Below, piece by piece: positions 1 through 64,000 of a DNA stretch of 64,000 nt. The DNA lies in the NCBI RefSeq assembly GCF_002234675.1, contig NC_019866.2, positions 13,917,261-13,981,260 on the forward strand, in the 5' to 3' direction. Source of the DNA: Oryzias latipes. Its lineage: Eukaryota > Chordata > Actinopteri > Beloniformes > Adrianichthyidae. Positions within the stretch are counted from its first letter, which is position 1. Each line of letters opens with the position of its first letter. The notes beneath the pieces are model-generated. The model saw nothing but the letters and a program-made list of their open reading frames with translations, ran no database searches and was not told the DNA's origin. A program made the position numbers and the translations under genes.

Positions 1-762
1 AGAACTTCATTTTAGAGAATGGATGACCTGTTTTGGGAGAGTGATGAGCTTTTGCTGCTGGTCCATGTTGTTGTGCTCCAGGAGACGGGTTAGTTATTGA
101 TGAATTTAGACAGAAATCAACAAAACGGTTTAAAAGAGGAAAAACTACATCCAAAGAAGGACCAGATTTCTGCCAACATAAGCAAAAGTTTGATAAAGAA
201 TAAATGTGAATCAGGCTTTTTATAATGAAGGAGCTCTTAACACAAAACTAAAATTGAACCCAATGGAAAAAGTTCTGACAGCATAAAAGAGGAGTAAGTG
301 GTCTGTCATTTTTTGTAAAGGTTCTAAAGATGACCCTGATGACTAAAATATATGTTTTTACAATAATGTTTAAAGGCAGTTGAACATCTGATTAAACACT
401 TTATATGCTTTACTCAGACACTAACATTTTAAAACGTTTCTCTCTTGTTTAAACACTCATAGCTTCATAGAAAAATAAGTCCAGGATTATAGCATGAAAA
501 CAAATCTTTAAGCCATCAAAAATTGATGTAGATTTGGAAAACTGCACAGATTCTACAAATTATACAATCTGAACTACATGAGACAAAACCTACAGCCAAT
601 CAGAATGTAGAACACAATGTGGTGTGGAAAAAAACACACCTGATGCTAAAAAGTAAGTGTCTCAAGTAATTAAGAACATATTTCTTACTATTTTTAACTT
701 TAAGTGTTGGTTTAGCTGCAGCACTGAACAACTAGAATTATTTAATCCCTTGATACCCGACT
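1..762. other. A/T-rich spacer, nothing recognised
   Basis: I see no exon, RNA gene or repeat family here. In particular there is no galectin exon 2 (the pattern ATG-x3-AAxATGTCC seen in the other copies), so the 5' exons of galectin A are either left of the window or lost. Confidence 0.5.
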
Positions 763-768
763 CTTTTG

Positions 769-1350
769 TACGGAGCCCCTAAAGGGCCATTGATAGAAAA
801 AAAAATGGAGGAAAAAAAATTTTTTTAAGTAAAAAAAAATGTTTTGAAGTAAAAAAAAAAAAAGAAATAACTGGTGCGTAACAGTTAGTTTCAGTTGCGC
901 ACCAGTTAGTATCAGGTGCGCACCAGTTAGTTTCAGGTGCGCACCAGTTAGTTTCAGGTGCGCACCAGTTAGTATCAGGTGCGCACCAGTTAGTATCTGG
1001 TGCGCACCAGTTAGTATCAGAAGATATCAGATAGTTGACCTGCTTGCTCATTTTGCACCAAGTAGCTACAGTTGTCTTGAGAATGGCTAAAGTTGAAGAT
1101 ATGGACCTTGTAAACTTAACTAAACACGAAATATTACTGACAATGTCATAATGTCACCTGATACTAACTGGTGCGCACCTGAAACTAACTGGTGCGCACC
1201 AGTTAGTTTTTTTTTCCTTTTTACTTCAAAAAAATATTTTTTACTCCCCCAAAATTTGTTTTTACTTCTAAAGAAAATTTTTTTTACTTCTAAAAAAAAT
1301 TTATTTCCTCCAGTTTTTTTTTTCATCAATGGCCCTTTAGGGGCTCCGTA
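769..1350. mobile_element. Foldback (long inverted repeat) element with internal minisatellite
   Basis: The ends are an exact inverted repeat: TACGGAGCCCCTAAAGGGCC at 769 mirrors the last 20 bases at 1331-1350. Both sides carry the same 6-bp direct repeat CTTTTG (763-768 and 1351-1356), read as the target-site duplication. Inside, both arms go on through A- and T-rich tracts into a 20-bp unit containing GGTGCGCACCAGTTAGT. About seven copies lie on the left (roughly 880-1020) and two in opposite orientation on the right (roughly 1155-1205). The centre is about 130 bp of unique sequence. No protein is encoded. The superfamily is not identified; a 6-bp duplication fits neither classical hAT (8) nor Tc1 (2). 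A decayed end of the same family lies at 8490-8577. Confidence 0.8.
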
Positions 1351-1430
1351 CTTTTGTTCCAGCAAGGAAAAAAACTAAACTAAACAAAAAAATCAGGGAT
1401 GTTTTTCCCTTTGCTAAATTTGCATTAAAG

Positions 1431-1785
1431 GGCTGCACGGTGGCGCAGTGGTAGGGCTCCACAGCAAGAAAGCCTTGGTTCAAGTCCCCCTGGGGGATCT
1501 GAAACAGAACATCACTGGGGGACCTTTCTGTGTGGAGTTTGCATGTTCTCCTTGTGCATGCGTGGGTTTTCTCCGGGGTCTACGGCTTCCTCCCACCATC
1601 CAAAAACATGCTTCATAGGTTAATTGGTTAAATTGTCCATAGGAGTGCATGGGTGTGTGATTGTGGCCCTGCGACAGATTGGCAAACTGTTCAGGGTGTC
1701 CCCTGCCTTCGCCTACAAGTGGCCGGGATAGACTCTGTGACCCCGAAAGGGATAAAATGGCAGAAGATGAATGAATTAATGCATG
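1431..1785 (+). mobile_element. tRNA-derived SINE copy
   Basis: The element begins GGCTGCACGGTGGCGCAGTGG, which contains a pol III A-box-like stretch. A B-box-like GGTTCAAGTCC follows about 40 bp later (1477-1487). The body then carries the 'tgtggagtttgcatgttctcc' block common in fish genomes and a GATGAATGAAT-type tail. The same body recurs at 4087-4464, which supports a dispersed family. It is a non-autonomous retroposon and codes for nothing. Short open frames over it are by-products. Confidence 0.8.
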
Positions 1786-2009
1786 AAGGTGTCATTGAAG
1801 GTACAGTCTTTATTATGTGTAGGTATTTATTGAAAAGATCTGCTGGAAATAATTTCGTTGTGCTCTGCATAATGATAAGAAAAGATTCTGATTCTGATTC
1901 AAAAACAAAACTTTCTTTAAAATATGCTCACTTTTAGGTTGAATAATCTATAATGTATGTATAATCTCATCAATAATAAAAAAAAGACTTCCTTTTTTGT
2001 CCTTTCCAG
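1786..2009. other. Intron 2 remainder of galectin A
   Basis: A/T-rich sequence between the SINE and the exon 3 acceptor (CCTTTCCAG, ending at 2009). The short pyrimidine tract fits a normal 3' splice site. Nothing else is recognised. Confidence 0.5.
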
Positions 2010-2427
2010 TTGTTCTTTTAATATTGGCCTCAATGATCAGAACATTGCCTTGCACCTGAATCCCCGTTTTGATGTCTGGGGAGACAAGGACACAATTGTC
2101 CTCAACTCTGTCGAAAACAGCAAGTGGAAGGACGAGGTTCAGCCTGGGGGCTTTTGTTTCTTCAGAGGGGAAAGCTTCAAGGTCTGCAGAAACATTTGTG
2201 TTCCTGTTGTGATATGATTTCTCGACTTCTTCATTGTCATGTGATTAACTTTATGAAAATGTCATTTCTGTCTGTTTCAGATCATCATCAAATTTAAATG
2301 TAAAGGATTTTCGATTACTTTACCGAATGGCTCTAGAATCACTGTCCCCAACTGCATCTATGCAAATAAATACTCCTACTTCCGCTTTGATGGTGATGTT
2401 AGCATTAGCAGCGTTGAGATCCGCTGA
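2010..2427 (+). CDS. Galectin A, exons 3-4 (partial gene)
   Basis: A beta-galactoside-binding lectin of the prototype galectin family, the type that is secreted without a signal peptide and works as a dimer. Two exons are visible, 2010-2181 and 2281-2427, with clean AG/GT borders. Their sizes (172 and 147 bases) match the other copies. Exon 3 carries HLNPRF, VLNS and W..EV and exon 4 ends in SSVEIR-stop. Using full-length numbering from the neighbouring copies, the sugar-contact residues His45, Asn47, Arg49, Asn62, Trp69 and Glu72 are present. The usual Arg74 is Gln (EVQPG), so binding may be altered. Exons 1-2 are not found in the window, so the gene is either cut by the window edge or 5'-truncated; exons 3-4 themselves look intact. 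It converges on galectin B. AATAAA motifs follow the stop within about 50 bp. Confidence 0.88.
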
Positions 2428-2639
2428 GCTTCCATCATCATAAATCTGCATCCAGCATTGCTGCTTTAAACAAAATAAAAAATAAAAACCTGTGTTTTCC
2501 CTTTGATCTTATAATAAAAATAGTTTGATAAGTGCAGATACCAGTGTCCATTAGACTGGATTTCTTTCAATAATCCGTAAAAGTCCATTATTTTTCTGTT
2601 TCATGTATCATTTCAAATAAATAGAAAACAAAAGGTCTC

Positions 2640-3010
2640 CTCTTTAACTGGTTATTTTCTTGCAGTTATGTGAGTTTAGTGCTATGAGGAACAAAGTTAA
2701 TCCTTTTTTTTGTCTTATACAGCAAATGAACATACAGATTGCAGCTCTCTTGTGATAGAAATGTTTTCCTTTTACAATGGGGGTTGTTTGTGTTAATATA
2801 AACCCCTTTTGTAATAGAAGCTGAACCTTATTGAGTTTTAGCCACTCTGACAGGACGACAACGGAAGGAGATAATACAAGGTTTTGGGATAAGATGAGTG
2901 TCATACGTAAATTACAATACATGCGTTGATGCTCATACACACATGTACACACACATCATCACACGGCATACACCCAACTTTAGCATATCTATATAAATGT
3001 ACAGTATCTA
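2640..3010 (-). mobile_element. Decayed L1 3' end relic
   Basis: The stretch AACCCCTTTTGTAAT, with flanking text and a run of short CA-rich words further on, matches the order seen in the better L1 3' ends at 20.8-22.2 kb. It is diverged and patchy, so the call is tentative. Confidence 0.4.
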
Positions 3011-4086
3011 TAGAAGACTTACTGCCACACGTCACTCCACATCACCTCCTCGTGCACACAGGCATGAAAACATGGGTTTGCACGTCCAATAATTAAACAA
3101 ATATGACATCCACCATGTCCCTGTTCAAGCACAAGGAATGAGCGGGTAAACTGAATGAGTGTGTGTTTCCTGATGTGCACTTGATCACATTAAATGTTCC
3201 AGTGGGAGCAGGGAGCTAATGCGCCTTATTTTTCTCCACTGGCCCAAGATCAATCACTCAAACAGAAATTAAAACAGCATACACATAGCATTTTTGGTTA
3301 TCCACACACCGCACATGACAAGTAGTAACACACAGATTTGATCAACAATGTGTTAAAGGCCAAATAAGAGAGTGACTTTTTATCATGTTGTAGTTAACCT
3401 TTTAATTCAAAATAATTGAATTCACCACTAATAAATCTGCTTCTCATAATAAATCTGTATATTTAAGCGGTTAAAGTGAGAATTTCCCATTATTTTAATT
3501 ATACTCATACCAAGGTCCCAGGTGAATACTCAATTCTGATTGGCTGCTGGGTGTGAATTTGAAAAGTGATATACCACAGTGATAATGCACACCTAAAAAA
3601 GAAGTTCTGGTCCCATAGCTTAAATGTTCAGTATCATTGCGCTGTCTTCTTTAAAGACAAAAATAAGCGGTAAAGATACTGTAATGATATTATGTCATAG
3701 AAATTTGAACGTATCTTCTGTAAATCAAAATATTGTTCTCATCCGTGTTTTGAATGACTGAACACTTGAGTTGGTTGGTGTTTGTTTGAATAAATTATTT
3801 AATGGAAATCTCTTGAATTTCAATAAAGTTTTGTGCATGCCTACAGAAGTGTAATGGAAACGCAGCTTATGAAAAACACAACATTGTCATAAAGATAAAG
3901 TTGTCTACATATTTTGCAACGTGAAACTTAGCAAATCTAAGTAGATGAGAAGATTTGGTTCACTTTACACAAAATCGGTACTAGAAAAAAAAGAGACTGA
4001 AAAAAAGTCCACTTTTAGGATTTTATTCATTTTAAATGCTTCTTCGTTTGAACAAATTATTATTTCAAAGAACTGATTTAATGATT
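3011..4086. other. Spacer between galectins A and B, nothing recognised
   Basis: A/T-rich sequence without convincing exons or named repeats. Confidence 0.4.
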
Positions 4087-4464
4087 CTGGCGCTGTGGTT
4101 AGCGCTCTTACCTCACAGCAAGAAGGCTGTAGTTCAAGTCCTGGCTGGGGGATCTGAAACAAAAACACCAATGGGGGACCTTTCTGTGTGGAGTTTGCAT
4201 GTTCTCCCCTTGTATGCGTGGGTTTTCTCCGGGGACTCTGGATTCCTCCCAACGTCCAAAAACATGCTTCGTAGGTTAATTGGTTACTCTCAATTGCCTA
4301 TAGGTGTGAATGTGAGTGTGCATGGGTGTGTGATTGTGGCCCTGCGACAGAATAGCGACCTGTCCAGGATGCCCCCTGCCTTCGCTTGCAAGTGGCCAGG
4401 ATAGGCTCCGGCAGCCCTGTGACCCCGAAAGGGAACAAACGGATTAGAAGATGAATGAATGAGT
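4087..4464 (+). mobile_element. tRNA-derived SINE copy, second
   Basis: Same family as 1431-1785. It has an A-box-like GTGGTTAGCGCTC, a B-box-like AGTTCAAGTCC, the same body with an AACATGCTTCGTAGG block, and a GATGAATGAATGA tail. The first few bases of the head are missing. A 123-codon open frame running through it is not a gene. Confidence 0.8.
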
Positions 4465-5975
4465 TAATTGTTCCATGGGAACAAATGACCGTACTATTCC
4501 CTGGAAACTAATTATTATTTCGTGTCAAAAAAAATACTTTTTTATAATTTGAGGTTTGCCGATTTGCGATCAGCCTCAAATTATAACTATTTATGTGTTA
4601 TTGTCAGATTTCCAATCAGTATCAATATCAAAAGTAACAATATCAACTGCATTTAACATTTAATAGAAAACAAAAACATTTTTTTTCTATAATTATAAAT
4701 TAATTTAGGTCTCAAGGGGGTGAAGAATCATCAATACAAGCTTCAATTCAAAATAGCACCTCAGCTAAAAGAACTGCTGTTTTCTTCTTAATAACAATGA
4801 TAAAACCCTTTGAAATGTGTGTTTTTGACCCTTTCATTTGTAATGGCCTTCCGCTCTGTTGTTCTCTTTTGTCACTCGACCAAAGTCTTCTGACCCCCTT
4901 AAAAAATGTTTTAACTCCGCCACTGATGAGCAAATCCCAAGCATAAAGAAATCATAGCAGAGAGGATCCCTTCAGCCTCAGAGGATGGGAACTTGTTCTC
5001 ACAAACGAGCACAGTTCCCCAATTCTTCTTATCTATCCATCCCACTTTAAATGAGCTCAACACACATTTCCCTCCGTTACATCAGATAAGGTTATTCTTA
5101 TCCTCAAGAGTCCCACTAACCACATGCAGAACAATGCTGGTTGGTTTAATTTTTCCCTTTTTTCCTGACTCCCTTCTTGCTCCTGCACACAGAGTGTAAG
5201 GTGGCCGGCTAATGAGCGGCAGACTTGCGCATTGACATGTTCTCTGGGGTTGTGCTTCTTCAGGGACTTGAGAATAAAATCAAATTCAGTCTTTTTACTT
5301 TCAAAAGATGGTTTCAGATTTAAACGTTTTGTACTTAAACTCCCAGCTGATTTTATTTTGAAAAAAGTTGTAGATAATTCACGCACAGAAGAGGAGCAAA
5401 AACAGACAAGTAAAAAGAAATAGAAAAAGAAGCATCTGCCGCCCTCTAGTGGACAACTGGGCACATTACTGCTACATCATTACTGGCACATCTGCTACAA
5501 ACTGGAGAAAATTGTGTAAATAAAATAAAATACATTTGATAATTGCAATAATTGTCATCAAAAAAAAAAACTGAGACTCTAACTTGGTGAAAAAATTGCT
5601 TTAATGAGTAATGGTTCATGAAATCAAAATATTTCATCACAAAGATGGAATGTCAAAGAAAAGATGAAAAATGTAAAGAGATTTGGAAGGCACCTCAACA
5701 AATCTGATGACTATGGTTTGCCTGTCAAAGGTAACAATGAAACATCTTGATGTTTAACATGTTCTTATGTCAACAAATTTGTTAAGTCTTTAGACAGCTT
5801 GTAAATGCAAGCAGTACAGACTGATCATCTGTAATTTCGGAATTTGTTAGAACCATAAATGCAGCACAATATGACGTGCAGCAGCCATTTGGGACCAACT
5901 CTGGAGGTTTGGAGGCAAAAAGTGGAAAAAAAAAAGGGACCAACAAAAGATTTGAATCCAGAAGAAGTTGCAGAT
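4465..5975. other. Intergenic spacer, convergent 3' ends of galectins A and B
   Basis: No exon or RNA gene is recognised. The right end (5,640-5,975) would include the 3' UTR of galectin B. Short open frames here lack splice context and family motifs. Confidence 0.4.
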
Positions 5976-8900
5976 TTATTTGATCTCAATGCTCGTGATG
6001 CGAGCTTCGTCTTCAAAGCTGAGGGCTGAGTATTTCTCTGCACCCATGCGGTTGGGGAAGAAGATCGTGGATCCATCTGATAAGGTCACCACAAACTCAG
6101 TAGATCGGAATTCAATCCTGATCTAAGAAGAAGGGCGAGGCAGAAAAAGACAAACAAAAATTAAAACAATGTGTTTACATGTCATTTAGTCCAGTGGTCC
6201 CCAACCCCTGGGCCGTGCACCAGTACCGGTCCTTGGGTCATTTGGTACCGGGCCGCACAGAAAGAATAAATAACTTTGATTACTTCTATTTATTGTTATC
6301 TGAATCTGAAAGATTTTTAATTGTGAAAAATTGCCAGATTCCCTGTTACATCCGTCTATGTCACTCTTGACGCAGGCTAAGGGGCTCCTTTCGGTCACGT
6401 GATAGGATACCGCTAAAATAAATCCCAGGATCTAGCAAAATGAGTAAAAAACAAACATCTTTGGAAAGTTTCTTTGCCAAGAGGAAAAGGCCATGAGACA
6501 GAAGAGGAGCCTTCGAACTCCAAAGAAAAAAGCCACATTTGATAGACAGTGCTTCTTTTTTGCACCATGAGTGTGGGAAAGGGAGAGGATGATAACACCT
6601 GTGTGATGTTCAATGTCATGGGTGTCAAACTAATGTTCCATGTACGTTTTGTCATATCTCTGTTCCCCCTTTGTCGTAGCATTGCTACAATAATTGTCTG
6701 CCACATCCTAAAGACTGATCCGTGAAACCTTTGTCTGACGTCATACTGCTCTGTGGTGTTAGAAAGATAGGGGACCACTGTTTTAGACCCATGTTTACAA
6801 AGGATCAGGATGCAGTGGCTCCCACCTTGAACTCCTGCCCTTGTTGGAAAGGAAAGCCTCCATCTCTGACTTCCTCACCCCAGCAGCCTCCTTCATACGA
6901 GTTGCAGACAACTGTGTTTTCATCTCCGTGGGCGTTGAAGCGAGGGTTGAGATGAAAGGCGATGTCCTGCTCGTTGGGGCCGATATTTAAAGCAAAACTA
7001 CAAAGTGAGAAGAAGCACAAACCTTTAGAAAAAAAAGACGTGAATAAAATGATTTGTCTAAATTATTGTCTAAACAACTTAAGACTATGATTTATTCAAG
7101 TCCCACTCCAATCATAGTGATCTATTGTAAAAGCGTTCCCAGTGTCATGTAATTATTATGATTATTTTTAAGCAAATTATTATGTCTGCTCCTGAATCAC
7201 CATGATTTGAATAAAGCAATATTGTAATAAGAAATGCTATTCAAAGCTTAATTTTCTTTATATTCTTTATATACATTTTGAGAAAAAAGCCACAATTACA
7301 TGTCAAAAACAGGTTTTTCATTGGAGTTGGTCTTTCAAGGACAAGGTAAGAAATGGATGCAGACTTTCAGACACACTCTTGTCTGACATTATTACTTACT
7401 TGGTTGCGTCGGGTTTAGCTACTCCAACGACAGTCAGAGTTTGTCCAACTTTGAAGGACATATTTTTAACGATCATCCCCTGGGCAGAAAAAAAGAAATT
7501 ATATCACAACGCTGCAGCTTCAGTCAGAAAATCCTCCTCCCTGCAACTTATAGACCTTCAGTTTCAGCAAAATAAGAGTTTCAATCAAACTCCTATTGAC
7601 CAGCTCTCTTACTGCTCTTACATGATTGTCATGATTGTGTCATCCTAAAAACCCTAAATATTCACCTTATCAATCGTTACTGTACCATACATCTTCAGAT
7701 CCCAATTCGGGGTTGCTGAACCCAGCATCTGTTGGGCTAAAGCGGAGTACACCGGAAACAGGTCTCCAGGATGGTCACAAACTCACACATCCACTCACAA
7801 ATCTACGAAACATGTTTTTTGGCCCAGTTACTACAGAGGAATTCTGGTTTAAAATGACACTTGAATATTCAGCTAAATGGAACAAACTGTGAATCTGAAG
7901 AAGGTTACATTAGATAACAAACTATAGAGTTTTTTTAATAAAAAAGGTTGATCAGCAACAGATATGATACAATTTTCCTCCTCACTCTCGTATTTTACTG
8001 CCTGTGTTGTTGATGGTCACTGCAGTCCATTCATCCAGACCTTATAATTTCTCATTTTCACTTGTTTAACAATAAAAACATGAATAATTTGCGCAGACAT
8101 TTAAGTAAAGCTATTCAACTCATATTTACTGGAAAATGTCAGAATTCCCCAAATTTTTAAATGTCAATCAGCTTCTTGTCCTAAAAAGACAAGGAAGTAT
8201 ATCTTGTGACTTTCACAGAGTGCAGCTGTTGGAGGAGTTAGGGACAGAAACATGCCAGGAATTCTTTTTTGGGGGGGGGGATAACTTTATAAAAAATCAT
8301 ATCTCGTGGTAATAATTATCTGAATGCAAGAAAAAAAAACCTTTTACTGCAGATCAAGACATGGATTCTGTCTAAAACATGAAATAGTGTTGAAATTTAA
8401 AGGCAGAATGACCATGAGAAGGAAGACCCTGCAAAATAAAACCAATTTGGGAGGAGCATGATCAAAAAAATCAAAGTAAAAGAAAATTACTAACTTGTGT
8501 GCGCCAGTTAGGTTTTTATTTGACCTTTTTTTACTTCAAATTTTTTTTTTCTTAATTGTCTCTTTAGGGGCTCCGTACCGAGGCTTGAACTGTGTGAGGT
8601 CACAAGGCCTCAGTGGTTGTTTTCTGTGACTTTAAAAGAAGAAGAAAAGCATCAAAATGATTCCTTTGTTGGTCCCATTAATAGACGGTAATAACGTGAT
8701 TTTAAAAAATCTGAACCCGTGTTGTTACCCAGGCAACCACATATAAAATAATGTTAAAAGTTAGCCTGAAAGCAAACATCAGTTTTTCCTACATTACTTT
8801 TTTTAATGCTGCAGAAAGAAGCTTAGAAGTCACATGAGGCCTTTCCTTTGTTAAGATCTGCTTTCTTGGAGATTCCAGAAACATCCTTAGAAAACTAGAA

Positions 8901-9227
8901 CGGAAAGATTTGTTTGGCAAGAAACGCACATTTGACGGTGAGGGTATATATCTTAATGCGTGGAGATACTAATACTTTGACCATATAAGGAAATCAAACA
9001 AATCCTCCAAACTCACATCAACTTTAAATACTGTTAAATTCAATAATCTGCATTGTTACTATTTCATCTTTACTTACATTATCAGAAAAGAAAGAAAGAA
9101 AAAAAAACTTCCTATAGCAGCTGTCTGTTCTATATTTAAAGCCTGCAGTGAAGCTGACCTTGTCAATAATCAAGTGTAGACAGTAAAATGTAACTTAAGT
9201 ACTAACAGTAATACTTACTTTCATCAT
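5976..9227 (-). CDS. Galectin B (prototype galectin)
   Basis: A 135-residue single-domain galectin expected to bind beta-galactosides in the cytosol or after non-classical secretion. Coding exons on the minus strand are 9227-9219 (Met-Met-Lys), 7479-7400, 6997-6826 and 6122-5976, with GTAAGT or GT donors and pyrimidine-rich acceptors. The phases join without a break and the sizes (9, 80, 172, 147) equal those of copies C and D. The sugar-binding signature is complete: HLNPR (45-49), VCNS (60-63) and W69..E72-V-R74. The protein ends ITSIEIK-stop. It is the most divergent complete copy and probably an older paralogue. Intron 1 holds a foldback-element relic and intron 3 an internally deleted hAT element. 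The start could be either of two adjacent ATGs; the first is used. No TATA box or other regulatory site was pinned down. Confidence 0.92.
6192..6780 (+). mobile_element. Internally deleted hAT element in galectin B intron 3
   Basis: The ends CAGTGGTCCCC (6192) and GGGGACCACTG (6780) are inverted repeats. The flanking 8-mers ATTTAGTC and TTTTAGAC are an imperfect 8-bp target duplication, as hAT elements make. The text just inside the left end, with paired GTACCGG words and a GGGCCG core, is typical of a fish hAT family. At 6438 a frame begins MSKKQTSLESFFAKRKRP and stops at once. That resembles the N-terminus of ZBED-like hAT transposases, so this is a deletion derivative that cannot move itself. 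Confidence 0.75.
7690..7810 (-). repeat. SINE-like relic
   Basis: Words such as GGCTAAAGCGGAGTACAC, CAGGTCTCCAGGATGGTCAC and a run of CACTCACA resemble the reversed 3' half of the SINE family seen at 1.4 and 4.1 kb. Weak support. Confidence 0.3.
8490..8577. mobile_element. Solo end of the foldback family
   Basis: Contains TGTGCGCCAGTTAG, a T-rich tract, then TTTAGGGGCTCCGTA ending at 8577. This is the same order as the right end of the 769-1350 element. Only one arm remains, inside galectin B intron 1. Confidence 0.65.
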
Positions 9228-11074
9228 CTTTGCAGATTTATTCCTTCTTGTGCTGCTGAGTAGTGGGAGTGTTGTCTTTCTGACTGCAGTCTATCAGATG
9301 ATTCTGCAGAAGGGGAGGGTCATCCACTCTGAGTGACAGGCCCCTCAGCCAATGAAAGACCATCAGTGAGTAACGATGGCGCTGAAAGTTCAGCCAAAAT
9401 GGTCAGAAGGCCTTTAATGAAACTTTGCAGGTTTCAAATCAACGTTTTTCTGCATGAAAGGGCTGAGTCAGCCTAGAGAAAGATCACCGTCCACAGCGGC
9501 TAACCAAAATAGATATTTGTTGCCAAGGAGACGGCTAAATATTTAGCACAGGGAGCAGCCCTGGTGTCCAGTTACTATACAGTAATATAGTAGTGATGTC
9601 AGAAGTATGAAAAGACATAGCTGCAGTGAGTGGAAATAAAATCAGTTTGTAAAAACGTTTGAACCTCAAGAGAGAGATTTTGAGATTTTGCACAATTTGA
9701 GTCATAAATGTTACACACTATAAAATACAGATTTTAAAAAATGCTTATTTCTTTCACCTAAAATATCTGGCTACCGTGTAGCTATGAGGGGCGCCCAATC
9801 CAGGGTCTGGTTTAATAAGCCCGGACAAATACAAAGGTTTGTGTCAAGAACGGCATCCAACATTCATCTTTGTTCAATCAAATATGCAAATCAGACCTGT
9901 GCAGTGAGCGAAGACATGAAGGCTGTTGATGTTAAAGGAGAGGATGCAGAAGACTTGGTTAGACAGAAGAAGGGAAAAGCCCACAAGGAGATATTACAGT
10001 GCAAGACCCTTTATTTAAGGTTAACAAAATATATAGTATGTAGTTAAACATAAATGCAAAAATAGAATTATAAGATTATTGTTTTACATATTTATAACAA
10101 TAAGCTTATTGAATGCATTATGCCAAAAAATGATTTTCTTGTTTCATAGACTCTGGGCTGCAGTCACACGTTTCTTCCAGTAGATGGAAAACCTGCATTA
10201 CTGCTGTGATGACTCCAAAACATTACAAAGCACAAAAGGATCACAAAGCCATAAATATGATACTGTCTTCCATTCACAAACTTCCACTTTCATTCACAAA
10301 CTTCCACTAGGTGAAAAGGGTAGTGCAGATAACAGAAATCTCGTTCATTTCTTAAAATTGTACAAATGGTTGTCCTTTTGACACTAAAGAAGTCGGACAA
10401 AGATAACAGCAAAACAAAAAAGCAGCACTTTCAATTCTTTAAGTTTATTCAAATTTCTTTTTAGAGAGGAGGAGGTTCCTGCAAAATCTCCTGTGGAAAA
10501 TTCCCCATAAGTCCAAACATCTATTTAACATACAGTGTGTTAAATTAAATCGATTGTTTAAGAATCCACCAGAGTCCAATAACACAGCAGCTTCAGAAGC
10601 CAAAAAGGCTTTCTCAGAATTTTTAAGTAAAAAATGTTCTAAGAACGATCTTATAGGAAAAAAAAAGGATTTTCTTTAAAAAACAAAATTTTATGTCTCG
10701 TTTTTTTAAATATATGTAATAACTGACTTTCAATTTATTTCCTGAGTATTTCTTTTTAGGTCTTTCTTTATTAAAAATATCAATATTTAATGTGATTTAT
10801 ATTATTGAAAATTCAGTGGAATAAAACACAAAGTCGTTCTTCCAAATGTTAGAAGAAGAGAAACTATGTACTGTATGGCTATAATATATAACAAACATTT
10901 TGTTGTTTATTTTTTTAAAGTTCAAATGCAAAACATGTGGCATGAATCGCACCTCTTTAAAATTCCTCTTCATTCCCTGTTAAATCCGAAACATGTCAAC
11001 TACTTATATTTTCATGAAATATTTTGAATTATAGTACTTTCATTTCAATTTAAAGATCTCATAGCTGATTTGTA
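9228..11074. other. 5' flank of galectin B and spacer
   Basis: Presumed promoter side of galectin B on the minus strand, then A/T-rich sequence. I could not pin down a TATA box, RNA gene or coding exon. An 88-codon frame at 9784 has no family features. Confidence 0.4.
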
Positions 11075-12177
11075 TGGAGTCCTATACTGTTCATAATTAA
11101 ATAAATAAATATTCAATTAAATAAATAAATATGAACTCAAATACACAATCAACCAATAAATCTTTCATAAATATATAAAAAGATCATGAAATTGTGAAAA
11201 AAACCTGCACACATATTTTAAATTAGCCATTGTATCCTTCAATATATTTCATGTAGCTTAAAAAACCTGTTCATAATTTTAAAACAGCATTTTAAAATAT
11301 TCATTTTTAATCATGTTGAATATTATTATAATTCTATGTCTTTTTTCAGAACCTCGGATTTCAAAATCAATATTTTCCAAAGTAGCTTTGTTTTATTTCA
11401 TGTTGCTGTTTTTCAGAATGACTTATCTATTTCATGAAGAGCTTTTTCAGGAGAATGGGTCTGTCTGTCAATCAGTGAAAGTGGGCGGGATCTAAACGCT
11501 CATTGGCTAAACCATGGAAATCGACTCATATTCCTGGATACCCGCTCAGCGGTGTGCCAGTCGGAGAAAGATGACATATTTCAGTGACATCCCCCCCGCT
11601 GTTGAATTAAAAAAACAATCTGTCTGCTGCAGAAGATGCAAACATGGACGACTCTGATTTTGTAGTTTGAGGGTTTGTGTGGACCAAACCACAGAGGAAT
11701 TCCGGTCGTTCACGTCTCGAAGTCCCCCATTGAAACACTACTCATTCTTACGCCATTCACTCAGAGCTCACATCGTGCCTCACGCTGTGTCAGCTTGCAG
11801 GAGGCAAGCTGCAGGACCGACAGAGTCAGACAGGCAGCTGCGCAAAGCGGAACAAGCCTGCTCGTGCCTCCTGAAAGTTATGATATTTTTCTATTTTCAT
11901 TGAGACAATGATTATAATCAGGTCCTCTGATTTTATTTTTCCCTCTCGGGGAAAATGTTGAACCTTTCCTGCGATGACGTTTCTGACCGTGGTCGGAAAA
12001 CGCAGCGGAGATCCGGGGTTTGTTTTTCACAATTTAATGACCTTTTTACATATTTATGAGAGATTTATTGGTTGATTGTGTATTTGCATGAGGTCATATT
12101 TATTTATGTAATTAAATATTTATTAATTTAATTATTTATTTATTTATTTATTTAATTATGAACAGTGTAGGACTCCA
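11075..12177. mobile_element. Long-terminal-inverted-repeat DNA element with TA duplication
   Basis: The arms are inverted repeats of roughly 140 bp beginning TGGAGTCCTATACTGTTCAT (left) and its near-mirror on the right (AACAGTGTAGGACTCCA, ending at 12177). Each arm is followed by AAATAAATAAAT runs and a shared block ACACAATCAACCAATAAATC. TA lies on both sides (11073-11074 and 12178-12179), which fits a Tc1/mariner-like 2-bp target duplication. The roughly 750-bp centre has higher GC and includes the word CATTGGCTAAACCATGG, but no transposase frame, so this is a non-autonomous element. Confidence 0.7.
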
Positions 12178-12339
12178 TAGTGTGCATGTGCGTGTGTGAC
12201 AGACACTAGATGTTTTGTCGGCTTAAAAAGCTCCGGAATTTGATTTGTGCTGAAAAAAAAGAAAATGAGTTAATTAAAAAGCAAAATCCTTTTTTTTTTT
12301 ATGTGTGTTACAGGTGGTTTGATGGTTGTGGTGCTGGTG

Positions 12340-12361
12340 GTGTGTGTGTGTGGGGGGGGGG
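12340..12361 (+). repeat. GT/G-run microsatellite
   Basis: A short GTGTGTGT tract passing into a run of more than ten G residues. Confidence 0.8.
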
Positions 12362-12611
12362 GGAGTCATTAATACTTCAGATTAAAAAAAAAAAGAAAAA
12401 ATAATTTTGAAAATTTTGTAGAACTTGGCTTCAAAAAATGCAGTAAAGTAACCCAATTTGACAAAAACAGAACCACAGCTTGTATAATTAGGTTTCCGAC
12501 CCTCTACCTCATTTACAGGATGTTAAAACCAACACATTTTCATGATTTTAACGCCTTTTTCTTCAGCACAAAGCAGGCTGAAAGGAAACCTCTGGGCTGC
12601 AAACAAAGCAA

Positions 12612-12794
12612 AAAAAGTCCACTAAGCTAAATCAGGGTCCAGCTATAACACTTGGTAAGGACAGCAGCGTGGCACAAACAATGGTTGATTGAGTGAAATT
12701 TGAGTCGTGTGTGGCATCCAGGAAGTGTGGTTACAACTCTGTCTCCCACTCCGGTTACCATCGGAAACCATCTTCAGAGTTCTGACTTCTGACA
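12612..12794 (-). mobile_element. Solo LTR fossil, partial
   Basis: A shortened copy of the same long terminal repeat as 24517-24820, at the equivalent place in the C block. The insertion therefore predates the C/D duplication. Old and incomplete; the retroelement family is not determined (Gypsy or ERV-like). Confidence 0.5.
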
Positions 12795-13241
12795 AAAAGA
12801 GCAAGGTGCAGACTCATATTGTTTATGGCCCAGATAGAAAAACATACTTTGTCCTTTATAACACAGAAGTCACTTAAGTAAAAAGAAATAAAAATAAAGC
12901 CGTTTTAATAGATAACTCAAAGAAATCATTTGGATTCAAGGTTATAAATCAAATAGAAAACTAGACTTTTAAAGATTTGTTGAAGGTGCCAACATTTTTA
13001 ATTGTTTAAAAAGATTTAACAGGTAAAAACATCATTGAAACCTAATACATCCCATACTTTCAAAGAAAAAAATGATTGACATTTTTGGGTTTCTGATAAG
13101 TTTATCCACTGAAATCTTTCATTGATGGTGGTATCTGCACACACCTAACTACTTTCATCATGAGATCAAAGGGAAAACACAGGTTTTTATTTTTCATTTT
13201 GTGTAAAAGCAGCAATGCTGGATGCAGATTTGTGATGAAGC

Positions 13242-14960
13242 TCAGTAAATCTCAAAGCTTTTGATGCGAACATCACCATCAAAGCGAAAGAAGGAGTATT
13301 TATCTGAATTGAAGCGGTTGGGGAAACAGATCTTAGAGCCATTCGGTAAGGTCACCACAAATCCTGTAGAGGTCAATTTAATGATGATCTGTAACGGACA
13401 GAAATGTTCATAAAGTTAATCACACGAGGATGAGGAAGCTGAGAAACCAGGAAGATAAATGTTTCTGCAGACCTTGAAGTTCTCTCCTCTGAAGAAACAA
13501 AAGCCCCCAGGCCGAACCTCCTGCTGCCACATGCCTTGTTGCTGAGAGTTACAGACGATCGTGTCTCTTTCTCCAAAGGCATCAAAACGGGGATTCAGGT
13601 GCAAGGCAATGTTCTGATCATTGTTACCAATATTCACAGAGAAACTTGAAAGGGGAAAAAAAGAAAGTTTTTTTCAACATTGATTGGCACTTTTGTGCTC
13701 TGAGATTCTACATAGAGATGAGCATTTAATAGAGTTTCTAGTTATAAATAAGTGATCATTTTTAGTTTAATCTGTTTGTCTGCGTGAATTTTTATTAGAT
13801 TGAGTTTAAAGTATAGTCTGTTATTTTCCGTTGGACAACAGAGGATGTACATTGCATATATTTACAATAAAAAAAGGAAAAAAGGCTTTTCTTAACATAT
13901 GGTATCAATTGTAAATCAAGCTATTAGAGCATTATCTTTCATGCAAATTAATGATAAACATTAATATTAAAGCAGGTTTTCCAACACGCTGCTGTCAGTT
14001 TCTCAGAAAATGTTTAGCATTTCATAGAAAGGATTTTTATGAGTCCTACATGGGAAAGAGAACTAACTGACAGAATTTAATTTAGAGAACCTGCATAGAC
14101 GACAATTCATGCTAATATGCATTAAACCACTTCTGCTCTGAAATTACCTTAATTTAGCATACTTGGAAGCAAATACATAAGTGTTTTTGTTTTCCAGAGC
14201 AGGAAACAAATCCAGACATCAAGGGGTTAAAGATTTCTAGAAATCCACCCTAAGTTTTAATTCTGCTGTAATCAGAAAAGAAACTATTAGGAGTGTATTT
14301 GCAGCACAAGCTGGAATGAAAGTGAAACGAAATGAAGACAGCATCCTGCCTGAACCTGTGAACTGGAGAACTGTGCAGGTCAAAATAGTAAGAAATATGT
14401 TTTTTTGAAACTTGACACACTTACTTGGCAGCATCAGGTTTAATAGTTCCAACAATGGCCATGGATTGTCCAAGTCTAAAGGACATATTCTGAATCGCCA
14501 TACTCTGCACAAACAGAAAGAAAACAGAATTTCAATATTATTGAGATCAAAAGACCCAGAGTGAATATTTATACATCACCATAAAAAGCTGGCAAAGTTT
14601 TACTCAAAACATAAATTTAATTTGTTTTCTTTATCATACAATAAATGTGCACTAAACCTTGATGATATGATTGATTTCCATTGCAAAGAAACATATGCTC
14701 CACCGCAGAGGAAAACTTCAAGCTGCAGGTTGTTCAGTGCTGCAGCTAACCAACACTTAAAATTGACGCCTTTAATTCAAAATAAACCCCCCAAAAATAA
14801 TAGCAATCAGCTGGAAACTTTTAAAAGATCAATATTAAATTATGAATTAATCTTCAAAATACCCTAAAATTGTGTTTCTGAGCTCGAAAAGTAAAGTATT
14901 TAACATTAAATTAAGTATAAGTAAGAATTATTTTCCAAAACATGTACTTACAGGGGCCAT
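13242..14960 (-). CDS. Galectin C (prototype galectin, congerin-like)
   Basis: A complete 135-residue beta-galactoside-binding lectin without signal peptide or membrane segment. Coding exons on the minus strand are 14960-14952 (Met-Ala-Pro), 14504-14425, 13644-13473 and 13388-13242. All borders are GT/AG and the 408 coding bases join in frame. The start context AAAAGATGG is good. Sugar-binding residues are all present: His45, Asn47, Arg49 (HLNPR), Val60/Asn62 (VCNS), Trp69, Glu72, Arg74. The C-terminus is RIKSFEIY. Length and exon plan match vertebrate galectin-1/2 and eel congerins. Copy D, about 12 kb away, differs at 14 of 135 residues. Both copies share 5' flank up to about 270 bp upstream, so their basal expression is probably similar. 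Which named vertebrate paralogue it corresponds to cannot be settled by eye. Confidence 0.94.
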
Positions 14961-16149
14961 CTTTTCCAGGAAATGTTGCTGGTCAAGTGAAAACGAAAGG
15001 AATGAAGCTCTGCTCTGCAGTGGTGGAGGTTGTCTTCAACAGGAACCTTTAGTTTTTCTCTCTAGGTTTTTCACAGTAAAGGCAAGACCTATAGTTTCAA
15101 AGGTGTGACTGCTAAATTATTATCCAATGGTTCTTCTTTGGGTCGCCTTTTATGGTCCGGTGTTTTCTTTTTCTTTTTTACAGCACATTTTGATTGGCTG
15201 CAGATCATTGTTTCCCATAGTTAATAATGATCCCTGAATATTTTCACTATTTTAAAATGAACTGGTCAATTTTAATAATTTTCTTTCTCTTACATGCAAC
15301 AGCCTCAGGTTACACTTCTCCTTCCCCTGCATGGTTCCTGCTCATAATTTAATTAGCCAGCAGTGACAAGCAAGATGAGAGGAGTTTGGCCACAAACTGC
15401 TGAAAGACTGTTTTTTCTTTTGTTTTGTATGTCTTTTATACATCTTTATTACTAATCATTGCTTTTTTTATTGATCCAAAATGCAATTAACTCAATATTT
15501 TATCTTTTTCTCTTTTTTTTTACAATCAAAACATATGAATATGCTCCAAAACAAACCCCAACCTCACCACACTCCTACAGATGTAACATAACATAATAAA
15601 TATCTCTTATATCCTTTTTTATCAATGGTGTAACTTATTTTCCTTTCTATACAACCAATGAAATTAAACTACAGCACCAACTAACACAACTGATAACAAT
15701 GTCTCTAAAAAATTATGTGTATCTATGTAGCACCTTTAAACACCAAACAAATAAACAAATGCTTCCTAATAAAAGCACAAAAAATCAAACACAAAATGTA
15801 AAACCCAAATTAGAAATTGCAATTTTAAAAAGATATGTTTTTAGCAGCTTTTTAACAGAAATCACCAATTAAACTCTTCTGTGGATGAAACAAAGAACTC
15901 CAGAACAATGAAGCCACTTCTGCAAAGTCTCTGTCACCTTTAGTTTTAAACAAGTTCTCTGAGCATCCACCATACATTGGTCATATGTACTCAGAGACCT
16001 GCTCAAAGTACACAATTGTAAAAGGTCTTTTATATAGACAGCTGAGCTATATAAAACAATGTTTTTGTATCACTTAGACAGGGAGAACCATATCAACTGG
16101 ATTAGTAACAGGGTGGCATGTTTAGGTTTAATTACGTCAAAAACGTACA

Positions 16150-16460
16150 ACGTGAAGCTGTTCATCACATTTTTGACCTAAACATGTAAACATTTGCTTG
16201 GCTCTGCTGTGAGGAAACAATATTTCATTATCTCTTCATACCAGGAGCCAGCCTGGCCATTGGAACATCGCCACCATGCCCACCCAGACTGGGATAGCAA
16301 CGGGGTCCACTTCACAGCCGTGAGGCTGCAAAGTTAAACTCCAGCTGCCCCAGCAAGGGTGACAACTGCAGCAACAACCACCGACCAAGCCGTGCACGCC
16401 CTGGCAGAAAAGATCCCCACAAGAAACACTGGCTCCGGCAGGCTGTTCCATGAAAAACAT
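16150..16460 (-). repeat. Dispersed repeat, reversed copy of 22880-23150
   Basis: Read on the minus strand it shares blocks such as CAGTGTTTCTTGTGGGGATC, GGCTTGGTCGGTGGTTGTTG and CCTCACGGCTGTGAAGTGGA with 22.9-23.15 kb. The pair proves a dispersed family. The class is probably a LINE 3' region, because the fuller copy carries a LINE-like C-terminal motif. Confidence 0.65.
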
Positions 16461-16492
16461 AGTTTAGCCATTGACTAGCAGCTTGCAGTTCA

Positions 16493-16945
16493 AGTGGTTT
16501 AGTTTTCCAGAATGTCAGTCAAAAATGTAAGGTCATATTCACCATATTCATATTCATCATATTCAGCAGACATCTCCTCCAATAGCACCTTGAAAATCCT
16601 TTGCTGTTTTGCTTTGCAGCTGAGGTTGTTCATGACTTTCACAATAGGAGTCAATATGTGTTCAGAGCCAATCACTTTTGCACATAAGGCCTACTGGTGA
16701 ATGATGCAGTGGTAGCAGACATTTTGGAAAGTCTGGGTCAGCTTTACAGTGAGTGATGAAACCTGTTTGTCTGTTGATCATAGCAGGAGCCCTGTCTGCA
16801 GTCACTGCTACCAGCTTTTCTAATGGTACCTTTTTCTGAACAAAAACTCCTTCACCGTGTTATACATTTCAACTCCTCTTGTTGTTGTCTGTTAGGGCAG
16901 TTGTATCAGGAGTTCTTCTCTTGTGGAGAAATCTTCAAACCTCAT
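16493..16945 (-). pseudogene. hAT transposase relic (GTF2IRD2/ZBED-like)
   Basis: Minus-strand frames read MRFEDFSTREELLIQLP, then VPLEKLVAVTADRAPAM and TGFITHCKADPDFPK. These are typical of the middle of hAT-family transposases of the kind domesticated in GTF2IRD2 and ZBED/SCAND3 genes, where the text is usually LVGVTTDGAPAM. In-frame stops and frame changes interrupt it (for example a stop just after LIQLP and another after CKSDWL), so it is a dead plain DNA-transposon fragment. Neither end of the element is recognised. Confidence 0.75.
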
Positions 16946-17079
16946 GTTAATAAAAACCAAGAGCTGCGCTGTAATACTGCTTTCCACAGACTCATCACAC
17001 TGGATGCTAAACCACCTGCACTTACCAGCCTTGCTCTCAGCCTTGTATTAATCCTCGCTCTCTGCTACAGGATTTTCAT

Positions 17080-17303
17080 CATCTCATGAGTGACGTCAGC
17101 GCGCCCTGCCATTCTGCTGCTCAGAAGAAGCCAGAAGACTCCACGGCTCACAAACCGCACTAAGCCCTCTAGCCACGCCACCAGCTGTCCTCAAGTCTGG
17201 ACCTCCTCCAACTATACCACAACCATCCCTGGAGAAACAATAAATCCTTTTCTCGTCTTCTGGGTTCCAGCGTCTGGGTCCTCACGCTAAGGGAGTCATG
17301 ACA
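17080..17303 (+). mobile_element. LTR-like fragment
   Basis: AATAAA near 17238 is followed about 60 bp later by an end reading TCATGACA. This matches the layout of the clearer solo LTRs in this window but with different sequence. The left border is uncertain and the class not determined. Treated as an old fossil. Confidence 0.3.
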
Positions 17304-18195
17304 GACAGTTTACAACCCCCCCCCCCCCCCCCACAAACAGGCTGCTGTCAGGTTAACAGTAGCTTGCAGCTCCAGAATGCAGAAAGAGGGACATGAAACG
17401 GCTCGAGCAGGACGTTGCTCGCGGGGCGGTCGCCCGTGCCAGGTGGTCGCACGTGGTCGGACCTGCTAAATACTACTTGTAGCTTAAATTAATAATTATC
17501 TCTGGCAATCTCTGGCTCAGGAATACTGCAGTAACTTCACTGCTGTCTCAGGAAGAGCGCAATTAATGTAAATATTACAACTACATACTTTAATTTGTTT
17601 TTATATTTCACATTTTAGATTTAAATTTTATTCTACTTCCTTGTCTAATATATAAAAAAAAACATTGAACAGCATTACAATTTTCATTGTGCAACAATGA
17701 TAAAATGGATTTCTCATTCTGTGGAATCTGATCTCTCTCTGATGTTTCTGTTTCCCGTTTTCAACTATTTTTTTCTGTCTGAATTAAAACGTTCTTAAGT
17801 TCACATCATTACAAATTATCCTCGATGTATCCAAAAACTAACAAGGCTTTCAGTTTTCTTTTTTTTTTCTTTTTACTGTTTGTGTTTTCTCTTTTTTCCT
17901 CGTTAGTCACTTGTTTCAAATTCCAGTTCAAGGCAGTTGCCCTGTCCCTGAGGAGAGTTGCAGGACTACTTCCTGTCATGTTTCCTGTACTTGGAGAGGT
18001 TTCATCAGGACGGCTCCTCTTTGCCCTGCTCCGTTTGGGAGAAGCACTTGTCATAATATCCCGAACACCTAAAAAAAAAAAACAGAATAGAGCGCTAATA
18101 TTAAGAATAAAATCATTAGAAAGTCAAATGATCTGTCCATGCACCAAGTCGTTTTACTTAATAAATCCTATAATAAGCTCTCAAGATCTCTAAAC

Positions 18196-18985
18196 AAGGA
18201 GTTAATACAGGATGCATGTTAAACAGCTCAACTATAAGTAATTTTTGCTAGTTCTAAGAAAATGGTTCGAGTTTTTATGTACTTAATTGTAGTTTCTTTT
18301 GATAAAAGTGACTAAAATTTATACAAATAACTTTAAAATTGAACTAAAAATCACAGTGCAATTTAAGTGTTTTAGCCTCAAATCGTGTTTTTTTTTATCA
18401 TCAAGTATATCGAGCAAAAAGACTTGCATATCTTAATAATAATTTCCTTGTTTCTAGATCTTTTTAACGAGACCAAAACAAAATTCTTAATAGTGCTGAG
18501 TTTGTGAAACGTTTGGAAACGTGAACGGCAAAGGAAAGTTTAAAAACCCGAAACAAATATCTTGAATGTCAACAGTATAAACAAGGTTTGACATTTTTGC
18601 AAGGATAATTTTACAGGCTGCAGAGACTATGGCCCTATTTCACTGCATGGTTCAAGTGACCCAATTCCCATTTTTTTCATCTCACGTGGCACAGATTGGA
18701 TATGACCGGTGAACGTGGGAGTATATAAGCTCCCTTCTTTCCACTCCTTTTTAGGCAATAAATCATGCTCTACATGTCTTTAGTTAATGGTCATCATATT
18801 TAATTATGCAAATGTGACTTAAGTGTGTCTTTATTTATTTATTTATTTATTCAGGGTTTTTTTTTTAAATCTATGCTTTTCATCATTTCTGTAATGACTT
18901 TAATAAACCTGTGTGAATTCTTTATTGTTTTGACTACAATGCTAGAAATCAATTAATCAAATCAATTAAAAAGAAATGTGCTTAC
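18196..18985. other. Spacer between galectin C block and orphan exon
   Basis: A/T-rich, including an ATTTATTT run near 18,830. It should be intron 1 of the lost duplicate, but I see no similarity to intron 1 of C or D. Confidence 0.35.
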
Positions 18986-18994
18986 AGGGACCAT
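18986..18994 (-). pseudogene. Orphan galectin exon 1 (third duplicate)
   Basis: ATGGTCCCT followed by GTAAGC reads Met-Val-Pro plus an intact donor. The upstream bases, minus strand, keep the same 5' leader as copies C and D (CAGCAACATTTCC before the ATG and a CTGCAGAGCG region). No galectin exons 2-4 are found between here and galectin C, so this is a first exon stranded when the body of a third duplicate was lost. Its own 5' flank continues at 19.0-19.15 kb, 20.27-20.37 kb and about 22.37-22.43 kb, separated by inserted elements. Confidence 0.7.
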
Positions 18995-19151
18995 TTTCGC
19001 ATGGAAATGTTGCTGGTCAAGTGAAAACGGAAGGAATGACGCTCTGCAGTGGTGGAGGTTCTCTTCAACAGGCAGCTTTTTTTTCACAAATAAAGGCAAG
19101 ATTTTTTAAGATTTATTAAGATTATTGTTTCAAAAGTATAATTACTAAATT

Positions 19152-20260
19152 ACGACGGAGTATTAGGGCCACCAAAAAAAAAAAAATTAGAGCCAACAAA
19201 AAAAAAAAAAAGTAAAATTATGAGATTTTATCTCGTAAATTTAGGAGATAAAAACTCGTAAATTTACGACTTTTTATCTCATAAATTTACGACTTAAAAT
19301 CTCATAAATTTACGAGAAAAAAGTCGTAGATTAAGGAAAAAACACTGAAGTTGTCCGTTTATCGGAACGTAGCTTGAAGATTAAGTATGTGGAGCCTTTT
19401 GTGAAGCTTCATTTCCGGATTATTATAGGTTTAAAACAAAGAGATTCTGAACCTTTTGGCGACTCAAAATCAGATCATTTTCCGTGTAGCAGTCTTTCCG
19501 GGGTTCAGTGTCAGTAAAGCGGAGTTTAATATATAAAATAAGGAGCTCAGAGACACGTTTGGGTGTAGACAATCGCTGCAGCCTTTATTCTCCTTTTCAT
19601 TCACATTTTCTGAAGTTCATTTGTCTCATTACGTCATGAACCTGTCATCCGAACACCAATGCGGAAGTAAACAGTGTTACAAACGCCCCCTCCTGCAGAT
19701 GAAATGTCCCGTTTCAGCATAAAACAATAAAGAGGAATGAAAATAGTGTTTTATATTAGCTTTGGAACGTTGAAAATGCCAAAAAAAAGTGCTCCTCCTT
19801 TTGTTTGACGGAAGCGTCACACAGACGTAGAGTCTTGTCTTTGGTGGAGGAAGAAAGGATTCAAGCGAACAGCTGCAGGGACACCGACGACGGCTTCATC
19901 GGGCTGCAGAGATCCTGCAAACCAACCATCAATAAATAAAACTTTAATGAATCGTAAATCAAACAAATGACCTTCCAGACATTTGGAACGTTATCAATAA
20001 ACATTCAGCTCACCTGTTCAACAAAGTTTAGTCGGTCTGCTCTGCTGCTGCACGGCGTTCACCTGCTGCTCTGCATGCTCTCTTCCACTGTAATCTCCTA
20101 AAATTACGACTTTTTTTCTCCTAAATTTACGACTTTTTATCTCCTAAATTTACGACTTTTTATCTCCTAAATTTACGAGATAAAATCTCGTAATTTTACT
20201 ATTATTTTTTTTGGTGGCTCTAATTTTTTATTTTTTTTGGTGGCCCTAATACTCCGTCGT
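19152..20260. mobile_element. Non-autonomous DNA element with 8-bp duplication and long inverted arms
   Basis: The left end ACGACGGAGTATTAGGGCC and its exact mirror at 20242-20260 bound the element. ACTAAATT is repeated exactly at 19144-19151 and 20261-20268. The empty site is visible in copy C (GCTAAATTATTATCC), confirming the insertion. The arms extend about 170 bp through A-rich tracts and repeated TCGTAAATTTACGA-type palindromes. The 8-bp duplication favours a hAT-like mechanism. The roughly 770-bp interior has no transposase frame. Confidence 0.85.
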
Positions 20261-20376
20261 ACTAAATTACTATCCAATGGTTCCTCTTTATATCACAGTT
20301 CACCTGTTGTGGTCTGGTGATATTTTTCTTCTTTTTTCTTTTTTACAGCACATTCTGATTCGCTCCCAGATTATTG

Positions 20377-20770
20377 TGTCAGAAGTCAGAACTCTGTCTC
20401 CCCCTCTGGTCACCGGCGGGAGCAGTCTCCAGAGTACTGAAGTCACTTCATCTCCCAACAACCCCCAGTGCACACTTCCCGGATGCCACACACCTGACTC
20501 TCATTCATTTATTCATTAACTACAGTATACTTTGCGAAGTATTGCTTGTGCCTTTCTGCCATCATTACAGAGCAGTGTATTTGGACCTGACCCTGTTCTG
20601 ACCCTGTTTGCCTGCCGCTTGCCCCAACTCTCATGTGGATTTTGACTACACCCGTCTCTCCTCTGGTGATCTCATGCCTGCTATTGACCCTGGTTCAGCT
20701 TTGTGAACTTTTAGCTGATCGAATAACCTGCTGCATTTGGATCCAGCCGTCTACCTGTTCTTGTGATACA
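20377..20770 (+). mobile_element. Solo LTR fossil
   Basis: A 394-bp repeat beginning TGTCAGAAGTCAG and ending TTGTGATACA, with an AATAAC/AATAAA-type site and CTGCTGCATTTGGATCCAGC just before the end. It matches 24517-24820 in reverse orientation. No internal region or second LTR lies next to it, so it is a solo LTR of an unassigned retroelement family. Moderately old, judged from divergence between copies. Confidence 0.6.
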
Positions 20771-20784
20771 TTGTCTCCTGTAGT

Positions 20785-22200
20785 TAAAATTATTATTATT
20801 ATTATTATTTTTAAATTTGTCTTGTCCAACAGCTGGGCAGACAGATGAGAGCTGAAGGCCTCCAGTGTTGGACATATTTTACATTAACAACAGGGGTTAT
20901 TAATCTTCAGACAAACCAGAGGTATGTCTGAATAAACCCCTTTTGTAATCGAGGCCAAACTTTATTCACTTTAATCATATTTGAAAATCTTTTGTGTTGG
21001 ACCGGACGGAAAAGGAAAGAAGGGAAGAAGAGAGAGGGATGTTAGACAGAAGGGGGGATAGGAGGGGGATCATAGGAAGGAGGGGGGGGGGGGGGGGGTA
21101 AAACCATGAAGCAGCATAAAGCAACAAGCTACTGGATGTTTATCATTACGGTAAGGTTCAGATGTAATACAAATCTCAAAGGGCGGGGCCTGTCCACACA
21201 CACACTCAAATGTTATAAACACACCTGCTAGCTGCAAAAATGTCCACTTGTCAACATGTACACAATACAGATAGTGTTCACACATGCATACTTATTCCTT
21301 CAAACCAACTAGTGTGAAATATTTCATTGAATCAATCACGCAAAATATTAGTGCAAAGGTGAGCTAAAACCTGTGCTCAATTGAATGTTTATGTTCCTCT
21401 AAAATGGATGGTGGGATGTGAAAAGAAGGAGGGAGAGTGCCCAGCCATCCCCACACCAAGACCCCCGCGGCAGCTGCAGCGGCAGCCAGAACCCCCCAAC
21501 GCCTCACGGCAGCAGGCAGAGAACAACCGCCCCCCGGGGCGATCACATCCGCCACCCAGGCCAGGGCCAGCAGGACCGCCGCAAGTCCCTCAGAGCCAGA
21601 GAGCAGCGAGGCATGGGGGGAAATAGTGCTGCCAGAGCCCAACCAGGAGAGCAGCCCCCTCGCCGCGCCAGGAAGGCCCAACGCCGGGCCACCATTGCCA
21701 ATGGTCCTGTACCCCCTACCAGGGATGGGGTAGGGGACAGATGGTCCAAGGTCCCACCTTCCTTACGAAATGCGAGTGTGTTTGTGAGGGTGTGTGTTCA
21801 TGTATGTGTGTTTATGTTGTAATGTATATTTTTAGGGGTGAATGGTGTTTGTACTAAGGGGGTGCAGTTAAAATTAGCGGGTAGAGCACTGAGGGGACAT
21901 CTCCTGATTACTCACAGTGATGTCCCATCAACCTCCCCACCAAGGGGCCCTAAATGTCTGAGGTGCGGTTAAAATTGGCAGGTAGGGTGCTAAGCGGACA
22001 TCTGCTGCTTGCTGGCAGTGATGTCCAAGCACCCCCCCCTACCAAGGGGGGGGGGGTCTAAGGTGTAAATAAAACCGAGAGAAGGGGGGCCCATTCCATA
22101 CGGCAACCATGGGAGGGGGACCACTGCCAAGTAACCCCCCCCCCCCAAGGTGCATCACAGGCTAAACCCCCCACACCCTCACCCTAATTTGAGATTATAT
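20785..22200 (-). mobile_element. 5'-truncated L1 3' UTR
   Basis: On the minus strand it ends in an (AAT)n tail (20789-20810). Going 5', it carries the GC-rich region that follows the L1 ORF2 end in the copy at 27.9-30.5 kb. Shared blocks include GGTATGTCTGAATAAACCCC, TTTGAAAATCTTTTGTGTTG and GCAGTGATGTCC-like text. It lies in inverted orientation to that copy. The long open frames across its GC-rich part are on the wrong strand and of low complexity. Confidence 0.7.
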
Positions 22201-22369
22201 GAGAAAGGGGATAAATTTGGGACAGCTGGTCAAACAGCTGTCCCTCATCCCCCCCCAGCATAGGTCCCAGGGTCCCCTAAAAATTAATTTTAAAATTAAG
22301 TTAAAATTAATTTTAATATGCATATTTATATTGCAAAACTATGAGGCCTCTTACAAAACCCTTGCAACC

Positions 22370-22435
22370 ACTGACTCAGGAAGAGAGCAATAAATGTAAA
22401 TATTATAACTACATATTCTCATTCTGTTAACTCTA
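22370..22435 (-). repeat. Fragment of galectin upstream duplicate
   Basis: CAGGAAGAGAGCAATAAATG and ATATTATAACTACATATTCT match the upstream text of galectins C (about 17.55 kb) and D (about 27.33 kb). This marks the far side of the third, broken duplicate. Confidence 0.55.
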
Positions 22436-22539
22436 CATCTGTCATTTTCAGATGGTTGCTAATGCTAGAAATTCAATGTCAGGTGAACATTGACTGTCTA
22501 CAGTCAGTGTTGGTACACCAGCTGTTGTAGACGTTTACA

Positions 22540-23345
22540 CAGAGACTGCCTCTAACTTGGCTCTGGCTCAAGACCCACCTTTTTAATTTCGCTGATTAGT
22601 TGATCTTATCTGCTTATTTATTCTATTAGTTTTAATGCATTTTATTTTATGCATTTAATTTTATTTTTTGCTCCTAATTTTATTTTCAATTTTATGTTTT
22701 TAAATACGTCTTGTTTATGTCTATGAAGACTCTCATTCATCCAGGTTGATTCCATCATAGTAGTAGGTTTAGGGGCTGTCATCTGGACTTAGTTTTTAAA
22801 GTTAGAAGACGTTTCACCTCTGGACCCTTAACCCCCCTCTGGTCACCTCTGGACCCTTAACCTACATCTTGTTTTTTTAACTTTAGCATCTTATTTTGAT
22901 TTTAGCCCCAGTGTTTCTTGTGGGGATCCTTTCTACCAGGGTTTGCCGGCTTGGTCGGTGGTTGTTGCCACGGTTGTCGCCCTTGGTGGGGGCGGCTGGA
23001 GTTCAACATTGCAGCCTCACGGCTGTGAAGTGGACCCCTTTGCTGTCCCGGTCTGGGTGGGCACTGTGGCTATGTTCCTACGGCCAAGCTGGCTCCTGGA
23101 ATGAAGAGATTCCCAAATACTGTTTCTTCACAGCAGAGCAAAGTTAAGCCTTGAGTTTCTTTTAGAAGTTACTTTTAGAAGTATTTATTGTGTTTGGGGT
23201 TGTGGGTCATATGTGTTAACAAAGGGGAGTGGGAAGGATGAGGGGTAGGTTGGGTTTTTTTTGTAATATTGTGTATTTTTTTTATGTTAAAGCGCTTCGA
23301 GTTGCGCAAGGTATGAGATGCGCTTTTTTAAAAAGAAAGTTTGAT
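22540..23345 (+). mobile_element. LINE 3' end (L2/Rex-like)
   Basis: The frame WLWLKTHLFNFAD-stop at about 22559-22605 carries the LKTHLF motif that closes many fish LINE reverse-transcriptase proteins. It is followed by a long 3' region with the GC-rich block repeated at 16.15-16.46 kb and a terminal AAGCGCTTCGAGTTGCGC motif near 23,291. The clade is not determined. Confidence 0.45.
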
Positions 23346-24314
23346 TTAATTTGAAAATCTTGAAACAAGGAGTTTCACACAAGAATTCAAAAGGTTAACA
23401 GAATTACTTCAAATTGACACAGTAATGACTCTATAGCATAGTATTTATCAGAGGAAACACTGGAAATTTCTGTCCTGGTTGATGCTGCGGCACTTGGACA
23501 AGTTTTCTCCTAGTTAAAGCCAACCACCTGCCTTTTAGACCCAATTCCTAAATCTCTCTTAAAAACATTTTATGACTTCTTTGACTTTGAGCTATGAATT
23601 TGTTTAGTTCAGAGGTTTTATTTTACCCAACACAAAAATGGCATGGGCTAAATTATGGGGTCAACTTAACAAAAATGTAACTGAGAGAATCAATAACAAG
23701 AGCTCAAACCAAAACTGAATCAACAACAGGAAACATTAGGGAGAATTTATACTGGCTGATCAAACCAATGTGAAAATAGGGAGGGAATCACAAATACAAA
23801 ACATTCAAGAAAATTAAATATTAACTAAAGTAGTAAATTACTAATGCTATATTTAAAAAAAATATATAAACAATAGTCGAACAGAAGAATAAACGTTGTC
23901 TTCCCCTTCCAGCTTCTCCAGATGGAAGTGTTCAGGAAGTTGTCCATGTTCCTCCGTCTGCCCCAGCATCAGGCCTCAGACTGAACCTAAAAGAATGGAT
24001 TTACGGTACTCAAAACAGAACAAAATGAACTAAGTGTGGACAAGTCATGAAGTCAATTTTGTTATGTAATGTGTGAATTAAAATAAATGGTTTATTCAAC
24101 AACAAAGAAATATAACAAATTAACTAAATTTAACTGTGCGGCAGTGGGTTCTGCCCTCACACCATCCAACGTGAAGCAAAGGATGGTTGCTTCCACGAAG
24201 TGCGTTAATTTCTGATAATGCATACTTCGAAGGCCATTACCCGCTTATACCATGGTCGCTTTAAAATAAGTAAATATTCAATCAGTTTTTAGTCCTTAAT
24301 TCTTCTTATAAACA
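23346..24314. other. Spacer, small MITE-like piece near 24.2 kb
   Basis: Mostly featureless A/T-rich sequence. Around 24195-24255, GAAGTGCGTTAATTTCTGAT and CATTACCCGCTTATACCATG resemble words of a common fish inverted-repeat transposon. No borders found. Confidence 0.3.
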
Positions 24315-24356
24315 TGCAGTAAAATAACCCAATTTGACAAAAACAGAATCACAACT

Positions 24357-24412
24357 TGTAAATGAGGTACAGGTTCGGAAACCTAAGTTTCCGACCCTGT
24401 ACCTCATTTACA
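24357..24412. repeat. 26-bp inverted repeat with 4-base loop
   Basis: Arms 24357-24382 and 24387-24412 pair at 25 of 26 positions (TGTAAATGAGGTACAGG at the outer side) around the loop CTAA. In the C block only the right-hand arm is seen (near 12,500), so the perfect hairpin is specific to the D block. Confidence 0.9.
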
Positions 24413-24516
24413 GGAAGTTGAAACCAACAAATTTTCTTTATTTTAACGCCTTTTCTTCAGCACAAAGCAGGCTGAAAGGAAACCTCTGGGCTGCAAACAA
24501 AACAAAAAAACATAAG

Positions 24517-24820
24517 TGTCACAAGAACAGGCAGACGGCTGGATCCAAATGCAGCAGGTTTATTAGCTCAGCTAAAAGTCCACAAAGCTAAATCAAGGTC
24601 AAGCAGGCAGGAACAGGTCCGGCTATAACAAATGGTAATGACAGCAGAGTGGCACAAACAAGACTTCACAATGAGCTCAGCTCAGTGCAGAGCTTCAGTA
24701 TGCTGTGGTTGATTGAGTGAAATGAGAGTCGGGTGTGTGGCATCCAGGAAGTGTGGTTGGAACTCTGGAGATGGTTACCGATGGTAACGAAAGGGGGAGA
24801 CAGAGTTCTGACTTCTGACA
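24517..24820 (-). mobile_element. Solo LTR fossil downstream of galectin D
   Basis: A 304-bp repeat that on the minus strand starts TGTCAGAAGTCAG and ends TTGTGACA, with AATAAACCTGCTGC about 35 bp before the end. The flanks ATAAG and AAAAG may be a decayed 5-bp duplication. Gypsy or ERV-like, class undetermined; present before the C/D duplication. Confidence 0.65.
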
Positions 24821-25258
24821 AAAAGAGTAAGGCAAACTCATATTTGTTTATGGCCCAGATAGAAACTGTACTTTGTCCCTTATAACACCGGACTCACTTA
24901 AGGTAAAAAAAAAGAAGCAGTTTTAATAGACAACTCAAAGAAATCATTTGAATTTAAGGTAATAAATCAAATAGAAAACTAGACTTTAAAAGATTTGTTG
25001 AAGGTGCCTACATTTTTAATTGTTTAAAAAGATTTTACAGGTAAAAAGATCATTAAATCCCAAGACACCCCATACCTTCAAACAAAAAAAAAAATTGACA
25101 TTTTTGGGTTTCTGATAAGTTTATCTACTGAAATCTTTCATTGATGGTGGTATCTGCACGCACCAAACTACTTTTATCATAAGATCAAAGGGAACACAGG
25201 TTTTTATTTTTCATTTTGTGTAAAAGCAGCAATGCTGGATGCAGATTTGGGATGAAGC

Positions 25259-26992
25259 TCAGTAAATCTCAAAGCTTTTGATGCGAACATCACCATTAAA
25301 GGAGAAGTAGGAGTATTTATCAGAATAGAAGCGGTTGGGGAAACAGATCTGAGAGCCATTCGGTAAGGTCACCACAAATCCTGTAGAGGTCAATTTAATG
25401 ATGATCTGTAACAGACAGAAATGTTTTTAAAGTTAATCACACGAGGATGAGGAAGCTGATAAATCAGGAACACAAATGTTTCTGCAGACCTTGAAGTTCT
25501 CTCCTCTGAGGAAACAAAAGCCCCCAGGCCGAACCTCCTGCTGCCACCTGCCTTGTTGCTGAGAGTTACAGACGATCGTGTCTCTGTCTCCAAAGGCATT
25601 AAAACGGGGATTCAGGTGCAAGGCAATGTTCTGATCATTGTAACCAATATTCACAGAGAAACTAGAAAGGAAAAAAATAGTTTCTTTCAATATTGATTGT
25701 CACTTTTTTGCTCCTAGAGTATACATAAAGGTGAGCATTCAATAGAGTTTCTAGTTATAAATCAGTGATCATTTTAGTTTAATCTGTTTGTCTGAGTGGA
25801 TTATTATTAGATTGACTTTAATGCATAGTCTGTTGTACATTGCATATTACAATAACAAAAGTAAATAGCTTTTTCTTAACTTATGCTAAATCAATTGTAA
25901 ATCAGACTAGTAGAGTGTTATCTTTTATGCAAATTAATGATAAGCATTAATATTAAAGGAGGTTTTCATACATGCTGCTGTCAGTTTCTGAGAAAATGTT
26001 TAGCATTTCATAAAAGGATTTTTATGAGTCCTTCATGGGAAAGAGAACTAATTTAACCTGCATAGACGCCAATTCATGCTAATATGTATTAAACAACTTC
26101 CACTCTTAAATTACCTCAATTTAGCATCTACTTGGAAGCAAATGCATAAGTGTTTTTGTTTTTTCAGAGCTGGAAACAAATCCAGACATCAAGGGTTAAA
26201 GATTTCTAGAAATCCCCCTTGGATAAGTTTCGATTCTGCTGTAATCAGAAAAGAAACTATTAGGAGTGTATTTGCAGCACAAGCTGGAAAGAAAGTGAAA
26301 CGAAATGAAGACAGCATCCTGCCTTCATCTTTGATCTAGAAAACTGTGCATCTGTTACCCCTCTCTCATGCAACAGAGGAAGTGAAAATAAACTTCAATA
26401 ACAACAGAGGTCAAAATAGTAAGAAAAATGTTTTTTTGAAACTTGACACACTTACTTGGCAGCATTGGGTTTAACAGTTCCAACAATGGCCATGGATTGT
26501 CCAAGTCTAAAGGACATATTCTGAATCACCATATTCTGCAACAAACAGAAAGAAAACAGAATTTCAATATTATTGAGATCAAAAGACCCAGAATTAATAT
26601 TAATATATCTCCATAAAAAGCTGGCAAGTTTTACTCAAAACATAAATTTAATTTGTTTTATTTATCATACAATAAATGTGCACTAAAACTTGATAATATG
26701 ATTGATTTCCATTGCAAAGAAACATATGCTCCACCGCAGAGGGAAAACTTCAAGCTGCAGGTTGTTCGGTGCTGCAGCTAACCAACACTTAAAATTGACG
26801 CCTTTAATTCAAAATAAACCACCCAAAAATAATAGCAATCAGCTGGAAACTTTAAAAAGATCAATATTAAATTATGAATTTATCTTCAAAATACCCTAAA
26901 ATTGTGTTTCTGAGCTCGAAAACTACAATATTTAACTTTAAATTAAGTATAAGTAAGAATTTTTTTCCAAAACATGTACTTACAGGGGCCAT
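25259..26992 (-). CDS. Galectin D (prototype galectin, congerin-like)
   Basis: A complete 135-residue lectin. Coding exons on the minus strand are 26992-26984 (Met-Ala-Pro), 26535-26456, 25661-25490 and 25405-25259, with GT/AG borders identical in place to copy C. The signature residues are intact (HLNPR, VCNS, W69..E72-V-R74). Differences from C are S4N, A6V, I24V, D27N, N37Y, D51N, E55D, M68R, F81L, K106Q, N114Y, F120Y, R122S and D124N. Several lie next to the sugar pocket or on likely surface strands. Only three silent changes accompany them, against 15 replacement base changes. It is the copy nearest gtpbp1. The upstream flank is shared with C for about 0.9 kb and then cut by an L1 fragment. 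Confidence 0.94.
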
Positions 26993-27899
26993 CTTTTCCA
27001 GGAAATGTTGCTGGTCAAGTGAAAACGAAAGGAATGAAGCTCTGCTCTGCAGTGGTGGAGGTTGTCTTCAACAGGAACCTTTTGTTTTCTGCTCTAGGTT
27101 TTTCACAGTAAAGGCAAGACCTATAGTTTCAAAGGTGTGATTGCAAAATTATTATCCAATGATTCTTCTTTAGGTCGCCTTTATGTTCACCTTTTATGGT
27201 CTTGTGTTTTTTTTCTTTTTTACAGCACATTCTTATTGGCTGCAGACCATTGTTTGCGGTAGTTAATAATTATCTCTGGCAATATCTTGCTCAGGAAGAC
27301 TGCAGTAACTTCACTGCTGTCTCAGGAAGAGCGCAATTAATGTAAATATTACGACTACATATTTTAGTTTGTTTTTATATTTCACATTTTATATTTAAAT
27401 TTTATTCTGTTTTATTTAAAAAAAATGTTGAACAGCATTACAATTTTCATTGTGCAACAATGATAATAAAAGGATTTCTGATTCTGAGGAATCTGATCTC
27501 TCTCTGATGTTTCTGTTTCTCGTTTTCAACTATTATGTTGATTTCTGTCTGAATTAAAATGTTCTTAAGTTCACATCATTACAAATTATCCTTGATGTAT
27601 CCAAAAACTAACAAGGCTTTCAGTTTTCTTTTTTTTTCTTTTTACTGTTTGTGTTGCAGGACTACTTCCTGTCATGTTTCCTGTATTTGGAGAGGTTTCA
27701 TCAGGACGGCTCCTCTTCGTCCTGCTCCGTTTGGGAGAAGCACTTTCCCATTAAATCCTGAACACCTAAAAAAAGACAAAACAGAATAGAGCGCTAATAT
27801 TAAAAATAAAATCATTAGAAAGTCAAATGATCTGTCCATGCACCAAGTAGTTTTTACTTAATAAATCTTATAATAAGCTCTCAAAATCTCAAAATCTTA

Positions 27900-30530
27900 C
27901 CCAAAGTTAATTATGTCTTCTCAATGATTCCCACACAACTGCCACTAAAATAGTTCAAAACATTAGACTCATCTATATCAAGCTTTTTATGGAGCGATAA
28001 ACCTTCAAGAATTAGTCTAAAAACTTTAAAATCTGCAAAAAGCTATGGAGGCTTAGAATTACCTAACTTCCACAAGTACTTTCTTGCAAAGAGATTACAT
28101 TACATCTTAAGCTGGTTAAAAAATAACCCAGAAACCAACTCATGGTTAGACTTGGAACAGGCGTTATGTGGAAAGATCAACCTGTCAGATCTACCATTTA
28201 TTAGCCAAACAGTTAAAAACAGGATTGTTTTCAAAGTATTAATATAAACGCTACTTTAATAGCCTGGTGGGGATTTCTCAAAATATCAAAATCATCAATT
28301 CAACCGTGCAAAATGGAACAACCCGGACATCCTTATAAACAAAAAAATGATACACTTCCCAGCTTGCCAAGCAGGGGGTGTAACACTACTAGAGCATTTA
28401 CTTATTGACCGAAGATTCATAACACCCTGGGAACTTCAAGACAAACATGGAATAAATAACTTCTTGGAAAATCAGCAACTTAAATCTATTATTACAAAAA
28501 AGTTTAAATACAAAGACAACAATTTAAAGCCACCAGAAGTATTTACCTCTCTGATTAATTTCTCAATGGATAAAACTCTCTCCAAAATATACAAACTCTT
28601 ATGCAACCTAGATAATAATATTTCACTTCCGATAACAAAATGGGATGCAGATTTGAGCATCAGCACAGATGAAAATGTCTGGTCAGAAATGTGTCTAAAC
28701 ATCTTCAAGCTGACAAAAAGTCCAAACTTACAGCTAATCCAATTCAAAACTCTTCACAGAATTTACTACACTGGACAGAGGATGTCCAAGATGGGTCTCA
28801 GTAACTCAGACCTTAGTGAGCACTGTGATAGTAATCTAACCGGCAATTACATGCATGCACTCTGGTTCTGCACGCCTGTCCAGGCTCTCTGGCAGCAGAT
28901 CATATAAGCTTGAAAAAAATGTCAGCTGCACCTTAGACACATTTATGGCGCCTTGGTGGGGAGGGTGATGGGACATCACTGTGAGTAATCAGGAGATGTC
29001 CTCTCAGTGCCCTACCCGCCAATTTTAACTGCACCCCCTTAGTACACGCACCCTTTACTCCTCAAAATATACACTCCAACACACATATATGCACACACAC
29101 ACCCTCACAAACACACACACACGTATTTCGCAAGAAAGGTGTCTACCTTGGAGCATCTGTCCCCTACCCCATCCCTGGTAGGGGGTACTGGGCCCTTGGC
29201 AACGGCGGCTGTGTTCCCTGGGTGCTGGCTTCCTGGGCCCGGCAGTCCTCTCTCCACGCAGGGAGAGGGATCCCTGAGCTTTCTGGCAAGGCCAGGAGTC
29301 TGGGATCACATCACACCTGAGCCGGGGTTGTCCGTGTCCCTGTGGTGTGGGTTTTGGTCCTGGCACCTGGGTTCCGGGCCTCGCCAAATTTCCAACTGTG
29401 GCTGAGCCTGGTCGGGCCATGTTTACAACACCTCTTGTGCACCCCCTTCTCTCCTGGGTGCCCTCCTCCTGGGCAGGGACGGCTGGCCCCTGCCTTGCTC
29501 CTTCCTGGACCAACCGTGGGCCGGGTGGGTGGCTGCCTGGAGCACGGAGCGGGTCTCCCTTGGGGGGTACTGGCTCGTACCTGGGGTTGGGGCGGGGGGA
29601 TGCCCAGAACTCCAGGGAAGGTGATGAGGTGCTCGTCCGAGGTTGTGGGCGCTCCTCTGGGACGCCTTGCGTTGGGCCCTCCCGGTGCGGCGGCGGAGGG
29701 CTGCTTTCATGGTTGGTTGGAGCTGCGCTCTCTGTCCCCCCATGCCTCCCTGCTCTTTGGCACTGGGGGCCCCCGTGGCGGTCCTGCTGGCCCTGGCCTG
29801 GGTGGTGGATGTGGTCGCCCGGGGGGTAGTTGTTCTCTAACTGCTGCCGTGCGGGCGTTGGGGGGTTCTGGTTGCGGCGGGATCTTGGTATGGGGATGGC
29901 TGGGCACTCTCCCTTCTTCTTTTCACATTCCATCATCCATTTTAGAAGAACATAAACACTCACTAAAGCACAGGTGTTAGCTCACCTTTACATAAATAGT
30001 TTGCGTGATTGAATGAAATATATCACACTAGTTGGTTTGAGGGCATAAGTATGCGTGTGTGAATATTGTGTGTGAATATTAAATGTTGTGTACATGTTGA
30101 CATGGGAATGTTTTTTGGAGCCAACCGGTATGTTATAACATCTGAGTGTGTGTTTGGACAGGCCCCGCCCTTATAGACGTGTAAAACATCTGAACCTCAC
30201 TGTAATGAGTATAACCATCCAGAAACTTGTTGCTTAATGCTGCTTCATGCCCCCCCCCATAATCACCTTCCTATCCCCCACCTCTCTAACGTCCCTCTCT
30301 CTTCTTCCCTCCTTTCCTTTTCCGTCTGATCCAACACAGAAGATTTTCAAATATGATTAAAATGAATAAAGTTTGGTCTCGATTACAAAAGGGCTTTATT
30401 CAGACATACCTCTGGTTTGTCAGAAGATTTATAACCTCTGTTGTTAAAATAAAATATGTCCAACACAAGAGGTCTTCAGCCCAGATCTGTTTGCCCAGCT
30501 GTTGGACAGGACAAGTTAATAAACATTTAT
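27900..30530 (+). mobile_element. 5'-truncated L1 (Tx1/L1-type LINE): ORF2 C-terminus plus 3' UTR
   Basis: The frame from 27954 reads FKTLDSSISSFLW, then SYGGLELPNFHKYFLAKRLH. A later frame (28347-28907) carries QLIQFKTLHRIYYTGQRM and YMHALWFCTPVQALW. These are the post-reverse-transcriptase and zinc-knuckle-like C-terminal parts of vertebrate L1 ORF2. Stops and a frame change near 28240 show it is dead. A roughly 1.6-kb GC-rich 3' UTR follows (28908-30520), ending in an AATAAACATTT tail. The reverse transcriptase core and everything 5' of it are absent. Confidence 0.85.
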
Positions 30531-31204
30531 TATAATCACATTTGGTGAGTGTTAAAGCGCTGTCCAGCGGTCATTGGGGGTACTTCACAAATAAAGGAAA
30601 ATTGAAACAATGTTGAGCATTTTATTTCTGAAAACTTTTTTTTGTATTATTATTAATTTTATTATTCTTTTGTTATTTTTTATCAGAATATTAAAGAGTA
30701 TATATCTTTTAAAATACTTTGCTGCCTAAAACTACTAGCAAGTGGAAACAAACCAAAATATTGTCTTTCAGCTTATTTTATGGGTTGTGTTGTTTTTACA
30801 TAATCACTCACTGTTGCAGTGTGATTGCGTGTCACTATGCTGGCTTAACCAAACATCAACTACGCCCTCAGGACTATAAACAAAGTGGCTTTGAATGATC
30901 CTATTGGTGCGGAAAAAAGAGGAAATTCGATGCTTTACGCCTTCTTTGCTTAAACTTAAAGAGGCCGTGGAGAAATTATTTATAAATGTTTAAAATACAA
31001 AAAAGTACAATCTTCTAAAGTAAACCATAGTAATGCAGCTGTAATAACTGCGCTGCTGGTGTAGTGGAGAGTAGTTAACTCTCGCTAGCAACGTTAGTTT
31101 TGCTGCTGGTCCAGAACAGCGCGCGTGTCCGTGTTTGGCTGTCGCGATCACAACAATCTGCAGAGAGACACGCGTAGAATTTAGTGCTACAAGTTGGCAT
31201 CAAA
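30531..31204 (+). promoter_or_regulatory. gtpbp1 upstream region and 5' UTR
   Basis: The stretch turns from A/T-rich to more GC and CpG-containing near 31.05-31.2 kb (for example GAACAGCGCGCGTGTCCG), as expected of a CpG-type promoter and leader directly before the gtpbp1 ATG. No TATA box is evident and no start site can be fixed by eye. Confidence 0.4.
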
Positions 31205-37673
<6,469 letters not shown>

Positions 37674-38324
37674 TCTCCCATCATCCCTTTCTCATTCCAG
37701 AAAGAGTCATTTCACAAACCGTAAATGATTGAGACGTTCGGAGCAAGACGGTCCGACTCCCTGCCTTTATCGCCACATTTTCGTAGCTGTCATTTCCTCT
37801 CCAAAGGGGGAACTCCTCGCACCCAAACCTTACATTTTTGTGGATTTTCATTTCAGCTGCCTTTGGTTTTGGTGATCAGTTTGGTGGGCCTCCCCTGAAA
37901 ATTGAGCATTAATTTATTTTAGAAGTGAAAGCAGAGTTGTGATTGAAAGAGTGAAAAGGAATAAAAGGTCCTGGGACCTAAACGAGCAGCTATAGGTGAA
38001 CCTCCCTCATGCATTCCCCAGGAAACTGAGTGCAAATCACAAGTTATTGTAGCAAAAGGTGGACAAAGAGTTTAGATACATGGAAAATCCAAGTACAGTT
38101 GTCTATTTATCTGGCATTCATGCAGAACACGTTCAAGTATTTGGAATTTACTTTCACCATTTCAGTAGTCTGTGCAGCTTCATGGATGTTTAAATGCAGC
38201 ACACTCGTCAGTTTAGCAGTTGCTAATGATCATAATGCAGTGTGTTTCTCTAGTACTAATGCGTTAGGGCCTGTTGCCGTTTACATATTGTGGCATTTTG
38301 AAAATACTTTGCTGAGGGAAAAAG

Positions 38325-38330
38325 AATAAA
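38325..38330 (+). other. gtpbp1: Polyadenylation signal, gtpbp1
   Basis: AATAAA about 650 bp after the stop codon and followed by GTCACTAAAA, a plausible end for the gtpbp1 3' UTR (37674-38350). Confidence 0.5.
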
Positions 38331-38350
38331 GTCACTAAAACTTTTCCAAA

Positions 38351-39787
38351 GTGTTGCTTCTTTTTTTTTGTTTTTTTCGTGTGGAAGCTGGAGTTACCAA
38401 ATGAATAGTTGTAGGGTCAAATCCAGATCAGCTTAAAGCAAATGACAAGGCAGATTATAAATTATATATATAAAAAAACAGTTTTAAACTCAGAAGTACA
38501 CATTGAGAAATTCAAGAAAATGACAATTGAAATCATACATTTTACACTTGAAAGAAATATTTAATATGTAAAACAAAAAGTAGATTTTAAAATTTAACCT
38601 TAAAGTTAAGTCTTAAAGTATTTAAAGTTTGGAAAAAAAAGTATATTTGAAACCTGAAACATGATTGGACATGATTGACATCAGGTGACGTCATGTCCAC
38701 TCCTAAACGACGTCTGTTGTTTGCGCCGCCCGAGTAAAATTATGCTCAACCGCGAAAACCAAAATCCTGAATTGAAACTAAAGGACTAAAACTGAAGAGT
38801 GGAAAGAAAAAAAAACATTGAAAATGTTATTCAAGTTTCACTTTTATATATTGTTTCATATTCATTTTTTTTAAAACATTTGTTAATTTTTCCATCAACT
38901 TCACAATGTCTTTAAAACAGTTTTTAATTTTTCAATTTTATTGGCTTCCAATTTTCGTACAGTAACTGGTTTTTCATTTACTGTAAGCTGGTCTGATTTG
39001 AGCAGCTCCTCTGAAAATCTCTTCTAAAATGTTCGTTTGATCCCATAACAATAATAGAGATAAAGTTTGTTTCTAAAAAAACAAAGTTCCTAAATACATT
39101 GTATTGCCCCATCAATCACAGGTCAATTTATTCATAAAAATAAGGATACAGTAGTTTTTGCAACATGTATTTATGCAACACAAAAATGATTCACTTTGTG
39201 TACATTACCTATTGTAGAGGTGTATTTCTCCTATTATTTAAGGTGGCACACACAGTTGTGAATCACTATGGTAACATGACAGCACTGAAACATTCCATCC
39301 ACTTGTAGACAGAGTTTTGTTCCTCTCACTAATAACATGTTGAAGAGAACTGTTGTCTGCACTCAACACTGAGGAAATAAGACGGAACACTTTTAGGGTG
39401 ATCACCTCTAAATGTGCAAGAGATGAAGAGACGACAAAGTGCTGTGTACTGAAGGAATACTGTTGCAACACAGTAGTACACAATATTCTGCACCGCATGA
39501 GTGTTTTATATATACATTTCTATAAATATGCCTTCATCTAGTAGTAGAGCTTTGAGTGCAGGGAGTGAATACAAATAAACGTTGCCATTTATATGTTAGA
39601 AGGTTGTGCTTTGGCACATCTTTGAAGAACCGGCTAGACTTTCGAAGCGTCAACAGTGGGCGTTTCCATGCCGACGGCAGGAGGAATTAATGTCTGAGTC
39701 CCGTTTTGTCTTTTTAGTCGGCATCCAAATAGACAAAAGTAAGCAGGACCACAGCAGAGGAGGATTCAACAACATGTAGTGTTTGCT
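38351..39787. other. Convergent intergenic region and sgsm3 3' UTR
   Basis: No gene was seen. AATAAA on the minus strand (39132-39127), 656 bp past the sgsm3 stop, may end the sgsm3 transcript. The rest is A/T-rich unique sequence. Confidence 0.4.
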
Positions 39788-42700
39788 TTAACCGTCAATG
39801 TCCCAGCTGAAGAGGTGATGCTTCACCAGCATGTCCTGCACTCCCTCCTTCAGAGGTTTCTGCTCTTTCTCCTGGAAACACGGAAAACCCAAAAATCACC
39901 AAACAACTTCAAAAAATGTGTCAGGGAAGATGTGAAACACAAAAAAAAAAGCTAACAAAACTGTCTGGTCACTAATGAATTAGACGAAAATGGATTTTTA
40001 AAGGCAAAAATGTCAATTACAAAGATGTTACATTACAACAGTCTGATGAGAACAATCAACTGTATCCACGAGAATAAAGTTTGTGCAAAAGCAGATCAGA
40101 TCATTTATGCATCATCACAGACAAAAGGTTTAATCAAGATAAAGATTTTTTTTCTGTGGCAGCTAGTTAGAGAAACATTTGAAAACATTAATTTCCATTT
40201 TCTGTAGCAGAATGAAACCGGACGCCTCATCTAGTGGAGCAGAGCTCTATGGAGGAGGACTGTGATGACGTCCTTCACTCACCTCTTTCTTCTCAGGAAG
40301 CTCACAATCTTGAGAGAGACTGAATGCAAACTTTGATAAGACCCTGCAGAGCAAAGAATAACCATATTACTGTTCATCATCGGTTAGTCTGATTATATCA
40401 AAAACAAATCCATTCCTTAAATGCACCAAATAAATATTACAGATTGACAAATAGGCTCAGTGCTAAATATCCTGCTGACCAACAGACTGAATGCTTCCTC
40501 ATCCTTAAGAAAAAGAATTTAAATGCAATGCTGAAGGGAGAAATATTGGTCTGCTAGTCTGAAAGGATATTCTCTGAGCTAAGTATGTTTGGCAGTTTCT
40601 TCAAAATGTTATTTTTGGCAGAGTTCGCATCAAAGCTGGGAAATCAACATTTTTTTTATTCTGGAAATGCAAACAATGACTGCTAGAGTGTGAAGGGAAG
40701 ACACCCCACATGAAACATTTGGATTTGTTTAGCTAAAATAAAGACGATGCTTTTAAAAAACAAATTAAAATCATGCATTACTCTTCAATGATCTGACGTA
40801 TTTTCCAGGTAACAGATTTGATGAGCCATTGTTGAATCGTGTGTTGAATACCTGAGCTCGCACTTGATCTGCACCCATCCAGGACTGCGAAGGAACGACC
40901 ACGGGTGATACCACTTTTCTACAGCCGCCATGCTGGAGCACAAAACCTCCAACCATAAGTGCAGCACCTGCTCACTGAAGAAACATGTGGAAAGGTCTAG
41001 AAGTTCTCACCAGATTAGACAACGACAAAACATCGACAGGTTGGACAACTCACTTAAGGCCGACGCAGATAAGAGACCTAAACTTGACGTCCATCTGAGC
41101 GTGTGCGGAGTCGTGGCTCATGTTGACAGACTGCACTGCCTGAAAATAGACAACTGGTTCACTTCAGTGTGCCATTACACTAAAGGGTTTCTAACAGTGA
41201 TTACATGTATCCACTTACTCTGTATAACAGCTCCTCTGGAGTGAGTACTTTCCCATCTTCATCTAACCTAATAAATGTCAAACACAAGGGCTTGTCATGT
41301 CCAATGCTGGACCATTTATAAACAATAGGTACACTAAAAACAGTTCTGAGTTACCGGTAGGTTTTACAGAGAACCAGTCTGGAGTAGACAGAGTTAAAGT
41401 CTCTCTCAACCTCTCGACTGGCAGCCTGACAAAAGAAAAAAAAAAAGACAAAAACAGTCAAATGGTTTCACTTTCATTTGATATAAACCATAGAGCTGTT
41501 AAGCAAAGATGAATGTGTTTAATGTGTTTATTATAGTTCCAATCACGCACCATATGCAGAACTTTCAAAAAAAAAAAAAAGTGTGGTGATGCGGTTATCG
41601 TCACACCCCTAATAAACCACGGAAGATTCAAATGAGGAAATATTGACCTCCTCTATGAACAGCCATGGGTGACAGGGTCCTCCCAGGATGGAGGGTTTTT
41701 TCAGTCCGTGCAGAAAGATGGCCTTCAGAGCGGGACACAGAGTCCCCCTGACCAGGTCTGTCACCGCCTCAGTGACCGAGTCATCGCCAGCTAGAGAGTA
41801 CTGGAGACACGAAACAGACGTCAACACCTGGAAGCTGTCCGAGTCGGCACAATAAAACCACAAGAAAATGCATTTCTACCTCTTTGCTTCTTTCATCCAG
41901 GATCTCCACAAACTTTGCTGGAAACCAACCTGAACAATAAAATAGTGTTCATAATAATAATATTTGTATGGTTGAATGTGCTTTCTAATCTAATATTTAT
42001 AATAAAGAGCACACACCTCTGAGTCCATTGAGCTCACCGACCCAGCAGTGTTCATCTTTTTGTGAGATGATCTGAGACAGGAACAGGAATGGTTTAGTGT
42101 CACATTGTTGGAGCACATAAATAGAAACACCAACAATATTTTCTTTACGATCATCTTGGTGGAACGGCTCTAAAGTTGTGACAGGTCGCAGCACTGCACA
42201 GCTTAGGTGGTTTTGTTTGGCATGCGGCTCAAAACTCACTGTGATGATGTCGTTCTTTCTGAAGCCCAGCTCGTCGTCATCGTGACGCTCAAAGTCCAGC
42301 AACGCTTTGGCCCGTCGCCGCCGGTAACGAGACACCACAAGGAAGGTTTCATGGTCTCGCTGGTGGCTCTCCATGGAATAATCTGGAGTGAGTTCCTGGA
42401 GCAACAGGAAGAACAATGTACGTGTTAAAAAGAGGCCAACTTCTTAAAGTTTTGTTGAATTGGTCGCATCAGGATGACACGGCGCGTGAACTCACAGCGC
42501 TGGAGTGACGCGGGTCTAAACAGTGGAAGTGCTCTGCAGTGCGAGCGATGGCCTCCCGAAGGGAAGCCACCAACTCAGTCTGCTTAATGTTCTTCGATTT
42601 CAGGGCTTCCGCCTCATCCTGGCCAAATAACAGAGACGTGAGAGTAGATCTTCTGCGCAGGGACTGTCTCCTCACCACCTGAAATCAATCCAGATGGGAC

Positions 42701-45700
42701 ACGGTGTTTATGGCTTCAATTTTCTGCCAAGACACCATGAAACCTTCTCCCAACACGTTCACAACAGACCTTGTTGAGATTGAGTGTTGTGTTGTTTCCG
42801 TTGTTGAGCTGCGCCTGTTCGTTCAGGATGTATGCAACGTGCTTGTGTCGCTGAGCTTCCACAGTTTCCTGCGATAATCCTCCTGCTAGCCTCATAGCCT
42901 CCCCGAGAACACTCGCCCCGTCTCTTAGCTGACTTGGCAAATCTGACAGAGTGTTAAAAATGGATGCAGAGTTCTCTGATGACACAAGCTCTTCCTCCTG
43001 GGATGTAAAGACAATTTTCAGAAAGATTAAAAAGAGACGTCTGACGTGGGTCAATTATCTAGCGGCAGCCGACTCCAGCTGTTAGCAGCCGTGACTCTCT
43101 TCCACCTAAATGCCTCCAACAACGGGGTTTCACACGGCAGGTGGTTTAGTGCCATCACCTTGATCTTCAGCATGCCCAGCGTGACCTGGAATAGAACCAG
43201 CGACCCCTGATAGAAGAGCAGATCCCAGATCCTCAGAAGCAGACGAATGTCCACCACACTGGCAAATGATGTCAGGAACCAGTGAAGTGTGATCAGCGAC
43301 AACTCTGCATTATGGGAAGCAATATAGTATGAAAAAGAAAACGCACGATACTTTCACTTAGGAAGAAGAAAATGACAATAATAGAACTAAAGGGAGGACT
43401 TGAAATTCTTACCTATGTCATGCTCCTGGAGGAGGTGGTCAATAGAAGGCAAGTACTGAATGATGAGCTGGCGTAGAACCCTCTGGTCTGCCTGGACTCC
43501 TAACAGAGTTGAGGAGAAGTAGGATGGAGGAAGGAGGTCTTCGATCAGGGCGCACATCATCCACAGAGCATCTTCTTCCTCCAGAAAGAGGAGCAGGCAG
43601 GAAATAACCTGGAAGGAGGAAACAAGAGCAAGACGAACAGAGGATGAAAGTGAAATCCTGTCAAAGACCAGCATACAGTGCTGGTGCGGTCGTACCATGC
43701 CTGTCCCCTGACAGTAGCCAATGTCTGGGTAGAGCCACGCAAGGCTCCGCAGAAGCCGCCTCAGTCTCGGCACTCCAACGCTGTTCAAGGTGTTGAAACA
43801 CGCGTTGGTCGGCATCGTCCGCAACAAGTCCTTCTCTATCTGAGGGGCAGAGATTTGCCAGAAACCAGAATGTCAGTGCGGTGCAAATGCCACCTCAAAT
43901 TTCTATTTTAACTGGAGCTAACATGGCATTCTTTATTTTAATAAAGACGAAAGCTCAACTCAGACTTTACTTTGTAGCTACGATAATAGAAATCTAAACA
44001 AAAGAAGTAGAGATTTGACCTGTTTGGACGTACTGCTGTCATCATTAGAGCTATTCTTGACTATTTCTTTGTAGGAGATCTCTGAAGTTCTCTTCTTTTG
44101 CAGCGCTCCAGACAGACGCATCCACAGCTAACAGAGAGGACACGTCTCAGTTATTGAACACAACCCTCCAAAGGCTGCTCCCAGTTTGGAGCCGTGGGTC
44201 ACGTTTACCCACCTGTGGCCTCATACTGTGAGGAATCCCACCAAGGACCAGGGAGCGCAGGCGCTCCGAGCGGGGAAGCACGGGGTCGATCAGATCCCAG
44301 GTGAGGTCGCCCACTGTGTGGTTGTGGGTGAACTCCAGGTGGGCTTGCCAGCGCAGTCGCTGCTGGGGGTCTTCCCGCTGTGGGGAACCCTCGGAGCCCA
44401 GGCAAGACTGGAGCTCCCCGTCATCTGAGCGGGAAAAGGGAAAACACATCTGATGTTGGTTTAATTGTTAAAAAATAAAAAAAGGGGATGCCTGTGTTCC
44501 AAAGAACACAAAATGATTTCAAAAAATAATCTCAGTTAAAACAACTACAATCAGTGGGGCTGCACAATATGAGGAAAACTCCTGATTTGTGATGTTAATG
44601 ATCAATATTGAGATGACGATATAACTTGTGATACAAGAAAAAAAATAGCAAAACAACTAAATAAATTATTTCCGTTTTACTGCAACAGTTTAATTTAAAT
44701 AAGAGTCACCATAACTTAAATTATACTTCAAATGACCCTAGTCTACATAGGAGGCGAGCATCAAACATCAAAGGACTCCATCCGATTAGTCAAATACATA
44801 AATGGATTCATTTGATTCATTATATACATCAAGCTCCGATAAGATTGTTTTAGCACATTTTAGCTCTACCAGGTTACCATTTATTACAACTTTTGCGATA
44901 TTGCACAGCTTGATATCCCGATAAGGTTAAATTTGCAATTTTTTGTACAGGCCTAACAATCAGTAAATATAAAATGTGAAGCTTTTAATACCAGTAGCTT
45001 TAATGAAACATCAGTACAAAAGCTGTGTATAAAAATAAAAAAACATTATTAAAAAAAGAGAGAGGAGCCTGAACAACTGTTTGGGTCACACAAACTTAGT
45101 TGGTGTACATTATTCCCTTATATCCAGACAAGGATTTCATTCTCCTCGATTCATGAACTGCACAAATACATCATTTATTAAGCGGCATAAAAAAAACAAA
45201 GCTGGTTTTGGAGAATAAATACTTTCAGTGTTGACTTTGAAGCCAAACTCATCGTACTGAATTTCAGGCTGGTCTTTGGGATCTTTCTGTGGAGACAGAA
45301 GAAGCAGATTTCATTCTTGCTCATCCGAAAAGAACCACTTTCAAGATTGCAGAAAATGATGACAAAAAACCCAAATGATGCAACATTTTGAGGTGTTAAA
45401 GGTAGCAGTGGAACAGTCATTTCCTGAATAAAAACTATTCTAGTCAATATATTCATCGCACATTTGCAATATAAGTCAAAGGAAAATATGAGAACATTTG
45501 ATTCTGCTTCATATCCACAGAAGTTGCTTTATATTTCAAAGTGATGCATTTTCGTCACACTGAAGCTTTGATCAGGTTGATATGTTTTACAGCTCGCTAA
45601 AGATACATGTGGGTAAAATGTTTAAAATAGGATTCTCACTTGATGGTATTTGGCCAAAATATCCTGAGGCCACATGCTTGGAGTGAGAGCAGAAAACGGC

Positions 45701-45822
45701 CCCCCAGGAGCTGGCGTATATGTACCTAACGGGGGTACAAAACATATGAAACTGTGAAAAAAAAGAAAGAAAACATCTCTTGGATTGAGACTAAACAGGC
45801 AAAACTAATTCTTACCAGACAT
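39788..45822 (-). CDS. sgsm3: Small G protein signaling modulator 3
   Basis: A Rab-regulating protein with TBC, SH3 and RUN domains; the mammalian protein acts on Rab5/RAP-type GTPases, binds connexin-43 and merlin, and affects membrane traffic. Twenty coding exons on the minus strand run from 45822-45816 (MSG) to 39871-39788, including 45725-45640, 45286-45223, 44424-44213, 44127-44020, 43839-43696, 43608-43413, 43304-43159, 42997-42770, 42678-42496, 42395-42240, 42071-42017, 41929-41880, 41800-41648, 41425-41355, 41267-41219, 41139-41054, 40974-40852 and 40343-40283. They total 2,262 bases (753 residues; human about 749) with consistent phases. The TBC domain spans about 110-321, with arginine finger R121 (IPHSMRPQ) and glutamine finger Q203 (YCQGTG), so GAP activity is plausible. 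SH3 is about 489-540 ([15 protein letters not shown]...GWFPAKF), RUN about 555-720, and the C-terminus [13 protein letters not shown]. Firm orthologue. Confidence 0.97.
44555..44955. mobile_element. hAT-like non-autonomous element in sgsm3 intron
   Basis: A 401-bp element flanked by exact 8-bp ACAATCAG at 44547-44554 and 44956-44963. The ends TGGGGCTGCACAATAT and, reversed, TAGGCCTGTACAA are imperfect inverted repeats. The interior has the GATATTG/GATGACGATAT words of a common fish family. It codes for nothing. Confidence 0.75.
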
Positions 45823-48600
45823 ATTTGAGGAGTGAATGGCTTTGACACGGATAAACTACAGAAGAAAGCACATCAATTGACAACCACACTGTGGAGGAAA
45901 CAAAGAGTTAAAGTCAATTGTCAGACTGCTTTGACAGCAAACAGACTATGGAGTTTCCTAAATGTTTTTGAAGGATTGTAAAGAGTTTTTATCCCTCCAT
46001 TCTGCTTCAAAGACAGTTGCATTAAGTGTGATCCCATTTTCAGCTGTTTTGTCCCCAACAACTGCACTTATTTCATTTACGTTTTGCATAACTCACCGCT
46101 ATAGCAGAAGAAAAATCCACAAGAATGAACCAGCACTTTAAATCTGCAGAGTCCTGCTAACAGATCCAGAAGCTCTAAGTTACTTTAATGAGCTGAGAGA
46201 ATCAAATAAATAATCTCAGTAGACAACAGCTCTCTCTGTGTCTGCGAGTTTTAGAGAAAACATGCCTTCTCAATTTTGTGTTACTAAACAGTCATATGAC
46301 TCATGACATCAAATCCACAACAAAGAGCCTACTGATTACACATTATTTGTTTACTGGACAGTACTCTAGTTAATGTGAATACACTTCATTTTAATGTGAC
46401 GCCGTTATACACCCACAATTAGGAAAATCAAAAGCTTCACTAGAACAGTTGTGAGCCCACGAACCATCAGAACAAAAGACGACAAAATGCAAGTATTGAC
46501 AAAATATACAGCAAAAGACTCATGTAGCTACAACAAAAGGACAACTCGCACTTAGAAAAGGAGGCTCACCGGCGCGCAAATATCCTGCCAAAGTGACTCA
46601 CTCCTGCAGCGGGCTTTCCGTTTTTGAAGAGGGAATTAGGAATTACCAAGGAGAAATCAATTTAAGGTCGGGAGGATGGCCAAGTGCTTTCAGAGAAGCT
46701 CTGCGTGAAACTCAGGGGAGTGCTGAGACGTTCAAGCTATGCCCCTGCACAAACCTAAACACTTTAATCACTCGCCAAAATAAAATAAAAACACCCCAGC
46801 ATCAATAAAACCATCCTCAAAACTGTTGCCCATATTGATGGCGCAATAGAAAAATTCCACCAATAATCCGAATCAACTGACCTCAATTAGGCTCCCGTTT
46901 GGAATTCTTAAGTACTTAAAAAACAAAAAATTAAAAGAAAGAAATATTTTTTTCCCCCCTCCCTCTGAGTTGTGAGCTGGACCGTTGGTTCCCCACTTCC
47001 CAACATCCATCTCTATACGCGCTCTCCCACTAGCTTACAGTCCCAACCTAACATTAGTGTTGCAACAAAAATGGCCAGCAATATCAAAGCTATCCAGAAT
47101 GGAGTGCAGCAGAGATCTTGTAGTTTGCACTTCACAGCTACAAGCTTTTTTTAGCTGTTTTTTTTTTTGTCTGCTCCGATTCACAAAGATTTAAATAAAA
47201 AAAAAAAACTCAGAAATGCAATTTCAAGATATATGTCATCAGAAAACTGCTATACAAGAAAATGTTAAAAAGACCCAAAACTCAATTTGTAAAGAAAAAC
47301 ATGCATCTTTTTCCAGTCAATTATGCATCAACATTCATTTATTATGCTTACTAATATTTATATTCACAATTTATGTTTTACTTTAACATTATTAAAAAAA
47401 TTAAAAATAGTATCAATTATTCAAATATAAAAGCATATATTTGCTTTTTAGTAGTACATTCAGGCCAGTATATTTATATAACGATGGATCAACTGAAGCC
47501 CTTTAAAATCTAACCATCCGAATTTGACAGGAGTGGCTTTGACATCTCATGTTTGCACAGATACCAACACCCTGCTGCACTAACAGTAGTAACATCCTGC
47601 TTTAAAAGGCAGGTCAATAAAGGTGTCGTGCACAAACTCTTCAAGGAAAATCGAGACTTGTTGGGCCTCCTGGGAGCCATGGCAACGTGACCTCTGTCTT
47701 CCACTGCACCACCTCCAGTCAGTTCCTGGCAATTACCACAGTAGTGGTGACTCATTTCTCTCTCGGAACACAAACAGGCGCTCACGCATCCCATAGACCA
47801 CCCCTTCCTCAACATAAAAGGAATATAAACTCATATAAAACTAAGGAACATCGATTCTTTGCGAGGAAGCAATGATTTGTGGGTGATATTCTCGTGACAC
47901 AACAAGAAGCTCCTGATCATTAAACATACGAAAAGCCGAGACACATGCTGATGAACATATTATGTCTACTTTTTTTCGCATGCAAAGAAAGAAAAGAGTT
48001 AACAGCTGTTTAGTTCAGGGTACGTCTGGCAACACACGGAGAAATTACTGATTAAATCAACTACGTGTCGTGTCCACCAAATCGTAGAATAGAGGCGTCA
48101 TAAACCGGTAAAAATAGCACCAAACATCTTACGTACAGTTATGGGTTGGCTTCTTCTCTATCAGCCCTAAGTGCTACATTTAGCTCTAAGCTAACAGTTC
48201 CAATCCAAACACAGCCATTTGATGCTGTCTGCTAGCATAACTTACCGTGACATTATTATTGCAAAAACACGAGGATATGATGGTTTGGGGTGAACGCTCT
48301 TGCAGTCGTTGAATACGTAAAACGCATTTTTTGTTTAACAATATCCCCTCGTTCAATTGATGATTGTTTTACGTTGTACACCTGCTACACACGACGTGTC
48401 ACTTCGAAGTATCCATACGCCACCAAAGGTTTTCCTCATTCCTATTCCTGCTTTGAAAATAGTTCCACATCCCCGGAACTACATGCCCTGATAAGATATT
48501 CATCCGCAAGGAATATGTGACGCAGGCGCTTGACGTGTCCGACTTGTTCCATTCATTCTTAATAAGCAACTGGCTGCTATGTAATCAAGCCAGCTCAGTA
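45823..48600 (-). promoter_or_regulatory. sgsm3: sgsm3 5' UTR introns and promoter side
   Basis: The ATG exon is preceded on the minus strand by a likely acceptor (CTGTAG, near 45,858). Good donors that could close non-coding first exons are GTAAGT after TGTCACG (about 48,245) and GTGAGC after GCGCGCCG (about 46,570). This suggests one or two alternative leader exons and a start site between about 46.6 and 48.5 kb. It is inference from splice consensus only. No coding exon seen. Confidence 0.35.
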
Positions 48601-51274
48601 ATGGCTGGCACGATTTTTAAAAGTACGTAAATAGACTTTTTATTATATTATGTTTAAAACTGTGATCATACTTTTTTTTTGAAAATCTATATTTTGCTAT
48701 CTTTTTCCCCCTATATAACGTAAAAATACTTAAATGGATCCGTTTTGTTTAATTTTTCTTCTTTCATTTTTTGTATAAGCTTTATTTAAAAACATGACCG
48801 TTGACAATATTTTAAAAGCTGTAGTACAACTCAAATCAAATATTAATACAATTTGACAACATAGATGGAATTTAATCGAATAAAAGAGCAAAAATCCCTA
48901 AATGGAACATGCAAATATTAAAGTAAATAAAAAAAGGTTTCAGCTTAGATCACATGTTAAGATTGTACTAACCATTTATTTTTGTTTTATTAACGTTTTT
49001 TGAAAGACCTCAATTAGTCCATTTTGTTAAGTATGATAAATAATTTTATTTTTTAGGTTTCTATGTGTATCAACATGTGTTTATTTTGGAAAAAACAGTT
49101 ATGTTTAATGATAATATTTGTAACTAAAAAACCTGAGTGTACTTCTTACTTTCTCATCATATGGAAAAACCTACACTGCAATCAGAATAATGAAACAATG
49201 CCCCCCCCCCCATCTCTGCATTTATTGATGCATGACAACAGCATAACATGGATGTTGGAGCTGTTAATGTCACACAGTGGGAGTCCTGAATTTTAATTTC
49301 TTGTTTGCCTGCGTGGATCTGATTTGTTACACAGCCTTCCAAATGATAATCCTTTAAAATTCTAATCACTTTGTTCCTTGAACTAATATAACCAGTCACA
49401 GTTAAAGAACTGAGCAATTTATTTCTGCTTTCCTGATTCACATTTTGCTTTTTGCCATTTATTATTATTTTTTTTTTACAAGACATCATTCAAAAATACA
49501 TTTTCCTTTAATTAAAAGATTCATGCATCGTGCCCAGTGTCTCATTTTCAAACTGGTTCCTCTCCTTCGGGATGCGGACAGAAGTATGACACCGCTCCCT
49601 TTCTGACCCTCTTACCGAGCTTGAGCTCACAGTGAGCTGCATCCTGCCAGGATGACTCACATCATTAAAAATGCTGAAGCCATCAAACTTGCCCACAACT
49701 CGCTGGCCAAAAAGCACAAACACCTAAATAAGCTGTCGTGTCACCACACCACATCATTCACCTACATTTTGCCTCAAATTTACCCTGAACTCCACCTCCA
49801 CACCTGTCTGGCTGTCCCCTTCGTTGTTTGCAGAATCATCTGCTCTGTCAAACAAGTATTAAATCTTACACTGCGGTTACCATGACGTCAGGCAGAGGCA
49901 GAGAGGGGAGGGGGGATGCTGACATATGAGAGAGGGGACGGACAGACATCGAAGAAAGACACGTAGGAGGGGAAGAACAGAGCTAACGAATACAACAGAT
50001 TATAAAAGAATAATTTAAAAAAAAGATTCAACGAACAAAATGTAAATGGATGAGGCAAAGAAAGAAGAAAAGGGAGAAAAACTTTTTTTTTTTCTAAAAC
50101 AACAAATCGAAAAAACATGTTTTTGAGCAATTTTTGTCTGCTTGAATTAAAAACATAAAGATGTTTTTCATTCTTAAACGCGTTCCAATCAATGTAACCA
50201 CAATGACAAAACTCACACGACCACTTGTTCACATCAGATCCATTTGCTGCATTCCTGCAGTTTTTTCTTCCGGACAGAAGATAGCACTGTTGCATTGCAT
50301 CACATTGTTCATAGTAATTGCATGAGCGACGTGTGCACCCATTAGATGTTCCTCCAGATCTGACCGGGGAGGATTTGAAAAATGATTTGTGAGTCTGCAG
50401 GGTTTCATGCCATTATATTTAAGGTGAATCAAGCTGAAACTATTCATCTAAAGCACAAACAGGAATACTGATCTTCATTAAAGTTGCTGAGGGCAGCCTT
50501 GCAGCACAACGGCCAAGTTTATTTAACGTCCATGATGTGGCCTCTGCCCTTGACATCAATTAGTTCATATATGCAAATAAGTCTAGGGTAGACTGAGCAA
50601 GTCCTAGTCTCTGGGGTTGCATTGTGGTTCTTTTTCACAGCTGTTTCTCCCGTCTCGGAGGGCTTATTTAATTTTAAGAAAGACTGAAGTTAAAAGGGCG
50701 AGGGGCTCTGTGGTTACATATTGCAGCAGCAAGGGATTTCTCTTGGGTGCCGTAATGAGAGTCATATTTGTGACTTTGTGTTTTCAATCTATACTGCATG
50801 TAAGTGGATTTGTGTTATACTTAAACCTGCACCCGTAATCTCTTTCTGGATCCATATAAAGAAGAAAACCTATTAAAATCCACTCATTTCCTGTGCTTTT
50901 GTTTCTAATTTCTTGGGCCACTGATCAAAAGTGACATGGGCACATTAAAAAAAAAAGTGTAGCATTACCTATTTAATATTCAACATAGTTCTATTTAAAA
51001 CTTCCTTATGAGCTCTATCGTTCTGGTCCTTTATGGAAATGGAAGGAAGTCGATTCGATGTAAGAGAGGTGACTTTGATGAGTGATGCAAAGGTTAAAAA
51101 GGACAACCAAAGCCGAATACAAATACAGAGGAAGGAAGTGACTTGTGCTTAACAAAGTCAGATTTAGATATGTGTCCAAATAGAAGGGCAGGGTTCACAA
51201 AAGTTTGTTTCACCAACATATTAACCCCATATATGCAACAAACCACTTTGGCTCAAAAAGTACCTTTATTTATC
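48601..51274. other. Spacer, nothing recognised
   Basis: A/T-rich DNA. A C run at about 49,201-49,210 is the only simple repeat noted. Open frames of 70-135 codons (for example near 49,900-50,295) are low in complexity or lack splice context and family motifs. Confidence 0.45.
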
Positions 51275-51282
51275 ATCTATAC

Positions 51283-51734
51283 CACATGTGTCAAACTCAA
51301 GTCCCGTGGGCCAAATGTGGCCCTCCATGTCTTTTTCTGTGGCCCTCAAGAGGCCCTCATCAAAGTTTTTAATTTCTTAAAATAAAAAATAAAATGGGAG
51401 TGTATTTATTCATATCTAGGGGGAATTGGACTTGAAATATCTAATTGGGCAACTCATACATTAGGACTTAAACACTGTCCATATAAACTAACCTGACAGA
51501 ATCAAATGTAAAAGGATTTATACTAGTATAACACAACGCAAACACATGTTTTCTATGCAACTGTAATTATCACTTTAAAAAGTTATAATAAATAAATATT
51601 GAGTTATTTAACATTAAGGAGTAGTAACATTTATTTTTCATTACATTTAGTTTCATGTATAAGTTATATCTGGCCCTTTGAGGACAGACACTATGCTGAT
51701 GTGGCCCTCGGTGAAAATGAGTTTGGCACCCCTG
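51283..51734 (-). mobile_element. hAT (Charlie-like) non-autonomous element
   Basis: A 452-bp element bounded by exact 8-bp duplications ATCTATAC (51275-51282 and 51735-51742). Read on the minus strand it starts CAGGGGTGCCAAACTC and ends GAGTTTGACACATGTG, 12 of 16 end bases being inverted copies. Subterminal words GGGCCACATC and TGGCCCACGGG are typical of this fish and mammalian hAT group. No transposase. Confidence 0.88.
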
Positions 51735-51742
51735 ATCTATAC

Positions 51743-53434
51743 GAAAGCAAAAACATTCGTTTTTTTTCCTATCTGGAAAAAAAAAACGAGGCCTCAAGGG
51801 GTTAACATTAAAAAACAATTGCAATTATTTTTTAAATGATCACAGAACAGCTTGGTATGTTGGTAACAGCTTAAAATTATTATTGATTTTTGTAAAACAC
51901 AAGACAACCGCATGAGGCCCATTGAAAACACGGCTTAACGATGGTGTGTTTAGTGCTAAAACATATTTATTTATTTACTACATGATAAAAGCGGCGCTAT
52001 AAAAGTCGTTCTATGTGTGTTTTGTAGTCATGAATAATTGCAGCAGTGTGTTGTTTCACCTCTTCTGCTTTGGTGGAAGAGCAGCCAGCTTTTGACTTCA
52101 CATGACTCACGTGTAGTGATGATGAGCGGCACGAATCCTTCCGATGAATCCTTCCGACCTCCCATCACCCCTTTTTAGACAAACTGCATGATGCTCATTA
52201 ACCTGTTAGTCTGCAGAGAATATAAATCATATGAATCTAGTGCATGTTCATGTGTTCAGATTACAAAGATAGTTTGATAGACTTTCTTCCTTTCCTTACA
52301 AGCACGTATTTAAAACCTGTTGAGTTTATGTTACACCATCTACCTGTAAGATTGTCAATCTTTTCTACAAAAAAAAGCAAATTCCTTTTCTTTCTTGGTG
52401 TCTCTGGATGTAAATGCTAAGTAAAGGTGTTTAAAAACCTCACTAATTCAAACATGTTTATGCACAGTTTGTGTATGTGCGCGTGGGAGCATCTGGGAGG
52501 TTTGTATCTGTTGCTAAGTGCTTGATAAGAGGATAAAAGAGCAAAGCGTCCTTGATCCGCACACAGACTTATATTACTGCTGCACTGATAGGGTGCTGAC
52601 TTCTTATGCATCGGCAGTAAAGACAGTGACTATACCAACACTTTGTAAAAGGGAATCAGGCCCTTTATGAGTAAAACGTATAATAATAATGCACGTGTTG
52701 GAGGAAGGCGATCAGTCTCCAAAATTGCCATGGGCTAAATCCAGGGCTGGTACTTTAGGATTGTTATTACCATAACAATGATGAGGTCTTAACATAATCT
52801 AGTGAGGGTCCTTGGGCAAAACTACTTCCTACCTAACCTGTGAGAGACAATGAAACGCATGTCATGCCGGTTCAGACGTCGCCCAGCCAAACAAGGTCTG
52901 CGTCAGGTGATGGGGAACCCCTAAGGTAGAGGAGTGACCACAGCTGATCCAAGACCTCAAATATCTCAGTCCAAAATATCATCAGATTGCAACACTTTGA
53001 AGAAAAAGAAAGAAATAGAAATAAGATACAACTTTTCTACTTTTGCCATCATTTATTGAGCACCCGTTTGTCATTAAATGACTAGAAAATTGATTCAGCT
53101 TGCCTTACTTGGTAAAATGTAGGTAAGATACACCTGTGTCGTCATAGCTCAAATCAAAAGTTAATCAAAACCTTATTTACAGCATCAAAAAACAGTAAAC
53201 ATTTCCAATAACTCTTGATCAATCATCGTTTTGGTTTATCATCTTACACTCTGGGATGATATTTCTTCATTTTATAGAATGTACATTGACACTGTCTGTG
53301 TATCTGAAAAGCTAATTTAAAATCAAATATGAGTTGAATACTATTAGCATTGCTATAAATAGTACAAAACAGACACAGAACTCGCCTTTTTTTACTTATC
53401 ACATCATTCCTTCTCTTTTATCAATTTTGCTCTG
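51743..53434. other. Spacer, nothing recognised
   Basis: Unassigned A/T-rich sequence without repeats that I can name. Confidence 0.4.
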
Positions 53435-54022
53435 TTGCTAGAGAAAAAAAATGGAAGGAATATATATAGAGAGATATTGTTTCATAATGAGGCAACTGCA
53501 GGGAGGATTTCAAAAATTGAAACAATTCTTCTGTTTTTGCCAATTAAAAAAAAATCTGTGAACTACTTTAACCTTATAAATAATAAAATACATTTTTTTT
53601 CTGTTAGAAAAACCTTATTTGGTCAATTAATTTCTGCAGATTCTTTTTATGATCAAAAATATTCAAAACATTTTTATCCCATTGAGTGGATGTTAGAAGT
53701 GAATGGGGTCACTTCAGCCCATCGATTAAGAGACACTGCTGCCCACTCCTGTCAGCCTAGTTTATTAATGAATGCTGTTTATTTCCTTTGTGAGCGTCTA
53801 CAGCAGTTTGCTTGGATCATCCGCTTCAATGGGTGGGATTCTCTTCTGTCAGTCACTCAGCTTCTGTTCATGAATTTATTCGATGATTTTTCTGGATCTT
53901 TGAGCTGCAAATCTGCCTTTTCACATCATCAGATGTATCTGTTTCACATCTTGTTATCGGGTCAGTGCCACTATAAAGCGACATTCAACTCCCAGGGGTC
54001 TTTTGCATTTGGCATGATTTAG
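53435..54022 (+). CDS. Unexplained open frame, 195 residues
   Basis: One uninterrupted frame of 196 codons including the stop, long for DNA this A/T-rich. The N-terminal third is lysine/isoleucine/asparagine-rich and looks like translated non-coding DNA. The rest (from about residue 65, FGQLISADSFYDQ) is of mixed composition with stretches such as LCERLQQFAWIIRFNGWDSL and SAFSHHQMYLFHIL. I recognise no family. There is no signal peptide. The start is only the first ATG of the frame. It ends 195 bp before the ISL2EU-like transposon and may be a chance frame, a conserved non-coding segment, an exon of an unrecognised gene, or a repeat. Low confidence as a gene. Confidence 0.2.
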   Translation: MLEKKNGRNIYREILFHNEATAGRISKIETILLFLPIKKKSVNYFNLINNKIHFFSVRKTLFGQLISADSFYDQKYSKHFYPIEWMLEVNGVTSAHRLRDTAAHSCQPSLLMNAVYFLCERLQQFAWIIRFNGWDSLLSVTQLLFMNLFDDFSGSLSCKSAFSHHQMYLFHILLSGQCHYKATFNSQGSFAFGMI

Positions 54023-54294
54023 AATTCACTTACATAATAGATCAAATGTGGTGTTAATGGTCGTATAACCCAGTTAGTCTGTATTTCACTAAGCTTCTTA
54101 TATAAATGAGTGTAAGCCCATAATGAAACTTGACTCCCAAGTTCTTTATTACTAGTTTTGGTGAGATTGGACAGCAGTCTTCAATCTTTGAGATGATATT
54201 GGTTTTTCTGGTTGAATAGACCTTTTTCGCAAAAACCGGAAGTACGTCATCAACGTGTAAACCTAGTTCCGGTTTGTGCTTCGCTGGCGGAGGA

Positions 54295-55720
54295 ATGGCA
54301 GAGCCTAGAGTGTTTTCGAAGAGCCTGAGTTGTGTTCCGAAGTTCACCAGCACCGATGTGATGAAGAGTGTGAAGATGCAATCGTCCACTAAAGGAAACA
54401 AATTGGACATGGGATATAAATTCGTCCACGAAGAGTTTATCCACCATTACCAAGGTAAGCTTCAGCTAGCTTTAGCCATAGCCGCATCACCGGTAACTCT
54501 GTGTGTTTACGTCAACTGTAAATCCTGGTGTTATTAATTTGTAATATAAGGCATCGCAGTGAATATGTTGTGTGTATGTTTAAGTGAAAAGGCATGAGAT
54601 TAACATAACACCCAAAAATTTGGTGAAGCTGTAAATAAGAAATGTTAAGTTGCCCGTATGCGTGTTCATTTTGCTGCGGTTGCGGCACTTTCTTCACTTA
54701 CTAGTATTATTTTTCTGAAAGTATGGTGAGCAGAAGTCCTCTTTTCCTGGACATGTCCTCTCTTTTGATACTTATATAATAAAATAACATTGAACATAGA
54801 TGAAATGTAATTATATTTGCTTCATGTATGCAGCTCTGAACACCAATTACTCTCGATGAAATATCTCACAAACTCACTTCACTCCTCTTTTTTACAAACT
54901 CAAATCTGGTCACCCTATTGACAGTTATAGTTTCATGTCATTCTGAACATTGATGTAGCAACATAAGTATGTCCTAATTTTAACCTATATAATTTATTGT
55001 GTCTAGATATCACTGGACGCAGAAAGTGCCAACCTGAAAGCTTTCGTCTGCAGTTGTGTGGCTGCTAAAGGATTTTGCAATCACATAGTTGCCATCCTGT
55101 TCCAGACCGCACATTATTCACAGCTGGGTCTGCAGGCTGCTCCACCCCCCTGGCCTGCACGAGTGGCTTGCAAAGATGGCACAGGTGGGTTTGTGATCAT
55201 ATTGTCATTATTTTTTAAGAACGTATGTGTATCCATAACAACTCTAAATTATTATAAAAACACCCCAAGTAGTTACTACAGACTTTAATTGCTTTCTGCC
55301 TTTTACTTATAAGGGAATCCATCCTGAACCGGTTAGTGAGCTGATGGTGCAAAAACCCAAAACAGTTGGCAGGGACGGTCAGAGGTCCACACTGTACAAG
55401 GCATACAGGTGATTAACTTTTTGTTGCTTTGTGAGCAAGTTAAGTTTTTTTTTTTTTTAATCTTATGACTAACCAAATTATGGTTACAGCAGATATAATG
55501 AATTAAATTGAAATGTAGTTATGCACTTATGTCTAACTTTTGTGTGTTGTGTTTCTCTTGTGTAGGACCACAGCCAGATCCATATGATGGCATCTGGAAG
55601 CAGATTATGCCAGGTGCAGCCCCAACCTCTCATGGTTGTGTTGGATGGGTTTCTGAGATGGAATGAAAGAGAACTTGGATATATATTGTGGCAAATGCAT
55701 GAATGCATACCTTAAATTAC
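54295..55720 (+). pseudogene. SWIM zinc-finger protein remnant of the transposon
   Basis: Exon 1 (54295-54454) reads MAEPRVFSKSLS...KFVHEEFIHHYQ before GTAAGC. Exon 2 (from about 55009) holds FVCSCVAAKGFCNH, a CxC...CxH SWIM motif, then a 1-base frame change within the proline run (PPPW against PLACTSGLQRWHR). Exon 3 (about 55314-55410) reads GIHPEPVSELMVQKP...LYKAYR. The YqaJ-like nuclease part that usually follows is not recognisable. In living relatives the protein probably helps transposition. Non-functional here. Confidence 0.65.
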
Positions 55721-56019
55721 ACTTATCTTGTCTTTAACAATCAGTTCAGCCTTCTGTCTTACTGTTGATCTGTAATGTTATTTTTTATTGTAAATGTTTG
55801 ATGTTATTTGCATACCAAAAAATTAAACGAGGCACAATTTTGACCAAAATTGTTTTATTTGTTCATCTAATTTTTTTGTGTAGTCAGTCACATTTCAACA
55901 GAAAAACATTACGAATATAACAATTATATTTAATTAGATTTTAAGAATATGTGGAAACACTAAATTTTTCCATACTATTTGCACATTATACATTATTTAC
56001 ATACCAAACATTAATTCAC

Positions 56020-56345
56020 TCTTCAAAACAAAAAAGTCCATGATAATTTGCCAAAACACGGCGGTTAAGCCAGATCTGATTCACACTGCCCATCAGTGTG
56101 AGCGGCACAGAGAGTTCCTGATGTGAAAGGACTTTATCCTACTGATCACACTTTCCACTATAATTCTGAGGCGGGTAATGGCTGGGTTTGTTCCGGTTCC
56201 TCCTTGCTGAATTGAGTTGAAAGCTTAAAAGGTGGAATGATGATCTTAGATCCAATGTCAGTTAGGAGGTCTTGAACGAGAAACTTTTGTCTGCCATGAC
56301 ATCGTCTCCTGGCTCCAGCAAAGGAACTTGGCTTCTAAGTCATGG
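56020..56345 (-). pseudogene. DDE_Tnp_4 transposase remnant
   Basis: Minus-strand pieces in different frames read VPLLEPGDDVMADK, DLLTDIGSKIIIPPF, TRLRIIVESVISRIKSFHI and LMGSVNQIWLNRRVLANYHG. That is the C-terminal half of a DDE_Tnp_4 transposase, with the second catalytic Asp (GDDVMADK) and the Glu (IIVES). At least three frame changes separate the pieces, so the gene is dead. The N-terminal half, expected to include a THAP-like finger, was not recognised. Confidence 0.75.
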
Positions 56346-57195
56346 ATGTAATCCAAAGCCTCATCCAGAGCACCTGTGAAGATAAAGAAATTAAAAATCA
56401 GTCTTAATATATTAATGCTACCTTTCAACACAACACAGTAATCATGTTTTGAAAAGTATGTTAAGTATTTAATTACAAATACATTTCATTTATTTTTGTT
56501 AAGGAAATTACAAAATGACAAAATGCTCAAAAGTGATTAAATACATGTAATTAAAATAGGTGAGAGCATGAACATCTTTTATTATAAATATTAATTTGTT
56601 CAGGTAGAAATGCATGTATCCAATAACGGTACACATAGTTGACTAACGTTAACCAAACACATTATGAACAACCTTACCTGCAGGTGGGTGTGTCACGTAG
56701 TCGTGATCCATCTTTACTGTCTTAGCTTAGCCACCATGTCGCTAGTATCTTCTCAGCTTAGCTGCATAGCCTGACGTTTGAGGTTCTGTCATATTCTGAC
56801 TCCCTTCTCAAAGGATCAGTAAAGTTGTTCCAAGGGAAAATACTCGGGGCAACACCACTCTTCAGGCGACGAACGACGCAGCCGCACCACAATCCCGGAG
56901 CGAAGTTAGTAAGTGCCGGCAGCAGAGGGTGCTACCTGTGTTTACATTAAAACTATGCCCTTCATCTCTTCGGATCGCCTATATCCATTTGGGTTTCAGG
57001 TTTGGATCCACAGGAAAATAATGAAATGAAAGGTAAGGCTGTTTTTGGTTGGAAGACGAACAGCCTGGAACGCAACAGAGACTGCAACTCTTCGACTCTG
57101 CCATTCTTCATATCTGCTGCTACGCTAACAGGAAGTTGTTTTACACGTCATTGACGTATTTCCGGTCGAAAAATGCGGAAGTGTGAAAAAGGTCT

Positions 57196-60100
57196 ATTCT
57201 CATGATTTGCACTGTCAATATGCAATTTCAGAAAATATGCATGATTATTATGACTTTCTTTGCAGTCATTCAATGTAAAAATGAAGTGCTGACCTTTATC
57301 TGCAATTTTTTGAATTAAGCAGCTGCTATTTTTAGCCCAAGGATAACCTGAATAAGCAAATGTGCAGCTTTTTCCTTTTTATTCTCGAAGAGCTCAGTGA
57401 ACTTCAAGAAGCTGTCCCGGATTTTATGTTTTGTCTTGATAGGTTAGAAGTGTCCCGGTGGGATGGAGACTTAATTCATATTTAGCAGGAAGTGTCAGAT
57501 GCAAAACCGTCTTATTTGTCATAGGAAGCAGCCGATAACCCCCAACCACGACCTTTAAAATTAAACAGTGATGGCATGAAGTGCAACGACATTATTATAA
57601 AAAAATAAATAAATAAATAAAAGAGATACTTTAATATATGTAGAGGCAATATGGACTTAAAACCCTGTGTGCAATTTGGATGCAAATACTGGCTGAAATG
57701 TTACCACTGAGACTTCATTAAAACCAGATACATCCCAGTGGGTGAATTAACTCAGTGAGAAACACTCAGGCCTACACATGGTAAGGAAATCTGTCTCAAG
57801 GTAAAGTAAAACTCATGTAATGTTAAAGCTTTTGGCTCAAATTCTATTTTTTGTGACATTTACTGTCAAAGAGTAGCAAGCATCGCCAAAATACGTCATG
57901 TGTCAAGGGGAATATGGAGAGACAATTCAAATGTCTTAGCGCAATTGTATTGAAAACAAATAATTAACTGACACGTACGTTTCTAACTAAATGTATATTT
58001 TTTTAATTTTACATCTTATACCTTGTTTTTCATAATTACACGCACAGTGTCAGAGGACTTAATGTGCAATCAATTTAGTACACAGAGGAAGTATAGACTG
58101 AAAGGAAATATCTTAAAAATGCTTTTAACCAGATTGTGTTCAAGACTGCACATTTGCATTTCAACCACAGAAATGCATTATTCAGGAGCTTGTCACTTCT
58201 CATGCATCAAAAATTGAAAGAATCTTAACTAGCTCTTTGCTGGTGACACATCATGTCACATTAGTAAAAGTAAAAAAATGTTTTTAACAGCAGGTCAAAT
58301 GTTGAAACTTTGTAACATGCAGCAACAGCAGTAATAAGTCAGAAAAACAACAATGTTTGTGACAAAAATAGTTTTAGAGTGCAAGTAAAGTTAACAAAAT
58401 AAGAGCACAAGTTGAAACACAGACTAAAATGTGGCCTCATTTGGGTTTTACTTTTAAAATGTACATCGGGATATTGAGTACACCGTTTTTAATGTTTTAT
58501 TTTATTTTTTTCTAAAAAATTAATGCTTTCTTTTTTTTACCATTTGGGGTTTCCTTTTCGCTGTGTGAATGACTGTCTACTGTTGTTGGACATTTAATTT
58601 AGATTTTTCCATTAATCATAATTGTAAACTTTAAAAAATTGAATTTCATTGTTGTCGTAAAGTGTTATATCTTCGTTTTACCTGTTAAAGATAACATATG
58701 TGGAGTTTCTATGCAGATGTTTATGTTTCTGTGTGCACAGAAGAGGAAGTTAGAAAGTGACCTGACTCACTCAGAAATTGTGAGCTTAATTGTCTTAGTA
58801 AAATCTCACAAAGCGTGTTAGTTACGCAGCTGCTGCAGTCTGTAATACAGTTAGTGGTATATGTCTGTGAGAAGAGCTCCATTCAATTCAATTTATTGGT
58901 ATCTAGATGGAAATTAGGATGCAGTTAGTGAAGGGATTGTGTTCAGGAGTTACGGTTGTGGGGAAAAACATGTGAGCAAACAAATCTTTGGCTTAAAAGA
59001 TACAATAACTACAAAAAAGGAAAATACAATGAATGTTGACTGAAATTTAACAGGAAGTGCTACATTGCCCATTTTCTTCATGATAACGACATCAATCTCA
59101 TGATGAGAAAAATATTTTTCGCGATGACTACAAAATTCCTCGTTAGCACGAGATAGGTGAAGAAATTGACGAAAACCTCAGGATTGTTTTCTCAGAATAA
59201 AGTTATTGCGAGAAAATGAGCAAAAAAAAAAAGAAAGAAAAGTAAAGTAGGCCAGTGGCGGCTTCCATAGAAATGTGCTAAAATTCCTATAAGTTTGGGA
59301 GATCAAACACAGCAAATTCAGTACTTTAACATTTTGCTTTTTGGCTTCTGTCTGTAGGGGTCCCCACTGCCAATCAGACGCTGTGTATTTGGTTTTATGC
59401 CAAATACCCTTTACATCACAACCCTTTCCAATCCAGACTTCTTTAATGTAGATTCACACCTCAGTAATTGTAATGAAAAATATTTTTAAGAGATTAGGAT
59501 CAGTTTTTGTACTTTATTCCCTGCTTTTAGTTATTTTCTTACCAATGTAAGAATTAAGAGGGAAAAAAACTCTTTCACATTTTTCAAGCATTTAAATATA
59601 GTTTTATGTAAAAAATTTTAGGTTTTACTATTATCCATCTAGATCTAAATGATTTCCTTTTTTTCCAGCCATATTTTCTGCAACATCTTTTGTTTTTATT
59701 TTCCCTTTTTTTTCTATTGGCTTCATAACTGTCAAGGATTTTTCTTTGCCTTTTATCAAGTTGTTCTCTAACCATTGCCATGTCAAATGTTTAAATGAAA
59801 TTTAGTTGTCTTTGATGTCAATAAAAGTCATTTATTAAAAAGAGTTGAGTTCTTTTATACATTTGAAAAAAAATCCAAGAAAAGCAAAAGCAATGTTCGG
59901 ATTTCTTTATTCACTGGTTTCATTTTTCTCAGTAAGTCAGAAAATACTGAAAATACTAAAAATATGAGCTGCATAAGAGTTTTACATACTCCTCTTTTTC
60001 CTTCTCCTTAAAGCTTCTTCCCAGCAAATGAAACATTCATGGTTTCTATTTTCATAAACACGTTTGGAATGCCTTACAGGGACACAATTATACACTACTG

Positions 60101-63100
60101 TGACAATTACAAACAAACATGCAGCCATGCATGTTTAACATGACACTGTTTGTTTGCAAAGTAAAGAAAACGGCATTAAAAAACAACCACAATTAACGAC
60201 ATTGTCAGTATAACATAATTTGGCTTAATTCCCTTTTTAGTTTTTATTGTGGATCCTCCTGACCCAAATGACAGTTGTCAGAATGATTAAAAAAAGTCCT
60301 TGTGATGTGCTAATGTGTGTGCATGAACGTGTGTGCACCAATTGGGTGTGGGAGATAAGACAAAGATTGCCTGAATCCCAAATAGCTTCATGTGATATCT
60401 CAGCCCTGCAAGGCTAACGAGGGATACTGAACTTGAGCAGAAACTTATGAAGGAGTTGGAAGAGGAAAACGAAAGAAAAAAATGTCAAACCTCTCTTTTT
60501 AATGCAAATTGCTTCACATTCACTGTTAGAATACTTGTTATGCAATGTCATAGTAAAAAAAAAGAAAAAGTCTAATAGTCTTTCCGAGCATCCCAAAAAG
60601 GTTCCCCGTCATGGTTTCCCTGCTTTGCTGTCAGGAAAGTCTCTACCTCTTCCCTGACTTCCAGTCGATCATCCATGGCCAAGGCAACCTATTCTTTCAC
60701 TGTCTGGCTCCCCAATCATGTGAAACCCTCTCCATCACCTTTTTCATTCACTCTTCATTCCCTTCTGGCTGCACACATCCACACACCCACACCCCTTTTC
60801 CCCACCTCATGCCAGTGCTGCCTTCCCCCTTTTTCTCTCCTCTATCTGTCTTCCTGATAACAAGTATGGGTAGTGTGATGCCATGCTCCACTTGCTTCCT
60901 TCACTGCGGCACATGAGGAATTGGGAACGGTTCGAGCCCAGTGTAAAGGGGATGCAGTTTGTAAATATTTTAGGGAAGCAAAGGTTAGCAACCATTTAAA
61001 ATCCCACTCCTATCATCTTTTAACTGGTGTTCAAAGTGTTTCGAGTGGTCTTTTAATTATTATTATGAAGTTTTTAGGCAAAATAATAAAAAACTGTGTT
61101 GTTTTCCCAGGATATAATTCCTGCAGAGCGGCAGTAGTTCACAAATTGCCGGTGCAACAAAAATAGCAAGCAGTATTGGAACCGCCCAGTTGTACAGTTT
61201 TGAGCCAGACACCAGCTCAGACGAGGAAAATGAAGACGTACATGGATCTATTTGTCTGTAAGTCTGATGCATCAGAATGGAGCAGAGCAGGAAGCTTGTG
61301 ACTGTTACAGGTGTTTTTCAACAGCATTTTTTTGTCCGGTAATGTTCGGTTGGAGGTGTGAAGGGGTGTAAGCGAGCGGGAGAGAATGCAAGTGAAGGGA
61401 TGATGGGAAATGGGGAAATCTTACTCTGTGCTAATGGTCCCGCCGACAATTCACTGTTGAACTTCTGCCCCTCTGCAATAACTAAGTTCAAGGAAACAAC
61501 ATCGATTTTATTCATATTTTTGCCAAAAACAGCATGATCACAATTAAAAGACCTCCGGGAAGGCTTTTAAAATATCTCAAAATGTGTCCGGAAGGGACTT
61601 TAAATGTCTATTTTTGCTTAAAGCTTCAGTATTGAAGCCAAAGGACATGAAAACAGCCAAATTAGTCATATTCATGGTTTAGGATTTTTGCATTAGTCAA
61701 CCATTTTTTTTCTTCTTTTGCGTAGCTAATTGTCTCTCCAACCATCCACTACACCTAATATATTGTGTTGAGTTGGCTCTGTTTGGGTAAGACGCTGTCT
61801 TACAAGCTGAAATGTCCCCTATAAAGCTGAGCAGGACAAACAACGAGGACTCTTTGAGCTGTTGTCAATTAGTTCCAAAGTCATGGCTGTTTCTGACATG
61901 TAAGAACATATTTTGCCCCCCAAAAAAGTTTGAGCACACAAAGCTGACTGATCGCAATGAATATTTGAAGCCGTACTCCAGCATGCTGACAGTGGCGCCA
62001 CAAAACAGACTGTTGACCAGCGTGGGCTTAATAATGGCTGACAGTGAGACCTCTCCCTGACAGCTTCACCTGTCTGGAAATGATGAAACTCTTAACTGAA
62101 ATACAAAAGGAATTCACCACAGGGCGAACCGCAGTCAGGACAAGAAGTCTTAGGATTCAGATGGATGACTAAAAGGTCTGGACAGGTTAAGCACGTGATC
62201 AGCATGACAAATACTGTTGTGTGAGTCGATTGTATTATTCATTTTCTGGTTATCTTACTAAAATCCCTCTCAAGCAGGGGTTTTGCTGTGTGGCTTGCCA
62301 GCACAACACAAGAATATACAACATAAATAATTTTTTCATCTTTCTATAATACTCCTAATGGCCCAACTCATTCAAATTTGAAATATCTCATTCCAATGAG
62401 AACCTTACTTGACAAATGCTCATTTGAAAATTTGGACGTCTTTAAGTTCAAAGTGGGAAGCAGGGCTGTTAGTTTGCACAGAAGTCATAGTAAATGTCAT
62501 TTGAAAATTATATTTTTAATCATTTTGGCTATTTTTCCACACATAAATGTTCATTTTAATATTAATAAGAGCTGAAAATGGTTGCTTAGCTGAAGCCTGC
62601 TTTTATGTTTTTATTTTCTTGTGGGATTAATAAAAAATTGAATAGGATTTTATAGCATTTACTTATTTGCGATGATTTTCTGTCTGAGCTCAGTGCCTCC
62701 AAACAGCAAACGCACTGAGTCTGTGCGTATTTTACACACAAAATCAAAATGGAAACAGTCATCACTGTGATTAATACTCATACATTTTAATTTGGAGCTC
62801 ATTGGGGGGGGCAACACAGGGCACTGCAGATAATAAATAACTCGGAGGAATCAAAAATTATGGGTTAAGCACTTCTGCTCCCTCAAAAGTAAAGATACTG
62901 ATGAAAACTGGATGAAATGAAACAGCTGAACTGTACACACCTCTGGATTTCAAAGTCGCTTCAAAACTATCTTGGTGTAGAAGACTTTGATTTTGACTTT
63001 TTGGTGTGTAAATGTTTCGCTGCAAACGGCTGTAGCAGGGTGGTGTAGAAGGGGAGCCTGATAGGAAACATCCACTCTGCTCAAGTCTTATTAAACTGAC

Positions 63101-64000
63101 TTTGAACCTTAACCCACAGTTATATCATGGCTAAAAAAATGACCCTGCATCAAGCGCAGGTCAACGAGCAATGAGCAGAGAAACCCAAAACTCCCAGAAA
63201 CAAAGCAGTTATCGCATCTGAGAGCGTTGACTCAGCATCAGAATATGTGAGGCTGCCGCTGAGTTGGTGGGTTGATTCCTAAACAGTATAGATGTGTCCT
63301 TTGGCAAGCCACTGATCTTGATGTGTTCGTTGGTGTGTGTTTCCATTTGCCAGAAATGTTCAGAAATCAAATCAAACTTTATTTATAAAAAGCGATACAA
63401 GTTACAGCAAATGGTGCTTGTTGGAAATAGCCGAGGATCTGCATGCGAAATGATCACCAAATCACTTGTGGTGGTTTCATTTTTCAAAAATGTCATGGTA
63501 CAGCTGACTGCATGTGCGTTGCTCCCAGCAACACAAGCTGAGTACAAGCTCACAGAGCCCCCCGGAGAGGCTTTAAACTCCTAATCTTGTTATGTTTATG
63601 TAAGACGTGAAGGTCTGACAGCTTTTCTGCATTTTGTGATGACTGTGTTAATGCTACGTTAAAGATTAAAAAAGGAAAAGCTGGACAAGGCGATCTTGTC
63701 GGCCAGTGTGGAGAAAAAGGAGACAAAAAGTGCAACGAGGTCACGGAAACGAAAAGCGAGGCGAGATAAGATACTGTAGAAGCCAAAAGGAGGAAGGGAG
63801 CGAGGCAGAACAAAGCAGAGAAGGAGCAACTGTGATAAGAGGATGAGAAGAGAAGAGGGGGAGGCTCCTCTGGGGTGTAATTAAAGCTCTGAATCCTCTT
63901 CAACATTGACCACTAGAGCTTGAGAGAGATCAGGGGAGCACGAGGGAAGCTTCAGTGAAAACCAGAATGAGAAGAGAAGCCCCTCAACACTTATAAAGTT
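57196..64000. other. Gene-poor region to the window end
   Basis: I found no host exon, RNA gene or full transposon in these 6.8 kb. Minor items: an AAATAAATAAAT tract near 57,602; a CTCATGATGAGAAAA / CTCGTTAGCACGAG segment at 59,085-59,215 resembling fish inverted-repeat MITEs; LINE-tail-like words at 58,885 and 63,365; and a G/A-rich end after 63,660. It could be regulatory DNA or a large intron of a gene outside the window. Confidence 0.4.

Follow-up and report, generated by a model that had tools for sequence, protein, structure and literature searches.

Two tandem galectin-1-like genes of medaka differ mainly by amino acid replacements, probably under relaxed constraint and local gene conversion

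Two galectin genes, here called galectin C and galectin D, lie on the minus strand of a 64,000-nucleotide window of the Oryzias latipes genome (C8:13917261-13981260; positions given below without a prefix are counted within this window). Each has four coding exons of 9, 80, 172, and 147 bp, which make up a coding sequence (CDS) of 408 bp, and in both genes the reading frame is open and all GT/AG splice sites are intact. Galectin C consists of the coding part of exon 1 (14952 to 14960), which encodes MAP, is followed directly by a GT donor, and is the same in D; exon 2 (14425 to 14504); exon 3 (13473 to 13644), which holds the core sugar-contact positions and is preceded by an AAG acceptor; and exon 4 (13242 to 13388), which includes the stop codon. 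The corresponding exons of galectin D are found at 26984 to 26992 (coding part, MAP), 26456 to 26535, 25490 to 25661 (core sugar-contact positions), and 25259 to 25405 (with the stop codon). Self-comparison of the window placed the genes in a duplicated block, aligned on the minus strand from 12682 to 15244 (C copy) and from 24706 to 27288 (D copy). Additional self-comparison matches carry the C block out to 12434 and, past a 2.2-kb insertion, reappear at 17489 to 18194, and those of the D block start at 24310 and reach 27894.

The genes are part of a larger cluster. A Pfam family search of the genome, which yielded at least 35 matches, and comparison of sixteen further stretches located galectin exons 2 to 4 at ten loci between C8:13775576 and 13943796, a count without four weak hits to part of exon 4. 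Six members (E, F, G, H, I, and J) lie upstream of the window and four (A, B, C, and D) inside it. Galectin A (2010 to 2427, plus strand) is represented by exons 3 and 4 only, and for its 5′ part self-comparison gave just short scrambled matches near 638 to 732; galectin B (5976 to 9227, minus strand) has four exons and is the more conserved copy; galectin G carries a stop within exon 2. A minus-strand relic at 18976 to 19085, 84% identical to C and D, resembles exon 1 and the 5′ untranslated region (UTR) of a further copy. Tree support from exons and from intron 3, respectively, was 72 and 94 for C with D, 99 and 96 for E with F, and 99 and 92 for the G-to-J group. GTP-binding protein 1, identified by a PDB match, adjoins the cluster, and an open reading frame with a TBC domain is present at 43387 to 43872; stop-to-stop open reading frames named no upstream neighbor.

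PF00337 covers residues 9 to 133 of the 135 residues of each protein, with scores of 98.0 bits for C and 100.9 bits for D (cutoff, 22.1), and both proteins match galectin-1 chains in PDB over nearly their full length, as well as 6e20_A ("Galectin"; E = 3.7e-43). Eight residues, H45, N47, R49, V60, N62, W69, E72, and R74, which correspond to the core sugar-contact positions of galectin-1, are kept in both C and D. The Arg74 position is occupied by Gln in A and by Phe in E and F.

The 408 coding bases of galectins C and D show 18 differences, all within exons 2 to 4 (399 bp) and none in exon 1. Fifteen of these differences are replacements, affecting 14 codons (S4N, A6V, I24V, D27N, N37Y, D51N, E55D, M68R, F81L, K106Q, N114Y, F120Y, R122S [two changes], and D124N), and three are silent (codons 26, 115, and 121). 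A first-pass annotation of this DNA had reported 18 differences in the 399 bases of exons 2 to 4, 15 of them replacements (14 residues) and 3 silent, and our count is identical; its figure for intron 3, 7 of 84 bases, was also obtained on recount. Its statement that all five differences in exon 3 are replacements is exact as well, but exon 3 offers about 35 silent sites for this 5-of-5 count. Exons 3 and 4 together have two silent differences at about 68 such sites. The annotation had further proposed mapping the changed residues onto a congerin or galectin-1 structure. Alignment to galectin-1 put E55D at galectin-1 residue 54 and A6V at residue 5, presumably a ligand contact and part of the dimer edge, respectively, and M68R adjoins Trp69; none of the changes alters the eight core contacts. 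Nine of the 14 replaced codons are variable in the set A, E, F, H, and I as well, versus 53 of 132 codons overall (P = 0.08); for exons 3 and 4 the corresponding numbers are 8 of 10 versus 49 of 105 (P = 0.042). Judged by their sequences, the two proteins most likely remain dimeric β-galactoside-binding lectins with slightly different surfaces.

Counted without the stop codon, the pair offers 310 replacement and 86 silent sites. The Nei-Gojobori (NG86) estimates were a dN of 0.050 and a dS of 0.036 (dN/dS of 1.40), and set against the site numbers the 15:3 split shows no replacement excess (Fisher's exact test, P = 0.77 two-sided and 0.43 one-sided). A purpose-written codon likelihood model, which for this pair points the same way as NG86 and is likewise nonsignificant, gave an ω of 1.72 (P = 0.39 versus 1). 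Its likelihood profile spans about 0.5 to 8, with values of ≤0.5 and ≥8 excluded, so that an ω of 0.3 (strong conservation) can be rejected and anything between mild constraint and strong selection fits the data. The probability of at least 15 replacements among 18 differences is 0.006 at an ω of 0.3, 0.13 at 0.6, 0.27 at 0.78, and 0.43 at 1; the earlier point that replacements are too frequent for strong conservation is therefore sound.

In lectin and venom genes, accelerated evolution shows itself in coding DNA that diverges faster than noncoding DNA. This mark of congerin-type pairs was absent from the C/D block, whose alignment contains 197 differences over 2,496 sites, 18 of 408 in coding and 179 of 2,088 in noncoding positions (P = 0.003). 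By part, the noncoding differences number 19 of 282 on the 5′ side, 17 of 446 in intron 1, 71 of 727 in intron 2, 7 of 84 in intron 3, and 65 of 549 in the 3′ flank. When the final 96 badly aligned bases of the 3′ flank (28 differences) were left out, the comparison became 18 of 408 versus 151 of 1,992 (P = 0.025). Introns 2 and 3 and the trimmed 3′ flank together differ at 115 of 1,264 sites (0.091). Expressed relative to this rate, dN is 0.53 (P = 0.015) and dS is 0.38 (P = 0.077), and exons 3 and 4 jointly (13 of 319) also lie below it (P = 0.0026); relative to intron 2, dN is 0.50 (P = 0.009), and relative to all trimmed noncoding sequence it is 0.64 (P = 0.10). Compared with intron 1 alone, the only part slower than dN, dN was not lower (ratio, 1.27; P = 0.58). 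The dN/dS of the pair is high because silent changes are few (dS of 0.036), not because replacements are many (dN of 0.050).

Selection tests were run with copies from this cluster only. One ratio for all branches gave an ω of 0.617, and a two-ratio model gave 1.58 for C and D versus 0.575 for the rest (P = 0.094 versus one ratio; P = 0.46 versus an ω of 1). With C alone as the foreground ω was 1.47 (P = 0.26 versus one ratio), and with D alone it was 2.28 (P = 0.17). The B branch had an ω of 0.34 versus 0.78 for the rest (2ΔL = 5.98), the latter value not differing from 1 (P = 0.20); with B omitted, the cluster gave 0.71. Site models were fitted without B, and both they and the branch-site models were fitted with branch lengths fixed up to one scale factor. 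M1a assigned 35% of codons an ω of 0.03 and 65% an ω of 1. Neither M1a/M2a (P = 0.17) nor M7/M8 (P = 0.16) was significant; M8/M8a reached an uncorrected P of 0.029, with a nominal class at an ω of about 3 and the top posteriors at codons 64 (0.91) and 68 (0.77). Branch-site model A gave no signal for C and D jointly (2ΔL = 0, P = 0.5), with P values of 0.48 to 0.50 whether they were taken jointly or singly, or for their common branch (P = 0.35). The young pairs E/F and H/I are conserved (NG86 ratios of 0.22 and 0.27; likelihood estimates below 1, P = 0.044 and 0.014), and C/D therefore stands out from both, though not above neutrality. By the fit, one third of the codons in the cluster are nearly fixed and the others change at about the neutral rate, and C and D are significantly apart neither from this regime nor from neutrality.

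Site patterns in exon 3 and intron 2 point to different groupings of the copies. At exon 3 sites, H/I match C/D against E/F 15 times and E/F against C/D 3 times; at intron 2 sites H/I go with C/D 7 times and with E/F 85 times (Fisher's exact test for the contrast, P = 1e-10). Exon 3 thus seems to differ in history from its introns. The approximately unbiased test on exon 3 alone did not reject the grouping of E/F with H/I (P = 0.14 with A as the outgroup and 0.11 with B), so it is the site-pattern contrast that carries the conversion-like exon 3 mosaic. Between C and D, divergence is low from exon 1 to just beyond exon 2 (14372 to 15042, minus strand), with 23 differences in 670 bases versus 146 in 1,730 elsewhere (0.034 versus 0.084; permutation P = 0.004 of 1,000, trimmed alignment, equal grids). 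A coarser grid gave 14582 to 15042 (P = 0.008), and 300 earlier shuffles on a grid coarser than that of the data gave P = 0.0067. An identical run of 120 bases occupies 14931 to 15050 (P = 0.007). The low-divergence stretch may be either a conversion tract or a constrained intron 1; in E and H, intron 1 is also slower (21 of 450, or 0.047) than intron 2 (48 of 458, or 0.105). Copies I and J differ at 9 of 399 exon sites versus 1 of 629 intron sites (P = 0.0012), a contrast that was noticed post hoc and that fades as noncoding sequence is added (P = 0.0012, 0.013, and 0.09, the last with 27 of 2,348 when the upstream and 3′ flanks are included).

These data are probably best explained by birth-and-death evolution of lectin genes with relaxed constraint and local gene conversion. 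Galectins C and D are two intact tandem copies of the galectin-1-like (prototype) kind, members of a cluster with ten or more loci. Their replacements may have built up at roughly half to two thirds the noncoding rate of the region, as expected of relaxed purifying selection. The dN/dS above 1 would come from a silent count (3) that is low by chance and perhaps lowered further by conversion, and conversion among cluster members may shuffle exon-sized tracts and so blur dN/dS over joined exons. Because the differences are few and most of the noncoding DNA has changed more, the pair looks like weakly constrained drift and not like proven adaptation. Several results pull against relaxed constraint: the point estimates of ω exceed 1, C and D lie above the rest of the cluster (P = 0.094), dN is not clearly below all trimmed noncoding sequence (P = 0.10) or intron 1 (P = 0.58), dS falls below the downstream noncoding rate with P = 0.077, and M8/M8a is nominally significant. 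Conversion of C or D by the other gene or by a third copy might have wiped out silent differences in part of the gene and left a ratio that is an artifact of low dS in converted tracts. We regard this as possible but doubtful: the 670-base stretch (exon 1 through exon 2), the 120-base identical run, and the mosaic of neighboring copies in exon 3 speak for it, but the stretch spans exons 1 and 2 only, exons 3 and 4, where the introns are not low, likewise have few silent differences, the slower intron 1 of E and H would fit constraint, and conversion reduces dN and dS alike.

Positive selection after duplication, driving C and D apart at surface and loop residues for different glycans, as has been claimed for congerins, appears unlikely. 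The ω estimates of 1.4 to 1.7, the foreground value of 1.58, and the M8 class with codons 64 and 68, the latter a Met/Arg change between C and D next to Trp69, are what such selection could produce; yet every test of C or D against an ω of 1 was nonsignificant, as were M1a/M2a and M7/M8, dN lies below the rates measured for intron 2 and for introns 2 and 3 with the flank, and the core contact residues are the same in both. A wider version, in which selection and exon-3-sized conversion diversified the binding-rim loops (codons ~51 to 56, 64 to 70, and 120 to 124) of a ten-locus lectin repertoire, with C/D as one young pair and specificity shifted in E/F (Phe for Arg74) and A (Gln), seems similarly improbable. 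That one of the two genes has recently become a pseudogene and now drifts unconstrained is very unlikely. Such drift would suit a dN close to dS, the AAG acceptor before exon 3 of C, and the stop in copy G, but the frames and GT/AG sites of C and D are intact, the core residues are kept in both, and coding divergence is below noncoding divergence (P = 0.025). The first-pass annotation had pointed to accelerated evolution of the congerin kind and had called for codon-model and branch-site tests; run here on the cluster copies, these revealed no positive selection for either gene, and dN/dS was in no test significantly above 1 (P = 0.77 from the NG86 site counts and 0.39, 0.46, and 0.5 from the models, at the low power of 18 differences), and dN is about half the rate of introns 2 and 3 and the 3′ flank. 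A congerin-like adaptive episode is thus not supported for this pair. The caution that the annotation attached to its own suggestion, that introns exceed the silent rate and that small numbers, relaxed constraint, or conversion could be responsible, holds up, and the comparison it proposed over the whole block agrees (0.091 for introns 2 and 3 and the 3′ flank, above the dS of 0.036).

Like C and D, congerins I and II of the conger eel are duplicated fish prototype galectins with mostly replacement differences; a review gives them a dN/dS of 2.6 (PMC3269628), and their functional divergence has been described (PMC2843614). Unlike in congerins, the excess over 1 in C/D is nonsignificant, introns 2 and 3 and the 3′ flank outpace the replacement sites, and neither a strand swap nor a new binding site is in evidence. 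With vertebrate galectin-1, itself a prototype galectin, C and D share the four-exon gene and the eight core contacts; set apart from it, the cluster has an ω (0.78) above that of the B branch (0.34) and many local copies. One study reports four gal-1 homologues in medaka and a branch-site signal of positive selection in sauropsid gal-1b (PMC4224342), and another treats prototype galectins of fish (PMC12116657). Sauropsid gal-1a and gal-1b, like C and D, stem from a duplicated galectin-1, and one of them changes faster, but branch-site tests were negative for C and D and there are ten loci. Among the papers listed by literature searches, which largely exclude subscription papers, there was no analysis of the ten-locus cluster, and a search on galectins, gene conversion, and fish gave no relevant title among the matches listed. 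Between young duplicates, even a 15:3 count, striking as it is, can arise without positive selection, and noncoding divergence and conversion should be checked before selection is inferred. The larger galectin cluster mapped here, with its exon-level mosaicism, offers a place to ask whether loop changes alter glycan binding.

Four of the galectin copies upstream of the window, G, H, I and J, occupy C8:13857059-13885778 (loci L018-L021) and form two inverted pairs, G/H and I/J. Pairwise comparison of these inverted pairs gave an identity of ~99.7% over 2965 bases for both G/I and H/J, and the near-identical pairs represent a very recent segmental duplication. Exon 2 of copy G is interrupted by an in-frame stop codon. 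Between I and J (L020 and L021), eight of the nine coding differences fall in exons 2-3, and the non-coding sequence compared (introns 2 and 3 plus the final 60 bases of intron 1) differs at 1 of 629 positions. Judged from this sequence pattern, the clustering of I/J changes in exon 2 suggests microconversion.

When copies E and F were compared with H and I (L010, L015, and L019-L020), exon 3 was nearly twice as divergent as introns 2-3; for E/H, 31 of 172 positions differed in exon 3 versus 57 of 557 in the introns. The raised exon 3 divergence between E/F and H/I affects replacement and silent sites alike, and exon 3 of H/I is a mosaic with the type found in C and D, the young duplicate pair within the window. 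At codon 74, a core Arg of the galectin signature, E and F encode Phe and A encodes Gln.

A relic that resembles the 5′ UTR and exon 1 of an additional galectin copy lies within the window at 18976-19085 (~84% identity to C and D). The inverted repeat copies at window positions 20795-22047 and 28928-30536, which are 81-85% identical, are likely an interspersed element; a Pfam search with the adjoining 214-codon ORF (window 28263-28907) yielded no match.

The acceptor preceding exon 3 of C is AAG (window 13645-13647), as against TAG or CAG in each of the other nine copies; the AAG acceptor may lower the splicing efficiency of C.
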